From Flammeovirga sp. SJP92 (lineage in GTDB: Bacteria > Bacteroidota > Bacteroidia > Cytophagales > Flammeovirgaceae): a DNA stretch of 64,000 nt. This document shows, in pieces, positions 1 to 64,000 of the stretch; the stretch's first letter is position 1, and every line of letters begins with the position of its first letter. The notes under the pieces were generated by a model. The model searched no databases. It had not been told where the DNA came from and saw only the letters and a program-made list of their open reading frames with translations. The translations under genes were made by a program, and so were the position numbers. The stretch spans positions 1 through 64,000 of the forward strand of contig NZ_LQAQ01000032.1 of assembly GCF_001583495.1 (NCBI RefSeq). Reading direction: 5' to 3'.

Positions 1-1
1 C

Positions 2-2212
2 AATTTTACACTGGTTGATGCAACTCAATTCATTGCAGATTCATTGGCACTTCTATCCCTTAAAATTGCCAATCCACAAATTAATGTTAATTGGAGTACA
101 CAACTTCCTATATCTGAATGGGAACATATTACACATTCTGGCTCACCTGCCGATCCAGTGTCAGCTTTAAATCTTGTAAATATAGACTTAAATACAATTC
201 CAATCGATTTTAGTAATGATAGAGCATTATTAGCGATAGATTCATTTGATATTTCTTCCAATCATTTCACCTTTTATGATTTATATAATGCTGAAGCTAT
301 TATCAATCAATCTAAGGAGTTTACCAACTATCAGAATCAAAGTACAGTGGGAGAAGAAATGTCATTTAGATATACAGGAAATGTTATTCGACTTTCTATT
401 GACCCCTCTATTCAAGATGATCGTAATGACTACCAATGGTATAAAGATGGTATTCTCATTAATAGTGCGGTAGATTCTTTTTATATTACTTCTGAAGTAG
501 GATCTTATGTTTGCAAAATCACAAATACTGATTTTAATGCATTAACATTATCCTCTGCTCCTTCCTTCATTTTTGATCAAGATGCTTTTGAGCAAGATTC
601 AATAATTGTTAGCACAATAGCTTCCTTAAACACTAGTAATACTTTGGGTTGGGACTTCAATACTCCTATCTCTACTTGGAATGGTGTCACTATTAGAGCA
701 GGTCGTGTTCAGAACTTAAGTTTAAAAAATAAGAGATTAGATGTACTACCTGATAACATTGGAGATTTAACTGAAATAGATTCATTAAGAATCGGTAATA
801 ATGATTTTAGTAGTTTACCAGTCAGTATAAGTCTATTCCCACACCTTAAACTCTTAGATATAAGTGATAATGCTTTCACAACTTTACAAGATGAGATCTA
901 TGAGCTTACAACTCTTGAAGTATTAGAAATTAATGGTAATGAATTAAATTATTTAGATCCTAAAATAAGTAATCTACAAAACACCAATAGTATTTCAATT
1001 GAAAACAATCACCTTTCATTTGATGACATTGATAGGTTACCCACAAACGCAATTCTTTCCTACACTCCTCAAGGAATAATTGGTGAAGAACAAAATATTG
1101 CTACTTCAGGTTATATCAAAATACAGATTGACCCTTCTATTGATGCTACTCCCGAAGTTGAGCCTTTCAATACTTATCAATGGTATTTTGAAGGTATATT
1201 ACTACTTGGTGCAAATCAAAGGTATTATGATGTAGTCAGTGAATACGGTGAATACTTCTGTACGATCACCAATTCCAACTACCCTAATTTAACTTTGAAG
1301 GTTGCGAGCATATTTGTAGAACCAGGTATGATCAATACATCAGATTCACTAGTACTTGTAAATATTAAAGAATTAAACCCATCGCATACTTTAGATTGGT
1401 CAATTGATCAACCTGTAAGGTTATGGGAAGGTATAAAAGTGGACGGTGCTTCGGCAAGAATCACGGACATTGACATCTGGAATAAAAATATTGATATCCT
1501 TCCGACATCATTTGCTACCCTAGATTCATTAAAAAGCGTGAATATTAGTGCGAATAATATTTTTGAGTTACCCGATGACATTGGAGATCTTGAACCTAGT
1601 TTAACCTATTTCAATGCTTCTCAGAATCATCTCACTTTTGCTGAATTAGATAAAGTAAGGATAAGTAACTCAAACCAAAGAATCCATTTTGTATATGGTA
1701 ATCAAAAGTTAGTAGGTGAAGCAGGTCTGACAATCACTTTAGAAAATGGTGTAAATTACCTTAAAGTTCCAAAGCAAGACCAAACTGAAAATGATGCTTA
1801 CCAATGGTATTACAATGGAAGCCCCTTAGAAGGGGAAACTACTGATTCTTTAAGAGTAAATAACATCGGAGAATATAACTATACCATTACCAATTCTCAT
1901 TATAAAGATATTGTTCTCACTTCCTTCCCTATTCTTGTAGATGGTGTAACGGGAATTAAAAATCTTATTACCAGTAAAATATCTGTTTACCCTAACCCAA
2001 CGGATAGTGATATTCATATTCAAACTTCTGAGGATATAAGAATTTTAGAAGTGAGTATTTTTGATGTTACAGGTAAAGAATTTAAGGTAGCAAGTAGAGC
2101 GAACTCAATGTATAAATGGACTATTGATATGCAAGATATTCCTAGTGGAATGTATTTGGTAAAAGTGAATACGAATAAGGGAATTACAGCTATCAAAGTA
2201 TCGAAGAGGTGA
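2..2212 (+). CDS. LRR / Ig-like T9SS-secreted surface protein (5' end outside window)
   Basis: The frame is open from base 2, so the gene starts before the window; the TTG at 44 is internal. The product is modular. At least three modules are visible, each with a leucine-rich stretch (for example LPDNIGDLTEIDSLRIGNN), a linker of the type NHLTFAELD...VGE, and an Ig-like domain starting YQWY.(D/E/N)G and ending in a (C/Y).ITN strand. The last ~75 residues are a type A T9SS sorting domain (VYPNPTDSDI, then a terminal KVSKR), so export through the outer membrane and cell-surface attachment or release are expected. LRR and Ig-like modules suggest binding to proteins or glycans; no catalytic motif is visible. 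A hairpin follows the stop. Family placement is secure, the ligand unknown. Confidence 0.85.
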   Translation, partial: NFTLVDATQFIADSLALLSLKIANPQINVNWSTQLPISEWEHITHSGSPADPVSALNLVNIDLNTIPIDFSNDRALLAIDSFDISSNHFTFYDLYNAEAIINQSKEFTNYQNQSTVGEEMSFRYTGNVIRLSIDPSIQDDRNDYQWYKDGILINSAVDSFYITSEVGSYVCKITNTDFNALTLSSAPSFIFDQDAFEQDSIIVSTIASLNTSNTLGWDFNTPISTWNGVTIRAGRVQNLSLKNKRLDVLPDNIGDLTEIDSLRIGNNDFSSLPVSISLFPHLKLLDISDNAFTTLQDEIYELTTLEVLEINGNELNYLDPKISNLQNTNSISIENNHLSFDDIDRLPTNAILSYTPQGIIGEEQNIATSGYIKIQIDPSIDATPEVEPFNTYQWYFEGILLLGANQRYYDVVSEYGEYFCTITNSNYPNLTLKVASIFVEPGMINTSDSLVLVNIKELNPSHTLDWSIDQPVRLWEGIKVDGASARITDIDIWNKNIDILPTSFATLDSLKSVNISANNIFELPDDIGDLEPSLTYFNASQNHLTFAELDKVRISNSNQRIHFVYGNQKLVGEAGLTITLENGVNYLKVPKQDQTENDAYQWYYNGSPLEGETTDSLRVNNIGEYNYTITNSHYKDIVLTSFPILVDGVTGIKNLITSKISVYPNPTDSDIHIQTSEDIRILEVSIFDVTGKEFKVASRANSMYKWTIDMQDIPSGMYLVKVNTNKGITAIKVSKR

Positions 2213-2228
2213 TATTTTTATCACCCAC

Positions 2229-2270
2229 ATCATTAGCTTATGAATTAAAATATAGGCTAATGATATTTTT
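2229..2270 (+). terminator. Rho-independent terminator after the LRR/Ig protein
   Basis: A 9-bp stem (ATCATTAGC at 2229-2237 with GCTAATGAT at 2256-2264) is followed by a T run, 17 bp past the stop codon. Confidence 0.6.
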
Positions 2271-2498
2271 TAGAAGAGACATAGCAATTCCAAATGTTTC
2301 ATAGACTGGTAATTGAAATTATGGCCTTTTGGGAAGATATCTCGTTTATCAGCTTTTGATTAAAATATTGACCCATTCGTTTTTAATGTATCAGGGCTTG
2401 TAAATCTTTTATTTAAAGCGTTTAAAGTTTATAATGAGAGTCATAAAGTGAATAGCTTACAAAAAGACCATGATTTCGAGTCATGAGTTATGGTATTT

Positions 2499-2612
2499 TA
2501 CCCTCTTTCATTATTAAGAATGATAAAAATGGTTCTTGCATTGATTCAGTGGACGGTTGCAATGTAACATCCTTACAAGGGCCATCATCATAAAAACCAC
2601 TTTAGGGACCAC
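2499..2612. repeat. Dispersed palindromic repeat, copy 1
   Basis: The 435-bp gap 2213-2647 holds no convincing ORF. Its 3' part resembles the spacer at 29094-29160 over ~75 bp: an AAGAATGA.AAAAATGGTTCTTG segment, then GTGGACG.TTGCAATG and AACATCC.TACAA. A related core in the opposite orientation lies at 22336 and 29210. The function is unknown. Confidence 0.6.
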
Positions 2613-2647
2613 ATCTCGATACATTTTCTTCATTCTTAACTCTAAAC

Positions 2648-4378
2648 TCAAATAACTTCTTCTTCTTTTTTGATTTCTATTATTCTATCACAATCCTCTA
2701 AAGTACTTATTCTGTGAGCAATGATGATAATAGTAAGGCTGGATTCTGATAGTTTATGAATGGATTCGGTAATTTCTTTTTCCGTTTGGGTATCAAGCGC
2801 TGATGTTGCTTCATCAAAGAAAAGAATTTCTGCATCAAAATAGAGAGCTCTTGCGATACCTACTCTTTGACGTTGCCCTCCTGATAATTTTGTTCCGTTC
2901 TCACCTATTCTAGTGTGTACTCCATTTTCTAATTCTTGGCTTACTTCGTAAAGGGATGCTTTTTTTAGTACTTCTTCTAGTTTTGGATAATCTATATTTT
3001 CTTCTTTAACACCGAAAGCTACATTTTCTGCTAATGATCCATCAATAATATAGACGGATTGTTGTACGTAACCCACTTTATGGTAGAAAGAATCTACGTA
3101 TTCATCTCCAAAGACTTGATCATCGATAAGATATTGTCCTTTTGTGACTTTTAGGAAACCTAATAAAATATTCATAATTGTGGTTTTCCCTGATCCTGAT
3201 GCTCCAATTAAACCAATCGTTTCACCTTTTTTAATAAGTAAAGAAAAATCCTTTACAATACTTTTTTCATTTGCATCAGGATATTGAAATTCTATATTTT
3301 TCAACTCTAATGAATGTTCGAAAGTTAGTTCTTTCTGAATAGGTTTCATATAATGTGTTTCTGACTTTAGACCATCTAATACTCCAAAAGTCCATTTATT
3401 CTGATTTAGAGCATTCAAAAAGGTCATCATACGATTTATTGATGGCATTACTCTAAAACCTGCAATAGCAAAAACACCTAATAATTGTAATAATTCAATT
3501 CTAGACTCTAAATAATAAACACCATAAATATTCATTACCAAAATTGCTAACATTAAAGCACTCTCAATCACTCGTGTTGGAGCAAGGTTATAGATATTTA
3601 TTTTAATATTTGAATCGACAAGTTCATCTACATCATTATTCATTCGAGTTCTAAAAAGGTTTTCAGACCCAGAAATAACAACATCTACATAACCAAAAAT
3701 ACTTTGAAAAATATTTTTATTTAATCTTGGACCTATTATCTTTCTAGTTTCTCCAATCTCAAGAGATTTATTGCGAACGTATTTATATAAAATAATGAAA
3801 GATGGGATAACAATTAGTGCTAATAATATGAGTATTTTGAAATCGTAAATTGCAATACTCAGCACAATAGATATTAATACAATTATTTCATTTAATATAT
3901 TTAACACACCCAAAACTTGCAGATTGGCAAAAGATTGAGTTGCAGCTTGTACATTACGATGTAGGACATTTGAATTTTCCTCCTTAAAAAACAAAAAACC
4001 CTTTCTATAATAAATCTGATGTAGTCTCTTAGCAAAATCACTATACAACCCCATTGCAAATTCACTTTGTAATTTTACAATAATCATCCCCGCTATATTT
4101 TTTACTACTACAACAAGAAACAAAACTACTGTCAGTAAAATGATAAACTGCTTATCATCCGTCAAACCAAATAAATTGTAGATCCAGTTAGCCCATGCAT
4201 ATTTATTTACTACATCATCCTCTAATAAAACGGCAAAAACGGGGAGCATGGCACTTAAACCTATTAATTCTAGTCCTGAATTAATGAATAAGAGTATGCT
4301 GACACCTATGGCTTTTACTTTTTGATCTTTGGGTAATACAGAACGAATAAATTGTATGGTCTGAAAAATGATATTCAT
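2648..4378 (-). CDS. ABC exporter, fused permease and ATPase
   Basis: A 576-residue half-transporter of the type I exporter family. About 330 N-terminal residues carry roughly six transmembrane helices (for example residues 20-45, 75-100, 150-185 and 270-310). The nucleotide-binding domain follows, with Walker A GASGSGKTT, signature LSGGQRQRVGIARAL, Walker B ILFFDEATSALD and the H-loop histidine in IIIIAHR. Such proteins work as dimers exporting lipids, lipid-linked sugars or peptides, and the fold is close to MsbA/PglK-like flippases. No C39 peptidase domain is present. The gene appears monocistronic, convergent with the LRR/Ig gene. The substrate cannot be told from the sequence. Confidence 0.85.
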   Translation of the reverse strand: MNIIFQTIQFIRSVLPKDQKVKAIGVSILLFINSGLELIGLSAMLPVFAVLLEDDVVNKYAWANWIYNLFGLTDDKQFIILLTVVLFLVVVVKNIAGMIIVKLQSEFAMGLYSDFAKRLHQIYYRKGFLFFKEENSNVLHRNVQAATQSFANLQVLGVLNILNEIIVLISIVLSIAIYDFKILILLALIVIPSFIILYKYVRNKSLEIGETRKIIGPRLNKNIFQSIFGYVDVVISGSENLFRTRMNNDVDELVDSNIKINIYNLAPTRVIESALMLAILVMNIYGVYYLESRIELLQLLGVFAIAGFRVMPSINRMMTFLNALNQNKWTFGVLDGLKSETHYMKPIQKELTFEHSLELKNIEFQYPDANEKSIVKDFSLLIKKGETIGLIGASGSGKTTIMNILLGFLKVTKGQYLIDDQVFGDEYVDSFYHKVGYVQQSVYIIDGSLAENVAFGVKEENIDYPKLEEVLKKASLYEVSQELENGVHTRIGENGTKLSGGQRQRVGIARALYFDAEILFFDEATSALDTQTEKEITESIHKLSESSLTIIIIAHRISTLEDCDRIIEIKKEEEVI

Positions 4379-4453
4379 AATAAAAAATGTTCTTCAAGTT
4401 ATTATTCTTGTTGAAAATATATAAGATTTAAGTTTGAATACTGTTTAGCGACA

Positions 4454-4461
4454 CAAATATA
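4454..4461 (-). promoter_or_regulatory. Candidate -7 box for the ABC exporter
   Basis: On the minus strand TATATTTG fits the Bacteroidota -7 consensus TAnnTTTG and lies ~75 bp before the ATG. No clear -33 TTG is seen. Confidence 0.35.
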
Positions 4462-4532
4462 GAAGAATTGAATGAAGAGGAAGAATTCTGTAGAATAAAA
4501 AGTGAATTTCTAATCATTCTTCCTACAAAAAG

Positions 4533-4565
4533 AAAAAGCTGTCCCTCAAAGAAGAACAGCTTTTT
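4533..4565 (-). terminator. Terminator after the GH29 fucosidase
   Basis: A 10-bp stem (AAAAAGCTGT at 4533-4542 with ACAGCTTTTT at 4556-4565) lies 19 bp beyond the fucosidase stop. Its A/T-rich outer stem could work in both directions. Confidence 0.7.
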
Positions 4566-4583
4566 GTTGTGATCTTAAAATAT

Positions 4584-6122
4584 CTATTTTAAAGCAATTT
4601 GACTATTGTCCTCGAATTGGATCTCAAATACGAATGCATGTTCGCAAGGTTTTTGAGATGGTAACATTATTTCTAATGCTTCCTCATCTTGGTTAAAGTC
4701 AAGTGCACCATCATTTCCTAATAATTTGATTTTCTTAATTCCTGAACTTACATATTCAGAATTTTTGTTTAATACTGGAATTTTTACTTTTCCATTTGAA
4801 GCCCAAGCCATAGAGATAGCATATAACTTTCCATCGTTAGTTGTGAAACGGAAATCATCTGCTGTTAAATCCTCATTCTTACCTTCAGTATGGTGACCTG
4901 TGGCTACTTTTGTTGGACCATCACCATAAATCTTCCATGGTCTTGATCCATAAATTGCTTTACCATTTACTGATAACCATTGTCCGATTTCTAATAAAAT
5001 TGCTTTTTGGTCTTCTGGAATAGTACCATCTGCTTTTGGCCCTACATTCAATAACAGACAACCATTTTTACTTACAATATCTACTAAGTCATCAATCAAA
5101 GTATTGGCATCTTTCGAAATCCAGTTCTTTACATAACCCCAAGAATTTTTACCAATTGAAGTATCTGTTTGCCATACTTTTGGATTGATATCTGACATTT
5201 TACCTCTTTCAATATCCAATACGTGTGTTCCCTCTGGGAAAGTCACCATCTTGAAGTTTTTAGTTTGAAGTACTACGTCTTTTTTCCATTCGATTCCTTT
5301 ATTATAATAGTAAGCTGCTAACTTAGGATGGTAAGGCATGAACTCTTCACGGTCAATATAGAAGTCAAACCATAAGATATCTGGCTGATAGCTGTCAATG
5401 ATATCTTTTGTTCTATCCCACCAGTGTGATAAAAATTCTTGATCTGCAGGAGCATAGTGATCATGCGGACGGCTGTATAAGTCACTGTATTGAGGATCCA
5501 TCGTATCAAATCCTTCTTTATAGGTGAAGTAGTTCCAGTTGAACGCGTAATGCGACGATGCTCCTATTTTAATGTCTCGGTTTCTAGCTTCTTTTGTTAA
5601 TTCTCCTAAGATATCTTTCTTTGGCCCCATATCTACCGAATTCCAACGAGTATGCTTTGACTTATACATTGCAAAACCATCGTGGTGTTCAGCTACGGGA
5701 ACTATATATTTTGCTCCTGACTTTTGGAATAAATCAACCCATTCTTTAGCATTAAAATGTTCTCCTTTAAACATTGGGATGAAGTCTTTATAGCCAAATT
5801 TATCAAGTGTACCGAAGTTTTTGACATGATACTGATTCATGTCTGTGGCTCCGATTTTTTTTGCTTCCCCTTTAGGAGACCACTCCACACTGTCCATGTA
5901 CATTAATCTAGGATACCATTCTGATCCATATTCTGGAACGGAATAAGCTCCCCAGTGGATAAAGATTCCCAACTTTGCATCTTGAAACCAATCTGGCACT
6001 TCATATTGCTGTAGGGATTCCCAATTGGGCTCGAATACCTCTTTGTTTGCTGTTGCATTTTCCTTTTGCACAGAACATGCACCTAGGAAAGCAGCCATAA
6101 TTAAAATAACAACATTTCTCAT
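4584..6122 (-). CDS. GH29 alpha-L-fucosidase, lipoprotein
   Basis: A 512-residue retaining exo-alpha-L-fucosidase. The N-terminus is a lipoprotein signal with a lipobox-like LGAC (Cys16), so periplasmic or outer-membrane attachment is likely. The GH29 catalytic barrel is recognised by FGIHWG-like KLGIFIHWG, the HHDGFAMY motif, and PDILWFDF, where Asp253 is the expected nucleophile. A C-terminal beta domain follows (LLLNVGPKADGTIP, then a sandwich). The start is the ATG at 6122. It is divergent from the HTCS and next to susCD, so it probably removes fucose from the glycan this locus imports. It is a paralogue of the GH29 gene at 43705. Linkage specificity and GH29-A/B assignment cannot be settled by eye. 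Confidence 0.9.
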   Translation of the reverse strand: MRNVVILIMAAFLGACSVQKENATANKEVFEPNWESLQQYEVPDWFQDAKLGIFIHWGAYSVPEYGSEWYPRLMYMDSVEWSPKGEAKKIGATDMNQYHVKNFGTLDKFGYKDFIPMFKGEHFNAKEWVDLFQKSGAKYIVPVAEHHDGFAMYKSKHTRWNSVDMGPKKDILGELTKEARNRDIKIGASSHYAFNWNYFTYKEGFDTMDPQYSDLYSRPHDHYAPADQEFLSHWWDRTKDIIDSYQPDILWFDFYIDREEFMPYHPKLAAYYYNKGIEWKKDVVLQTKNFKMVTFPEGTHVLDIERGKMSDINPKVWQTDTSIGKNSWGYVKNWISKDANTLIDDLVDIVSKNGCLLLNVGPKADGTIPEDQKAILLEIGQWLSVNGKAIYGSRPWKIYGDGPTKVATGHHTEGKNEDLTADDFRFTTNDGKLYAISMAWASNGKVKIPVLNKNSEYVSSGIKKIKLLGNDGALDFNQDEEALEIMLPSQKPCEHAFVFEIQFEDNSQIALK

Positions 6123-6756
6123 ACTATCTTTTTTTCTTTAAACGTAATCTTATAACAGTAAAGGATCAACTATCGATATTCATAAATCAACTTTTAGACA
6201 AATGTTAATTTCATCACACATATGTTTATTAATTTGAGTGGAATAAAAAAATGAAAATTTATATAATTCTCGATTTTAATTGTCCAACTGTTGGTTAAGC
6301 TTTCAATATCATTTCAGATGGTTATCGAACTGATATTTATATTCTTCCAAAACCGTTTGTTTTGTTAGGATAATGTTCGCTTTATCAATGATTCAAATTT
6401 AGGATTGATTTATAAGACAACTTGGAAATTATCATTTCAAATAGAGGGGCTATAATTTGAGAATATCTATAATTCTACCTTTTTTAATGATAATTATATC
6501 AAACAAACAAATTAACACCCCACATTTTAGGCAAGATTTTAGAGGGTATTTTTTATAAGAAGATAATTTTTAAATTTCACACACTATTTTACCTCATTTT
6601 CAAACAAAACATTGCTCACATTGTTAAAATGAGGTTTTGAAGAGAATTTTTTAATCGTATACAGGGTGTATATTAATTCTTTCTCCTTGGGAGATTGATA
6701 CCAAAGGGGGATTTATGTACTTTGTATAAGTATTTTTTGGACTTGAGAAGATTTAC
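6123..6756. other. Divergent intergenic region, fucosidase / HTCS
   Basis: 634 bp with no plausible ORF. It must hold promoters for both divergent genes. The only distinct element I see is the GTATA..GGGTGTAT motif at 6657, shared with the susC promoter. A TACTTTG sequence at ~6718 resembles, but does not exactly match, a -7 box for the HTCS. Confidence 0.6.
6657..6674 (+). promoter_or_regulatory. Candidate HTCS/PUL operator, copy 1
   Basis: GTATACAGGGTGTATATT lies 83 bp before the HTCS start. It matches GTATAGGGGGTGTATTTT upstream of susC at 15 of 18 positions, and both are preceded by TTTTTA. An operator bound by the AraC-type domain of the HTCS is inferred. Confidence 0.45.
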
Positions 6757-9700
6757 ATGATTTATTATTACTTTGAAATGAATTTACTATCAACTACCGC
6801 AAAATATTTACGATTTCTAAAGTATGTTTTGCCTTTTCTATGCACACTATTAGCTGTCTTTAATCCATCATATGCATTTGATGTAACTCCTGTGTTTGCA
6901 CATTATACCACAAAACAAGGACTGCCTCAAAATGATGTCAATTGCATTTTTCAAGATAAGAAGGGATTGATTTGGATTGGTACAAATGATGGCCTAAGTC
7001 GCTTTGATGGTTATGAATTTATAACCTATAGAATGGATACGCACAATCTCCCTTCTAACCTTATTGCATCGGTGATTCAAGATGATCATGGCAGTCTATG
7101 GATAGGCACTGCTGATGCTGGAATTTTTCGTTATAACACGACCACTGAAAAGTTTACTTTCTTTGGTAACACTAAGAAAAGTCCAAAACTGTTTACAGAC
7201 AATAGTGTTACATCTATGGTCAAAGATCATGATGGTAATATTTGGTTTGGTAATACTAAGGGACTTAATAAAATTGAAAGTAAATACACTACTCTAGATA
7301 AGATCAAAGTAGATAAGTATTTCCACAATCCTCACAACCACGAGAGTATTCTTGATAATTACATTACAAGGTTATTTGTGGACCAAAAAGGAAATTTATG
7401 GGTAGGTAGTAAAAAGGGAATTCAATTATTAATCAACCCAAAAGAAAAAAGTGAATTCAGTATCTTCAAGAAATTCCATAAAGGTACATATGATAACAGT
7501 GTGCTGTCTGTGACTGAAGGTAAAAACTGTCTTCTAGTGGCTTACTTTGATGGTATTTATCAATTAAAAGTAAAAGGTATTGGCGATAGCGAAGGTGAAT
7601 TCAAAAAAATAACTGACCTAAAAGCCGAACATATCCGCAATGATGAAGAGGGAATTATCTGGGCAGGTGCTGTAGATGGCTTATATCGCTTGAAATGGGA
7701 TGCTATTGGAGAAAAGTTGAATGTTATTGACCATTTTAATAGTGATAATAATGAACACTTCGGTGCAAATATCATTACTTCAATTTATGAAGATCAACTT
7801 GGAGTAATCTGGATTGGTACCAACGGAAGCGGCATTAACAAGTTTAATCCAAGAAGAAAAAAATTCAGACATATTAAAAAGGGTGACAAGCCAACTGACT
7901 TAAATTATAGCAAACTTAGAGGAACTTATGAAGACAAAAAAGGTCGACTTTGGATTGGCACTGAAGGTGGCGGTGTCAATATTCTCGAAGACGGTGCTTT
8001 TAAAGTTTTAAACCTTGCTCCTACAAAGAAATCACAAAATGTGGTTTATGCAATTGAGGAGTTTCAAGACCTAATGATATTCGGTATTGGCTATCCATAC
8101 AAAACATTAGCAATCAAAACTGAAAAAGCCACAGAACTTGAAAAAAGGTTATCAGAATGTGTTATTCACCCTAATAATCATCATAATGCCACTTTTGATG
8201 TACAAAATGATGGTGACTCTCTTCTTTGGCTTGCTACCTATGGAGGTGGTTTGATTAAAGGTGTTTATAAAGACAATAAATTTCAATGGTCTTACCCTCA
8301 AATATTAGACAAAGACGATGAGATTATTGACGTTATCCGCAGTATAATGATGGATAAACACGGAAACTTATGGTTAGGAACAAGTCAAGGTTTGGTTTAT
8401 TTATCTAAGGAAGAAAAAATAAAAAAAGAACCTGAATTTAAGGTATTCCAAAATAAAGCAGATCATCCAAACAGTTTAAGTTATAATTATATTTTGCCTG
8501 TTTTTCAAGCTTCAAATGGTGAAATTTGGATTGGTACTTTAGGTGGCGGATTAAATGTCTTCACTCCTTCTGATGGTAAAATCAAGGATATTCAATTTGA
8601 AAGAGTGACAGACGCTGAAGGTTTACCAAGCAATGTGATCAAATCGATATTAGAAGATAATTATGGAAACCTTTGGGTAGCTACAAACAAAGGTCTGAGT
8701 AAAATCAACCTAGAAAATAGAACCATTAAGAATTTAGATATTTCTGATGGACTACAAGATGATGAATTCGGTGAGTTATCTGCTGTTAAATTAAGAAGTG
8801 GAGAATTGCTCTTCGGTGGTGTCAATGGCCTTAATATTTTCAAGCCTCATGAAATCATTGACGACAATACTATTGCTGATTTGATTTTCACGGAATTGAA
8901 AATTTTAAATAAGAAAATCAATACTTATGACAAGTTTGAGGGGCATGAAATTCTTTCTTCATCTTTACAAAGCACTGAAAGTATTGAATTACAATACAGC
9001 CATAATAGTTTCTCTGTAAAATTCGCCTCTTTACATTACGGTGCTTCAGAAAACAATCACTATAAATATAAATTGGAAGGTTTTGATAAAGATTGGGTGG
9101 TAGCAGACGTGGAACAAAGAGAGGCAAAATACACTAACCTTTCTCCTGGCGATTATACACTTTATGTGAAAGCTTCAAATGGTGATAACATTTGGAACCC
9201 TACTCCTATTGCTCTTAAAATTGAGGTATTGCCTCCTTTCTGGTGGAGCTGGTGGGCTAAAGTCACTTATATTGCCTTATTTATGGCAATGGTATTCTTC
9301 TTCTCTCGCTATACAATCATCACAGCAAGAAAGAAGAGTCAGTTAGAAATGGAGAAGTTTGAACGTGAAAAACTTGAAGATTTGAGTCAATTGAAACTTC
9401 AATTCTTTACTAATATCTCTCATGAGTTACGCACTCCTTTGACACTGATTCATACACCTATTGAACAATTGATCAAAAAAGGTGGACAGCTTTCTTCTAG
9501 CGATCGAGAGAAAAGCTATCAGATGATATTTAAAAATGTGCAACACTTAATGCGTTTAGTAAATCAGTTACTTGATTTTAGAAAAGTGGAACAAGGGCAA
9601 ATGAAACTTCAGTTGTCAAAAGGAAACTGGTCTACTTTCTTGGAGCAAGTACATCACTCTTTCAAAGAGTTTGCTGAACACCAAAATATCAGCTTCACTT

Positions 9701-10983
9701 ATGAGGTGACTTCTAGCAACATCCATGGTTATATGGACACTGATAAGCTAGAGAAAATCCTGTATAACTTACTTTCAAATGCCTTTAAGTTTACTTATGA
9801 TGGCGAAATCAATTTGTCGCTTACGCAAGATGAGAATAAAGTAAAAATCAAACTTCAAGATACAGGTATTGGTATTTCTGAAGAAAAACTTGATTATCTT
9901 TTCAATCGTTTTTATCAGGTTAGCAATTTGAAAAAAGCCAAAAACAGAGGTACAGGCATTGGTTTGGCCTTTACAAAAAGTTTGGTCGACTTACACCATG
10001 GTAGTATTAGAGTAGAAAGTGAGCTGAATAAAGGCACTTCATTCTTTTTAGAATTCCCATTACATAAAGAAGATTACGCTGGCGAAGAATTTGATGAAAT
10101 CATCAACGAACCTGTAATCAATGAAACTCTTCTGATTGAACATCAACAACAGGAAGAAGATGAGTTGGAAGTTTCGACCAAAGCAAAAGTCTTGGTAGTA
10201 GATGATAATTATTCTATCCGAGAACTGTTAAAAGGTATTTTAGAAGAAGATTACGACGTTTATCTTGCAGAAGATGGGCAAAAAGGATTACAAACGGCTA
10301 AAGAAATTATGCCCAACCTTGTGGTCTCAGATATTATGATGCCAGTAATGGATGGATATGAATTGGCGAAAAGTATTCGTGATGATGATCAACTTTGTCA
10401 TTTACCAATCATCCTTTTAACCGCAAAAAACTCTGAAAAAAGTAAACTGAAGGGATATGAATACGGTGTTGATGCCTATGTTACTAAGCCGTTCAATTCT
10501 GATGTTTTACTTGCCAGAATGCATTCATTAATTGAAAATAGAAAAAATCAACAGAAAAAATTCCGTACAAAAGTGGATGTGAAACCAAGTGAAATCACTT
10601 ACACTTCAATTGACGAGAAATTCTTGAAAAAATTAGTCAACATTGTAGAGGAAAATATTTCTGATTCTGAATTTACTGTTGATATGCTTGCCTCTGAATA
10701 TGGTGCGACTCCTATACGCCTTAACCAAAAACTAAAAGCACTTACTGGGCAAACAGCAAAAGGATTTATACGAAATATTCGCTTAAAGAGAGCAGCCCAA
10801 ATGTTAAAGCTTGGTCGATACAGTGTCAGTGATGTTACATATGAAGTTGGTTTTAATGATTTGAAATATTTCAGAAATTGCTTTAAGAAAGAATTTGGTA
10901 TACCTCCGTCAGCTTATTTAAAGGAAAACTCTACTGAAGGGGAAGCTTCAGACATTTTAGAAGATATAGTAGAAGGACAATAG
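6757..10983 (+). CDS. Hybrid two-component system sensor/regulator (HTCS)
   Basis: A 1408-residue one-protein signalling system. A signal sequence/first TM (residues ~15-40) is followed by a periplasmic sensor of many Reg_prop beta-propeller repeats (IWIGTNDGLSRFDG type, ~50-720) and a Y_Y_Y domain (~730-830). A TM segment (~835-860) leads to a histidine kinase with phospho-acceptor His889 in NISHELRTPLT and ATP-binding GTGIGLAFTKSL. Next come a receiver (VLVVDDN, phospho-acceptor Asp1192 in VVSDIMMPVMDG) and a C-terminal AraC-type HTH (~1285-1390). HTCSs sense a breakdown product of the PUL glycan in the periplasm and activate the susCD operon. The ATG at 6778 is an alternative start giving a more typical signal peptide. 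susC lies 490 bp downstream in the same direction. Confidence 0.95.
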   Translation: MIYYYFEMNLLSTTAKYLRFLKYVLPFLCTLLAVFNPSYAFDVTPVFAHYTTKQGLPQNDVNCIFQDKKGLIWIGTNDGLSRFDGYEFITYRMDTHNLPSNLIASVIQDDHGSLWIGTADAGIFRYNTTTEKFTFFGNTKKSPKLFTDNSVTSMVKDHDGNIWFGNTKGLNKIESKYTTLDKIKVDKYFHNPHNHESILDNYITRLFVDQKGNLWVGSKKGIQLLINPKEKSEFSIFKKFHKGTYDNSVLSVTEGKNCLLVAYFDGIYQLKVKGIGDSEGEFKKITDLKAEHIRNDEEGIIWAGAVDGLYRLKWDAIGEKLNVIDHFNSDNNEHFGANIITSIYEDQLGVIWIGTNGSGINKFNPRRKKFRHIKKGDKPTDLNYSKLRGTYEDKKGRLWIGTEGGGVNILEDGAFKVLNLAPTKKSQNVVYAIEEFQDLMIFGIGYPYKTLAIKTEKATELEKRLSECVIHPNNHHNATFDVQNDGDSLLWLATYGGGLIKGVYKDNKFQWSYPQILDKDDEIIDVIRSIMMDKHGNLWLGTSQGLVYLSKEEKIKKEPEFKVFQNKADHPNSLSYNYILPVFQASNGEIWIGTLGGGLNVFTPSDGKIKDIQFERVTDAEGLPSNVIKSILEDNYGNLWVATNKGLSKINLENRTIKNLDISDGLQDDEFGELSAVKLRSGELLFGGVNGLNIFKPHEIIDDNTIADLIFTELKILNKKINTYDKFEGHEILSSSLQSTESIELQYSHNSFSVKFASLHYGASENNHYKYKLEGFDKDWVVADVEQREAKYTNLSPGDYTLYVKASNGDNIWNPTPIALKIEVLPPFWWSWWAKVTYIALFMAMVFFFSRYTIITARKKSQLEMEKFEREKLEDLSQLKLQFFTNISHELRTPLTLIHTPIEQLIKKGGQLSSSDREKSYQMIFKNVQHLMRLVNQLLDFRKVEQGQMKLQLSKGNWSTFLEQVHHSFKEFAEHQNISFTYEVTSSNIHGYMDTDKLEKILYNLLSNAFKFTYDGEINLSLTQDENKVKIKLQDTGIGISEEKLDYLFNRFYQVSNLKKAKNRGTGIGLAFTKSLVDLHHGSIRVESELNKGTSFFLEFPLHKEDYAGEEFDEIINEPVINETLLIEHQQQEEDELEVSTKAKVLVVDDNYSIRELLKGILEEDYDVYLAEDGQKGLQTAKEIMPNLVVSDIMMPVMDGYELAKSIRDDDQLCHLPIILLTAKNSEKSKLKGYEYGVDAYVTKPFNSDVLLARMHSLIENRKNQQKKFRTKVDVKPSEITYTSIDEKFLKKLVNIVEENISDSEFTVDMLASEYGATPIRLNQKLKALTGQTAKGFIRNIRLKRAAQMLKLGRYSVSDVTYEVGFNDLKYFRNCFKKEFGIPPSAYLKENSTEGEASDILEDIVEGQ

Positions 10984-11298
10984 TCTATTCTAAGTGAGTG
11001 ATGAAAGAGTAATTACACATGCTCAATACTAATCAAAAAGAGCATCTATTTAACTCATAAACTTAAATGTTAGGTTCTGAAAAGCAGAATTGATACAATC
11101 TTTCATCACTCACTCTTTATAATTGATAAGTAAATGTGAATTTTGTACATATCGTATATTTTAAATATTTATGAAAATGATTTTTTTAACTTTTATATTA
11201 AATTTTATGGTTCAAAACACTACTAAAAAATTCTAAGGTCTCAAAAAAAATTGGCTAGTCCATTTCTCTTTAATATCTCATTGTCAAAACTTTTTATT

Positions 11299-11316
11299 GT
11301 ATAGGGGGTGTATTTT
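11299..11316 (+). promoter_or_regulatory. Candidate HTCS/PUL operator, copy 2
   Basis: GTATAGGGGGTGTATTTT is the partner of the motif at 6657 and lies 158 bp before the susC ATG and ~100 bp before a candidate -7 box. This spacing suits an activator site. Confidence 0.45.
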
Positions 11317-11413
11317 TTGAAAAACGTCTAATACGCATATACGGAAGGTTTACAATATTTTTTCCCCCCGATTTTACAATGGTTTTTTTAACACTTATGA
11401 AAAATTAACAATC

Positions 11414-11421
11414 TAGTTTTG
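11414..11421 (+). promoter_or_regulatory. Candidate -7 box for the susCD operon
   Basis: TAGTTTTG fits TAnnTTTG, 53 bp before the susC start. No good -33 TTG is seen, which is common at activator-dependent promoters. Confidence 0.35.
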
Positions 11422-11473
11422 AACTGTCAATGATAAATGAATTGAATTTTTAAAATCTTAGTATGTAGAGATT

Positions 11474-14400
11474 ATGAATTGTTATTTTACAAAAGCAAAT
11501 CTATTCAAATACTTAAGCGGAACGATTCTGCTAGTATTGTTCTCTTCTATTCAGCTGTTTGCACAAGATATAATTGTGAAGGGCACATTAGTAGACGAAG
11601 AGAAAGCTCCACTTATTGGAGCCTATGTGATGGTAAAAGGTACTTCAATTGGTACGGTAACTGATTTCACGGGTAAGTTTGAATTAAAAGTGCCGGGCAA
11701 AGAGAGTGTCCTTGAAATTTCTTCTATCGGTTACATGACTCAGTTATTAAATGTTGGGGATAGAACTCAGTTTGATATCGTGATGTTATACGATACTGAA
11801 GCATTAGAAGAAGTTGTGGTAATTGGTTATGGTGAGCAATCAAAACGTGAAGTAACAGGTTCAATTGCTCAAGTTAAATCAGAAGATCTTGATAAGTTAG
11901 CCACTTCTGACATTGGTACGGCCCTACAAGGTCAAATGGCCGGTGTATCAGTAAGAGCGGCATCGGGTGCTCCTGGTTCTAATTCAACAATTACAATTCG
12001 TGGTGTTTCCTCATTCCAAGAAGGTGGTTCTGAGCCTCTTTACGTTGTGGATGGTGTAACATATACTTCAAACCCTAATATTTCTCCACAAGAAATTGAG
12101 TCACTTGAAGTATTAAAAGATGGTGCTTCTGCCGCTATCTATGGTTCTAGAGCCTCTGCAGGTGTAATCTTGATTACAACAAAAAGAGGTAAGTCTGGAC
12201 AAATGAAAGTGAATTATGATGGATACTATGGTGTTCAGAAAATTACTTCTGGTGTAAACTTAGCGGGTACAAACGACCACCTTTACATCAACAGATTATC
12301 GAACATGTTCAAAGAATCTGGTAAGTTTAATCCATTGGACCAAAACAAAAGAGGTCTGTATTATAACACAGACTGGATGGATCAGCTTCAAAATGATATG
12401 GCTCCAATGCAAAACCACAGTTTGAGAATCTCAGGTGGTTCAGATAACCTTACTTACAACATCACTGGTACTTTATTTGACCAAGAAGGTGTATTGATTG
12501 GATCTGATTATACTCGTCAAACAGTAAGAGCGAATACTACTTACAAAAAAGGAAAATTACAGTTCCAAGTTAACATGGGTCTTAATAACAGTAATGCAAA
12601 CAAAGAGCCATGGGGATTACAATATGATGCCATCAAGCAGTCTCCTTTCCTACAAGGGATTGATCCAGGTGATACAGATGTAGTCGTACCGGGTGCTAAC
12701 CCAGAAAATATGGGACGTTTCGTTGGTAAGTTGAATCAAGTCAACCAAGAAGACATCTACGGTTACAATGGTAATGCTCGTATCAACTATGAAGTATTCA
12801 GAGGATTCAAATTAAATGCAAACATTGGTGGTTCGATTTCTCATACCAACCAAAAGTTATTTGAGCCTTCATACAGCGTATTTGACGAAAAAGGAGAATA
12901 CTTATTGAATGCTTCGAATCCAATAGCGCAGCTTAGATATACAGACTTCAAATACCAACGTACAATCCAAGAATATACTGCAACTTATAACAGAAAATTC
13001 GGTAAGCACAAAGTTGGTTTTGTAGGAGGTATTACTTTTGAAACATCAAAAGGTAACAGACACTTCATCCAGGCAAGAGACTTCCCTAGCAATGATACTC
13101 AATCAATTGGTGCTGCCAATGAGATTATTGCTGCAGACGAAAGATACTCTGAGAACAAGAATATCGGTATGTTAGCCCGTGTTCAGTATGCGTATGACAA
13201 CAGATACTTATTCAGTGCTTCGGTAAGACGTGATGGTTCATCAAGATTCCATGAAGACAATAGATGGGGAGTGTTCCCTTCAGTATCTGCAGGTTGGAAT
13301 ATTTCAGAAGAGAAATTCTGGCAACCTATCAAACCTGTTGTTTCTAACTTAAAAATTAGATACGGTTATGGTGAAACAGGTAGTGATAAAGCAGGTCAAG
13401 GTTTAAATAACTTAATGGCTGACCTTCCTTACCAATCTATTGTAACTCCTCAAGTAGACTACGTTTTAGGACGTGAAGGTTCTGATGCTTTAAAATTCGG
13501 TTCTATTGCACCAACATTCGTAGACAGATCAATCAGATGGGAAACTAACATTTCACAAAACATTGGTCTTGATGCTGAATTCTTAGAAGGTCGTATTACA
13601 TTCTCAGCTGATGTTTATAAAAACGATAAGCGTGATATGTTATTGGCTGTTCAAATTCCTCCATCAACTGGTGCAACATCAAATAACAACTACGATAGAG
13701 TATGGCAAAATGTAGGTAACTTATCTAACGAAGGTCTTGAAATTGCTTTAGGTTATAACGACCACTTTGGTGATGTGAAGTTCTCAGTAAATGGTACATT
13801 CACTAAAAACGTAAATAAAGTAATCTCACTTGCTCCAACAGTTGAATCAATCTCTGGTGGTGAGCCAATCATTGGTAGAAACAGTGAGCCTACAACATTC
13901 TTAAAGCCAGGTTATACGGCAGGTTCTTTCTTCTTGATCCCTACAGAAGGAACAATCAAAACTGCTGAAGAATTAGCGGCTTATCAAAAACTAGTTCCAT
14001 CTGCACAATTAGGTGACTTAAAATATGTTGATGTAAATGGTGATGGTGAAATTGGTCAAGACGACAGAGTTTACCAAGGTAGTGGTACTCCTGACTGGGA
14101 AGCAGGTCTTAGCTTAAATGTTGCTTACAAAGGCTTTGATTTAGGAGTTCAATTATTCGGTTCATACGGTGCTAAAGTTTACAATGGTTCAAGAGCTTAT
14201 TCTTACTTAACAAAGAGAAATGGTGAATTAGTAAATGCTTGGTCTCCATTTAACCCTACTTCTGAGATTCCAATGCCAAGAGATGAGATTGAACACTTCA
14301 ACACTCGTACATTCTCTGATTACTTCTTAGAAGACGGTAGTTACTTAAGAATTCAAAACATTGCTTTAGGCTATACTTTACCTAAGTCTGTTTTACATAG

Positions 14401-14575
14401 ATTGAAAATGAGCAACTTGAGATTCTATGTTAGTGCTCAGAATCCATTTACTTTCACGAATTACAAAGGTTTCGATCCTGAGGTGGGTTCACAAAGTATC
14501 TTCTTCAGAGGTGTTGATAGAGGTAACTATCCTATTTCAGCAGTTTACAGAGGCGGTTTATCTCTTGAATTCTAA
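11474..14575 (+). CDS. susC: SusC/RagA-family TonB-dependent glycan transporter
   Basis: A 1033-residue outer-membrane importer. A signal peptide ends near QLFAQ (residue ~31). It is followed by a carboxypeptidase-regulatory-like domain (VKGTLVDEEKAPLIGAYVMVKG, ~34-110), a TonB box (EEVVVIGYG), a plug (GTALQGQMAGVSVRAASGAPGS; SLEVLKDGASAAIYGSRASAGVILITTKRG) and a ~750-residue beta-barrel ending in an aromatic-rich C-terminus (LSLEF). It forms a pedal-bin complex with the SusD lipoprotein encoded 14 bp downstream and imports oligosaccharides using TonB/ExbBD energy. The neighbouring fucosidase suggests a fucosylated substrate (inference). susC is used here as a family symbol. Confidence 0.95.
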   Translation: MNCYFTKANLFKYLSGTILLVLFSSIQLFAQDIIVKGTLVDEEKAPLIGAYVMVKGTSIGTVTDFTGKFELKVPGKESVLEISSIGYMTQLLNVGDRTQFDIVMLYDTEALEEVVVIGYGEQSKREVTGSIAQVKSEDLDKLATSDIGTALQGQMAGVSVRAASGAPGSNSTITIRGVSSFQEGGSEPLYVVDGVTYTSNPNISPQEIESLEVLKDGASAAIYGSRASAGVILITTKRGKSGQMKVNYDGYYGVQKITSGVNLAGTNDHLYINRLSNMFKESGKFNPLDQNKRGLYYNTDWMDQLQNDMAPMQNHSLRISGGSDNLTYNITGTLFDQEGVLIGSDYTRQTVRANTTYKKGKLQFQVNMGLNNSNANKEPWGLQYDAIKQSPFLQGIDPGDTDVVVPGANPENMGRFVGKLNQVNQEDIYGYNGNARINYEVFRGFKLNANIGGSISHTNQKLFEPSYSVFDEKGEYLLNASNPIAQLRYTDFKYQRTIQEYTATYNRKFGKHKVGFVGGITFETSKGNRHFIQARDFPSNDTQSIGAANEIIAADERYSENKNIGMLARVQYAYDNRYLFSASVRRDGSSRFHEDNRWGVFPSVSAGWNISEEKFWQPIKPVVSNLKIRYGYGETGSDKAGQGLNNLMADLPYQSIVTPQVDYVLGREGSDALKFGSIAPTFVDRSIRWETNISQNIGLDAEFLEGRITFSADVYKNDKRDMLLAVQIPPSTGATSNNNYDRVWQNVGNLSNEGLEIALGYNDHFGDVKFSVNGTFTKNVNKVISLAPTVESISGGEPIIGRNSEPTTFLKPGYTAGSFFLIPTEGTIKTAEELAAYQKLVPSAQLGDLKYVDVNGDGEIGQDDRVYQGSGTPDWEAGLSLNVAYKGFDLGVQLFGSYGAKVYNGSRAYSYLTKRNGELVNAWSPFNPTSEIPMPRDEIEHFNTRTFSDYFLEDGSYLRIQNIALGYTLPKSVLHRLKMSNLRFYVSAQNPFTFTNYKGFDPEVGSQSIFFRGVDRGNYPISAVYRGGLSLEF

Positions 14576-14589
14576 ACTTACTTACAATC

Positions 14590-16227
14590 ATGAAATTATT
14601 ATCTAAAATATTCGTTGGACTTGCTTTGTCAGCTTCCTTATCAAGCTGCACAGACTATTTCGATGTACAAAACGTCAATACAATCACAGAAGATTCGTTC
14701 TGGCAAGATGAATCGGATGCTTTCAAAGGTTTAATGGCAACATACAGTGGCTTACAAGGACATGGTGTTACTGGTGGTACTTCTGCTGTAAACACTCCCG
14801 TAAGATCTGATACTGGTAGACCTAACAACTGGAATGCAGGTGCTCAATCATTACAAAAGTTATCTTTCAATGATAACACAGCTGTAGTTAAAGATAAGTG
14901 GGCGGATTTATATACTGCTATTCTTCGTGCCAATCAGGTTATTGAAAAAGTACCTGGTATTGAAATGGACGAAGAAACAAAGGAACTTTACATTGCTGAA
15001 GCTCGATTCATCCGTGGTGTTTGTTATTACTGGTTATACTCTACTTATAACCATGGTCAAGTAATTTTGCACACTTCTGTTCCTGCCTCAAAAGAGGACT
15101 TCGCTAAGCCTGTTTCTGCTAAAGAAGATGTTTTAGCATTAATCTTAGAAGACTTGAAACATGCTCAAGGTATTCTTCCTGATAAGTGGGATGACAATAA
15201 CCTTGGACGTGCAACTTGGGGTGCGGCAACTGGTTTCTTAGGACATGTTTATATCAATGAGCACGAATATGAGTTAGCAAGAGTTGAATACAAGCAGTTA
15301 ATTGACAGAAGTGATTTGTACCAATTAACTCCAGAAATTTCTTGGAACTTTGATGCAGAGCACGAATTTAACTCAGAGTCAATTTTTGAAGTAGTATTCT
15401 CAGCTACTCAAAAGCCTGGTTCAGGTGCTGCTGGTAACCCTGATGGTCCTACTGGATCTGAAGGTACAACTAGAGCAAGAACTTTAGCTCCTGGTGGAGC
15501 AGGTGGATGGAGAGTTGTAATGCCATCTTACTGGATGACAATGCAATTGAAAGAAGATCCAATGGACCCTGCTGATGGTAGAAATGAAGGAAGAATTTAT
15601 TCTTTAAGATGTGAAGCTTCTATTGCGTTAGGAGACGATGGTACAATGTTCTATCAACAAGAAGTAGATAAAGCAGGTTTCAATAACGGTGAGGCTTCTT
15701 ATTTAAGAAAATTCCAAAATCACCAAAACGAAAATGATGGTTTAGGTGATGTTTATAGCTCTGGTATTAATGAAAGAATTATCCGTTTAGCTGACATCTA
15801 TTTATTATACGCTGAATGTATCTTACAATTAAATGGTGATGGTGCTGTCAATGAAGCTGTAACCTTAATCAACTTAATCAGAGGTAGATCAGGTGTATTG
15901 CAGTTAGACCCTGTAGATTATACTGCTCAATCATTGATGGAGCACATTATGTGGGATGAGAGACCTAAAGAATTAATGTTTGAAGGTCACGATACTCGTT
16001 GGGTAGACTTGAGACGTTGGGGTAAAGTAAAAGAGCAATACGAACGTCTTTCTAAATTAGAATTTATTCTTGCTGAAAAAGTTCTAAGATATGCTGAAGC
16101 AGATGATGATGAAGCTTTAATCCTTCAAGAATATGGCGAAGGTGCAGCTGCTTATACTCCTCTTGCACATGATTACTTCCCTATTCCTGTGGACGAGGCA
16201 CTTACTAATCCAAATATCGGTCAATAA
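14590..16227 (+). CDS. susD: SusD/RagB-family glycan-binding lipoprotein
   Basis: A 545-residue surface lipoprotein with lipobox LSSC (Cys20). The N-terminal SusD-like region starts NTITEDSFWQDESDAFKGL. TPR-like helices follow, including AEARFIRGVCYYWLYSTY, and the RagB/SusD C-terminal region contains LADIYLLYAECILQL, DERPKELMFEGHDTRWVDLRRW and the closing motif YFPIPVDEALTNPNIGQ. It caps the SusC barrel and binds the glycan. It is co-transcribed with susC (14-bp gap) and with the next lipoprotein (19-bp gap). Family assignment is firm, glycan specificity unknown. Confidence 0.95.
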   Translation: MKLLSKIFVGLALSASLSSCTDYFDVQNVNTITEDSFWQDESDAFKGLMATYSGLQGHGVTGGTSAVNTPVRSDTGRPNNWNAGAQSLQKLSFNDNTAVVKDKWADLYTAILRANQVIEKVPGIEMDEETKELYIAEARFIRGVCYYWLYSTYNHGQVILHTSVPASKEDFAKPVSAKEDVLALILEDLKHAQGILPDKWDDNNLGRATWGAATGFLGHVYINEHEYELARVEYKQLIDRSDLYQLTPEISWNFDAEHEFNSESIFEVVFSATQKPGSGAAGNPDGPTGSEGTTRARTLAPGGAGGWRVVMPSYWMTMQLKEDPMDPADGRNEGRIYSLRCEASIALGDDGTMFYQQEVDKAGFNNGEASYLRKFQNHQNENDGLGDVYSSGINERIIRLADIYLLYAECILQLNGDGAVNEAVTLINLIRGRSGVLQLDPVDYTAQSLMEHIMWDERPKELMFEGHDTRWVDLRRWGKVKEQYERLSKLEFILAEKVLRYAEADDDEALILQEYGEGAAAYTPLAHDYFPIPVDEALTNPNIGQ

Positions 16228-16246
16228 TTGAAAAAAGAATTAGGAC

Positions 16247-17758
16247 ATGAAAATTCTAAAAAATATATCTCTTGGAGTGATTGCTTTATTAGTTGCTCTC
16301 ACATCCTGCCAAAAAGATGAGGTTGTCCCATATGGTGACTTCCAAGACGTTGCCATTTTTTCTCCTTATACTGGCAAAATTACAGTTGAGATTAATCAGC
16401 AAATTTCAATTGCTGATGGATCTAAAGGTTTTATAGATAGAAAATGGTCTGTTCCCTTCCCTTCTTACTTCTTAAATAATGACGACTCTGTATTAAATGA
16501 AGAGACTGCATTTGTGAAGTTTATGGAAGTAGGTGAAGTTCCATTAGTGATCGAATGGCAATTCCAAGATTCTTTAGGTACTACTACAAGAGATTCAACC
16601 TTTATGGTGACGGTATTAGATACGATCACAACAGATATTGCGGTAACAAACATTGAAGGTAATTACACTGAAGAAAATGGCAAGTATATCGTAGAAGCAG
16701 GTTCTATTGTAACAATGACGGATACAAGTTCTGGTAGCCCTGATACTTACCAATGGTTAATTGAAGGTCATGATGAAATTCTAGAAACTAAAACGGTTGA
16801 GGTACAGTACAAAAAACTTGGTTTATACTCTGTAGGTTTAGCTTCTTCTAGATTAGAGCCTTACGGCAAAGTGGATACTCTTATTCTAAGAGACTTCATC
16901 GAAGTAATTCCTTCAACATTACCAGTTGTACTGACAGGTGCAAAAGAAATTGACCAAGCAGGTGTTGTTCATTTACAGTTCTCTAGAGAAATGGATGTTA
17001 TTGACGAAAGTGATATCTCTGCATTTACAGTAAAAGCAAATGGAACTGCTGTTGCAATTAAAACGGTACAGTTGAATAAGAACGATGCTAGTATTGTTGA
17101 GGTGATCTTAGAAGACGACTTGTACAATTCTCAAACTGCATCAGTATCTTATGATGCTAGTGTAGGTAGTGTTCAGTCTTCAGACTTTGTGAAGCTAGAG
17201 ACTTTCACAGATCAAGAAGTAATTGTTTACCTTAACAACTTATTGACAGTGAACCCTGATTTTGAAGATGGTACTAAAAATCCATTTGCTGATCCTTGGA
17301 ATCAAGCAGGTTTTGCCAATGTAACTGTAATTTCTGGTGATTCTCAATCAGGTACTAAACACCTTAACATCTTGATGGATGAAGGTACTAATGCTCAAAT
17401 GGCTATGGAAAGTGGTTTCTTCTCATTAAATAAGGAAAAAACTTACGCATTTGAATTCTGGGTGAAAGTGAAGAGTAATCCTGGTGGAAATGCACTTCAA
17501 TTTACTTGGAGAGTTCAGCCTAGTGATGGATGGGCAGATAACTACAAGTCATGGCAAGGTGCTTGCTGTACTGACCAATTGAAAGCTGAAAATGAAGGTA
17601 CATGGCAAAAAATCCAAATCTTAACGGACAAAAAACCTCCTGCGGATTGGGATGCAGCTAAGCTTCACTTACAAATTGGCAGTGGTGCTGGCGGAAAAAC
17701 GGAAATCGAATTCGATAACTTGAAATTCTACGAGTACGAAGTTCCTCCAACAGAATAG
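16247..17758 (+). CDS. PUL surface lipoprotein, PKD-like with C-terminal carbohydrate-binding-like domain
   Basis: A 503-residue lipoprotein (LTSC, Cys21), third gene of the susCD operon, in the position where SusE/F-type surface glycan-binding proteins usually lie. Two PKD/Ig-like regions are visible (~35-130 and ~135-230, with TYQWLIEG and YSVGLASS), then a beta-sandwich (~225-330). The C-terminal ~165 residues resemble a CBM4/9-type galactose-binding fold: NPDFEDGTKNPFADPW, SGTKHLNI, YAFEFWVKV and the closing IEFDNLKFYEYEV. A vicinal Cys pair (GACCTDQ) lies in the last domain. A role in capturing the substrate glycan at the cell surface is inferred from position and fold; no enzyme motif is visible. 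Confidence 0.75.
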   Translation: MKILKNISLGVIALLVALTSCQKDEVVPYGDFQDVAIFSPYTGKITVEINQQISIADGSKGFIDRKWSVPFPSYFLNNDDSVLNEETAFVKFMEVGEVPLVIEWQFQDSLGTTTRDSTFMVTVLDTITTDIAVTNIEGNYTEENGKYIVEAGSIVTMTDTSSGSPDTYQWLIEGHDEILETKTVEVQYKKLGLYSVGLASSRLEPYGKVDTLILRDFIEVIPSTLPVVLTGAKEIDQAGVVHLQFSREMDVIDESDISAFTVKANGTAVAIKTVQLNKNDASIVEVILEDDLYNSQTASVSYDASVGSVQSSDFVKLETFTDQEVIVYLNNLLTVNPDFEDGTKNPFADPWNQAGFANVTVISGDSQSGTKHLNILMDEGTNAQMAMESGFFSLNKEKTYAFEFWVKVKSNPGGNALQFTWRVQPSDGWADNYKSWQGACCTDQLKAENEGTWQKIQILTDKKPPADWDAAKLHLQIGSGAGGKTEIEFDNLKFYEYEVPPTE

Positions 17759-17782
17759 TGAAAATAAATTGATCTATTATAT

Positions 17783-17820
17783 AAAACAGGGCATCCTTAT
17801 TTGGGTGTCCTGTTTTCTTT
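17783..17820 (+). terminator. Terminator of the susCD operon
   Basis: A 14-bp stem (17783-17796 with 17803-17816, two G.T pairs) with a 6-nt loop and T-rich 3' arm, 24 bp after the stop. It sits between convergent operons and may serve both. Nothing else is seen up to 17943. Confidence 0.85.
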
Positions 17821-17943
17821 TATCAAAATCATTCAACTTGAAATACCTGAATTTCCTATTTATAAATTGCCCCTATACTTAGTTGCAATTTCCCATTATT
17901 CTCAGGATACATCATAGTGAAAATAACCCTGCCAATAAATAAA

Positions 17944-18552
17944 CTAAACTACGGTTCTAAATGTCAAATTAATCCTGGGCTTCGATACTTTTTTTGAAAC
18001 AGGCAAAGCATGTACCCAATGTTTTTGAGTCTCTCCTTTCATTACTAAAAGAGATCCATGTTCTAGCAAAAGATTCACTTTTTCTTTTGTTTCTCTATGC
18101 TTAAAAGAAAATTTACGTTCTGCACCCAAAGATATAGATGCTATGGCTCCATCTTCTTTCATCTCTTTTTCATTATCGCTGTGATAACCCATTCCTTCAC
18201 TCCCATTATGATATAAATTCAGTAAGCATGAGTTGTAAGTCTCACCGGTTTTTTCTTCTATTTTTTTAAGAAGACGGAGTTGTAAATCATCAAAAGGAAG
18301 GGCTGTTTTTTTGACTTTAGAATAAGTGTACTCATACGGTTCTAAGCCGTACCAAGCCATTTTCCGTTTGGTAAAAATCTCTTTTCCAAACATTTTTATA
18401 AGATCAGATTGCCAATCAATTTTTTCCTTCAACAACTGATAGAATGAGGTGGCCTCTGCATATGAAAATACTTTTCCATAATAATAAACCTCTCCTTCAT
18501 AGGGTAATAAATTTTGCGCTTTATCGGCTGTTTGATCAAATAGTGAGAGCAT
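17944..18552 (-). CDS. AlkB-like 2-oxoglutarate/Fe(II) dioxygenase
   Basis: A ~202-residue AlkB-family protein, predicted to remove alkyl groups oxidatively from damaged nucleic-acid bases. The Fe(II) triad is visible: His124 and Asp126 in GYHSDNE and His181 in HWVHAL. The 2OG-binding Arg pair is in the C-terminal RINLTFR. NLLPYEGEVYYYG near the N-terminus is typical of this bacterial AlkB branch. The frame is open to an ATG at 18624, but the ATG at 18552 (MLSLFDQ) matches the usual family start and is preferred. It is last in a four-gene DNA-repair run on the minus strand, about 120 bp after the preceding stop. Confidence 0.85.
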   Translation of the reverse strand: MLSLFDQTADKAQNLLPYEGEVYYYGKVFSYAEATSFYQLLKEKIDWQSDLIKMFGKEIFTKRKMAWYGLEPYEYTYSKVKKTALPFDDLQLRLLKKIEEKTGETYNSCLLNLYHNGSEGMGYHSDNEKEMKEDGAIASISLGAERKFSFKHRETKEKVNLLLEHGSLLVMKGETQKHWVHALPVSKKVSKPRINLTFRTVV

Positions 18553-18675
18553 AATTGTAGTCTGTTTTTTTAACAGTTGAACAATTTCAAAGGAAGAATT
18601 AAATACTAATTCTCTATTAAACATTAAATCAAACTCATGGTGAAAGATGAATTCAATGAAACTTCAGAATAGATA

Positions 18676-20184
18676 TTAAAAACTCCTTTTATTATTGTCT
18701 GCTGTTTGTAGTTTATTAAGGAAGTTTTCCGCACTTTCTAAAAGTAATTCTTTTTTCTCTTTATTCATATTATCATAATTTCTCAAAAGCATATTAATAC
18801 GGGGATTGTTCCCAATTTTATCCCTTTGCTTATTCATAAACCGCCAAAAGAGTCCATCCCAAACCTGTTGCCAATCTCCCTTCTTATAATCACTCATTTT
18901 CATCAGGTAATTACTGCTACTTATATACGGCTTTGTAGCCATTAGTCCTCCATCAGCAAACTGACTCATTCCATATACATTAGTGACCATCACCCAATCA
19001 TAAGCATCAATAAACAATTCCATAAACCAACGGTAAACGCTATTGGGGTTAAACTCACAAAGTACCATAAAATTGCCTAATACCATTAAACGCTCAATAT
19101 GATGACAATAACCGGTGCTAAGCACTTTTCTGATCGTAATATCAATGGGTAGAATACCGGTTGTTCCATTATAAAAGGAAGTAGGAATTTCCTTATGAAA
19201 GGAAAAGAAGTTGGAAGTGCGTTCCTGTCTTCCCTTCGCTTCATAAATACCTCTTATAAACTCTCTCCAACCAATAAGTTGACGGATTAACCCTTCTGCC
19301 GAATTCAACGGGATACTATTTGAAAAAGTGATATCTTTTATTCTCTCTATTACATAATCAGGCGTTAGTAAACCTGCATTAAGTAAAGGTGACAATAAGC
19401 TATGATGCAATACACTCTGGTGACTGACAATAGCATCCTCATAAGGGCCAAATTCAAAATACCTATCCCTCAAAAATTCTTCTAGCCATCGTTTTGCAGC
19501 TTCAAAATTTGTTGGATAAATAAAGTTGTCATTGCACTTACCATAATTGTCAGGAAAATATTCTTCTACATACGCCTTTGCCTCTGTAATAAAACTATCT
19601 TTCTTACAAAAACTCGTAAAAGGTGGTTGCTTTTTGGAAGGGTATTTTTTCCTGTTTTCATCGTCATACGACCACTTTCCTCCTATGGGTTTATCTTCAT
19701 TATTTATCAACAAGCGATGTTGTACCCTCTGACGTTTGTAAAAATTAGCATGGTAAAACTTCTTATTGGTTGATTTAAAGAAAGAACGGTTGTCTTCTTT
19801 AGTATTCAAAAACATAGGTGTCTCTAATTCTATAGTTTGCAGTAGTTTTTTCTGTGCCGAAGAGTGAATTCTTCGACTCAACCAATCATCAACGGGATCT
19901 ATATATATCAAAGTATCAGTACGTTCTACAAATACCTCTTCAATGACATGCCTAACATCTGATTTTTCTGCAGTGCAAGCTTTCCAATACATCACTTCAT
20001 ACCCTTTCTCTTCCAAATAATTAGCATATTGAAGCATAGAAGCCCTATGGAAAAGAAGTTTCTGTTTGTGAAATTTATATTGATAAAAAAACAAATACTC
20101 CTCTACCAACACATAAGTCATACAATCTGTGTTAAATAAAGGAGAATTTTCAAATAATTGATGTGGAAAAACTAATGCAAGCAT
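18676..20184 (-). CDS. FeS-BCP-type photolyase-related protein lacking most cluster cysteines
   Basis: A 502-residue member of the deoxyribodipyrimidine photolyase-related family (PhrB/(6-4) photolyase-like, FeS-BCP group). The N-terminal antenna-like domain starts LVFPHQLFENSPLF. The C-terminal FAD domain includes IGWREFIRGIYEAKG, GYCHHIERLMVLGNF, DAYDWVMVTNVYGMSQFADGG and TKPYISSSNYLMKMSDY. Canonical members bind a 4Fe-4S cluster through one Cys next to HHIERLM and three after the MSDY motif. Here the first is present (Cys360), but the segment after MSDY is KKGDWQQVWDGLFWRF with no cysteine, so the cluster is probably absent. It starts 9 bp after the other photolyase gene. It likely repairs (6-4) photoproducts or acts as a photoreceptor. 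Confidence 0.85.
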   Translation of the reverse strand: MLALVFPHQLFENSPLFNTDCMTYVLVEEYLFFYQYKFHKQKLLFHRASMLQYANYLEEKGYEVMYWKACTAEKSDVRHVIEEVFVERTDTLIYIDPVDDWLSRRIHSSAQKKLLQTIELETPMFLNTKEDNRSFFKSTNKKFYHANFYKRQRVQHRLLINNEDKPIGGKWSYDDENRKKYPSKKQPPFTSFCKKDSFITEAKAYVEEYFPDNYGKCNDNFIYPTNFEAAKRWLEEFLRDRYFEFGPYEDAIVSHQSVLHHSLLSPLLNAGLLTPDYVIERIKDITFSNSIPLNSAEGLIRQLIGWREFIRGIYEAKGRQERTSNFFSFHKEIPTSFYNGTTGILPIDITIRKVLSTGYCHHIERLMVLGNFMVLCEFNPNSVYRWFMELFIDAYDWVMVTNVYGMSQFADGGLMATKPYISSSNYLMKMSDYKKGDWQQVWDGLFWRFMNKQRDKIGNNPRINMLLRNYDNMNKEKKELLLESAENFLNKLQTADNNKRSF

Positions 20185-20193
20185 TGAATTGTG

Positions 20194-21666
20194 TTAAACA
20201 GTTTTCGATTTTAAATTTCGCGTATGCAATAATAGAATCCGCTCTTTTTCTTGTCTGACTTCTGGCGATTTTTTAAAAGAGTAGATTTTGGTTCGTGCCT
20301 TCTTTCCACTTTCTTTTAAATCAACGATGGGATCAGGATAATTAAAATCCTTCAACCCTATAAAAGCTTTATCTAATGAGGTCATTTGCCAAGGTTCATG
20401 AATAAAACGTTCGGGTACTTCTCTCAATTCAGGCACCCATTGTTTGATAAATACACCCTTTGGATCATGGTCTTGTGATTGTTTTACAGGATTGTAAATT
20501 CTTACTGTATTGATCCCTGTGGTACCTGCCTGCATTTGAAACTGAGTGAAATGTATTCCTGGTTCATAATCTAAAAACAACTTCGCCAAATGGTACACAC
20601 CATTTCTCCAATCTTGATCCAAATGATGACACAGAAAACTCACCAGCATAGCTCTCATTCTAAAATTAATCCATCCTGTGGTATGCAGACAACGCATGCA
20701 GGCATCAATCATTGGATATCCTGTCATACCTACTTTCCATGCTTCTAAAAAGCGGCTATTATTTTGATAAGTGAGATGCTCAAATGCTGTATTCAAACAT
20801 TCATTTTCATAACTGCACTGCACTTCAAACTTCTGAATAAAATGACAATGCCATTTTAAACGTGTTAAAATACCGTTAAAAGCTCGTTTATGAAAAGCCC
20901 TATTAGGATGATTTTTGATGTGCTGATAAGCCTGTTTGATGGAAATATTGCCCCAAGCAAGATAAGGCGATAACCTCCCGCAACTTTTCCTGCTTTCCAA
21001 CGGTTTGGAAATAAACTTACTGTAATCCTTCCCTCTCTCATCTGTAAAAGAGTGAAGGTACTTCCATGCGTACGTTTCGCCCGCAGGTTGAAAATGTTCG
21101 TTGTAACTTTTAATTACATTTCTGAAGGACGCTGGCAGTGGGAACAGATTGACTAGCTCAACCTCAGTTCGATCCGTGAATTGATTAATGATAATCGGTT
21201 CCTTCATGGTCAAAAACCAATCTTTGTCCCAGTTGTCTCTGTTGACGATTCCTCTTTTGATACCGTCTCTCTGTGACTCATTCCATCGAACACCTTGAGC
21301 ATGAAATAAAACCTTCAAGGATTTATCTCTATCGTAGGTCACCTGAATACCACTTTCCTGGTAACTAAATACATTGACGATATCGAAAGCCTTCATCAAA
21401 TATTGAAAAATAGCAACGGCCTCACCATACATTGTATTCACTTTTTTATTGAAGGGTGAAAGTCGATTATTCATGTCAGTAATCGAGTGAGCAATGAATT
21501 TTAGGTGTCTTGATGAAGTATCATTGTACGTTAAAATGTCTTTTTCATAGATATATAATATCAAATAAGGCAGTTGATCTTGTTCTGCTAAGTTTAGAGG
21601 CAGATGGTCTTGGGTTCTTAGATCCCTTTTTAACCATACAATGTTAATTCTTTGCTTTTTAGTCAT
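20194..21666 (-). CDS. Cryptochrome/DNA photolyase family flavoprotein
   Basis: 490 residues with both photolyase domains. The N-terminal antenna domain opens [19 protein letters not shown]. The FAD-binding domain has [74 protein letters not shown] and [15 protein letters not shown]. The Asn of RIYNP corresponds to the flavin-N5-contacting Asn of CPD photolyases, favouring repair activity over a pure receptor. The TGW.NFR tryptophan motif and the HH of CHHLD are intact. It is separated by 2 bp from the upstream DUF2805-like gene and 9 bp from the downstream photolyase, so they are co-transcribed. CPD repair versus blue-light sensing cannot be decided from sequence. Confidence 0.9.
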
Positions 21667-21668
21667 AA

Positions 21669-21956
21669 TTAATAGGCTTTTTTACTGATCTTGTTGTTAC
21701 TGATTAAGCGTTGTCTACTACATTTAAATCTGCTTATCTCACTTGACCTCTTCATTATGTGTTTACTGCTCGCCTTTGTGTGAACTCTTCTTCTCCATCT
21801 TTTAAAACTCTTCTCTTTCAATTCAAGCCGCATTAGCTTCACAACATCTGATTCTGACAAACCAAACTGGACTTTTATGGCTGAGAAGGGTGTTCTATCT
21901 TCCCATGCCATCTCTATTACTCGGTCAATTTCCTCATCATTTAGTAGCAATTTCAT
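21669..21956 (-). CDS. TIGR03643/DUF2805 family small protein
   Basis: A 95-residue basic protein. The first ~70 residues fit the DUF2805/TIGR03643 family: [17 protein letters not shown], then a helix-turn-helix-like segment [13 protein letters not shown], then an RWR-rich tail. Such genes often neighbour photolyase/cryptochrome genes in Bacteroidota and Proteobacteria; the molecular role is not established. It is first in the operon, 2 bp before the photolyase start. The HTH-like helices and basic tail (RWRRRVHTK) would suit nucleic-acid binding, which is inference. The C-terminal ~25 residues appear lineage-specific. Confidence 0.8.
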
Positions 21957-21960
21957 AAGT

Positions 21961-21991
21961 AGTAAACAAAAGAGTTCAAATAATGTTTACT
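21961..21991 (-). promoter_or_regulatory. Inverted repeat before the photolyase operon
   Basis: A perfect 8-bp inverted repeat, AGTAAACA-N15-TGTTTACT, starts 4 bp before the ATG of the first gene. It could be a repressor operator or a translation-controlling hairpin. A similar half site (AGTAAAC) occurs near 22102. Confidence 0.35.
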
Positions 21992-22446
21992 GTTGTTGTT
22001 ATTATTTTTAGGTAAAATTGGCCATACACTTGATAACACTTTGCACTTAGCAATATCCTATTCTTTAACCCTATTATTCAATAAAGAAGTATTTAACTGA
22101 CAAAGTAAACTCCCTCTTAGATTCCATCTTCTCTACTTTCTTGAATAGTTAGTTTTGCTCTCTCACCTTGTAGCTTTTGTGGTAAAGTTTGTAGAGAAAT
22201 CAATTAATAAATTAGTTTCTAATAGTATATGCTAATTATCATATCTAAAGTGTAAAGTAGATAGACGTTACTTGTGATGACACATTGGCAAAATCTCCTA
22301 ACTTCGAAAAGAATGAATATCATTTATGATAGGTTACGTTGTAGGGTTGTTTCATTACAACGTCCACTGAACCACAATACAAAGCACTTTTTTACGTTCA
22401 AAATTCAAATTACTATTTTCTATATACATACTCACTACTCCAATAG
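21992..22446. other. Intergenic region upstream of the photolyase operon
   Basis: About 450 bp with no credible gene; the short ORF at 22274-22456 lacks coding character. It contains copy 2 of the dispersed palindromic repeat (22336-22372). Confidence 0.5.
22336..22372. repeat. Dispersed palindromic repeat, copy 2
   Basis: The core GTTGTAGGGTTGTTTCATTA followed by CAACGTCCACTGAACC is the reverse complement of the cores near 2541 and 29127. It has the same orientation as the right arm at 29210. Confidence 0.55.
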
Positions 22447-22482
22447 AAAAGGGTGAAAAGCATTCCAACTTTTCACCCTTTT
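22447..22482 (-). terminator. Terminator of the BspA-like gene
   Basis: A perfect 14-bp stem (22447-22460 with 22469-22482) with an 8-nt loop, 24 bp beyond the stop at 22506. A and T tracts on both sides suit bidirectional termination. Confidence 0.85.
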
Positions 22483-22505
22483 ATATTATTTTCTGTGATG
22501 AGAAA

Positions 22506-25064
22506 CTATCTCTTAATCACAATTTTCCTTACAAATAGGTTTCCATTTAGGCTACCTCTCAAAATATAAACACCATCTGAATAAGTGCTCACATCAATTT
22601 CATTTGTATCAAGATATGTTTTAAGTAACAATCCATCCAGAGTGTAAAGCTGTACCTGTTTCACTTTTTGTGATAACGAAACAACATGATCAGCAGGATT
22701 TGGATAAGTTACAATTTCTACCTTCTGTAAATCATTGATCGACGAGATAACTTGATCTGTGAATTTTGCATATAAAGTCAAATCTCCTATACTTCCTGTA
22801 GGAATCTCTGTAATAGGGTTTGTATATTCCGCATCAGTGTACCACCCCACAAAAGTATAACCCTCTATTGAAGGGGTAGGAGCTTTTAATGTAATCGTTT
22901 CACTTTCTACCGTATAACCCGATGGATTACTATGAGTATCTGCTCCAACATAGTTGATAGTATAATCTCTAAGAGAATATTGATAATAAATTATCTTACC
23001 ATTTAAGTCTTCTATGGTAATATCTTTCAATGATGGTATAGCATCTGTATATTCTTGATCATAAAACCAACCTATACCTTTGTAACCTTTTTCGCCGTTT
23101 TGAGCATTAAAGCTACTTCCACTTGAAAAATATACATTAAACCCTGTTAAATCTACATTGGAGAAATCTAATTCTGTTAACTCATTTCCAGAAAAAGTTC
23201 TATGATCTATAGTAGTAATTTCAGGGGGCAATATTATTTTACCACTAAAAGAGTTGGAAGAAAAAGCACTAGGGCCTATATAGCTTACTCCCTCGGGTAA
23301 TACTAAGTTACCACTAAAAGAGTTGGAAGAAAAAGCACGAGTACCAATAGAGGTTAAACCTTCGGGTAATATTAATTCTCCACTAAAATTGTTACCATTA
23401 AAAGCTTTAAAGCTTATATCTTTTAACCCTTCGGGTAAGACTAAATCTCCACTAAAGGAATTGTAAGAAAAAGCATTATGGCCTATGGAGGTTACTCCCT
23501 CGGGTAAGACCAACTCTCCACTAAAAGAATTAAATGAAAAAGTATGAGAATCAACAGTGGTTAAACCTTCGGGTAAGACTAAATCTCCACTAAAGGAATT
23601 GTAAGAAAAAGCATTAGAGCCAATAGTTGTTAAACCTTCGGGTAAAACTAAATCTCCACTAAAGGAATTTCGATAAAAAGCATAACCTCCAATAGATATC
23701 AGCCCTTCGGGTAAGATTAATTCGCCACTAAAATTGTTACTTTTAAAAGCACCATCGCCTACGGAGGTTACTCCCTTGGGTAAGATTAATTCGCCACTAA
23801 AATTGTTATAATAAAAAGCATCATCACCTATAGAAGTTACTCCCTTGGGTAAGATTAATTCGCCACTAAAGTTGTTATCATAAAAAGCATCGTCACCTAT
23901 AGAAGTTACTCCCTTGGGTAAGATTAATTCGCCACTAAAGGAATTTCTTGAAAAAGTAAACTCTTCAATTGATGTTACTCCTTCAGGTATTACTAAATCT
24001 CCACTAAAAGAATTTCGATAAAAAGCAAATCTTCCAATAGAGGATAGTCCTGAGGGTAAGACTAAGTCGCCACTAAAGGAATTGCCAGAAAAGACTCCAT
24101 TACCAATAGTGGTTAAACCTTCTGGTAAGACTAACTCCCCTCTCAAGGAATTGTCACGAAAAGCATAATTTCCAATAGTGATTAAACCTTCTGGTAATAT
24201 TAATTCTCCACTAAAGGAATTGCCAGAAAAGATACCATTACCAATAGTGGTTAAACTTTCAGGTAAGACTAAGTCGCCAATAAAAGAGTTATCTTCAAAG
24301 GCATAATCTCCAATAGTGGTTAAACCTTCTGGTAAGACTAAGATACCGTCAAAGGAATTTTCTCTAAAAGCATATCTTCCAATAGTGGTTAAACTTTCAG
24401 GTAAGACTAAGTCGCCAATAAAAGAGTTATCTTCAAAGGCATAATCTCCAATAGTGGTTAAACCTTCAGGTAAGACTAAGATACCGTCAAAGGAATTTTC
24501 TCTAAAAGCATAACCTCCAATAGTGGTTAAACCTTCTGGTAAGACTAAGTCGCCACTAAAGAAATTTCCTGAAAAAGTATACTCTTCAATTGATGTTACT
24601 CCTTCAGGTATTAGTAAATCTCCACTAAAGGAATTTCTTGAAAAAGCAGAACTTCCAATAGTGGTTAAACCTTCTGGTAATATTAATTTTCCACTAAAGG
24701 AATTGCCTGAAAAGACACCATTACCAATAGTGGTTAAACCTTCGGGTAAGACTAGCTCCCCCCTCAAGGAATTGCTACGAAATGCATAATCTCCAATAAA
24801 GGTTAACCCTTTTGGCAATACAACAGAAGTTAAACCTGTAAACATAGGGTTATAATAGTCATCAGCATCTGCAATACCAACCACAGTTACTCCATCCAGG
24901 ACATCAGGGATAATAATATCACCTCCTTCGATGTAGGAACAAGATTGAATGATTCCATCTGCATCCACTACTACATCATCATCTGTGAGTGTGTATTGTG
25001 CAATGGATTGATTACTAATAAAGAACAAAAGGAATACTCCTATTAAAGAGAGTTTAGTTTGCAT
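22506..25064 (-). CDS. BspA-like LRR_5 surface protein with T9SS sorting domain
   Basis: About 852 residues. The frame is open to 25106, but the ATG at 25064 gives a proper signal peptide (MQTKLSLIGVFLLFF..SIAQ) and lies downstream of a good -7 box at 25104, so it is preferred. After a short N-terminal domain come 24 tandem LRRs of exactly 23 residues (LVLPEGLTTIG..AF..NSFSG(D/E), nt 24835-23177). A List/Bact-repeat-like domain follows (YTVESETITLKAPTPSIEGY; FVGWYTDAEYTNPITEIP), then a T9SS sorting domain (TYPNPADHVVSLSQ...KIVIKR). BspA-type proteins mediate adhesion and host or matrix binding in other Bacteroidota; the ligand here is unknown. Near-identical repeat units point to recent expansion. 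Confidence 0.9.
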   Translation of the reverse strand: MQTKLSLIGVFLLFFISNQSIAQYTLTDDDVVVDADGIIQSCSYIEGGDIIIPDVLDGVTVVGIADADDYYNPMFTGLTSVVLPKGLTFIGDYAFRSNSLRGELVLPEGLTTIGNGVFSGNSFSGKLILPEGLTTIGSSAFSRNSFSGDLLIPEGVTSIEEYTFSGNFFSGDLVLPEGLTTIGGYAFRENSFDGILVLPEGLTTIGDYAFEDNSFIGDLVLPESLTTIGRYAFRENSFDGILVLPEGLTTIGDYAFEDNSFIGDLVLPESLTTIGNGIFSGNSFSGELILPEGLITIGNYAFRDNSLRGELVLPEGLTTIGNGVFSGNSFSGDLVLPSGLSSIGRFAFYRNSFSGDLVIPEGVTSIEEFTFSRNSFSGELILPKGVTSIGDDAFYDNNFSGELILPKGVTSIGDDAFYYNNFSGELILPKGVTSVGDGAFKSNNFSGELILPEGLISIGGYAFYRNSFSGDLVLPEGLTTIGSNAFSYNSFSGDLVLPEGLTTVDSHTFSFNSFSGELVLPEGVTSIGHNAFSYNSFSGDLVLPEGLKDISFKAFNGNNFSGELILPEGLTSIGTRAFSSNSFSGNLVLPEGVSYIGPSAFSSNSFSGKIILPPEITTIDHRTFSGNELTELDFSNVDLTGFNVYFSSGSSFNAQNGEKGYKGIGWFYDQEYTDAIPSLKDITIEDLNGKIIYYQYSLRDYTINYVGADTHSNPSGYTVESETITLKAPTPSIEGYTFVGWYTDAEYTNPITEIPTGSIGDLTLYAKFTDQVISSINDLQKVEIVTYPNPADHVVSLSQKVKQVQLYTLDGLLLKTYLDTNEIDVSTYSDGVYILRGSLNGNLFVRKIVIKR
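23177..24835 (-). repeat. 69-bp tandem coding repeats (24 units)
   Basis: Each unit encodes one 23-residue LRR. Nt 24243-24380 and 24381-24518 are a two-unit, 138-bp duplication differing at about three positions. Three consecutive units near 23735-23945 are also almost identical. Confidence 0.9.
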
Positions 25065-25103
25065 AAAAAAAATAATAGTTTGTATGATTAGCATATAATT
25101 AAA

Positions 25104-25111
25104 CAAATGTA
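25104..25111 (-). promoter_or_regulatory. Candidate -7 box for the BspA-like gene
   Basis: Minus-strand TACATTTG (TAnnTTTG). It implies transcription start near 25098, downstream of the ATG at 25106, which supports translation from 25064. Confidence 0.45.
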
Positions 25112-25245
25112 AATAAATTCTAGAAAAAGAAAAAAGGTGTTGTTCTCTATTGAATAATCATACCTCATTAATAACTGTCATCATCGAAATATTAAATAAA
25201 CTAAGGCTTTATTTTGATATGCAAATCTTCTCTAAGGGCATTAAA

Positions 25246-25277
25246 AAAGCACAGCAACTCAATGGCTACTGTGCTTT
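25246..25277 (-). terminator. Terminator of the small membrane protein gene
   Basis: A 9-bp stem (AAAGCACAG at 25246-25254 with CTGTGCTTT at 25269-25277), 22 bp beyond the stop at 25300. Confidence 0.65.
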
Positions 25278-25299
25278 CCTATCTATAAAAGAATACTTT

Positions 25300-25803
25300 T
25301 TAGTCTTCTGTTTCTTTAGGTGATTTCATGATAAAGAAATAGGCAATCAACCATGCGAAGATCAGAACAGAAAATACCATTGGTGAATATTCTACTTTTG
25401 GTGCTTCAATATCGTGACCTTGCGTTCTGTAAATGACACCTAAGGTCGACAGTAATAGACCATTGATCAATGTTGCAAGCCCTTTTGTCCATCCTTTAAC
25501 TGATTCCAAAAGTTGCTGTTGTGCCTCTTTTGTTTGGAGCCATTTTGCTTTATTGGGAACCATAATCAGTTGTTGTGGTAAATGCAAAACACTAGCACCC
25601 AACCCTGCCAATACAATGTTTATGAAAAGCAAAATCCCCATTGAACTATAGAAAAAGTTGCTTTTAGACATCACCATAGCACTTTCTGTCTCTGTCGCAC
25701 CCATTACCATCACTCCACTGTCTGGAAAATAGATGTAGGCCAATAAAGAATATCCTAAGAAAATAAAAAGGGAAAGTGCCCAAATAAATTTGATGTATTT
25801 CAT
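25300..25803 (-). CDS. Four-helix membrane protein of unknown function
   Basis: 167 residues with four predicted transmembrane helices (about 4-25, 50-72, 107-127 and 141-160). A periplasmic loop follows helix 1 (SGVMVMGATETESAMVMSKS) and a cytoplasmic Gln/Lys-rich segment lies between helices 2 and 3 (KAKWLQTKEAQQQLLESVKGW). I do not recognise the family and see no catalytic motif. It stands alone, divergent from the acyl-CoA carboxylase gene, with its own terminator, so no context-based role is offered. Confidence 0.75.
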   Translation of the reverse strand: MKYIKFIWALSLFIFLGYSLLAYIYFPDSGVMVMGATETESAMVMSKSNFFYSSMGILLFINIVLAGLGASVLHLPQQLIMVPNKAKWLQTKEAQQQLLESVKGWTKGLATLINGLLLSTLGVIYRTQGHDIEAPKVEYSPMVFSVLIFAWLIAYFFIMKSPKETED

Positions 25804-26102
25804 TCTGAAAACTAACTAATGTTTGATGTTTCTGTTTAGTGGTGTAAAGATATAGTTTTTTTTAAATGAATAATTAACATTGAATAATGAAAAATTAAGT
25901 TTCAATAATAATTAACATTTTGTCATTTTTTGAAAGGAATAATATTGATGAAAATGAAATGAGTCTTCAATAAAAAATGAATTTCGTTGTTCACTTTTAA
26001 TATTTAATTACTAACTTAATTTAAATACTCAGTCAGAATTACTTTTTACTTACAATCTACTTTTGACTTTGTATTTTTAACGATATAAACACACATATAA
26101 TC
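25804..26102. other. Divergent intergenic region
   Basis: 299 very AT-rich bp between the membrane protein and the carboxyltransferase. Apart from the -7 candidate at 26058 I see no structured element. Confidence 0.5.
26058..26065 (+). promoter_or_regulatory. Candidate -7 box for the carboxyltransferase gene
   Basis: TACTTTTG fits TAnnTTTG, 37 bp before the ATG. Confidence 0.35.
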
Positions 26103-27740
26103 ATGAATTATTCTACTAACCAAAAATCAGCATCTCAAACTTCACTTCAATTTTTGACCCAAGCATTACTCAACAACAGAGAACGGGTTTTTCTCGGTGG
26201 AGGAGAGAAAAAAATTGCCAAACACAAAGGCAAAGGAAAAATGACGGCAAGAGAGAGAATTGACTTTCTGCTTGACGATGCCAAGGAAGCTATTGAAATA
26301 GGTGCTTTTGCTGGCGAAGATATGTACAAAGAACATGGTGGATGTCCCTCTGGAGGAGTTGTTGTAAAAGTGGGAAAAGTATCCGGAAGAAACTGTGTTA
26401 TCGTTGCAAATGATGCCACGGTAAAAGCGGGTGCTTGGTTTCCGATCACTGGAAAAAAGAATCTAAGAGCCCAGGAGATCTCTATCGAAAATAAAATTCC
26501 TATTATATATTTAGTGGATAGTGCTGGCGTATATTTACCGATGCAGGATGAAATTTTCCCTGATAAAGAACACTTTGGAAGGATATTCCGTAACAACGCT
26601 GTCATGTCAGCAGAAGGAATACCACAAATCGCTGCTATTATGGGAAGCTGTGTTGCTGGCGGTGCTTACCTTCCTATTATGTCTGATGAATCTTTGATTG
26701 TTGACGGTACAGGAAGTGTATTTCTAGCTGGTTCCTATTTAGTTAAATCTGCTATTGGTGAAAGTGTGGATAACGAAACACTGGGCGGTGCTACAACGCA
26801 TTGTGAAATCTCTGGTGTGACGGATTATAAATGTGAAAATGATGAAGCGTGTCTCGACAAGATCAAAAGTCTAGTGGATAAAATGGGAAATGCTGATGAG
26901 GCAGGCTTTAATAGAACTGAAAGTATTCCGCCTAAAAAAGAGATGGAAAGCATTTATGATGTATTTCCTGAAGACAGAGCGAAACCTTATGACATGTTGG
27001 AAGTTATTTCAAGAATTGTTGATAATTCTGAATTTGAGCAATACAAAGAAGGTTATGGTCAAAGTATTCTTTGCGGTTACGCTCGAATTGACGGTTGGTC
27101 TGTAGGTATTGTTGCCAATCAACGCACGATAGTAAAGTCAAAACAAGGTGAGATGCAGATGGGCGGAGTGATTTACTCGGACTCGGCTGATAAAGCTGCA
27201 CGTTTTATCATGAACTGCAATCAAAAGAAAATCCCTTTGTTTTTTATTCATGATGTGACAGGCTTTATGGTGGGAAGCAGATCTGAACATAATGGAATCA
27301 TTAAAGATGGTGCAAAAATGGTAAATGCCATGGCCAATAGTGTGGTTCCGAAATTCACGTTAGTGATTGGTAATTCTTATGGTGCTGGAAATTATGCGAT
27401 GTGTGGAAAAGCCTATGACCCGCGTTTAATGCTTGCTTGGCCTACTTCACAATTGGCAGTAATGAGTGGCAAATCTGCTGCAACTACTTTGCTTCAAATC
27501 AAAGTTTCTACGATGAAAGCTCAAGGTAAAACGATTGACAAGGAAGAAGAGAAGGCAATGTTTGATGAAATCAAAGCCAAATACGATAGTCAACTCTCTC
27601 CTTATTATGCAGCGGCAAGGTTATGGATTGACGAGATCATTCAGCCTGAAGAAACACGCAGTTATATTTCCAAGGGTATAGAAATGGCGAATCAAAACCC
27701 AATTGACAAACGTTTTAATGTAGGTGTCATTCAGACTTAA
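26103..27740 (+). CDS. Acyl-CoA carboxylase, carboxyltransferase (beta) subunit
   Basis: A 545-residue biotin-dependent carboxyltransferase of the propionyl-/methylcrotonyl-CoA carboxylase type, with N- and C-terminal crotonase-like halves. Landmarks: GGGEKKIAKHKGKGKMTARERIDFLLD near the start, YLVDSAGVYLP, GSCVAGGAYLPIMSDE (acyl-CoA side), DVTGFMVGS and GNSYGAGNYAMCGKAYDPR (biotin side). It transfers carboxyl from carboxybiotin to an acyl-CoA in branched-chain amino-acid or odd-chain fatty-acid metabolism. The biotin carboxylase/carrier subunit is not adjacent, so it must be encoded elsewhere. Length and motifs are normal; the exact acyl-CoA substrate is not determined. Confidence 0.9.
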   Translation: MNYSTNQKSASQTSLQFLTQALLNNRERVFLGGGEKKIAKHKGKGKMTARERIDFLLDDAKEAIEIGAFAGEDMYKEHGGCPSGGVVVKVGKVSGRNCVIVANDATVKAGAWFPITGKKNLRAQEISIENKIPIIYLVDSAGVYLPMQDEIFPDKEHFGRIFRNNAVMSAEGIPQIAAIMGSCVAGGAYLPIMSDESLIVDGTGSVFLAGSYLVKSAIGESVDNETLGGATTHCEISGVTDYKCENDEACLDKIKSLVDKMGNADEAGFNRTESIPPKKEMESIYDVFPEDRAKPYDMLEVISRIVDNSEFEQYKEGYGQSILCGYARIDGWSVGIVANQRTIVKSKQGEMQMGGVIYSDSADKAARFIMNCNQKKIPLFFIHDVTGFMVGSRSEHNGIIKDGAKMVNAMANSVVPKFTLVIGNSYGAGNYAMCGKAYDPRLMLAWPTSQLAVMSGKSAATTLLQIKVSTMKAQGKTIDKEEEKAMFDEIKAKYDSQLSPYYAAARLWIDEIIQPEETRSYISKGIEMANQNPIDKRFNVGVIQT

Positions 27741-27779
27741 AATTCACTGAGAAGTATTTCATCTATTTATTAAACTAAA

Positions 27780-27840
27780 AAACAGTCTTATGGTTAAATA
27801 GAGTATGTTTGAAACATTCCTTAATATCATAAGACTGTTT
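27780..27840 (+). terminator. Large hairpin after the carboxyltransferase gene
   Basis: Outer stem AAACAGTCTTATG (27780-27792) with CATAAGACTGTTT (27828-27840) and an inner ATGTTT/AAACAT stem. It ends only 22 bp before the GTG of the next gene, so it may also act as a 5' structure of that gene. Confidence 0.55.
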
Positions 27841-27862
27841 CCATTTATTAAACTACTCAAAA

Positions 27863-28750
27863 GTGAAACATAGCTTATCATACTATATCGTCAAATTAGT
27901 ACTTCAGCTTAAAGGAATAAAAAAGGATTTCAGTAAAGATCCTATTGACTATCAGAAAATAAGAAAGGAGGATATATACCATCCCAAAGGACGATTTTTC
28001 AAACAAAAAGGGATTAGCAATTTTCAGCTACTCCATTCAAAAATCACAGAAGTTCAGCTTAATGAAAATAGCGAATCTGTCGTACTTTTCCTTCATGGCG
28101 GTGCCTTTATTTCTGGGCCTGCAGCACATCATTGGGATGCCGTAAAATCAATTGTAAAGAAAACCAGTTCAACAGTGTGGTTTTGTAATTACCCTAAGGC
28201 TCCTGAACATAAGATTGTTTCAATCTCTGAGAATATTGATCATGTTTATGAAGAACTTGTCAATCGTTACCCCAACAAAAAAATTATCCTATTGGGTGAT
28301 TCTGCTGGTGGAACATTGGCCACAGCACTCACACAAAGGTTAGTCCTTAAAAATAAAAAATTACCTGTAAAAGTGATTCTACTTTCCCCAGTTATGGATG
28401 CTTCTATGAGTAATAATGAGATTGAGAAAGTAGAATTGAAAGATCCTATGCTATCTAAAATTGGTGTGCGAAGTGCTAAAAAATTATGTGCTGATGAGAA
28501 TTTGGATGATCCTGAAATTTCTCCTCTAAATGGTAGTTTTGATGGTTTCCCCTCTTGCTTATTTTTAATGGCTGAAAATGATGTCACTTACCCCGATCAA
28601 GTTTTGACTGTTGAAAAAATGAAATCTTCTGGTATCGATTTGGAAGTGATTAATGGTGAAGACATGCCTCATATTTGGGCTTTTCTTCCTGTAATGGAGG
28701 AAGGAAAAAGAGCTTTTGAAGTCATCATTTCTCACATTAAAATGGTTTAA
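27863..28750 (+). CDS. Alpha/beta hydrolase, HSL-type esterase/lipase
   Basis: 295 residues with the hormone-sensitive-lipase signature: oxyanion-hole motif FLHGGAF (~75-81), nucleophile elbow GDSAGG (~145-150), the likely acid in MAENDVTYPDQ and the catalytic His in MPHIWAF near the C-terminus. It has no signal peptide, so it probably acts in the cytoplasm on short-chain acyl or acetyl esters. The best start is a GTG at 27863 (MKHSLSYYIVKL), immediately after the preceding hairpin; start assignment is moderately sure. No partner gene points to a substrate. A terminator follows directly. Confidence 0.85.
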   Translation: MKHSLSYYIVKLVLQLKGIKKDFSKDPIDYQKIRKEDIYHPKGRFFKQKGISNFQLLHSKITEVQLNENSESVVLFLHGGAFISGPAAHHWDAVKSIVKKTSSTVWFCNYPKAPEHKIVSISENIDHVYEELVNRYPNKKIILLGDSAGGTLATALTQRLVLKNKKLPVKVILLSPVMDASMSNNEIEKVELKDPMLSKIGVRSAKKLCADENLDDPEISPLNGSFDGFPSCLFLMAENDVTYPDQVLTVEKMKSSGIDLEVINGEDMPHIWAFLPVMEEGKRAFEVIISHIKMV

Positions 28751-28754
28751 AAAA

Positions 28755-28790
28755 AATATAACCCCAAAACCGAGGCTTTGGGGCTATATT
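28755..28790 (+). terminator. Terminator of the alpha/beta hydrolase gene
   Basis: A stem of 14 positions with one mismatch (AATATA-A-CCCCAAA paired with TTTGGGG-C-TATATT) preceded by an A run, directly after the stop codon. The following ~200 bp hold nothing I can assign. Confidence 0.75.
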
Positions 28791-28995
28791 TATTATTCAG
28801 TACTGAGACAAAATAGCGTGCACTACGAATGAAGTCATGGGCTGGTGATACCAACTTCAACAATACTAAAGTGATGTTTTCTCTTGTAACCTTCAAGACT
28901 TCAGACTTGATTAAGTTTTGGTAACACACCTGCCCATAGTTTTAAATATGGTGCATGAAACCTCTTTTTTTGCCCTTATACTTTATGTATTACTG

Positions 28996-29086
28996 GTACA
29001 CTATACACCGTACAGTGTGTACGGTGTATAGTGTACAAGCTGTACGGTGAATAGCGTACTTTGGGTACAGTGGGTAGTGTACGAGA
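28996..29086. repeat. Perfect 19-bp hairpin and 23-bp tandem repeats
   Basis: GTACACTATACACCGTACA (28996-29014), loop GTG, then its exact complement (29018-29036). The complement arm is the start of three degenerate 23-bp direct repeats (29018-29040, 29041-29063, 29064-29086), each with GTAC at both ends of a GTACGGTG.ATAG.GTAC-like core. It lies between the ends of two convergent genes. Confidence 0.8.
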
Positions 29087-29093
29087 CATCCCC

Positions 29094-29246
29094 TTTCTTA
29101 ATCAAGAATGAAAAAAATGGTTCTTGATGTGGTTCGTGTGGACGTTGCAATGCAACATCCCTACAACGGAATCCTTCATAAAGGATTTTCTACCAAAAAT
29201 TAAAAGTAGGCTGTAGAGACAAACTGTATTACAACATCCACTGAAC
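29094..29246. repeat. Dispersed palindromic repeat, copy 3 (inverted pair)
   Basis: A left arm near 29127-29167 (GTGGACGTTGCAATGCAACA then TCCCTACAACG) and a right arm near 29208-29246 (ending TTACAACATCCACTGAACC) form an imperfect ~40-bp inverted repeat. The left arm and its flank resemble 2499-2585 and the right arm resembles 22336-22372. Confidence 0.6.
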
Positions 29247-29257
29247 CACCATAAAAA

Positions 29258-32200
29258 CTACTTTATGATAAACTTCTTGTATTTAGCACCTGTTTTTTCG
29301 CCTATGATGTTGACTACATAGACTCCTGTACCTAGGTTGTAATCTGATAGATCAACTTCTATCTCATTTGAACCTTGGTATACCGTTTCATTGAATTCTA
29401 AATACTTCACTCCTGAGATACTAGAGATACTGATTGTAACTACATCATCTTCTAAAACATCTAACTGAAGTGCAAAATCCGTTTCAACAGGGTTAGGATA
29501 TAAGCTGATGCTTTCATCTAACAATTGCTTATCGTTTTCATTCAAGCTAAAGAGCATTGGGTTACTCATCGAACCTTCTCTTTGGTTGGTTTGATAAGTA
29601 AAGTTCTCCACAGTTCCAATTAAGGAATTGGTACTTGACTGATAGTATTTCACCACCAATTCTTCTTCAGTACCTCCACCATAAAAAAGCCCTGTGAAAT
29701 ACCACTCTTGGCTTAATTCATCAAACACAGCATCTATTACACCAAATAGTTCTTCATCTTGTCCGCTGATGATCAATTGATCCCCTTCAGTTACCGATAA
29801 GTCTTTTAATTTAGCAATCAATGATGCAGAGTGTTCAAACTGAGAAGGCTCCACTGACCATTTTTCGACTGACCTTGTATTACTTCCGTTTTCATACAAG
29901 TTGTCCTTTTCAGGCCATAACTCTTGAACGTCAGTACCGAATGTCATGATAGAGTTGGCATCCAATTGTACCTGATAAGCTTTGAAAGGTTGCATCAATG
30001 CAAGTTGACCTGACCAAACTCCACCTTCAAAAGTAGCGAACTGATTTTGTGTTTTCAATACACCTTCCGTTGGTATATCTCCAATAAAACCAAGCACTTC
30101 GTTGATATTTTGCTCATCTTGGATTGGGGAACCGATCAAATACCATCCTGAAGGATCATTGAGCAAGAAGTTTCTTGTAATATCACCTGACTGATATTTA
30201 CCAGAGAAACGGATGCTTCCTTCATTCTGTACATAAACCCAGTACCCTTGACCGCCTTCCAATGAATCTAAAGTTGAGGCTGACCAACCTTCCACATCAA
30301 ACTGTGTGAAGTTGTTTTTGTCTTTCACCTGATCACCTGCCGTTAATGGATAACCTTGGAAGATTTTGCTTATGCTAGCATCTTCAGGTTGAGCATTTAA
30401 GGAGATCATATTCCAGCCTGATGCTAAGTGAATATACCTTGCTCTTCCTTCCGACTTGTCTACTCTCAATGTATCCGGCAAGCCAGTACGTCCGTACAAT
30501 GTATCCGATTGGAAAGTCACTTCACCAATGGTGTTGTAAGCATCATATTCGTATCCATTAGAAGCATCCAATACTCTAAAATCAACGGATTTACCTCTGT
30601 CTTCTGCATTACCAAAGACTGTAAGGTAAAGCCTTTCGCTATCGATATCTTTCAGCTTTGTCATTTGAGCCAAACCGCGGATTTCATTATCAATCACTGC
30701 AGCAACAATATCATTAGTATCAGCACTTAGGAGCATTTCTGATTGTGCATCTTCAGCAAAACCAACCACACTAATCATTTCCATTGATGACTCATAATCA
30801 CTTGGTTTGAATGACCAGTTGGATAATTCACTGTTCAAATGCACCGTCAAGTAAAGAACTGCAGGAGCAAAACCTTCCACTTGAGCATATACTGTATCAC
30901 GATAAGTCCCTGCCTCTTTTTGGAAGGAATCGAAATTCAAGTACATATCACGTGCTCCATTTCTGAACTGCTGTTGTGCATTATTCTCTAACAGAATATT
31001 ATTTTGGTTCGATAAAGAAATCCAACTTGTATCATATCCTGATAAGGTGAAATACTCAATCTGCTCAAAGTTGGACTTTAACGTCACTTCTACTTGATGT
31101 GTCGCATCCATATCCATAAAGAACTCAATCTCATTGCTAGAGAAATACACTGGTGAATAATTCACTTTAAACTCCCATGTGAATTGCTCTAGATTTTCAT
31201 TCCCTTGGAAATCAATCAACGCAGCAGAATCAATCGTCACGGTTAGCACTTGATCATTTAGAACATCAAGTAATGAATCTGTAATCACGAACTCTAAACC
31301 GCTTCCTGAACAAATCATCTCAAAATCGATTGGATTTAAAGCTGTATCTGTAATAGTGATCAATGAAGAATCCATCAGGTGACAATCCAAGTCTTTGTTG
31401 AAATCAATACTGATTGCATCCCCGATGGATAGGATTCCATCACTTGGCTGTGCAGACCCTACCAATTGAATTGTAGAGCGATCAATTGTACCACTGATAA
31501 TGTTGTATTCTGAATTTCCGTATTCACCACATTCAGCAGTTACTTTGATTTCATAATTACCATCAATGATGCTTTCGTCCTCATGAATATTCCAAACAAA
31601 TGGATAAGTAGGCTCAGGGTAAGTCAGCTTCATCAATTCATAGTAATTACTTAAGCTATCCACATCAACAGACTCTATTTCTGTCCAAGCTTCAGTTCCT
31701 TCCCTTCTGTATTCCAGTGTCAGACCTTCGGTGTAATGATACAAACCGTCCACTTCATAATCTGTTACTTTGATCATCAATAGTTCATTACCATTTTCAT
31801 CGTAATTCACTACAAAATCACTTTCAGGAACGTAAATCGAAACAGGTGAACAAGGCTTGTTGAAATACACTTCATATTCAAGCGTATCGGCTTCATATGT
31901 GCCTTCTCCACATTCAGGTTTCACTACAAATTTCAGATCAGCAAAATCATAGTAAGGATCAACTCTTTCCACAAGGATAGTTCCATAATAAGCCTCACCA
32001 GCATCCAAACCGATAGGGTTCTTTTCATAAGTCAAGCTCGCATGATTTTTATTTTCACCGGCAATTGGCTCAATCGTAAAATAACGTCTATCCGTTGTGA
32101 TATAGCTTCCGTTTCCTACAGAGAAGTGGAGTACCGCTGCTTTATTAGGTTCTACATCATAGATCACATTACTAGCTACAGAAGTATCACTTGATGCGTA

Positions 32201-33322
32201 TCCGGCAGTGAAATCATCACGTTTAGCTGTACCTACTACATAAGGACAAGCAGTTCTACCACCCAATAAATCGAAATAAGGTGTATGGCCTTGGTTCGTG
32301 CCTTTCACAACCATTACAGAATAAAGGTCACCATTATCATCATCATCTAGAACATAACCCACTCTGTAGGCACTGTCGAGCGTTACACTTTCTTTTTCAG
32401 TTAAAGTGATTTGATCATAATGCGTCTCTCTATCTTCTTCGATTACACGCGTACGTGTTTCCATTTCAATACCTGTTTTGATACCTAAATCGAAGTTTTT
32501 CGCCCATTTAATACCTGCAGGAGTAACTTCAGTACCCAACGCAATAGTTGTTGTTTTGGCTCTGAATTGTAATCCGATCTTGTAAGAAAGGTCTGCGGCA
32601 TATTTAGTTTTGATAAAGAATTCACTCTTTCTTGAACCATATTCCATCTCTTTTGTTCTCCATTTCTGAGTAAACGTATTCTGTGTACCCCATTTAGAAA
32701 CAATTTGATTGGTGTTGGCTCCAGCACCGCCAGTGAAAGTCTTATTATCGATTCCTGCACCCTGGTATTGTTCTTTAAACACCTCCATTAAGGCCTCAAT
32801 ATTATCTTGAATTTCATCTACTACCACTGCATCCGTAATAATGTCGTCTTTTAATGAAACATTTGCACTTTCGTAGTTATAATTCTGAGAATCCTTACCT
32901 GGATGTTTATCAATGATCTCACCTTGGTAATCATCATCCAACTTTGCTTCACTAAATACATCTGACAATAATGTATATTCGAACGCCTGCTGTTGTTCAA
33001 TGGCAACATTATTAATGTAATTTTCATACTGCTCAGTCAGAAGATCTGTCCAACCATATTCTGCGTCAAGGTCTTCATTGTATGGTGTGTACACATTTAA
33101 TGTATCATCATCCGTCCAATTACCCCAATGTGCTTCACAGAAAGTAGTCAACTCATCAAACCCTTGGTCTTCTACCAAATTATCTTGCAACAACTCTTTA
33201 CAGATTGCATACATAGGAATGGCATCACGGTTGACGTAAATGTCAATTGCTTCCCAGTTATCACGTGTTACCTCAAAGATTTCTCTATCTTCATCACTTA
33301 AGATTACATTCGGATTATTCAA
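29258..33322 (-). CDS. C-terminal part of a frameshifted giant T9SS surface protein
   Basis: 1354 residues from a TTG at 33322, but this is almost certainly not an independent gene. It has no signal peptide, and its frame stays open with coding-like sequence (TTQWSYTIDHIRQTVYEYDS) upstream of the TTG, overlapping the end of the preceding ORF. An Asp/Glu-rich helical region (~1-220) is followed by beta-rich and Ig-like segments, including a bacterial Ig/SbsA-like region (VGSAQPSDGILSIGDAISIDF, ~600-740). The C-terminus is a T9SS sorting domain (LYPNPVETDFALQLD...KKFIIK). Joined to the next ORF it forms one ~3,840-residue secreted protein. The function is probably adhesive or structural; no enzyme motif is seen. 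Confidence 0.8.
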   Translation of the reverse strand: MNNPNVILSDEDREIFEVTRDNWEAIDIYVNRDAIPMYAICKELLQDNLVEDQGFDELTTFCEAHWGNWTDDDTLNVYTPYNEDLDAEYGWTDLLTEQYENYINNVAIEQQQAFEYTLLSDVFSEAKLDDDYQGEIIDKHPGKDSQNYNYESANVSLKDDIITDAVVVDEIQDNIEALMEVFKEQYQGAGIDNKTFTGGAGANTNQIVSKWGTQNTFTQKWRTKEMEYGSRKSEFFIKTKYAADLSYKIGLQFRAKTTTIALGTEVTPAGIKWAKNFDLGIKTGIEMETRTRVIEEDRETHYDQITLTEKESVTLDSAYRVGYVLDDDDNGDLYSVMVVKGTNQGHTPYFDLLGGRTACPYVVGTAKRDDFTAGYASSDTSVASNVIYDVEPNKAAVLHFSVGNGSYITTDRRYFTIEPIAGENKNHASLTYEKNPIGLDAGEAYYGTILVERVDPYYDFADLKFVVKPECGEGTYEADTLEYEVYFNKPCSPVSIYVPESDFVVNYDENGNELLMIKVTDYEVDGLYHYTEGLTLEYRREGTEAWTEIESVDVDSLSNYYELMKLTYPEPTYPFVWNIHEDESIIDGNYEIKVTAECGEYGNSEYNIISGTIDRSTIQLVGSAQPSDGILSIGDAISIDFNKDLDCHLMDSSLITITDTALNPIDFEMICSGSGLEFVITDSLLDVLNDQVLTVTIDSAALIDFQGNENLEQFTWEFKVNYSPVYFSSNEIEFFMDMDATHQVEVTLKSNFEQIEYFTLSGYDTSWISLSNQNNILLENNAQQQFRNGARDMYLNFDSFQKEAGTYRDTVYAQVEGFAPAVLYLTVHLNSELSNWSFKPSDYESSMEMISVVGFAEDAQSEMLLSADTNDIVAAVIDNEIRGLAQMTKLKDIDSERLYLTVFGNAEDRGKSVDFRVLDASNGYEYDAYNTIGEVTFQSDTLYGRTGLPDTLRVDKSEGRARYIHLASGWNMISLNAQPEDASISKIFQGYPLTAGDQVKDKNNFTQFDVEGWSASTLDSLEGGQGYWVYVQNEGSIRFSGKYQSGDITRNFLLNDPSGWYLIGSPIQDEQNINEVLGFIGDIPTEGVLKTQNQFATFEGGVWSGQLALMQPFKAYQVQLDANSIMTFGTDVQELWPEKDNLYENGSNTRSVEKWSVEPSQFEHSASLIAKLKDLSVTEGDQLIISGQDEELFGVIDAVFDELSQEWYFTGLFYGGGTEEELVVKYYQSSTNSLIGTVENFTYQTNQREGSMSNPMLFSLNENDKQLLDESISLYPNPVETDFALQLDVLEDDVVTISISSISGVKYLEFNETVYQGSNEIEVDLSDYNLGTGVYVVNIIGEKTGAKYKKFIIK

Positions 33323-36300
33323 CAGTGAATCATATTCATATACCGTTTGTCGAATATGATCAATAGTATATGACCATTGTGTCGTAATATTTCACCATTG
33401 TCGGTAGTATCTACAGAAACTAAGATATCTCTACCCGCAGCAGCGGCTGTACCAGTCACTAAAACTGGATAACCTATTGCAGTCAGGAACTCTCCATCTT
33501 TACTGTAATACTCCACAAACATTCCTTGGATATAAGGTACTGCAGGATTGATATTCTCTGCCGTAAAAGTGTAATTGAATAAACCATCAGGGCCTGCCTG
33601 TAATTCAATATTTGCTTTCTCCGCATTTGCAGCTGCATTTCTTACAACCACTGTACCGTAATCCAGCACACAAGTGTTTGTATTAATCTGTTCCTCAATT
33701 TGGAAATTGAACTCATAGTCATTTCCTTGAACAAAGACATTCAACCAATCTGGAATTTGGTCAGGTGTTGTGTTTGTTAAATTGAATTCTTCAATAACAT
33801 CCTCAAAACCTGTTACCTGAAGTGTTAAAATCTCAGGGATAACGTGATATTCAAAGTACTTGATACTATCTTCTTCACCCACATATTCTCTTTCTCCACT
33901 TAAGATGGACTCATGAATTCCCTTTACATCAATTTGCTGCGGTCTAGTCGCAAAATAATCCACCACAGACTGAGATATCGGATCTAAAGGTTCAGCTCCA
34001 GAAACTCTCAATGAGTATTCGCCCACAGGCAAACTCAGTTCAAGTAAACCGTTGAGATTCGTGTTGTATTTTTCATACATACAACCTTCCTTCGATTCTA
34101 CCAATACTTCAAAATTATAAGCGCCTAAGCTTCCATGACAGCCATTCACTACATTTACAGCAAAATCATACGTTGTGCTATCTACATAAGAGAACTCTGC
34201 TTTGTCCATGAACAATGCTGCAATCAAAGTGTCTGGCTCCACATTGAAAGAGTAATATCCTTCAGTGCCGTTTTCTAAGTCTTGATCTGATATATCAATG
34301 ACATAATACTCTAAACCTTCCATCGCTAGAGGAACAAAAGAATAGAAACCTGTTCCGTCAGTGATGGATTGTTCAGAAGCTTTCACATCATTGCCCAATA
34401 CGTCTTTATAATGTAAAGTAACTGTTGCTCCTTCCACTGGACAACCTGTGATTGCTTTTGTCACCATACCATTGATGGACTTACCGTCTAAATCATAAAT
34501 GGTTGCAGCTGAATGAACACCTGATTCGGTAATTGTAAACGATTGTGGTGTATTGATTAATCGATGATCATTGTATGAAGCGGTGATTGTATACTCTACA
34601 GAATCGTCTTCATTGAAATAAATCTGATTGAAATCGTAACCACCTACATTATTTGTTTCAGTGACATAGCTGTAAGTGATGTTGTTGTCATCTGTATGTG
34701 TCAACTTGATTTCAGCACCTTCCACCGGTAAATTACCATTTGCTGTAGCCACCAAACCTGTAACACTATTAAGTGCATAAGCATAAGCGCTTGCTACGGC
34801 TTTTGCGCCGTTTGGCACTGAGTTTTTGTATGGAATTACTTCATATAAGTTCAGCGTATTGATTTCAGCCTCACTGTCATAAAACTCATAAGAAGTACCG
34901 TTCGTTAGGCCAATATATTCACCATTACGGAAGATTCTAACTTCATCTAAGTCTTTATCAGCATTAAACTGCCATGATAATTTCACTACAGAATAGTTGG
35001 TCTCTGCCTCTAAACTAGTGATCATATCCACATCACTATTACAACTTCCAAAACTTAAGTTGACTGTACGGTTTGCTGTTGAATTGGTGACTACACTTCC
35101 ATCGATATACCTGAAAGGAGCGACTTTTACAGATCTTGTAAGTCCACAAGAACTTCCATCATTGTCAATGTAATAGAAATCTCTTTCCCATGATTCCAGC
35201 GTATCTACAGCCGCATTGTTGACATATACTATGAAACCATTGATGTATTCCCAATCATAAGTCCACTTTGCACCCAAATGATGCTTGCTATTTCCTGAAG
35301 AGGAAATTGTTCCTAGGGTTGGGAAGTTAGGATAAGCGGCTAGTGTTTTTTCAACCTCATCTGAATAGTACATTGATTGTGCTTCTTCACGGAAATCATG
35401 CACCTTTACTTGATAAGTGTAACTAAATCCTGGCTTACCATCTGTATCTGTATATGAAGTGACATTTGGCGCTAATTCCGTTAAATATTCGCCATCACGA
35501 TATAGTACAAATCCATCGATATAATCATAATCATAAGACCAATCTATCTTTGCTACATTATTATCTGAAGCTACTTGTAGATTTCTTATTGATGCTAACT
35601 GAGGGAAAGTGGCTGTGTCTGTTACTGTTGATGAATAATATTTATCAAAAGCATCTTCACGATAGGCATAAATGGTATACTCATGCCATGTTTCAGGAAT
35701 ACCGGAGGTATCGGTAAAAGTCATTACTTCCGACTCCAATTGCGCTAATAATTTACCATTTCTCTCAATTTTATACCCATCAATATGACCAGCAGGATAC
35801 ATCCAGCTAAGGTTCACTACATTCTGATCTGTAGTAGTTGCCGTAAAGTTTTGAACTACCTGTAGATTAGGGTAAGTAGTGGTTACTGTTGCCTCTTGTG
35901 AGAATGAATTGGATGTTTTATTGTATCCAATTAACTTATACACATAATTAATACCCGGAACTGCTGTTGAATCCACAAATCGATTGGCTTCTTCTGAAGA
36001 AATAGCGGCAATGATATCTCCCGAACGGTAAAGATGGAATTCATCTGCAATACCAGTATACGTCCAACTCAAACGTACTTCATTGGAATCTTGAACAGCA
36101 GTAGCATAGAAACTGCTAATATTACAAATACCTGGGTAAATCACGGAATGATCATACAATAATGTATCTCCATAATAATCCTGTCCATTTGGAATCTCAG
36201 TATAAGATTGAATTCCATAGGTATAAGATTCCCCAGGTAAACCTGTTTTATCCAAGAACTCAAGGGGTTGCCCTTCTAAAAGTTCTATTTTCTCAATTGC

Positions 36301-39300
36301 ATTAAAATCTCTGAACAAGATAAAACCGGTGTAATTTTCAGTGGTTGTAATCCAGTCAATTTTGACTGCATTTTCCTCCTCCACAGCATTTACACTTAGT
36401 GCTACTACTTCTGCAGGAATAGAGTGATCTATTTTTTCTGCAGGATAGCTAATTGTGTTTTGATATTGTGCTTGTAGATGATAAAGTGCAGTGGATAATT
36501 CATTGACATCATAGGTGCCTCCAGCGATTTCATAATTGTCTTTTTCAAGTACAACAACAATTGAATCTACTTCAGATTTACCTGAAATACTTCCATCATT
36601 GAAGTCTTCGAAAATGAAATAACCTTTTTGATCCGAAGCAGTATTCTTACGTTGTATTACTTCTCCATTTACATAAAGTAATGCCATCACATCTACACCC
36701 ATCACAGGAGCTATTCCATCCACGTCTACAATTGTCCCTTCCATTAAGAAATTTCCAGCACTAGAACCAACAGCCGCATAGTTCTTCGACTTTTGGATTT
36801 CGCCAGTGTTTGGGTCTTCGTACACAGCACATAGTTCGTAAATGTAGGAAGCCCCTGCCTCAATTTGATCATCCAAGTAATTTCTATATTGCGTAGGAAG
36901 TGTATCTAACACTGCCCCGTCTCTATAAATTACAAATCGGGCCAAGTGATCCACACGGTGATTCCAAGTAAGCTCAATCATTTCCTCAAGGTTAGTAGTT
37001 GCTGTAAAGCCTGTAGGGTCAACATAAGTCGTTGAAGTACCTGAAAGAGATAATTGACCAGACGTTTTAGAAATATCAACTGGTAATTTTTCTGATGCGA
37101 AGGTGATAATGTACTGTAGCTTAGTAACATTACTTCCTATTCCTGTCAGACCATCTTTGAATTGGTAATCAAAATTACCCGTATACCAATTGGCCACCAC
37201 TACAGTGTCACGACTGCTATTAGAAATTTCAATTCTTGACAGTTGAGCCGCTTCATTTACCCCTAAATTGTTTTGATGAGCAAATCCCCAATTGACATTC
37301 ACAACATTGTTATTCCCTGTAGTAGGATCAAACGCGGCTGAAATCATTAAATCAGCTGAAGAATAATTAATACCAACATTGCTTAATGGGATGGTATTGA
37401 ACGCTGAGACCACTGGATCCTCTGAAAGTGATGTGTTTCTATAGGCTCTAATGTGGTAATTGTACGTTTCACCAAACACCAATGTATTGTCCGTGTATGC
37501 CAAAGCATCATAGACCGCTTCTTTTTTGACATCTGATACTAAAACAGTGTCATCAGCAGCAGAAACACGATAGATATGATAGCCATCAAAGTTATAATTT
37601 GATAACGATAAGTCAATTTCGTCTTCTTGATGCTTCCATACTAAATCAAAACCTTTATCTAAATTGGCCTTACTTTTTGTGAAGTCAAACTCAGGAACAG
37701 GCAATGCTGGTGTTACAAAATCAACAAACTCTAGTCTCGTAGATTTTTCCTCTGAATACTCACTTGCGGTATATAAATAGTAAGTTGCCTTTTCTTCAGG
37801 TAAGAAATCACTCCAGATCATGGAACGGTCTCTTCTTTCAAGGCGTGCCATTTCCTCTTCTTCAGTTGATCCTTCTACAACTCTTGTTATTAGGAAGTGA
37901 TTGAAATCGTAACTTGAAATACCTAGGTTGAATTTCACTTCACCTTTGTTATTTGTAGTCACAGAAAATGAAGTAGGCTTTGGAAGTGATTTTGTACTGA
38001 CATCTGTAATAACAGTTTCATTGTAATTCACTTCATCATGTGTGAATGTACCTGTGATCAACTTGTAATCATATGTAGTATTGGGAGCTACTTTTTCATC
38101 AAAGTACCTCAAACGTACTGGATAATCACTATCATTTGAGCCATCCATATAATAGTTGCTCCATTCGCTGATCAATTCCAATAATTCCCATTCTTCCTCT
38201 GTTTGTTCAGGCAATTTTCTTAAGATATAGAAGACTACTTGATCATTTGGAATCATATCAGGAATAAGGTTGAAGTATATTTCCACTACTGTGGCACTTT
38301 CATTTACACCCAACGACAAAGGATCATAAACTACTGGCAAATCTGCTACAGCATTGAACTCCTCATCCACTAAAACCAATGCCTCATTAATACTTGGTGT
38401 ATCTAAAGAAACATAGAATTCATTGTCCAATAATTCATAATCATAATCTGCTACTTTAATAGAATACGTCAACCCTGTTGAACCAAAATAAAGGTCGTCA
38501 AATGTAAAACCACCTTCAAAATCTGTTGTTGTTGTATCTGAATAAACAACATCATCCAAAATAGCAGAGGCAATGATTCTGGTGTTTTCTAAGGCCCAAG
38601 GTCTTAATGTATCCGCAACATCTACATTACGTCTTCTTCTCCCTCTTCGAATCGTTTCTGCTAGATCAGAAACCAAATGACCACTGATCGAACCAATTCT
38701 TGGTACATCAAGCAATACCTCATCATAGCCATAAATTTCACCGTTTTTGATACCTGCTATTTTATAAGTTTCAGGATCACCATGAATTGGATAAGCATAT
38801 TCATAAGTATCAATGTTTGAACTTAAAAGAGTTACTTGAGATCCATTGTAATAAATAGCCAGCGTATCTATTACCAAGGTATCATTGTCACTGCTCGTTA
38901 AGTTTGTCCAGCTTAATGTAACTGCTCCATCTTTGTACTTACCTGTGATGTCCATATCAAATAAAGCACCATTCGTCTCAGCCAATTCATATATCTCATC
39001 ATGACGAGCATTGTATCTTTTTACAGTATAAGTATTTTCTTCGCCCATCACTAGACCTTCACTTTGGAAATCCTCATACGATTTGCTTCGAGTTCTAGCA
39101 ATCTCAGAGCTGTTCCTGTATACAATATATTGGTCCGTCACATCACTAGAGTCAGCCCATGACAATGTCACTTTTCCTGGATCATTTGTGGTAGCTACAA
39201 GGTCTCCCTCATATAAAGTATTTGTGGACCCTGATGTTCTCAATGTCACACAGACAGGCTCACTAGAACCATATTCTGTAATTTGCAAACGGTAATTTCT

Positions 39301-40788
39301 GCTTACATCTGGACCTAAGAAATCAATTACAGAACCAACAAATAGTCTGTTTTTATCTGTCTCATTATCAAAAGCGGTCCAGTTGCCATAATTTACCCCT
39401 GCCACATAACTTGGATTATCCGTCACTTCATTCACCAATGACAATGCATTTCCGCTGTCATAGTTTTTAGCTGAATATAAAGCCACAAGCCCCGTTGTAG
39501 ATCCCAAAACAGGATAGTAATAATTGTACTTTACTTCTAAGCTGTTTCTTGTATGATCCCACAGTCTGATGTCGGCAATTGCTCCATTGAGTTGCTCACC
39601 ATTTCCATTACCTGCAATTTTAGTGAATTCCCAAGGCATAATTCCAGTCACAGTATTGATAAGTTCACCATCAATATACAATTTAAATACCTGCTCACCA
39701 GAGGCTGGTTCTGCCGTCAATGAAACGTGAGTCCAAGTATTTTGCTCAATAACTCCACCTAATTCTTGTTCACCATCTTCAGTCTTTAAGTAAAAGGTAT
39801 TATTGCTGATATAAAACTGTTGTTGTTCAGCATTATCCGTTAAGATTAAATGTTTATTTTGGCTCAACTCTTCAATCTTAATCCAAGCTTCAAAACTGTA
39901 CTCGTAAGACCTGAAACCTGTCGATAAATTGGCAATTGGATCTATTGAAATATAAGATTCCTCTTTCTCGAACATCAATTGATATTCCCCATTCAGTTTT
40001 GTTGAATTGATAAACGAAGAAGGATCAGTAATGTGTGTTACAAATATTTCTTCTTCTGTATCATCATCCAATATTCTGAAATAAACAGATTCATCAAAGT
40101 CTCCAATCAAACAGTTGGCATCAATTTCCCATTCCACCAGAACCATATCATCTGATGCTTTATTGGAAGCTGTGAGACCAAAAGCCATCACAGAACCATA
40201 ATCTGCCATGTATTCTGATTCATGATAAGAAGTTACAGGAGCATTTTGATCATAGCCAAAAGCTCTTAGAATATATAAATACTCTTTACCGCTTTCCACA
40301 TCATAATCTGTATACGTGAAACCTGGTGCATCGATAGCCACTGTTGCAATATGCACCATGTTATCAGTAAGGTTTGTGGCAATTGTGCTGTCTGAAATTT
40401 CAAGCACATTTTCTGCTTCTGCACGATAAATCCATATACTGTCATAGTATTTTGATTCAATCGCATCTGCATTATAAGACCATGTCACCTCTAAACCAGA
40501 GTAAAGAGAGAAGTCTTTGGCGTCCACTTTGTCTAAAATGTGGTGCTTTTCTGAGATACCTCCATTGGAGATCTCACCGTCATTTATTTCGATGGTAGCA
40601 CTACTGAAATAAAATAGTGTGCTATTCGAACAGGCCGGGTCAAAATTGACAATAGGCGCCTGTTCAAAGTCATTCCGATTGGTACAGCCATCATTTATGC
40701 TTTGTGCCATCAGTTCCGCCTGACTGAACAAAGTAAATGTAAAGGCAATAGCAATCCAGGACTTTAATTTATAATAAAAGCCTTTCAT
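33319..40788 (-). CDS. N-terminal part of giant LamG/FN3 surface protein
   Basis: 2489 residues. A signal peptide ends at ELMAQ (~29). A LamG/concanavalin-like domain (~255-430, YSFEAWIKIEELSQNKHLIL; FKLYIDGELINTVTG; IADIRLWDHTRN) is followed by many FN3-like repeats carrying the motif DGF.(L/I)YRDGEYL......YTD..G.PG.(S/T)Y.Y. At least four carboxypeptidase-regulatory-like domains are interspersed (GSISGHLVSDLAETIRR; FLMEGTIVDVDGIAP; VTGLVATANGNLPVEGAEI; INGMVTKAITGCPVEGATV). The ORF ends abruptly (IFDKRYMNMIHC) without a T9SS domain, which is found in the overlapping -1 frame. The two ORFs therefore represent one gene broken near 33383-33396. The fibre-like gene at 40883 lies 94 bp upstream in the same direction. 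Confidence 0.85.
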   Translation of the reverse strand: MKGFYYKLKSWIAIAFTFTLFSQAELMAQSINDGCTNRNDFEQAPIVNFDPACSNSTLFYFSSATIEINDGEISNGGISEKHHILDKVDAKDFSLYSGLEVTWSYNADAIESKYYDSIWIYRAEAENVLEISDSTIATNLTDNMVHIATVAIDAPGFTYTDYDVESGKEYLYILRAFGYDQNAPVTSYHESEYMADYGSVMAFGLTASNKASDDMVLVEWEIDANCLIGDFDESVYFRILDDDTEEEIFVTHITDPSSFINSTKLNGEYQLMFEKEESYISIDPIANLSTGFRSYEYSFEAWIKIEELSQNKHLILTDNAEQQQFYISNNTFYLKTEDGEQELGGVIEQNTWTHVSLTAEPASGEQVFKLYIDGELINTVTGIMPWEFTKIAGNGNGEQLNGAIADIRLWDHTRNSLEVKYNYYYPVLGSTTGLVALYSAKNYDSGNALSLVNEVTDNPSYVAGVNYGNWTAFDNETDKNRLFVGSVIDFLGPDVSRNYRLQITEYGSSEPVCVTLRTSGSTNTLYEGDLVATTNDPGKVTLSWADSSDVTDQYIVYRNSSEIARTRSKSYEDFQSEGLVMGEENTYTVKRYNARHDEIYELAETNGALFDMDITGKYKDGAVTLSWTNLTSSDNDTLVIDTLAIYYNGSQVTLLSSNIDTYEYAYPIHGDPETYKIAGIKNGEIYGYDEVLLDVPRIGSISGHLVSDLAETIRRGRRRRNVDVADTLRPWALENTRIIASAILDDVVYSDTTTTDFEGGFTFDDLYFGSTGLTYSIKVADYDYELLDNEFYVSLDTPSINEALVLVDEEFNAVADLPVVYDPLSLGVNESATVVEIYFNLIPDMIPNDQVVFYILRKLPEQTEEEWELLELISEWSNYYMDGSNDSDYPVRLRYFDEKVAPNTTYDYKLITGTFTHDEVNYNETVITDVSTKSLPKPTSFSVTTNNKGEVKFNLGISSYDFNHFLITRVVEGSTEEEEMARLERRDRSMIWSDFLPEEKATYYLYTASEYSEEKSTRLEFVDFVTPALPVPEFDFTKSKANLDKGFDLVWKHQEDEIDLSLSNYNFDGYHIYRVSAADDTVLVSDVKKEAVYDALAYTDNTLVFGETYNYHIRAYRNTSLSEDPVVSAFNTIPLSNVGINYSSADLMISAAFDPTTGNNNVVNVNWGFAHQNNLGVNEAAQLSRIEISNSSRDTVVVANWYTGNFDYQFKDGLTGIGSNVTKLQYIITFASEKLPVDISKTSGQLSLSGTSTTYVDPTGFTATTNLEEMIELTWNHRVDHLARFVIYRDGAVLDTLPTQYRNYLDDQIEAGASYIYELCAVYEDPNTGEIQKSKNYAAVGSSAGNFLMEGTIVDVDGIAPVMGVDVMALLYVNGEVIQRKNTASDQKGYFIFEDFNDGSISGKSEVDSIVVVLEKDNYEIAGGTYDVNELSTALYHLQAQYQNTISYPAEKIDHSIPAEVVALSVNAVEEENAVKIDWITTTENYTGFILFRDFNAIEKIELLEGQPLEFLDKTGLPGESYTYGIQSYTEIPNGQDYYGDTLLYDHSVIYPGICNISSFYATAVQDSNEVRLSWTYTGIADEFHLYRSGDIIAAISSEEANRFVDSTAVPGINYVYKLIGYNKTSNSFSQEATVTTTYPNLQVVQNFTATTTDQNVVNLSWMYPAGHIDGYKIERNGKLLAQLESEVMTFTDTSGIPETWHEYTIYAYREDAFDKYYSSTVTDTATFPQLASIRNLQVASDNNVAKIDWSYDYDYIDGFVLYRDGEYLTELAPNVTSYTDTDGKPGFSYTYQVKVHDFREEAQSMYYSDEVEKTLAAYPNFPTLGTISSSGNSKHHLGAKWTYDWEYINGFIVYVNNAAVDTLESWERDFYYIDNDGSSCGLTRSVKVAPFRYIDGSVVTNSTANRTVNLSFGSCNSDVDMITSLEAETNYSVVKLSWQFNADKDLDEVRIFRNGEYIGLTNGTSYEFYDSEAEINTLNLYEVIPYKNSVPNGAKAVASAYAYALNSVTGLVATANGNLPVEGAEIKLTHTDDNNITYSYVTETNNVGGYDFNQIYFNEDDSVEYTITASYNDHRLINTPQSFTITESGVHSAATIYDLDGKSINGMVTKAITGCPVEGATVTLHYKDVLGNDVKASEQSITDGTGFYSFVPLAMEGLEYYVIDISDQDLENGTEGYYSFNVEPDTLIAALFMDKAEFSYVDSTTYDFAVNVVNGCHGSLGAYNFEVLVESKEGCMYEKYNTNLNGLLELSLPVGEYSLRVSGAEPLDPISQSVVDYFATRPQQIDVKGIHESILSGEREYVGEEDSIKYFEYHVIPEILTLQVTGFEDVIEEFNLTNTTPDQIPDWLNVFVQGNDYEFNFQIEEQINTNTCVLDYGTVVVRNAAANAEKANIELQAGPDGLFNYTFTAENINPAVPYIQGMFVEYYSKDGEFLTAIGYPVLVTGTAAAAGRDILVSVDTTDNGEILRHNGHILLIIFDKRYMNMIHC

Positions 40789-40882
40789 GAGTAATGTTAT
40801 AAAAAGAGAGTTTTAAATTAATTGGTAATTAGCTTATGTATACCTATTCATTTGGTTACATTGGCTTTAGAAAAAGAGTAGT

Positions 40883-42622
40883 TTACTTTTTTCTGTTCTT
40901 TCTTTTTTCTCTTTTTGATTTCTTTTGTTCTACGGCAGCAATTTTCTTCTCCAATTCGATGACATATAAGGTTAACTCTTCTACTTTTTCAAGTAAAATA
41001 CGTTCTACTTCCACAACATCAACACCTGATTCTTTCACTTCTGCCGCTGAAGGCATGTTAGGCAAGTGACCTTTTTCTTCTATAAATGAAGCTACTTCTG
41101 ATAAAGGTGCCAATTCATATTCTTCTTCAAATACGTAGTCAGGCCATTCATTACTTGGAGCGGCTACTACACGTTTTGCAATCACATCGCCTTCCACAAT
41201 CAATTCATACTGATCAATTGCATGATCATTAAAACTGCTGTGATCTCTTGAACCAATATAAACTTGTGATTCAAAATTAGCATCTTTTTCAAATGAAGCT
41301 ATGTTTTCAAAAGTGGCCGACTTCTCAAAAGTTGCGGATTCTCCAAAACTTGAAGCTCCATTGGCTCTGAAAGTACCACCTACATTTAATTTATATTGAG
41401 AATTACTCACCCCAATACCTACATTACCTAAGTTGTTGATGGCAAAGTGTGTACCCCAAGAGATTGTTTCTCCAGCCAATTTACCTGAACCATCAGCCCA
41501 TTTGAATTCAATCCAGTCACCATTGGTTACTTCCACACCCATATCTATGAAAGCAGCATCCTCATTTCCTACAAGGAATTTTTCACTTGTACCAGTAGTA
41601 GCGTTCCACTTATGCTGAATTCTACCATTACCATCTTGCACAGAAATATTGTACTGTGAAGTTGGACCAGGAATAATGATTCCTTCATCCCCATGTAAAG
41701 CTGTTCCATTGTCTTCATTGTTGAAGATAGTGTTACCGTTACCACCTAAAACAACACTACCATTGACATCCAATCTTGTTTGCGGTGTAGTGGTTCCAAT
41801 ACCAAAGTAACCATCAGCAGACATACGTGCTTTTGTACTGTTATTGATTCTTAGGTCAATCACTTTACCCGTTTTCGCATTGACAAATGTGTTACCATCT
41901 GCTTTTTGCAATAACGCATAGCTCGATGAAGTGTAGTTATCGTAATGTGCAAACGCGGCCATGTCTGAGTAATTGGAGATATAACCAATTTTTGCCATAC
42001 CAATAACAGCAGTTACATCAGTATTGGGGTATACTTCCAAATACTCAGTTGCATTACCTGTACCAATTTTGACCTTACCTGCACTTGAGATTCTTAATCT
42101 TTCAGTACCATTCGTACCGAATTGCATGAAATCGTTCGATTCATTCCAGATAAAAGTTTCTCCATTGGTGTGTTGTCCCATAGTAAACCTAGAACTCGTC
42201 CCTGAATAGAAGTTCAACCTTGTTGAACTATTTGGATCAGAAATTCTAATATTACCATTGTAGACATGAAGTTTGTCACTTGGGTTATCTAAGCCAATAC
42301 CCACTCGACGTGATTTCAAATAGATGTCATAGCTCGTGTTTGCATCGATGATCATACCACCGTATTTTGAGCTTTCTGGGTTCCATTGTCTCAGACCTGA
42401 CCATGTTTTGCCATCAGTTTCTGTTACAATCATTCCCACCCTTAGAGGACCACCTACATAGGTGTCATTGTTGTCGAGGTCCATATAGTCCTCGTTCTTA
42501 TTGATTGCAGTACCAACCCACCATTCTTGGGCCATAGTTTTAGTAGTTGTGCATACCATTAGTGTAATAAACAATGGTACTAGAATAGCTACTTTCTGCA
42601 TTGAGAAATAATAATGTTTCAT
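40883..42622 (-). CDS. Fibre-like secreted protein with DYVF/HLP C-terminal module
   Basis: 579 residues. The frame gives a signal peptide (CTTTKTMAQ, ~31). A long stalk/head of tail-fibre-like repeats follows (VGIGLDNPSDKLHVYNGNI; FGIGTTTPQTRLDVNGSV; VGIGVSNSQYKLNVGGTF), then a short heptad-like run of SFGESATFEKSATFE repeats (~440-470). The C-terminal module runs from DYVFEEEYELAPLSEV through GHLPNMPS to LLEKVEELTLYVIELEKKI, with a very basic tail (KKSKREKRKNRKK). It is a relative of the array at 56.8-64 kb and has no T9SS sorting domain. By analogy with phage tail fibres the C-terminus may trimerise or assist folding; this is inference. It lies upstream of, and is probably co-transcribed with, the giant LamG/FN3 protein. 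Confidence 0.85.
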   Translation of the reverse strand: MKHYYFSMQKVAILVPLFITLMVCTTTKTMAQEWWVGTAINKNEDYMDLDNNDTYVGGPLRVGMIVTETDGKTWSGLRQWNPESSKYGGMIIDANTSYDIYLKSRRVGIGLDNPSDKLHVYNGNIRISDPNSSTRLNFYSGTSSRFTMGQHTNGETFIWNESNDFMQFGTNGTERLRISSAGKVKIGTGNATEYLEVYPNTDVTAVIGMAKIGYISNYSDMAAFAHYDNYTSSSYALLQKADGNTFVNAKTGKVIDLRINNSTKARMSADGYFGIGTTTPQTRLDVNGSVVLGGNGNTIFNNEDNGTALHGDEGIIIPGPTSQYNISVQDGNGRIQHKWNATTGTSEKFLVGNEDAAFIDMGVEVTNGDWIEFKWADGSGKLAGETISWGTHFAINNLGNVGIGVSNSQYKLNVGGTFRANGASSFGESATFEKSATFENIASFEKDANFESQVYIGSRDHSSFNDHAIDQYELIVEGDVIAKRVVAAPSNEWPDYVFEEEYELAPLSEVASFIEEKGHLPNMPSAAEVKESGVDVVEVERILLEKVEELTLYVIELEKKIAAVEQKKSKREKRKNRKK

Positions 42623-43704
42623 GAAAAAAATTAGTTAGATAAAAATTTAGTAAGATGAAAATTAAATTAATTGTCTGTAACTCAGAATTTCGGGTGCAAA
42701 GATGTAGATTCAGTTTGAGCTTTTCTAGTGATATTTTCTTACGCAAAACTTTTCTTTTTTGAGTACTATTTCCATTTCAACAACTTCTTACATTTCTAAA
42801 ATTGGACTATTCCGTCAATTGTACTTAATGTTATATATAAATGAATTTAAAATAGTATTACTTTTATAATTATTCATTTTAGTATTACACATATATTATG
42901 TATAAAAATTTTCAAATAACATATTTATTTGACTCCATCTCAGAGATAGGTTTAAAGTAATTTTATTGGTTTTTGATAAAAAAAATGAGGGTTTTGAGTA
43001 TAAAAATTCAAGATCTTTAAATAATTCAATGAAAAAAAATACTGTTAACACTTGGTGTACGACAAGCAAAATTATCATCATTTATGATAACGAAATCAAA
43101 TATTCATTCAAGCAAAAAGGTGTAACATTTTGTCACCCTTCAAAATTTGGCTTTTAAGGATGTTTTTACTAAAAAAATTAAGAAGAAAATATTTCATACT
43201 ATAACTACCTATTATATATATACATTACTAAAAAACATACTATAAGTTCCCCACAATGACTAGAACTCTTATCATTTGTAAGTCAAATTCGTTGTAATGT
43301 TATGAATTTATGATTAGTGAAAAAAGGTGTAATGGGATGGCTTTTTAGGTTAAAGATTAAGTAATATAGAAAATCCAGATCTTGTGATTCCAATAATGGT
43401 TTTTATCTAATTAAAACTGCATGATTAAGGTAAAGTGGGTTATAAAATTGTTTTTAGAATTTGATTCTATAACCACATGGATAATAGCTGCTTCTTACGA
43501 AGAATTACACAGCTTTTGATTGGAAATTAAGCCTATTTATTGATGTTAAAGGGTGATTGTAATCAGTAGGCTTGTATCATTTATGTTTTTAATTGAAAGT
43601 ATTTATTCTTTTCTTTTCAAAAAGGTAGGTTTTATTAAAGACAAAAAAGTCATCCCCGTTAATAAACGAGGATGACTACCACTACTATTTATTGAATTTA
43701 CTTA
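42623..43704. other. 1.1-kb AT-rich region without a gene
   Basis: No convincing coding sequence; the short ORFs at 42896-43157 are low-complexity and lack homologous features. It contains the promoter region of the 42622 gene (minus-strand CATCTTTGCA near 42696, a near-match to Bacteroidota -7 boxes) and a small ATTATCAT..ATGATAAC hairpin near 43073. The sequence TTAATGTTATATATAA at ~42826 recurs upstream of the fibre array near 62510. Confidence 0.5.
43649..43678 (-). terminator. Terminator after the second GH29 gene
   Basis: AGTCATCC-C-CG paired with CG-A-GGATGACT around an 8-nt loop, flanked by an A run (T run on the minus strand), 26 bp past the stop at 43705. Confidence 0.75.
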
Positions 43705-45312
43705 TTATAAATTTTGTTCTAGATCGCCTCCAATGTCTGTTTCTTTGTAACCCTCACATTGGATTTTGAATGCATGTGCATATTTTGTTGGGAATTGAGC
43801 TGGACGCTTAATCACTAAACCAGCCTCGTTTCTCTCCCATTTCAATGGCTCATCGCTACCTAATAATGTAATTCTTTCAATATCGTTGTTTAGAATACCA
43901 AACTTAGTGCTTAGTGTTTCAATAATGATATCACCTTTTGGAGTATCCATCACTAAAGCATAAAATTCGCTGTCATTCTTTTTTGTGAATCGAATATCAT
44001 TTTCAGTATAAACGATTTTCTTTCTTTCAATCTTGTGACCGCCCGCTGGAATTCTTGTTGGACCTTCACCGAAGATTGTCCAAGGACGAGTACCATAGAT
44101 AGCTTCTCCATTCACTTTCAACCATCCACCGATATCAGTTAAAAGGTTTTCCATTTCTACAGGAATTGTACCGTCTGGATTTGGAGGAACATTTAATAAC
44201 ATGTTACCATTTTTAGAAACAATGTCAATTAGAATATCTACAAGCTCGTTTGTTTTCACAAACTTAGCATTTGATCTGTAGAACCATGTACCTGGAGAAG
44301 TATCCGTTACCCAAGCATCTTTCTTTGGCTGATTTGGTCTGCCTCTTTCGTAATCTCTTACAGCAGTTGATTCAGGGAAAGTTGTTTCTTTAAACATTAC
44401 AACCACTTCCTTGTTCCACTCTTTTCCTTTATTGTAGTAGTACGCTAAGAATTTCTTTCTGTAGCTCTCATCCATATTTTCTAACCACCAATCGAACCAA
44501 ATGATGTCCGGCTGATAATCATCAATGTATTCCTTTAAGACCGCCCACCATTGATCATGAAATTCTTTCGTAGGCATTTTATCATCGTATCCGTGAGGAG
44601 TAGTGTATAAATCATAATCCTCTTTACTTACAGCTCCTTCATATTGATGAGCAGGTGCAAAATACATCCAAGTGAATGCATGGTGGAATGAAGATAAAAA
44701 CTTCATACCTCTCTTCTCAACAGCAGTTTTGAATTCTTTTGAAATATCTGTACTACCATAATTCACTGAATTCCAACGTGTAGCTTTACTATCCCACATT
44801 GCAAAGTTATCATGGTGCATTGCTACAGGGCCTGCAAATTTAGCACCCGATTTCACAAATAAATCAGCCCACTTTTCAGCATCAAAACCTGTTGGTTTGA
44901 AGTTTTCAATTAAATATTTATAACCAAATTCAGCAGGATCACCAAACTGCTCTACATGATGCAAATAATTATTAGTTGGTTTTGTATTTGGAGTACCGTC
45001 AGGTTTCTTAGGCAATTCACCCGTTTTCCAGTTAGGCACACCATTTTTACCATACATCATCATACCATGCCATCCAGCTAGGTACTCTTTTTCTTCCATG
45101 TTCACAAAAGCACCTGATACAGGTCCCCAGTGCGTATAAATACCAAATTTAGCATCTTGATACCAGTCTGGAGCCTTGTTGACTTTTGCGATCGATTCCC
45201 AATCTTCTTCATATGTTTTTTCTGTCGTTAAATCCTGTTGTGAAGGTGGTTTTTGACAAGAAAACACAGTACAAAGAATAATCGGCAAAGTTAATTTCTT
45301 GATTAATTTCAT
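43705..45312 (-). CDS. GH29 alpha-L-fucosidase, lipoprotein (second copy)
   Basis: 535 residues. The lipoprotein signal ends FSC (Cys19). The catalytic barrel contains KFGIYTHWGPVSG, MHHDNFAMWDSKATRWNSV and PDIIWFDWWLE, with Asp274 as expected nucleophile, followed by LLLNVPPNPDGTIP and a C-terminal beta domain. It is clearly paralogous to the 4584 gene (similar DWESI..(V/N)..APDWYQDAKFG opening) but differs around the active-site loops (WFDWW against WFDFY), which suggests another linkage or aglycone preference. It is not next to a susCD pair and has its own terminator, so its link to the PUL is unproven. Confidence 0.9.
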   Translation of the reverse strand: MKLIKKLTLPIILCTVFSCQKPPSQQDLTTEKTYEEDWESIAKVNKAPDWYQDAKFGIYTHWGPVSGAFVNMEEKEYLAGWHGMMMYGKNGVPNWKTGELPKKPDGTPNTKPTNNYLHHVEQFGDPAEFGYKYLIENFKPTGFDAEKWADLFVKSGAKFAGPVAMHHDNFAMWDSKATRWNSVNYGSTDISKEFKTAVEKRGMKFLSSFHHAFTWMYFAPAHQYEGAVSKEDYDLYTTPHGYDDKMPTKEFHDQWWAVLKEYIDDYQPDIIWFDWWLENMDESYRKKFLAYYYNKGKEWNKEVVVMFKETTFPESTAVRDYERGRPNQPKKDAWVTDTSPGTWFYRSNAKFVKTNELVDILIDIVSKNGNMLLNVPPNPDGTIPVEMENLLTDIGGWLKVNGEAIYGTRPWTIFGEGPTRIPAGGHKIERKKIVYTENDIRFTKKNDSEFYALVMDTPKGDIIIETLSTKFGILNNDIERITLLGSDEPLKWERNEAGLVIKRPAQFPTKYAHAFKIQCEGYKETDIGGDLEQNL

Positions 45313-45746
45313 ACTTATATTAATTTCTTTTTACTAATTCAATTGCTAGAACAAAAGGATTGAAAGTCTGTTTGATAGTTTGTAATTGTATTCCTTTTGT
45401 TTTCGCCTTATCTACATTTCAAAATTAGGTTGTAGGTATTTTTTGGGTAGGAAAATTTGATGCTTTAAAAAGGGGTAAATTTGTAATTGTACGATTGAAT
45501 GTGCTTTTATGTCAATTATTTCACCTTTTGAGGTACTCAAAAAGACACTTCAAAACATTCTGAAATACATCAACTGCTATTATTTTAAAAATCAGAACTC
45601 AACCGGTTGAAATAAATAATTATTCACTGAAAGGGGGAGATATTGTAAATGGAGGCTTTCAGAACCTTATTTGTAGCTTTAATTTCTAATAAGTAATAAG
45701 TCAAAAAAATGAAAAATGTAGGCTGGTATTTACACTTTCGCAATTC
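45313..45746. other. Intergenic region upstream of the second GH29 gene
   Basis: About 430 bp. No gene or clear promoter consensus is seen. A copy of the GTATA..GGGTGTAT motif of the PUL promoters was looked for and not found. Confidence 0.5.
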
Positions 45747-45787
45747 AACTTCCAAAGCTATATTTAAAAGATAAAGCTTTGGAAGTT
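45747..45787 (-). terminator. Terminator of the MDR oxidoreductase gene
   Basis: A perfect 13-bp stem AACTTCCAAAGCT (45747-45759) with AGCTTTGGAAGTT (45775-45787), about 48 bp after the stop. Confidence 0.75.
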
Positions 45788-45834
45788 TTTTATCATGCTT
45801 GAAGGATAGCATTATTAGATTAATGAAATACGCT

Positions 45835-46830
45835 TTATGCATCTAATGTTAATACAACCTTCCCTACTACTTTCTTATTTAATATATTATTTAATGTTTT
45901 AATGGCACCTTCAAAATCCACCGTAGTCAATTTAGGGGATTTCACTTGACCATTGACTAAAGCTACCGTCAAACCAATTCCGGCATCAACAATTGCCTTT
46001 TGGCCAACATTGCCAAATTCATGTCCAGCTCCTAGTGCCAATTGATGGAAACTTAAGTTTTTCATAAATACATTTTCATATTTTTCAGGTCTTACTGCTC
46101 TCACCAGTTCCAACATCTGACCATTAAAACCCAATGCATTAGCGGCAATAATATCATTATCATCTCCGATAGTGTCAAAAGATTTGGTTACACCCTCACC
46201 ATTTGTCAGCCTTTTGACCTCTTCCAATACATCTACTTGATCATAACAAATCACATGATCAGCTCCCAAACTCTTGACATATTCTTCATTTCTTGAAGAA
46301 GCAACAGCCAATATTTCCTTGCAGTTACAAACATTTTTTGCAATCTGAACGGCATAAGAACCAACACCACCTGATCCACCAATGATTAGTAATGTATCAT
46401 CTTTATCCACTTTCAATTTCTCTACAACTGCTCTCCAAGCTGTCCAACCTGCACAAGGACTAGCAGCCGCATCTAAAATTGAAAGTTCTTCTGGTTTGTC
46501 TAATAATGTATTCACTCTATGGATGGCATACTCGGCTAATCCTCCGTGAGGACGAGTCATATTACCGTGATAGAAAACCTCATCTCCTATATTCCACCCT
46601 TCTACCTCTTCTCCAATTTCATCAATCACTCCAACAACATCTAAACCTACTACCCAATCATTGTTCATTTGGTCCCCTACCATTCTTTTCCAATTGATCA
46701 CTTTTGCATCAACGGGGTTAATACCACAAGCTTGTACTTTTATTCTAACTTCATCTTTACCTGGAGTTGGAAGTTTTATTTCTTCTAATTGAAATGAATC
46801 TGTGGAAGAATGAAATGTGATTGCTTTCAT
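45835..46830 (-). CDS. Quinone-oxidoreductase-like MDR dehydrogenase
   Basis: 331 residues from the ATG at 46830; the frame is open to 46872, but MKAITFHSSTDSFQLEEI is the usual family start. It is a medium-chain dehydrogenase/reductase of the NADPH:quinone oxidoreductase group: substrate-domain motifs ACGINPVDAKV and VVGLDVVGVIDEIG, and the nucleotide-binding GGSGGVGSYAVQIAKN. The catalytic-zinc Cys and structural-zinc cysteines of alcohol dehydrogenases are missing at their usual places, so an NAD(P)H-dependent reductase of quinones or enones is expected. It is not obviously linked to the neighbouring cysK, which lies ~230 bp upstream. Confidence 0.85.
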   Translation of the reverse strand: MKAITFHSSTDSFQLEEIKLPTPGKDEVRIKVQACGINPVDAKVINWKRMVGDQMNNDWVVGLDVVGVIDEIGEEVEGWNIGDEVFYHGNMTRPHGGLAEYAIHRVNTLLDKPEELSILDAAASPCAGWTAWRAVVEKLKVDKDDTLLIIGGSGGVGSYAVQIAKNVCNCKEILAVASSRNEEYVKSLGADHVICYDQVDVLEEVKRLTNGEGVTKSFDTIGDDNDIIAANALGFNGQMLELVRAVRPEKYENVFMKNLSFHQLALGAGHEFGNVGQKAIVDAGIGLTVALVNGQVKSPKLTTVDFEGAIKTLNNILNKKVVGKVVLTLDA

Positions 46831-47060
46831 GTTTTTGATTTTCTGAGGATTAAAAAAAGGCATCAACTTCATCTGAAATTGATGCCTTAATTTAAGGAAA
46901 ACTCTGATTAAATATAGTGATTATACTATCTATCTTTTCAAATAATAATATGTTGAAAACCAAATTATCGTCAACTTTAAATCGACACTTCTATAAGCTT
47001 TCAATGATTTACTTTCAAGGTTCAAAAACTTAGTTTACAAAGTAATTATCATGGTGTGGT

Positions 47061-47975
47061 TTACTCCCCGAACAAACCATCAATAGATAAATATCTTTCT
47101 CCTGTATCGTAGTTGAAAGTAAGGATTGTTGCTCCTTCTTCAATTTCAGAAAGTTTTTGGCTTACTGCTGCAAGAGAAGCTCCCGTTGAGATACCTGCTA
47201 AGAAACCTTCTTGTAATGCGAATTCTCTAGCAAATTTCTTTGCATCTTCCGCTTCCACTTTGATGGCTCCGTCAATTGCTTCTGTATCTAAGTTTTTAGG
47301 GATAAAACCAGGACCAATACCTTGAATAGGGTGTGGACCAGGACCTTCACCAGAAATTACAGCACTTGTTGTTGGCTCAACAGCATAAACTTTTAAATTA
47401 GGCCATTTCTCTTTTAAGATTTGAGCTACACCTGTAATATGTCCACCTGTTCCTACACCAGTAATGATATAATCTATACCATTCGGAAAATCTTCAATTA
47501 ATTCTTGAGCGGTAGTAGTTCTATGAATGTCCACATTAGCTTGGTTATCAAACTGTGATGGAATCCATGCATTCTCCTCTTCAGCGGCTAATTCTGATGC
47601 TTTTTCAATGGCACCTTTCATTCCTTTTTCCTTAGCAGTCAATACCAAGTTTGCACCGTAAGAAGCTAATAACTTTCTTCTCTCAATACTCATTGATTCT
47701 GGCATTACTAAAGTCATTTTGTATCCTTTTACAGCCGCTGCCATTGCTAATCCAATCCCTGTATTTCCTGAAGTTGGTTCAATCAAATGTGTATCGTTAT
47801 TGATCACTCCGTCTTGCTCTGCCTTCTCAATCATTGCTAAACCAATACGGTCTTTGATACTTCCACCAGGATTAAACTTTTCTGACTTAATGTAAACGTT
47901 ACGATCTCCGAAAAGCTTATTAATTTGAATAACAGGTGTTTTACCAATTGTTTCAAGAATGTTTTTGTATATCAT
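47061..47975 (-). CDS. cysK: Cysteine synthase (O-acetylserine sulfhydrylase)
   Basis: 304 residues, fold-type II PLP enzyme converting O-acetylserine and sulfide to cysteine. The PLP lysine is Lys41 in PGGSIKDR; the substrate loop [12 protein letters not shown], the PLP-phosphate loop [10 protein letters not shown] and the late motifs [17 protein letters not shown] and [11 protein letters not shown] are intact. Length and motifs match CysK rather than cystathionine beta-synthase. It appears monocistronic; no riboswitch or S-box-like leader is visible in the short region up to 48107. Confidence 0.93.
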
Positions 47976-48107
47976 TTTATTTATTCTTTATTACTCTAGT
48001 ATTTCTATAGACAATATTACTTATAAGATTTTAATGATGCTAATTTTTAGAAAAGAAATTTTTAAAGGTGGTATTATTTTTTTGAATAGCTCAGCTAAGG
48101 AGGCTTT

Positions 48108-48626
48108 CTAGTTAGATAAAATTACATAGGCAATTCTAGGATTTTCGACATCAAATCTTACTTCAGCTTTAGCCATTATATCACTGTCAAAACCTATAGG
48201 TAAATATTGATCTCTTTTGTATTGGATTCCATTTACAACATATGAAAAAGAGATTTTCTTATAATTCAGTAGTTTTTTTGTGATGTCTGTTGTTTGAGTT
48301 TTGCCAAAATGATTAAAATTAAAAACAGGCTTACTTAAAAGAACCTTATAGTTTTCTGGGTTGTCTTTATCATATCTGATATGGAATGATTCTCCTTGCT
48401 GACAGCCTTCCACATTTTCATCAATAAAATCAAAATAATCTACTCCATTTACCTGATATTTGATTTTTATACTCGGATCAGTTTCAGTGATAGTACATAT
48501 TGCATCATCTCCAATTATCAATAATTCGTCTTTTGAAGTGTTGTGTTGATAGAACAGTGCAAACACAAAAATTACTACCAATAGAAAATAAAAATAGGGA
48601 GAATATTTGACAAACTTTGCTTTCAT
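48108..48626 (-). CDS. Small membrane-anchored protein with duplicated beta domain
   Basis: 172 residues. One N-terminal transmembrane helix (~10-27) is followed by an extracytoplasmic part made of two similar halves. One is SIKIKYQVNGVDYFDF..GESFHIRYDKDNPENYKVLLS (~55-105), the other ISFSYVVNGIQYKRD..AEVRFDVENPRIAYVILSN (~120-172). The pattern (Y.VNG..Y...G....(V/I)R(Y/F)D..NP) resembles DUF3592-like domains, an impression that needs a profile search. The function is unknown. It lies alone on the minus strand, divergent from hrpB. Confidence 0.7.
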   Translation of the reverse strand: MKAKFVKYSPYFYFLLVVIFVFALFYQHNTSKDELLIIGDDAICTITETDPSIKIKYQVNGVDYFDFIDENVEGCQQGESFHIRYDKDNPENYKVLLSKPVFNFNHFGKTQTTDITKKLLNYKKISFSYVVNGIQYKRDQYLPIGFDSDIMAKAEVRFDVENPRIAYVILSN

Positions 48627-48689
48627 AGTATTCCGTTGTGTGTAAAAGATTGGTACTTTTTATTATTAAAAAATTTCTTAAATATATGT

Positions 48690-48851
48690 AAGTACTAAGT
48701 CAAAAATAAATCATAGTTAATTCTAATTTATTTTTTGAGAGTACAACGCTAAAAAACGTATTAATAGTGGTTCTATTGAAAGTTTTTTGAAGGAAGTAAT
48801 CGCAAAACAATAAATAGAATTAGCATTTGATAATTTTGAATTTGTACTTAT
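48690..48851. repeat. Left inverted repeat flanking hrpB (with 55-bp insertion)
   Basis: 48690-48729 and 48783-48851 together match the reverse complement of 51496-51602 over ~107 bp with few differences. The extra ~55 bp are bordered by direct repeats TTTTTTGA at 48731 and 48783. The rest of the 339-bp gap 48627-48965 holds only the hrpB leader. Confidence 0.8.
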
Positions 48852-48965
48852 TTACTTCTTTCCTAGATAAACTCCTATTAAGAAAAACATATTCTCTTTT
48901 CACCTTCTAGACTATAAATTCCATTATCTTGCAACTCAATTTGAAAAACAGAAAGAAAAGGCATA

Positions 48966-51461
48966 GTGAGTTTAGATTTTCATCAATTTAATTTACCTGT
49001 TGCAGAAGTTGTTCCTGAGGTAAGAAAACATTTAGAACAAGAATCCACCATCATATTAAAAGCACCTCCGGGGGCAGGGAAAAGTACGTTAGTGCCACTG
49101 ACTTTATTAGAGGAAGAGTGGCTGGAGGGAAGAAAAATCTTTCTCCTTGAACCTAGAAGATTAGCGGCAAAATCTATTGCTCAGCGTATGGCTGATATGT
49201 TGGGTGAAAAAGTAGGTGAAACGGTAGGTTATCGTGTTCGTTTTGATGTGAAAGTATCTGAACGTACGCGAATAGAAATTCTTACAGAAGGAATTTTGAC
49301 CCGTATGCTTCAGGATGATAACGCTTTAGAAGATGTAGGAATCGTTATTTTTGATGAATTTCATGAACGAAGCCTTCACGCAGATTTAGCAATGGCATTG
49401 TGCAGAGAATGTCAGCAGGTTTTAAGGGATGATTTAAAAGTAATGGTGATGTCTGCCACTTTGGATATGCCTCAGCTTTCTGCTTTGCTGGACAATTGCC
49501 CAATTGTAGAAAGTCAGGGTAGAATGTTTCCTGTAGAGAAATTCTATGTGGGTGATACAGACCGGTACTTGTTGCCTGAGTTGATGACCAAGACCATTCA
49601 AAATGCCTTGAAAGATCATGATGGTGATATTTTATGTTTTTTACCAGGACAAGGAGAAATCATGAAATGTGCTGATTTATTGCATCAACATACCAAGGGC
49701 ATTGCCATTTATCCGCTTTTTGGGCAATTGCCAATCAACAAACAAAGAGCTGCTATTTTACCTCATCCTGAAGGCAAAAGAAAAGTGGTGTTAGCCACCT
49801 CTATCGCCGAAACCAGTTTGACAATTGAAGGAGTGAAAATTGTAATTGACAGTGGCTTTACGCGTATTCAACAGTTTGACCCTAACTCGGGCTTATCAAG
49901 GTTGGAAACCGTTATGGTTTCTGAAGACGCTGCCGATCAAAGAGCCGGTAGGGCTGGACGTTTAGGGCCTGGTATCTGTTACAGAATGTGGAGTAAAACA
50001 ACACATACTCGTTTAGAAGAAACTAGGGAACCTGAAATTGAACAGGCGGACTTGACTTCATTAGTATTAGATTTGGCACAGTGGGGTGTTATTCATCCTA
50101 ATGAATTGGCATGGGTTACTCCTCCAACTGCAGGGCATGTAGCACAGGCAAAAGATACTTTGACGCAGTTGGAAGCGTTAGAAGATGAAAAAATTACACC
50201 TCATGGAAAAGCAATTCATCGCCTGCCCTGCCACCCTCGTATTGCCCATATGCTTTTATTTGCAGAAGACAATGAACTATTGCCTTTAGCCACAGACCTA
50301 GCCGCAATAATTGAAGAAAGAGATCCATTGCCTAAAAACAGTGGCACTGATATAAATACACGCATTACAGCTTTAAGACGATCTAGAGAATCAGGAAAAG
50401 GAAATCCTCGTTTCCGCCAAATTAATAAAATAGCCGAAGTATATCGTAAGCTTTTTAAATCAAGAGAAGACAATCATTCTTTTGATGATTTTGAAACTGG
50501 ATTACTTTTGGCACATGCCTACCCTGAAAGAATTGCTTGTGCAAAACCTGGTAATAATGCCCAATTCCAATTAGCTAACGGAAAAATTGCCGCTATTGGT
50601 CATAGAGATGAGTTAGCAGATGAATCTTGGCTTGCTGTTGCACATATTGATGCTAGAGATGGAATGGGAAAAATATTTATGGCTTCCCCTCTTGACCCTA
50701 CTGACCTTGCTCCAATGGTCCGAGAAAAGGAAGTGGTAAAATGGGATACCGACGAAGGGGGATTGATTGCCAACAAACAACTTTGCATTGGAAATATTAT
50801 TCTTAAAAGCACGCCAATCAATGATCCTGACCCATCGCATTTGCAACAGGCTATCTTAGATGCTGTAAAAAAGGAAGGAAAACAATTGCTTCCTTTTAAA
50901 GATAAAGATGTAGAACAATGGCAATCACGTGTTCTTTCATTGAAAAAATGGAACCCTAAAGATAAATGGCCGGATGTTTCTACAGAAACGCTTTTGTACT
51001 CAGCTTCTAAATGGTTGAGCCCATATTTAGACAAGATCAAAAAGCCTTCTGATTTAATGAAATTGGACCTGAAGGATATCTTGCAACATAGTTTACCTTG
51101 GGAATTACAAGAACAATTAGATACTTTAGCCCCCACTAAAATACAGGTACCGAGTGGTTCTAACATCAAACTGAAGTACATAGATAATGGACAACCTCCA
51201 ATCCTTGCCGTAAGACTTCAGGAATGTTTTGGTTTGGAAACTACTCCAATGATCAATAATGGGAAACAAAATGTAGTGCTTCATTTACTTTCACCAGGAT
51301 TTAAACCTGTGCAAATTACATCAGATTTAAATAGCTTTTGGAATAATGCTTATTTCGAAGTGAAAAAAGACCTAAAACGAAGGTACCCTAAGCACTCATG
51401 GCCTGACGATCCTTGGACGGAAGAAGCAGTAAGAGGTGTGAAAAGAAAAACAAAGAGTTAG
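48966..51461 (+). CDS. hrpB: ATP-dependent helicase HrpB (DExH family)
   Basis: 831 residues, normal length for HrpB. Walker A APPGAGKST (~36-44), DEFH box (IVIFDEFHERS), SAT motif (VMSATLD), motif VI QRAGRAGRLGPG, a helicase-associated region, and the HrpB C-terminal domain with HSLPWELQEQLDTLAPT and RYPKHSWPDDPW near the end. It is a DEAH/RHA-type RNA helicase relative whose physiological role in bacteria is not well defined. The start is GTG at 48966 (MSLDFHQFNLPVAEVVPEV), supported by alignment of the family N-terminus. Inverted repeats of ~107 bp lie on both sides of the gene. Confidence 0.93.
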   Translation: MSLDFHQFNLPVAEVVPEVRKHLEQESTIILKAPPGAGKSTLVPLTLLEEEWLEGRKIFLLEPRRLAAKSIAQRMADMLGEKVGETVGYRVRFDVKVSERTRIEILTEGILTRMLQDDNALEDVGIVIFDEFHERSLHADLAMALCRECQQVLRDDLKVMVMSATLDMPQLSALLDNCPIVESQGRMFPVEKFYVGDTDRYLLPELMTKTIQNALKDHDGDILCFLPGQGEIMKCADLLHQHTKGIAIYPLFGQLPINKQRAAILPHPEGKRKVVLATSIAETSLTIEGVKIVIDSGFTRIQQFDPNSGLSRLETVMVSEDAADQRAGRAGRLGPGICYRMWSKTTHTRLEETREPEIEQADLTSLVLDLAQWGVIHPNELAWVTPPTAGHVAQAKDTLTQLEALEDEKITPHGKAIHRLPCHPRIAHMLLFAEDNELLPLATDLAAIIEERDPLPKNSGTDINTRITALRRSRESGKGNPRFRQINKIAEVYRKLFKSREDNHSFDDFETGLLLAHAYPERIACAKPGNNAQFQLANGKIAAIGHRDELADESWLAVAHIDARDGMGKIFMASPLDPTDLAPMVREKEVVKWDTDEGGLIANKQLCIGNIILKSTPINDPDPSHLQQAILDAVKKEGKQLLPFKDKDVEQWQSRVLSLKKWNPKDKWPDVSTETLLYSASKWLSPYLDKIKKPSDLMKLDLKDILQHSLPWELQEQLDTLAPTKIQVPSGSNIKLKYIDNGQPPILAVRLQECFGLETTPMINNGKQNVVLHLLSPGFKPVQITSDLNSFWNNAYFEVKKDLKRRYPKHSWPDDPWTEEAVRGVKRKTKS

Positions 51462-51495
51462 CTTTGAAGCTTGTTTTTAAAAGTAGACCTTAATT

Positions 51496-51602
51496 ATAAG
51501 TACAAATTCAAAATTATCTAATACTAATTCTATTTATTGTGTTGTGATTACTTCCTTCAAAAAAATTAGAATTAACTATGATTTATTTTTGACTTAGTAC
51601 TT
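51496..51602. repeat. Right inverted repeat flanking hrpB
   Basis: 107 bp, reverse complement of the split repeat at 48690-48851. For example AATTAGAATTAACTATGATT here matches the complement of 48705-48729. It begins 34 bp after the hrpB stop and ends just before the kbl terminator. Confidence 0.8.
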
Positions 51603-51609
51603 AGCAATA

Positions 51610-51653
51610 AAAAATCCATCATAAACCAAAATACGAGTTTATGATGGATTTTT
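51610..51653 (-). terminator. Terminator of the tdh-kbl operon
   Basis: A perfect 17-bp stem (51610-51626 with 51637-51653), 10-nt loop, A and T tracts on both sides, 18 bp beyond the kbl stop. It could also stop hrpB transcription. Confidence 0.9.
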
Positions 51654-51671
51654 CACAGGCAAAAGGCTTTA

Positions 51672-52859
51672 TTAAATCACACCCAATTCCTTTCCAACTT
51701 CAGTAAATGCTTTTACTGCTTTTTCTAAGTGATCACGAGTATGTGCTGCTGAAAGTTGCACTCTGATTCTTGCTTGCTCTTTTGGAACTACCGGGAAGAA
51801 GAAACCAATTACATAAATTCCTTTCTCTAGTAATTTTTCTGCAAAACGCTGTGATAACTCAGCATTATAAAGCATTACTGCACAGATTGCTGATTCAGTT
51901 GGTTTGATATCAAAACCAGCTGCTAACATTTGCTCTTTGAAGAAGGCTGTATTTTCATGTAGACGTACAGATAATTCGTCTGTTGTGTCCATCATTTCAA
52001 ACATTTCAATACCTGCTGCTGCAATTGATGGAGGAATTGAGTTTGAGAATAAATAAGGTCTAGAACGTTGACGTAACATTTCAATTACCTCTTTCTTACC
52101 TGTAGTGAAACCACCGATAGCACCACCAAATGCTTTTCCTAAAGTACCTGTAATGATGTCAACCTTACCTCTGATATCAAAGTGTTCTGTTACACCTCTT
52201 CCTGTTTGACCAACAACACCTGCTGAGTGGCATTCATCGACCATTACTAAAGCATCATATTTCTCAGCCAGCTCTACAATTTTATCCATTGGCGCCACAT
52301 GACCATCCATTGAGAATACACCGTCGGTTACGATAATTCTGTAACGTTGTTCTTGCGCTGCAATCAACTGCTGTTCCAAATCTTCCATATTGGCAGTAGC
52401 ATAACGGAAACGTTTTGCTTTACATAAACGAACCCCATCAATAATAGAAGCGTGGTTTAATGTATCTGAAATGATAGCATCTTCAGCTGTCAATAGAGGT
52501 TCGAACACACCACCATTAGCGTCAAAACAAGCGGCATATAAGATGGTATCCTCAGTACCGAAAAAGTCAGCAATTTTCTGCTCTAATTTTTTATGAAGAT
52601 CTGTTGCGCCACAAATAAAACGAACTGAAGACATACCGAAACCATGCGTGTCCATTGAGTCTTTTGCCGCTTTGATCAAACGTGGATGATTTGACAAGCC
52701 TAAATAATTGTTGGCACAGAAGTTCAATACGGTTTGTCCTGTATTAAGCGTGATTTCCGCATCCTGTGGAGAAGTGATGATTCTTTCACTTTTATAAAGA
52801 CCATCTGCTTCAATTTGTTTTAAGTCTTCTTTAAGACTTTCGTATATTTTTTTACTCAT
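51672..52859 (-). CDS. kbl: 2-amino-3-ketobutyrate CoA ligase (glycine C-acetyltransferase)
   Basis: 395 residues, PLP enzyme of the alpha-oxoamine synthase family. It splits 2-amino-3-ketobutyrate with CoA into glycine and acetyl-CoA, the second step of threonine breakdown. Motifs: NFCANNYLGLSNHPRL, the AACFDANGG segment, DECHSAGVVGQTGRG, and the PLP lysine in GTLGKAFGGAIGG. It lies 44 bp after tdh on the same strand, and the pairing fixes its role among the otherwise similar 8-amino-7-oxononanoate synthase relatives. A strong terminator follows. Confidence 0.95.
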   Translation of the reverse strand: MSKKIYESLKEDLKQIEADGLYKSERIITSPQDAEITLNTGQTVLNFCANNYLGLSNHPRLIKAAKDSMDTHGFGMSSVRFICGATDLHKKLEQKIADFFGTEDTILYAACFDANGGVFEPLLTAEDAIISDTLNHASIIDGVRLCKAKRFRYATANMEDLEQQLIAAQEQRYRIIVTDGVFSMDGHVAPMDKIVELAEKYDALVMVDECHSAGVVGQTGRGVTEHFDIRGKVDIITGTLGKAFGGAIGGFTTGKKEVIEMLRQRSRPYLFSNSIPPSIAAAGIEMFEMMDTTDELSVRLHENTAFFKEQMLAAGFDIKPTESAICAVMLYNAELSQRFAEKLLEKGIYVIGFFFPVVPKEQARIRVQLSAAHTRDHLEKAVKAFTEVGKELGVI

Positions 52860-52903
52860 TGTAATATCAATTTTGGAGTTAAGTTTTTAAGAAGGATAAT
52901 GAA

Positions 52904-53926
52904 TTAGTCCCAATTTAGGATTACTTTACCACAATTTCCTGATTCCATAATATCAAAGCCTTTTTGGAAATCATCAATACCAAAACGGTGTGTAATGATT
53001 GGAGAAACATCTAAGCCAGACAATAACATTTGTTCCATCTGATACCAAGTTTCGTACATTTCACGACCATAAATACCTTTCAGAGTAAGTCCTCTGAAAA
53101 TGATCTTGTTCCAATCCACTTGAGCAGACTGCGGAAGAATACCTAATAGAGATACTTTCCCTGAATTGTACATATTATCAATCAACTGATTGAAAGCAAT
53201 TGGAGAACCAGAACATTCTAAACCGATATCAAAACCGCTCATGTTTAATTCCTTCATGACCTCATTCAAGTCCTCTTTGGCAGGGTTAACCACTCTTGTA
53301 GCACCCATTTTCTTCGCCAATTCCGCACGGTATTCATTCATTTCTGTGGCCACAATATGTCTTGCTCCTGCAAATCTCGCCACTTGAATAGCCATACTAC
53401 CAATCAATCCTGATCCAGTGATCAATACATCTTCTGCAATCAATGGAAAAGAAAGTGCGGTGTGCGTAGCATTTCCCAACGGGTCCATAATAGATACAAT
53501 CTCATCAGGGATTTGCTTGTTGATTTTCATCACATTAGAAGCAGGAACTTTTACATATTCTGCAAAAGAACCATTTGTGTTTACACCAATACCAATTGTT
53601 GTTTCACAAATATGTTGTCTGCCTCTTCTACAATTACGGCAACGCCCACAAGCAATATGCCCTTCACCTGTAACTCTGTCTCCTTCTTTGAAATCTTTGA
53701 CTTCACTACCAAAAGCGGCAACGTGTCCCACGTATTCGTGTCCAATCGTCTGACCTACGCGTACCGTTTGCTGTGCCCAAGCATCCCATAAATAAATATG
53801 CAAGTCTGTGCCACAAATAGATGATTTTGAAACTTTGATAAGGACATCATTTGGTCCCACTTCAGGAATGGCAACATCTTCCATCCATAGGCCTTTTTCA
53901 GCCTTAGATTTTACAAGTGCTTTCAT
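52904..53926 (-). CDS. tdh: L-threonine 3-dehydrogenase
   Basis: 340 residues, zinc MDR enzyme oxidising L-threonine with NAD+ to 2-amino-3-ketobutyrate, the substrate of Kbl. The catalytic zinc Cys38 is in [17 protein letters not shown] follows, structural-zinc cysteines are in [15 protein letters not shown], and the NAD site is [15 protein letters not shown]. The closing [28 protein letters not shown] is characteristic of Tdh. It is first in the two-gene operon with kbl; a minus-strand TAATTTTG at 54004-54011 could be a -7 box but lies in low-complexity sequence. Confidence 0.95.
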
Positions 53927-54541
53927 GGTTATTTCTTAATTTACGATGGTAGTATGTATAATTTATTGTTGGGTATTTCTATCCCTATTTCATAACTAAA
54001 ATTCAAAATTAAAATTTTTCAGAATATAAACTAAAGGTAGATAGAGCATTAAGATTAATTAGAGTATTATACCGGTTTAGTGCTTCTTATTATTAAATAA
54101 ACACAAGTGACATTATACGAAATAATACCCTTCAAACCTCAACTAAAATAGAATAATATATTATTTAATTTACATTCTCTGAAATAATTTAATTTTTTAT
54201 TAAAATTAAAAATAGTTACATAAAATTCTGAATTAAACTCAATTATCCATCATTTCAGATGATTATTTTGTTTCAATAAGATATAGGCTATAAAAAAGGG
54301 AAGCATTCACCTCCCTCTTTTTTACTTAATAATTACCTAACAACTTACATATTAACAATACATCATTACAATCTTTTGGATAAAGAATTTCTCCTTTTTC
54401 AACTACTTATATCCATTGTATAAAAATGTCACCCGATAAAATGGAAGAAAACGGTATTAGGGGAAATTTAAAAATGTAATCAGGGAAAGTGATCCTCAGA
54501 AAAGGGCGTTTACATAGTTATCAATCACAAAAACAATAGAT
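53927..54541. other. Divergent intergenic region with orphan terminator-like hairpin
   Basis: 615 AT-rich bp between the divergent tdh and lipoprotein genes, with no ORF of note. The only structure is the hairpin at 54293-54322. Confidence 0.5.
54293..54322. terminator. Orphan terminator-like hairpin
   Basis: AAAAAGGGAAG, loop, then CCTCCC and a T-rich tail (one internal mismatch). No annotated gene ends here on either strand, so it may close a small RNA or an attenuated leader. Confidence 0.4.
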
Positions 54542-55954
54542 ATGAAACGCAATTTTATTTTACTATTTACGATTATTTTTACTACGGCATTTTTGTCATG
54601 TTCAAAACAAGAAGATACTGTGGTACCCGTAGTGGCCAAAGATCCTCAAAACTTAAAAGTTGAGCTCATTGAAAACAAAGCTGTGGTCAGCTGGGACGTA
54701 CAGGCCAATGAAAGTTATAGTTTTCAATTAGCTGAGGATGAAAAGTACACTGACGTTATTTTCAATAAAACTGAGAAGAAAAAAATGGACGCCGTCATCG
54801 AAATTGATGATTCAGAAAGCTTTGTCAACCACGGAAAAGTGACATTTATAAATGTACCGGTTAACCAAAAATTCTATTTCAGAGTGAGAGCTGAAATTAT
54901 AAATGAGAAAACGTTTAAATCTACAAGCTATTCAAATTACTCAAAGGTAAATTTCTTAATTGAGGATAACACCAAACCTGCTATTCCTACGACAAAAGTA
55001 GATAGCAATCAAATCTCATTTTCTTCTTTCAATATTGGTTTTCCAGAAGATTTTGATCCTCAAAATCATTTAGATATTAAGTTAGAGATCTCCAAAGATG
55101 AGGCATTTTCGGAATCCGTTGTCTATGATTATTACCCTCAGTATGGTGCAAATGCCATCAATTTAGATCCCATTACTAAATATTACTATAGAGTGATTCC
55201 ATCTGATATTAACGGAAATGTAAGAGCATCGGAGGCCCTAACTTTAACCACACATTCTATTGCTCAGCTAGAAACAGCTGGCTTTGATTACTTGTCAACA
55301 GGTGGTGGCCCTGCCTATTTCACTTTAATTTTCAGACCGCAAGCCAAAGATTCTACGCTGATAAAATTGGCCACTGAACACCACGCCAACATACACGCAG
55401 TAACTGAGGCTTCTACTTCATCGTCTTTTGAAAGTAATGTAACCCAACGTAAAAGCGTAGAAGTAGACAACCGCAACACCCCTTTTGCTTATTTAAAAAC
55501 AATAGAAGCTTTAGGTTCCAAAATTTATGGTAGAACGTACCTTAATACAGGAAACAACAATGGTAATTTTTCAAATACTGTCATCAAAGAAATGCCAAAC
55601 GCAGTCGCTTCAATAGATAATGAAGTAGTTGAATTTATAAAAGAAAGTACGAGCACTTCACAATTCATTCACCTCAAGTCAACGGGTGGTGAAGAAATGG
55701 AATTACAAATCTCCTTGCTTGAAACACTAAAAGAAGGCAAAAACGATATAATTTTTAGTAGTAGTTCAAATAATAAATTTAGTGTAATAAGAGATGGTAT
55801 AGAGTACAACTCTAAACGAAGCTTCACTATTACTCTCATTAAAAGTAGTAACTCGGTGACGATGAATGAGTCGGTAGATGTAATCTCATTAGAAAGTACC
55901 GATAGTAAACACGGGATGCTTAATCTAATCCAATTTGGTTTAGGACTAAGATAG
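54542..55954 (+). CDS. FN3-like lipoprotein of unknown function
   Basis: 470 residues. The lipoprotein signal ends LSC (Cys20). An FN3-like domain covers ~35-140 (PQNLKVELIENKAVVSWDV; KFYFRVRAEI; YSNYSKVNFLI) and a second beta domain ~145-235 (HLDIKLEISKDEAFSESVVY; TKYYYRVIPSDINGNVRASE). The C-terminal ~235 residues are unrecognised; they contain a Thr/Ser-rich beta region and no T9SS domain. It stands alone, closed by its own terminator. A surface or periplasmic binding role is likely from architecture only. Confidence 0.75.
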   Translation: MKRNFILLFTIIFTTAFLSCSKQEDTVVPVVAKDPQNLKVELIENKAVVSWDVQANESYSFQLAEDEKYTDVIFNKTEKKKMDAVIEIDDSESFVNHGKVTFINVPVNQKFYFRVRAEIINEKTFKSTSYSNYSKVNFLIEDNTKPAIPTTKVDSNQISFSSFNIGFPEDFDPQNHLDIKLEISKDEAFSESVVYDYYPQYGANAINLDPITKYYYRVIPSDINGNVRASEALTLTTHSIAQLETAGFDYLSTGGGPAYFTLIFRPQAKDSTLIKLATEHHANIHAVTEASTSSSFESNVTQRKSVEVDNRNTPFAYLKTIEALGSKIYGRTYLNTGNNNGNFSNTVIKEMPNAVASIDNEVVEFIKESTSTSQFIHLKSTGGEEMELQISLLETLKEGKNDIIFSSSSNNKFSVIRDGIEYNSKRSFTITLIKSSNSVTMNESVDVISLESTDSKHGMLNLIQFGLGLR

Positions 55955-55981
55955 TAATGTAGTAAACAAGTTATACAGGTC

Positions 55982-56016
55982 ACCCCTATTTCTTTTTAAG
56001 AGGTAGGGGTATTTTT
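55982..56016 (+). terminator. Terminator of the FN3-like lipoprotein gene
   Basis: A 12-bp stem (ACCCCTATTTCT at 55982-55993 with AGAGGTAGGGGT at 55999-56010, two G.T pairs) and ATTTTT tail. Confidence 0.85.
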
Positions 56017-56079
56017 CATTTCAATTAATGCTATTTGTTATAAAATAAGCATATTTTGCAAAATAAAAGAATCCTATTT

Positions 56080-56670
56080 ATGCATCATCTTAAAGCAATT
56101 TTGTTCTGTATCCTCTTGAATACATTATTTATCTCGAATCTTTATGCTCAAAATTATCCATTAAGACCAAATGGTTTTAAGTCAGAAATAAGTGATTACA
56201 TTTTAGATCATAAAGCACTTCGTACCTATGATTTCATTCTCTTCAAATCAGAAGATTCTTATTGGCACAAGAATAAACAATATAGGCTAATTTGCTTTAC
56301 TGAAAACCAAGTTGAATTGATCACAATTCTCAAGAAAAAGAAAAACAAAAAGATTAGAATAGTGGGAATAAAGCAAGCTGATATTAATAAATCTCATCAA
56401 TTGCTCAATACTTTAACTGAACTTGGGCTTTTTGATTGGACTAATTCAGATCTTGACCACAGGTCATATAATGAAGAAACTGGTAACACTAAAGTACTTA
56501 GTATTTCAGATGGTTCCATTGAAACTTTTGAAATGATAAACCATCAAGAAAAATGGGGTTTAAGTGTTTATGAAGCAATCCAGTATTTTGAATTTTGTGG
56601 AAATAAAAATCTCAAATCTTTTGATGATGCCTGTCGGTTGTTTGATAAATATTGGGGTAAGAAGCTCTAG
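56080..56670 (+). CDS. Small secreted protein of unknown function
   Basis: 196 residues from the ATG at 56080, giving signal peptide MHHLKAILFCILLNTLFISN..YAQ; the frame also allows a TTG at 56056. The mature part is mixed alpha/beta, with a central Lys-rich run (KKKKNKKIRIVGIKQADIN) and a C-terminal W/Y/F-rich segment (WGLSVYEAIQYFEFCGNK...DDACRLFDKYWGKKL) with two cysteines. No family recognised. It converges with the fibre array. Confidence 0.7.
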   Translation: MHHLKAILFCILLNTLFISNLYAQNYPLRPNGFKSEISDYILDHKALRTYDFILFKSEDSYWHKNKQYRLICFTENQVELITILKKKKNKKIRIVGIKQADINKSHQLLNTLTELGLFDWTNSDLDHRSYNEETGNTKVLSISDGSIETFEMINHQEKWGLSVYEAIQYFEFCGNKNLKSFDDACRLFDKYWGKKL

Positions 56671-56685
56671 TTACTTATAAAAAGT

Positions 56686-56716
56686 AGGTAAGTCTAATGA
56701 AAGACTTACCTTAGAA
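56686..56716. terminator. Hairpin between convergent genes
   Basis: AGGTAAGTCT (56686-56695) pairs with AGACTTACCT (56702-56711). It lies 16 bp past the 56670 stop and may end both this gene and the minus-strand fibre operon. Confidence 0.5.
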
Positions 56717-56797
56717 ATTAATTTTACTTAAAATGAACTATCAAAAATTATAGAAATTAGATATCTTGACGTTCCAACTCTTCCTCTAAATCTATTT

Positions 56798-58195
56798 TCA
56801 TTTTTTCAAAAGTTGCTCAATTAGTTTTTGTTGATTTAGATATAAAGTTTTAATCTCTTCTATTTCTTTATTCTTAGCTTCGAGTTCTTTGATTTTTTTG
56901 TCCTGCTCAATAGTATAAAGTGTCAATTCCTCAATCTTCCTCAATAACATCGCTTCCGTCTCCCCAACATTCACCCCATTTTCTTCTACTTCTTTTGCTG
57001 ATGGTACATCTGGCAAGTGTTTATGTTCCTTAATATGTGCTTCTACTTCAGAAAGTGGTTTCAGATCATAATTTTCTTCAAAAACATAATCTGCCCATCC
57101 TGTATAAACCTTTACCTCAGTAGCTCTAATATTTCCATTAACAGAAAGTTTGAAACCTGCAGTATTTTTTGTACCGATACCCACATTACCATTGCTTAAA
57201 TTGCTGTATAAATAAGTATAGTCACTTAGTTCAGAGTTTGTGAAAGAATTTTTATTTCCAATCAATGATGCTCTTGGTATTTGGAAAAAACTAACACCTG
57301 AATGGGTATAAATAATACCCCCTGTTTCATTGTAAGTATAATCATTCCTTTTCCATAGTTTCTCATCTTGAACCCATTCAAACTGACCACCATATTGATA
57401 AACCCAAGCTTCTCTAACATAACCATTGTCACTGCTTCCTTTTGTCATACCGATTGTCGTATATTTTGACTTGGATCCTCCTGAAAAATAACTATCTCCT
57501 GATACATGTAATTTATAAGCAGGTGTTTCAGTTCCAATACCTAATGAACCATCAGCAAGCATTTTCATATATGTCTTTGAGTAACTTTTCCATGCGAATA
57601 GTGGCCTGTTTACAATTGGCCCGCCAATTATTCTACCATCAAAAATTACCAACGGCTGAGTTCCTTTATCTTGTTCTGGTGAAGTTTGGCCTGAAACATA
57701 TAAAGATGTTCTTTCAGTCGATTCAACATATCCTTTTAGAATTGGCATAAATTGTCCTGACTCAGCTGTTGCATTTGCCAATTGAAAGTAATCTTTCACA
57801 CCATCAACTTTAGCAAGTAAGAATAGTTCACTTGAGGATTCTTTTGCATTTAAATTTAAAACATGGTTACCATAGGATGTTGAACCAATAGTTAGATTCT
57901 GCTTAAATAAAGCTTTTCCGTACCCATCCAATGAAAAGAGAGACTTCCACTCTGAATCAACATAACTATTATAACCTATTGAAAAATCACTAGTATATTC
58001 ATCACCTAGATTGATTTTTAAAAATGTTCTGTCATTGGTTTGGTCATCTCTAAAAATATAAGTTGGATCTGTATTATACCCTTTATCTGGATCATCAATA
58101 ATGATTTTTGTAAAAGTACCCTCTTGACCAAAAGAATAATTTACATTTACAAAAATAAATGCAATGATAAAAAAGATGTTTTTAGTTTGCTTCAT
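56798..58195 (-). CDS. Fibre-like array protein 1 (DYVF/HLP module)
   Basis: 465 residues, last gene of the array. Signal peptide to ~NYSFGQ (23). The head/stalk contains tail-fibre-like phrases (DGSLGIGTETPAYKLHVSGDSYFSGG; GNVGIGTKNTAGFKLSVNGNI). The shared C-terminal module runs ~365-465: WADYVFEENYDLKPLSEVEAHI, HKHLPDVPSAKEVEENGVNVGE, LLRKIEELTLYTIEQDKKI, then a coiled coil ending LIEQLLKK. No T9SS domain. Nt 56820-56938, encoding the coiled coil, are identical to 59168-59286 in array protein 3. The start is 23 bp after the stop of the next array gene upstream. A surface-fibre or adhesin role is inferred. Confidence 0.85.
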   Translation of the reverse strand: MKQTKNIFFIIAFIFVNVNYSFGQEGTFTKIIIDDPDKGYNTDPTYIFRDDQTNDRTFLKINLGDEYTSDFSIGYNSYVDSEWKSLFSLDGYGKALFKQNLTIGSTSYGNHVLNLNAKESSSELFLLAKVDGVKDYFQLANATAESGQFMPILKGYVESTERTSLYVSGQTSPEQDKGTQPLVIFDGRIIGGPIVNRPLFAWKSYSKTYMKMLADGSLGIGTETPAYKLHVSGDSYFSGGSKSKYTTIGMTKGSSDNGYVREAWVYQYGGQFEWVQDEKLWKRNDYTYNETGGIIYTHSGVSFFQIPRASLIGNKNSFTNSELSDYTYLYSNLSNGNVGIGTKNTAGFKLSVNGNIRATEVKVYTGWADYVFEENYDLKPLSEVEAHIKEHKHLPDVPSAKEVEENGVNVGETEAMLLRKIEELTLYTIEQDKKIKELEAKNKEIEEIKTLYLNQQKLIEQLLKK

Positions 58196-58218
58196 AACTT
58201 ATTTTTTAAAAGTATTAC

Positions 58219-59142
58219 TTAATTATTTTTTTGTTCTAGTTGTTTTAAACGTTGTTCATAATCATTTATTACCTCCTGTTGTTTTAGAAGATAAAGTGTG
58301 AGTTCTTCTATTTTTTTAAGTAAAATAAGATTCATCTCTCCCACATTAATTCCCTCTTCTTTAATAGTTTTCTCTGATGGGACTTCTGGTAAATGACTAT
58401 TTTTGTCAATGAAGTCCTTTACTTCTTCTAGTGATTTTAATTCATAGTCCTCTTTAAAAACATAATCAGGAACATCAATAGTAGCTTGCACTTTAACTTC
58501 TTTAGACAATAACTTCCCATTCAGGGTTAATCCTCCATCAATGTATTGATCCCCATGATCATTTATTACTTTTGCCCAAGTTCCAGAACCATCCTTACCT
58601 GTACTCCTGAAATACATTGTAGGGTTTGTAGCTGAATTTTTCACTGCCAACTGACCATTATATCTATACTCTTCATGATTTGATCCGTGGTTCATGTTCA
58701 GTCCCCAAAACCAACCAGATGATTCTGGTGCATTTTCTGCATTATATGATTCTATAAAACTACTCCCCCAGTTTAAATTCCAGTCTGATATTCGTTTTGG
58801 GTCATATAAAAAAAATTGAGTTCTAACGGTCAGGTCATTCGTTACTACTTTTTTTAGATCCACAGAGTTATTAAAATTCACGTTACCATAAATATCAAAA
58901 CGATTAGAATTATTGTAATTCCAAATTAATCGACCATTGTAGTCAGATGTATAATCAGATGTAAAATCGATAAAACCTCCAACACCTGATTTTAGCTCAA
59001 TTGATGAATAAACATCTGATCTGTTAATTTCTAAAGAACCCTTCATCTTATTTGAGCCATCGGTTCTAAGGTATTCTTGTGAATAAACTGTGCTCAAAAA
59101 ACAGTTTACATAAATGAATAAAAGTAAAATTTTTGTTTTCAT
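58219..59142 (-). CDS. Fibre-like array protein 2 (DYVF/HLP module)
   Basis: 307 residues. Signal peptide to ~TVYSQ (21). The head has SWFWGLNMNHGSNHEEYRYN-type sequence, as in structural fibres whose beta-strands carry glycine-rich turns. The C-terminal module is VPDYVFKEDYELKSLEEV, NSHLPEVPSEKTIKEEG, LLKKIEELTLYLLKQQ. Its coiled coil is shorter and different (EQRLKQLEQKNN). It has the GEMN variant shared with array proteins 5 and 6 (AEMN) rather than the GE(S/T)(D/E) variant of proteins 1, 3 and 4. It is 3 bp from array gene 3, so co-translation is likely. Function unknown. Confidence 0.85.
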   Translation of the reverse strand: MKTKILLLFIYVNCFLSTVYSQEYLRTDGSNKMKGSLEINRSDVYSSIELKSGVGGFIDFTSDYTSDYNGRLIWNYNNSNRFDIYGNVNFNNSVDLKKVVTNDLTVRTQFFLYDPKRISDWNLNWGSSFIESYNAENAPESSGWFWGLNMNHGSNHEEYRYNGQLAVKNSATNPTMYFRSTGKDGSGTWAKVINDHGDQYIDGGLTLNGKLLSKEVKVQATIDVPDYVFKEDYELKSLEEVKDFIDKNSHLPEVPSEKTIKEEGINVGEMNLILLKKIEELTLYLLKQQEVINDYEQRLKQLEQKNN

Positions 59143-59145
59143 TGT

Positions 59146-60378
59146 TTATTTGTTTAAAAGTTTCTCTATTAGTTTTTGTTGATTTAGATATAAAGTTTTA
59201 ATCTCTTCTATTTCTTTATTCTTAGCTTCGAGTTCTTTGATTTTTTTGTCCTGCTCAATAGTATAAAGTGTCAATTCCTCAATCTTTCTCAATAGAATAG
59301 CATCGCTCTCTCCTAAATTAACTCCACTTTCTTCTACTTCTTGAGCTGAAGGAACATCTGGCAAGTGTTTATGTTCTTTGATGTGAGCTTCTACTTCCGA
59401 AAGTGGTTTAAGGTCATAATCTTCTGCAAAAACATAATCTGGCCATGCATTCATTTCAACCTTTACGGATCTAGCCCCTATAGAACCATCAACAGCTAAC
59501 CTATAATCAGGCTTTGTGAAATTACCTATTATCACTTGAGCATTTTTTTCTCTCGCTAATTGAATTTGATCTTGGTTTACACTAATCATGTTTTTAGAAT
59601 TATGTGTAATTTCTAGCTCTCCATCTGCAACAATATTAATACCTATATCATCATCTTCATTACAAATTCCAATACCTGTATTTCCAAAACTAATACTTGA
59701 TCCTCCTCTGCTAAAAATTGAATATTGATCTAAGGCTATATTTCCTCTAACATCTAACTTCTGAGATGGAGTACTCGTCCCAATCCCAACTCTTGCTCCA
59801 CTATCAATAGTCATTGCAGTTATAATTTCTAACGATTGTTGCGATTTACTATAAGATGATTTTGAAATACCAAAACGTAAGTGACCTTTTGTTGGATCTA
59901 GTCTAATTTCACTTACATATCCATCTAACATTGATGTACCTGCTCCACCAGGTGCATAACCAAAACCTAATACTTTGTGACCTCCATCATGAAAAGAGAA
60001 CCCGTCTCTTAAATCCAATATATTTTTGGGTGATGTAGTTCCAATACCGATTAGACCGTCATGGCCAATATGAAGCCTCTCTATGGGTTCTCCTCCTGTT
60101 TGTGGCGTTGTTAAAAATTGGAGATAAGTTCCCCAACTTGTCCATCTATAAGACCTTATGATACTTTGACCAGCACTATTAAAATGAAAAATAAAATCTC
60201 TTTTGCTACCTTCATTTAAAGGCTGATTGGGGCCTAAAATTTTAATATAAGAGTAAGTATTATTATTATTGTTCCCTATGGTCAAGTTTCCAGAAGAACT
60301 ATTATTGCCACTTGGGCTCCATTGTGCAAATGAAATGGATGAATAGAGTATAAATAAAATTGTAAATAGATTTTTCAT
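59146..60378 (-). CDS. Fibre-like array protein 3 (DYVF/HLP module)
   Basis: 410 residues. Signal peptide to SFAQ (~18). The head/stalk has several fibre phrases (GLIGIGTTSPKNILDLRDG; ARVGIGTSTPSQKLDVRGNI; VIIGNFTKPDYRLAVDGSI). The C-terminal module WPDYVFAEDYDLKPLSEV..HKHLPDVPSAQEV..LLRKIEELTLYTIEQDKKI is nearly the same as in array protein 1, including a 119-bp identical DNA tract. The heads of the two proteins show no similarity that I can see by eye. 37 bp from the preceding array gene. Confidence 0.85.
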   Translation of the reverse strand: MKNLFTILFILYSSISFAQWSPSGNNSSSGNLTIGNNNNNTYSYIKILGPNQPLNEGSKRDFIFHFNSAGQSIIRSYRWTSWGTYLQFLTTPQTGGEPIERLHIGHDGLIGIGTTSPKNILDLRDGFSFHDGGHKVLGFGYAPGGAGTSMLDGYVSEIRLDPTKGHLRFGISKSSYSKSQQSLEIITAMTIDSGARVGIGTSTPSQKLDVRGNIALDQYSIFSRGGSSISFGNTGIGICNEDDDIGINIVADGELEITHNSKNMISVNQDQIQLAREKNAQVIIGNFTKPDYRLAVDGSIGARSVKVEMNAWPDYVFAEDYDLKPLSEVEAHIKEHKHLPDVPSAQEVEESGVNLGESDAILLRKIEELTLYTIEQDKKIKELEAKNKEIEEIKTLYLNQQKLIEKLLNK

Positions 60379-60415
60379 TTGATGTTTTGTTTACTAATAG
60401 TAGTTTCGTTATTGA

Positions 60416-61276
60416 TTAGTTTTTTATATCCTTGATCTCTTTTTTCAATTGATCAAGTTCTTCTTTGAGCAATTTATTTGTTTTATCTTGATCAATAATG
60501 TAAAGAGTAAGCTCTTCAATTTTCCTTAATAACATCGCATCACTTTCACCTAGGTTGATTCCCTCTTCTTTCACCTGCTTTGCAGAAGGCACATCCGGTA
60601 GGTGTCCATTTTCTTGAATATGCTTTTCAACATCTGAAAGTGGTCTTAAGTCATAGTTCTCCTCAAAAACATAATCTGCCCAATCTGTATATACTTTAAC
60701 TTCTTCGGCTCTTATTTTCCCACCTACAGATAATTGATAATCATCATATTTTGAGGTATTTATAGCCACTTTATCATGAAATTGAGCTCTACCATGATAG
60801 ATATGAGCATGATCAATTAGCTTATCATATATTAGAAGTTTTCCTCCATTATCCGAAAGGTTATTATCTTGTTGTTGTCCTAACAAATCAGTAGAAAAAA
60901 AATGTGAATCTATAATTGTAAATACACCTGTGTTCACACCATCAGTCGCCTTTACCCAAATTTCAGAGGTACCTCCCTTATTTATATAAGCAAATTGTAA
61001 TTGATTATGTGAACTATAACCCATCGTTTGATGAGTTTGAATAGTATGTCCTTGAGAATTAATAAACTGAATAGTTCCTTTTGATATTGAAGGATTATGT
61101 GAAGTACTGTGAGAGTAATTATAAGTAAAAGAAGCATGCCTCCCTCCTTTAGTTCCCACAAGAAACCAATTACCATTTCCTTCTAAATCGAATGAGGCCG
61201 AATTAGAAGGTTTTATTTGTGCAAAAAGCAAAGATGGTAATACACAGAATATTATTATACTTAAATACTTTTTCAT
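60416..61276 (-). CDS. Fibre-like array protein 4 (DYVF/HLP module)
   Basis: 286 residues. Signal peptide MKKYLSIIIFCVLPSLLFAQ. The compact head (~22-150) differs from the other members and is rich in Ser/His/Asn (NGNWFLVGTKGG; YNYSHSTSHNPSISKGTIQF; TSEIWVKATDGVNTGVF). It lacks the repeated IGT..P stalk phrase but keeps VAINTSKYDDYQLSVGGKI. The C-terminal module is WADYVFEENYDLRPLSDV, NGHLPDVPSAKQVKEEGINL, then a KEELDQLKKEIKDIKN coiled coil. Its ATG overlaps the stop of array gene 5 by one base (TAATG), indicating translational coupling. Confidence 0.85.
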   Translation of the reverse strand: MKKYLSIIIFCVLPSLLFAQIKPSNSASFDLEGNGNWFLVGTKGGRHASFTYNYSHSTSHNPSISKGTIQFINSQGHTIQTHQTMGYSSHNQLQFAYINKGGTSEIWVKATDGVNTGVFTIIDSHFFSTDLLGQQQDNNLSDNGGKLLIYDKLIDHAHIYHGRAQFHDKVAINTSKYDDYQLSVGGKIRAEEVKVYTDWADYVFEENYDLRPLSDVEKHIQENGHLPDVPSAKQVKEEGINLGESDAMLLRKIEELTLYIIDQDKTNKLLKEELDQLKKEIKDIKN

Positions 61277-62373
61277 TATTCTCTATTCAATAGTAATTGC
61301 TTCAATAATTCTACTTCCTTTTTGAGTTCTTTGAGCTCATTAATTTGTTTTTCCTGCTCAATAGTATAGAGAGTAAGTTCCTCAATCTTTTTTAGCAGTA
61401 ACAAATTCATCTCTGCCAAATGTAAACCTTTGGCTCCTAATTCCTTTGCTGACTTAACTTCAGGTAAGTGACTGTTATGATTAATATATTTTTCAAGCTC
61501 TTCTAACGAAATTAAATTATACTTTTCGCTAAATACATAATCTGGTACTGATCCAGCGTCAACTGTAACTTTCACTTCTTGAGCATGAATTTTACCTTTT
61601 ACGGTTAACTTTGAGTCTGGGGAAGCAGTTCCAATGCCTACATTTCCATAATGACCATTTATATGAACAACTGACTTTATACCATTTCCTCCTACATTTG
61701 ATTTAAAATCAAAGTTTCCACCACCTGATTTATTATTAAAAACTACTGTATTTTCATCATCAATATACTGATGATAGCTTACAGCTCCATCAGACCTTTG
61801 AAGTGCTAGTTGCTTTTCCCCATCATTATAATCTACAGTTATTGGTTCTGAAAAGTTACCTTTGAAAGCCACATTACTGATAATTCCATATGTTGGTTCT
61901 TCCAGCAGTAATTCTCCTGAGGAATTAATTGTATTGGGATCTCCTAATGTAATTACTGGATGACCACCATGTAACCCAAGGTTAGAAAAGTTCACTGTAA
62001 ATGATCGGTGCATATGCTGTACATGAGCCGTTAGATGAACTTTACTATCACTTATTTTCCTAAGTTTAAGTGTAATGTTTGCAAGCTTTATATCTTGCTG
62101 TAGACCATATTCAAAACCTTGATAAAATCTCACAAATAATGAAAAGTTGGACTGTTGTGGAAGATCAAAACCCCAATTACCATTGCTGTCTATAATATTT
62201 CCTACAATCTGCATCCCCTCGTAAGGACTAATACTTTCTGCATCAATAACAGCAATAACTCTCTCCCCTGTGGTTTGATGAGATTGGAAATTGACCGAAA
62301 AGTCTTGTGCTTGTACTTGAGTGAAAAACAACGGACCCATTATAAGTACTAGAATGAATAGTTTAGCTCTCAT
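61276..62373 (-). CDS. Fibre-like array protein 5 (DYVF/HLP module)
   Basis: 365 residues, first complete gene downstream of the array's promoter. Signal peptide to QVQAQ (~22). The head (~25-230) has repeated His-containing strands (KVHLTAHVQHMHRSFTVNF; LGLHGGHPVITLG). The stalk phrase is GNVGIGTASPDSKLTVKGKI, followed by HAQEVKVTV, which is also found in the partial gene at the window end. The module is VPDYVFSEKYNLISLEEL, NSHLPEVKSAKELGAKGLHL, LLKKIEELTLYTIEQEKQI, with a Leu-rich coiled coil. A predicted promoter at 62547 would drive genes 5 to 1. Confidence 0.85.
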   Translation of the reverse strand: MRAKLFILVLIMGPLFFTQVQAQDFSVNFQSHQTTGERVIAVIDAESISPYEGMQIVGNIIDSNGNWGFDLPQQSNFSLFVRFYQGFEYGLQQDIKLANITLKLRKISDSKVHLTAHVQHMHRSFTVNFSNLGLHGGHPVITLGDPNTINSSGELLLEEPTYGIISNVAFKGNFSEPITVDYNDGEKQLALQRSDGAVSYHQYIDDENTVVFNNKSGGGNFDFKSNVGGNGIKSVVHINGHYGNVGIGTASPDSKLTVKGKIHAQEVKVTVDAGSVPDYVFSEKYNLISLEELEKYINHNSHLPEVKSAKELGAKGLHLAEMNLLLLKKIEELTLYTIEQEKQINELKELKKEVELLKQLLLNRE

Positions 62374-62693
62374 AATTAATTTTGCTTGTTTGCTATTTAT
62401 TTATAAATCTATTTAGTACTAAACTTTTATGATCTCAGAAAAAAGCATAGAGAAAAAAAGAGAAATTTATTTATTGTAATCTTTCAGATTGAAGCTCATT
62501 TTCTTTAATGTTATATATAAGTTTAGTTTTATTGTTGAAAGAGATGCAAAGTTAGTTATACATTCTCATTCTACAATATTATACATAGTTTTTCTAATTG
62601 CTTAAAATTTTTCGATATCAAAGAATATAGTTACCCCACTAGTTCAAACTATCTAAGAGGAAAGGATAATTATTTTTTTTGAGAGATTCAGCT
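62374..62693. other. Leader/promoter region of the fibre operon
   Basis: 320 AT-rich bp with no ORF. It holds the promoter at 62547-62576 and an AATGTTATATATAA segment similar to that upstream of the related gene at 42622. Confidence 0.5.
62547..62576 (-). promoter_or_regulatory. Predicted promoter of the fibre-protein operon
   Basis: On the minus strand TTG (62576-62574), 19-bp spacer, TAACTTTG (62554-62547). This fits the Bacteroidota -33/-7 pattern, ~175 bp before the first ATG. Confidence 0.5.
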
Positions 62694-63123
62694 TCAAACC
62701 TTTTTAAAACATATTTTAATATAGTTACGGTGAAGTTCCAAATAGTGGTAGACCATTTGATCAGCGGTTACATTATCTGTACTCCAAGCGCATACCCTCC
62801 CATCCAAAAGTGCTTACCTCAATAACGTTTCCGTAAATTTGAAAACTCTTGTAGAAGTATTCGAAAGGTTCGGCCTTTCATTCGCTTTAGAATTTCACTG
62901 AAACTTTTGCTTGGGGGATACTCAATATGAACATGCTCTTTATTGACTACTCCTTTCAATATTTCAATACCTTCAGTCTCACATATTTGAATGAGAAGAA
63001 ATCTACACCATTTTTGAATACCCCTTCCAAAACATGGTGTCGATACTTAATCACAATGACGATATGAACGGTTAATCGAGTAACTATATGATTCCCTTTT
63101 CTGTACTCAGTGTCATAATTCAC
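62694..63123 (-). pseudogene. tnpA: Decayed IS200/IS605-family transposase (tnpA)
   Basis: Reading three frames in order gives a nearly full-length ~140-residue Y1 transposase. Frame 1: EYRKGNHIVTRLTVHIVIVIKYR. Frame 2: IQKWCRFLLIQICETEG, EHVHIEYPPSKSFSEILKRM and ILLQEFSNLRKRY-stop-GKHFW. Frame 3: WSTDNVTADQMVYHYLELHRN. The HUH pair (HVH) and a candidate catalytic Tyr (MVYHYLE) are recognisable. Lesions are a frameshift near 63021-63032, a second near 62781-62795, and TGG to TGA at 62819-62821. A 12-bp palindrome GGGTTTAAACCC at 63175-63186 may be a remnant of a hairpin end. Non-functional. Confidence 0.85.
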
Positions 63124-63178
63124 AATATGTATTAGATTTTTTCGAAATACTAAAGTTCTGTACTGAGAGTAGAGGGGT

Positions 63179-63535
63179 TTAAACCCATTTCTGAGACCAA
63201 TAAACTTCTAAATAAGAATATTTTCCATCATATGTTATCCTTGCCTCATTCCAATAGCCTGATGTTGAATTTTCAATAATATTAATTCCTCCATAATTAC
63301 TCCAACCTTTAAATCATGAGATTTCAACAAAATGTAGTGTACAGCAACTACCGGTAGTCATTATACTCACTTCTGAATATCCTCTTCCAGAAGGACTCTT
63401 GCTCATCGCTACTTTTTTCCAACCTGTAGTAGTTACGTTTGCTTTCACTACTGCTTCATTATCTAACTGCTGTCCCTTTTATATTCCAGTATAAAGGAGA
63501 CACATAAAAATTAGTATTATTCTAGCTTTTATCAT
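63179..63535 (-). pseudogene. Decayed small secreted head-like protein of the array
   Basis: An ATG at 63535 overlaps the stop of the upstream array gene (ATGA), as in a coupled operon. The frame reads a signal peptide (MIKARIILIFMCLLYTGI), then a stop, QLDNEAVVKANVTTTGWKKV, HFVEIS, a second stop, FKGWSNYGG and YWNEARITYDGKYSYLEVYW, and ends at a TAA inside the palindrome bordering the IS200-like remnant. YW.EARITYDG.YSYLEVYW resembles a receptor-binding-type fibre domain. The C-terminal DYVF/HLP module is missing, so the gene was probably truncated as well as interrupted. Confidence 0.6.
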
Positions 63536-64000
63536 TTCTCTTGTAATAGTTGATCAATTAGCTTTTGTTGTTTATATAATAAAGATTTTACCTCTTCAAT
63601 TTCTTTATCTTTGGCTTCTAAGCTTTTTATTTTCTTTTCCTGCTCAATAGTGTGTAAAGTCAATTCCTCGATCTTTTTCAATAAGATTAAATTCATTTCT
63701 GCCAAATGAAGTCCTTCCTCTTCAATCTGAGCTGCTGATTTTACTTCAGGTAAATGACTGTGCTTTTTAATATAGTTCTCTACATCTTCCAAAGACATCA
63801 TATGATAGTCTTCTTTGAAAACATAATCGGGTACTGTACCAGCATTAGCTGTAACTTTCACTTCTTGAGCATGTACTTTCCCCGCTATAACAAACTCTCC
63901 ATTTTTCTTGACTCCCCAAAGCCACTTTGAATTTGATTTAGTTGCTTTTAAAGCTGAACCATCAGGAATTGAATTACCTCCATTATCTAGAAATGAAGGA
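63532..64000 (-). CDS. Fibre-like array protein 6, partial (5' end beyond window)
   Basis: The minus-strand frame is open from 64000; the GTG at 63861 is internal, since upstream codons read GNSIPDGSALKATKSNSKW, LWGVKKNGEFVIAGKVHAQE, matching the stalk end of array protein 5. The C-terminal module is complete: VPDYVFKEDYHMMSLEDV, HSHLPEVKSAAQIEEEGLHL, LLKKIEELTLHTIEQEKKI, and a coiled coil ending LIDQLLQEK, similar to array proteins 1 and 3. The gene therefore combines the AEMN variant of protein 5 with the coiled coil of proteins 1 and 3. It is followed with a 4-bp overlap by the decayed gene. Confidence 0.85.
   Translation of the reverse strand, partial: PSFLDNGGNSIPDGSALKATKSNSKWLWGVKKNGEFVIAGKVHAQEVKVTANAGTVPDYVFKEDYHMMSLEDVENYIKKHSHLPEVKSAAQIEEEGLHLAEMNLILLKKIEELTLHTIEQEKKIKSLEAKDKEIEEVKSLLYKQQKLIDQLLQEK

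What the first reader, a model, noticed from the sequence alone, without database searches (positions are those of the whole stretch)
56798..64000. Tandem array of surface-fibre genes with variable heads and one shared C-terminal module
Seven consecutive minus-strand loci (five complete, one partial, one decayed) encode exported proteins. All but the decayed one end in DYVF.E.Y.L..L.EV...I....HLP.V.S, KIEELTL and a coiled coil, while their N-terminal heads look unrelated. They lack T9SS sorting domains, unlike the other surface proteins here. IGT..P..KL.V.G stalk phrases recall phage tail fibres, where a C-terminal intramolecular chaperone trimerises the fibre. Hypothesis: the module is a folding, trimerisation or outer-membrane display domain, and the array is a set of alternative or co-assembled fibre tips. 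The motif itself recurs in Bacteroidota; the array as a system is what seems poorly described.
Basis: partly seen in the sequence, partly recalled or inferred. Interest (0 to 1): 0.75.

Follow-up and report, generated by a model that had tools for sequence, protein, structure and literature searches.

The report
Mosaic fibre-gene array in a Bacteroidota genome
A bacterium carries a long row of genes for exported, phage-tail-fibre-like proteins that share one unnamed end piece but differ in most of the rest, and some relatives of these genes sit beside RHS toxin genes, so the row looks like an interchangeable set of recognition fibres.

Summary
The array is real and longer than reported: 16 intact same-strand genes (contig 56,798-76,632), one decayed gene with an IS200 remnant, and a trio at 99,577-102,912; the genome has 29-30 module matches. 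Pfam and NCBIfam gave no model for the module, which occurs in 55 of 296 genomes sampled from the phylum. Each gene is a mosaic of head, stalk plus module (two classes) and coiled-coil tail, exchanged independently. Of 100 such proteins, 51 match a phage tail-fibre profile. Homology to the S74 phage chaperone is not supported once the coiled coil is removed. New here: a subset of module genes lies in one-strand loci with a two-piece RHS protein and, in some genomes, a type II secretion cluster; 22 of 99 DUF6443-RHS loci have a module within 20 kb (expected 2.8). Against: of 19 module regions taken without regard to neighbours 1 had RHS genes; the best module of a genome lay near DUF6443 in 10 of 49. 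Best reading: a repertoire of exported, probably trimeric recognition fibres, some of them RHS partners.

The parts
56798..58195 (-). fibre gene, 465 aa, class A module, last gene of the array
   Evidence: ORF; module alignment; phage tail-fibre profile E=1.4e-6
58219..59142 (-). fibre gene, 307 aa; its head has a 69% identical counterpart in a congener (L259) where the gene directly precedes a B-like and an RHS-core gene
59146..60378 (-). fibre gene, 410 aa, class A module; tail nearly identical to that of 56798
   Evidence: PHROG tail-fibre match E=4.5e-8
60416..61276 (-). fibre gene, 286 aa, class A module; its last 138 residues were modelled
61276..62373 (-). fibre gene, 365 aa, class B module; T4 gp36 tail-fibre match (24 bits) just below Pfam's cut-off (26)
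62374..63531 (-). decayed fibre gene: head remnant plus fragments of an IS200-like transposase
63532..64000 (-). 3' part of a fibre gene (63532-64698 in the contig, 388 aa), class B module; ten more intact genes follow up to contig position 76632
40883..42622 (-). additional module-bearing gene, 579 aa, outside the array, beside a 2489-aa surface protein

Best explanation
The array is a repertoire of exported, fibre-like recognition or adhesion proteins. Each has a signal-peptide-like N-terminus, a variable head, mostly a beta stalk of the phage tail-fibre kind (IGT..P..KL.V.G), a conserved ~75-residue C-terminal module and a coiled-coil tail. The module plus coiled coil most likely drives folding and homotypic trimerisation of the fibre (inferred). 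The repertoire is diversified by recombination that exchanges heads, module classes and tails separately (shown on DNA) and probably grew by tandem duplication (inferred). Some genes of this family recur in one-strand loci with a two-piece RHS protein (a B-like shell protein and an RHS-core protein with its own C-terminal end), in some genomes beside or within a type II secretion gene cluster. The likely job of the fibres is to bind a target surface, in some loci as partners of the RHS protein (inferred). How the fibres leave the periplasm in this genome, in which no T2SS was detected, is unknown; an outer-membrane-like protein family (contig 102996-104687) next to the trio is a candidate.
For: Extent and operon-like spacing. 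Module C-terminal: median 8, maximum 44 residues after the profile end in 250 module ORFs. Tail-fibre profiles in 51 and 43 of 100 members, T4 gp36 in 6 of 100, single lectin-like and YadA-head cases. AlphaFold model pLDDT 86, helix 94-137 at the end. Mosaicism: 69020/70517 modules 99% but tails 48% identical in DNA; 75415/101773 tails 95%, modules 58%. The site marked by an AraC-type gene (76-78% identity) carries 3 module genes in congener G005, but none in the 16 kb fetched beside it in G004 nor in the 5.4 kb up to the contig end in G003. RHS tie: 22 of 99 DUF6443 loci within 20 kb of a module (expected 2.8); 13 of 99 within 20 kb of the GspE type chosen (0.4); 14 modules within 20 kb of GspE (0.5) (positions compared by hand). 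Of 36 B-type genes with a module within 12 kb the nearest is on the same strand in 36 and upstream in 31 (four loci count twice). Head of array gene 58219 recurs at 69% identity in an RHS locus of a congener and at 50% in a nine-module Galbibacter run followed by a B gene. Controls: 0 of 20 S74 regions and 0 of 9 arbitrary regions hold module, RHS or T2SS genes.
Against: In 19 module regions picked without regard to neighbours 1 had RHS genes and 0 had T2SS; over all 49 non-own genomes with listed coordinates the best module lay within 20 kb of DUF6443 in 10. So most module proteins found lie outside such loci. The 16-gene array itself is about 23 kb from the trio, 29 kb from the B-like gene and 34 kb from the RHS-core gene. 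No oligomer, localisation or binding was tested. No T2SS hit in this genome. The GspE cut-off (1e-90) was set after seeing the table; at 1e-40 (115 genomes) 16 have the module, against 21 expected, so no enrichment. In this genome's C32 RHS locus the order is reversed (RHS gene first, fibres last). Uniform-placement expectations ignore kinship. The S74 control comes from other genomes, six of 15 of which showed no module at all.
Confidence: 0.55

Rival explanations
1. The module is mainly an export or attachment signal: a C-terminal tag recognised by an outer-membrane exporter (a type II system where present, another protein here), and the heads are assorted cargo.
For: C-terminal position; six module genes interleaved with T2SS genes in G240; module genes next to T2SS genes in the Haliovirga (Fusobacteriota) and Persicobacter plasmids; 12 of 25 genomes with GspE at E<=1e-90 have the module against 55 of 296 overall (P=4e-4). 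In the relatives set all five genomes with GspF or strong GspE have the module, against 18 of 38.
Against: This genome, the one with most copies, has no T2SS hit; 43 of 55 module-positive genomes lack GspE at 1e-90; at 1e-40 there is no enrichment (16 of 115; expected 21); half of the cargo is fibre-like rather than assorted.
Confidence: 0.18
2. The genes are a general family of surface adhesins with no functional link to RHS proteins; shared loci reflect hot spots for mobile surface genes.
For: 1 of 19 neighbour-blind module regions has RHS genes; several solo copies in this genome have no RHS neighbour in the fetched stretch (C119, C116, C121, C18).
Against: Same strand in 36 of 36 B-type genes, with gaps under 100 bp in 14 of 36; S74 fibre regions of relatives show no such link (0 of 20).
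Confidence: 0.25
3. The array is a store of cassettes for gene conversion into an expressed fibre locus (the trio beside the RHS genes).
For: Shared segments between array and trio: 74088/101773 89% over 465 nt, 75415/101773 tail 94% over 150 nt.
Against: Array genes are complete, with signal-peptide-like N-termini; gaps are operon-like.
Confidence: 0.12
4. Phage or tailocin fibre genes captured as a prophage remnant.
For: Tail-fibre profile matches; 31 hits in viral contigs.
Against: Signal-peptide-like N-termini; none of 10 neighbouring window ORFs searched matched a phage Pfam family (ORFs on the other side were not searched systematically); no match of one module to 50,697 phage records.
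Confidence: 0.05

Closest known systems
Bdellovibrio mosaic adhesive trimer (MAT) fibres (PMC10769870, passages seen)
   Same: Repertoire of 21 chimeric fibre proteins with signal peptides, phage-fibre-like, some with a C-terminal chaperone, ends exchanged in evolution
   Different: In MAT fibres the N-terminus is conserved and the tip is C-terminal; here the C-terminal module is conserved and the head varies. 13 of 21 MATs carry an S74 domain with the SDxxxK motif; the module here lacks it. The word 'tandem' does not occur in that paper's held text
Peptidase_S74 / intramolecular chaperone domain (PF13884)
   Same: C-terminal position after a beta stalk, ends in a coiled coil; top PDB structural hit is the MyRF ICA domain (E=2.6, not significant)
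   Different: No Pfam match, no conserved Ser, no sequence homology without the coiled coil
T2SS cluster of Flavobacterium psychrophilum CC-ST10 (PMC5808330, passages seen)
   Same: Single-species report of a T2SS cluster with two proteins having ABC-toxin domains and a putative adhesin
   Different: No shared module family, array or phylum-wide linkage in the passages seen; I did not compare those genes with the module
Two-piece RHS shell of ABC toxins (B and C components; recalled, cited in PMC5808330)
   Same: A B-like protein with an SpvB-type N-terminus (motif recalled) next to an RHS-core protein; RHS-repeat match over the Pfam cut-off in 4 of 8 B-like proteins searched
   Different: The three B-like proteins of this genome beside DUF6443 genes are below the cut-off or unmatched; no useful PDB sequence match; no A component was looked for
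TANFOR polymorphic toxins of Bacteroidetes (PMC7073777, outline and passages seen)
   Same: Bacteroidetes toxin loci with surface-protein neighbours
   Different: Those neighbours include T9SS substrates with sorting domains; none was found in the module proteins

Membership tests
Peptidase_S74 / ICA | Match to the family profile | tested here: not met
   PF13884 not among the 20 families matched by 100 members at E<=1e-4
Peptidase_S74 / ICA | Catalytic SDxxxK motif for self-cleavage | tested here: not met
   Invariant columns of 94 sequences contain no Ser; motif definition from PMC10769870
Peptidase_S74 / ICA | Profile or fold similarity | tested here: inconclusive
   hhalign 86% with coiled coil, 2.4% without; Foldseek best PDB hit 7dc3 at E=2.6; phage ICA protein in BFVD at E=0.033
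MAT-like trimeric fibres | Exported, tail-fibre-like stalk | tested here: met
   By sequence only: signal-peptide pattern 26 of 28; tail-fibre PHROG 9942 in 51 of 100
MAT-like trimeric fibres | Conserved ~130-aa beta domain after the signal peptide | tested here: not met
   Heads at 0.16 mean identity, 0.12 shuffled
MAT-like trimeric fibres | Homotrimer | not testable with these tools
   Only monomer prediction offered
T9SS substrates | C-terminal sorting domain | tested here: not met
   No match in 6 window proteins; none among the Pfam families of 100 members
T2SS substrates | Host has a T2SS | tested here: not met
   No GspF or GspE hit in G000; 12 of 55 module genomes have GspE at E<=1e-90
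Fibre partners of two-piece RHS loci | Fibre, B-like and RHS-core genes on one strand, adjacent | tested here: inconclusive
   Met for a subset: 36 of 36 B-type genes same strand, three RHS loci of this genome each with a module gene or fragment. Not met for the 16-gene array itself nor for 18 of 19 neighbour-blind regions

The most novel reading that the evidence does not exclude
A multi-fibre targeting system for two-piece RHS toxins: interchangeable exported fibres, each homotrimerised by a shared non-proteolytic C-terminal module and kept apart from its paralogues by a swappable coiled-coil tail acting as an assembly barcode, dock onto or guide a B-C RHS shell, with a T2SS exporting the parts in some lineages and an outer-membrane protein family replacing it in others. 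The array would be a bank of alternative target-recognition fibres.
Probability: 0.22. Interest if true: 0.88.

Novelty: new variant of a known kind. Interest (0 to 1): 0.6.

Why it matters
The module is common (55 of 296 sampled genomes of the phylum) yet no Pfam or NCBIfam model was found for it, so many unnamed proteins could be recognised as one fibre family. The linkage of a subset to RHS proteins and to a type II system suggests candidate substrates for a system whose authors wrote that its function as a true T2SS could not yet be concluded (PMC5553014, passages), and a way RHS proteins could be aimed. The mosaic tails give a natural test of how paralogous fibres avoid mixed assembly.

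Tried and rejected
Rejected or weakened: T9SS substrates (no sorting domain); prophage origin; membership of Peptidase_S74; phase variation by inversion (no inverted repeat that suggests it); the Bacteroidota-type promoter pattern (recalled) gave no more than chance (1 found, 1.7 expected). My own stronger idea that the module is dedicated to T2SS or RHS loci was weakened by the neighbour-blind test (1 of 19 with RHS, 0 of 19 with T2SS). How that set was made: best-scoring module of 19 of the first 24 non-own module genomes; left out were G062, G244 and G260 (no coordinates listed) and G240 and G248 (not fetched; their best modules are not within 20 kb of DUF6443). The structure of the outer-membrane-like protein was uninformative (pLDDT 45, six sequences). 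PDB sequence searches gave nothing useful. Literature: ten searches; that the module and the three-way linkage are undescribed rests on these listings and on passages of five papers only. The label '102 tallied' printed is a slip; the sum is 99. One region asked for was a two-base placeholder of mine and was left out; one of 20 did not exist.
Full report
OBSERVATION. The window end holds five complete minus-strand ORFs and one cut one with the described C-terminus, and one decayed locus. The genome (8.49 Mb, 123 contigs, unnamed; taken as Bacteroidota from its T9SS sorting domains and the named hits, an inference) has 29 matches to one module and 30 to an alignment of modules. The array continues beyond the window: 16 intact genes from contig position 56798 to 76632, a solo at 80054-80998 and a trio at 99577-102912. 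Gaps in the 16-gene run are -17 to +145 bp, apart from 1158 bp at the decayed locus, which holds a head remnant and IS200 transposase fragments. In 28 module ORFs found by pattern in this genome the module start lies 79-99 residues from the C-terminus, with 144-494 residues before it.

ANATOMY. The module alignment of 27 copies has 15 invariant columns; over 94 diverse sequences 12 remain: D, V, F, H, L, G, L, L, K, E, E, L. The model of the last 138 residues of gene 60416 (pLDDT 86) shows short stalk strands, two short helices and one helix of 44 residues at the end. For 20 genes of the contig, heads are nearly unrelated (0.16 identity, shuffled 0.12), modules 0.85 within class A and 0.79 within class B, tails 0.38-0.39 within a class (shuffled tails 0.26). 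Tails do not follow module class: 69020 and 70517 share 99% of module DNA but 48% of tail DNA; 75415 (class B) and 101773 (class A) share 95% of tail DNA but 58% of module DNA; 69020 (B) and 74088 (A) tails are 80% (protein view). Only 9 of 190 tail pairs reach 60% identity, seven of them across classes. This is direct evidence of cassette exchange with a break near the EELTLY motif.

WHAT THE HEADS LOOK LIKE. Of 100 full-length members (27 of this genome, 73 from the 80 named loci, one per locus, 200-750 aa; 3 of 103 candidates left out), 51 match PHROG 9942 and 43 PHROG 18345, both tail fibre. Pfam finds T4 gp36 in 6, fn3 in 2 and single cases of Laminin_G_3, YadA head and sialidase N-domain. 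No Pfam family among the 20 matched is a C-terminal module family.

IS THE MODULE THE PHAGE CHAPERONE? Layout is alike: C-terminal, after a beta stalk, ending in a coiled coil. The PDB structural hits include the MyRF ICA domain (first) and Bdellovibrio fibre tips, but none is significant (best E=2.6); among viral models the best are E=0.014 (a Megaviridae protein) and 0.033 (a phage ICA-domain protein). Profile comparison with eight S74 sequences of relatives gives 86% probability, but 2.4% after removing the coiled coil from both. No invariant Ser exists. So it may work like that chaperone; it is not shown to be one. This genome has one S74 match.

DISTRIBUTION. Module in 18 of 38 relatives and 55 of 296 genomes sampled over the phylum, own genome included in both; at most 17 candidates per genome were scored, so copy numbers are lower bounds. 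Tandem runs recur: 12 of the 80 named loci have three or more modules, up to 12 in Arcticibacter, 9 in Galbibacter, 7 in Pedobacter frigoris; the Persicobacter plasmid has 18 places.

THE RHS AND T2SS LINK. In two relatives of the same family (G009 three times, G011 once) a locus recurs: 2-4 module genes or pieces, an outer-membrane-like protein, B-like and RHS proteins. The RHS protein of this genome's C32 locus has DUF6443 and the RHS core. Of eight B-like proteins searched four have an RHS-repeat match over the Pfam cut-off; this genome's are below it or unmatched; the N-terminus recalls SpvB (recalled). All three DUF6443 loci of this genome have a module gene or fragment within 12 kb. Over 296 genomes: DUF6443 in 41, module in 55, both in 24 (expected 7.6); GspE of the Persicobacter kind (E<=1e-90, cut-off set after seeing the table) in 25, of which 12 have the module (expected 4.6) and 17 DUF6443 (expected 3.5). 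At E<=1e-40, which takes in other secretion ATPases (inference), 16 of 115 have the module (expected 21). 22 of 99 DUF6443 loci lie within 20 kb of a module (expected 2.8), 13 of 99 within 20 kb of the 1e-90 GspE (0.4), and 14 modules within 20 kb of it (0.5) (positions compared by hand; one of the 22 rests on a module fragment listed). In G240 six module genes are interleaved with the T2SS cluster. In the Haliovirga plasmid RefSeq annotation shows T2SS genes, and four module genes and an RHS protein follow; in the Persicobacter plasmid T2SS genes were confirmed by Pfam. Of 36 B-type genes with a module within 12 kb the nearest is on the same strand in 36 and upstream in 31; four loci count twice and some rows are fragments. 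In this genome's C32 locus the order is reversed.

CONTROLS AND COUNTER-EVIDENCE. Nine regions at arbitrary offsets in T2SS-bearing genomes and 20 regions around S74 genes of relatives (20 of 26 listed places; six of those 15 genomes showed no module) had no module, RHS or T2SS gene. Ten regions chosen by GspE alone (10 of the 25 genomes) had modules in 3 and RHS-type genes in 7. Nineteen regions chosen by module alone had RHS genes in 1 and T2SS in 0. By coordinates the best module of a genome was within 20 kb of DUF6443 in 10 of the 49 non-own genomes with listed coordinates. So RHS/T2SS loci tend to carry modules, while most modules lie elsewhere. The 80 named loci (23 with RHS-type, 6 with T2SS genes) were selected for similarity to this array and overstate the link. 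In 31 viral-contig loci one had RHS-type genes.

HISTORY OF THE ARRAY. An AraC-type gene at 81166-82167 marks the site. Its orthologue in G005 is followed by three module genes, one of them (7564) 72% identical over nearly the full length to array gene 73140; G004 shows none in the 16 kb fetched beside it and G003 none in the 5.4 kb up to its contig end. The array is thus a lineage-specific expansion or was lost elsewhere. The head of array gene 58219 recurs in congener G003 directly before a B-like and an RHS gene (69% identity) and in Galbibacter at the end of a nine-module run before a B gene (50%): array members and RHS-locus fibres belong to one pool.

MECHANISM. Shown: signal-peptide-like N-termini, fibre-like stalks in half, shared C-terminal module, cassette exchange, arrays, statistical linkage of a subset to RHS and T2SS. 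Inferred: trimer formation by module and coiled coil; recognition by heads; partnership with RHS shells; tail as assembly barcode. Not known: exit route from the periplasm here. T2SS exports folded proteins (established knowledge), which would suit a fibre assembled in the periplasm, but no T2SS was detected in this genome.

PRIOR WORK. PMC5808330 (passages) notes one Flavobacterium psychrophilum T2SS cluster with ABC-toxin-domain proteins and a putative adhesin. Bdellovibrio MAT fibres (PMC10769870, passages) are the closest functional analogue. PMC5553014 (passages) describes the Bacteroidetes T2SS cluster. PMC7073777 (outline, passages) and PMC3482391 (passages, mostly tables) cover other polymorphic toxins. 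The ten library searches listed no paper that, from what I saw, describes the module or the three-way link; most subscription papers are not held.

Noticed in passing
window 62819-63207: Fragments of an IS200-like transposase (Y1_Tnp) inside the fibre array, at the decayed gene.
   Followed up: yes
L181 (G240), 2323-16942: Six module genes interleaved with type II secretion genes in one cluster.
   Followed up: partly
L152 (Haliovirga abyssi plasmid pHIC) 4331-29253: T2SS genes, four module genes (by pattern) and a 2390-aa RHS protein in one run in Fusobacteriota, suggesting inter-phylum transfer.
   Followed up: partly
L032 2996-4687 and homologues in L163, L164, L165, L167, L173: Family of outer-membrane-like proteins with internal repeats and many predicted strands (low-confidence model), between fibres and RHS genes; outside family f1 only one weak match (L088) among the 80 named loci.
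   Followed up: partly
window 33319-40788: 2489-aa surface protein with Laminin_G_3, carboxypeptidase-regulatory and fn3 matches directly downstream of the additional module gene 40883-42622.
   Followed up: no
L183 12356-16033: B-like protein carrying DUF5977 (E=5e-24) near its end, next to T2SS genes.
   Followed up: no
L171 (G036) 2087-6055: 1322-aa ORF whose start resembles Cas9 (recalled), near T2SS genes.
   Followed up: no
L153 (Leisingera plasmid) 9050-10255: Module gene beside polysaccharide biosynthesis and export genes in an alphaproteobacterial plasmid.
   Followed up: no
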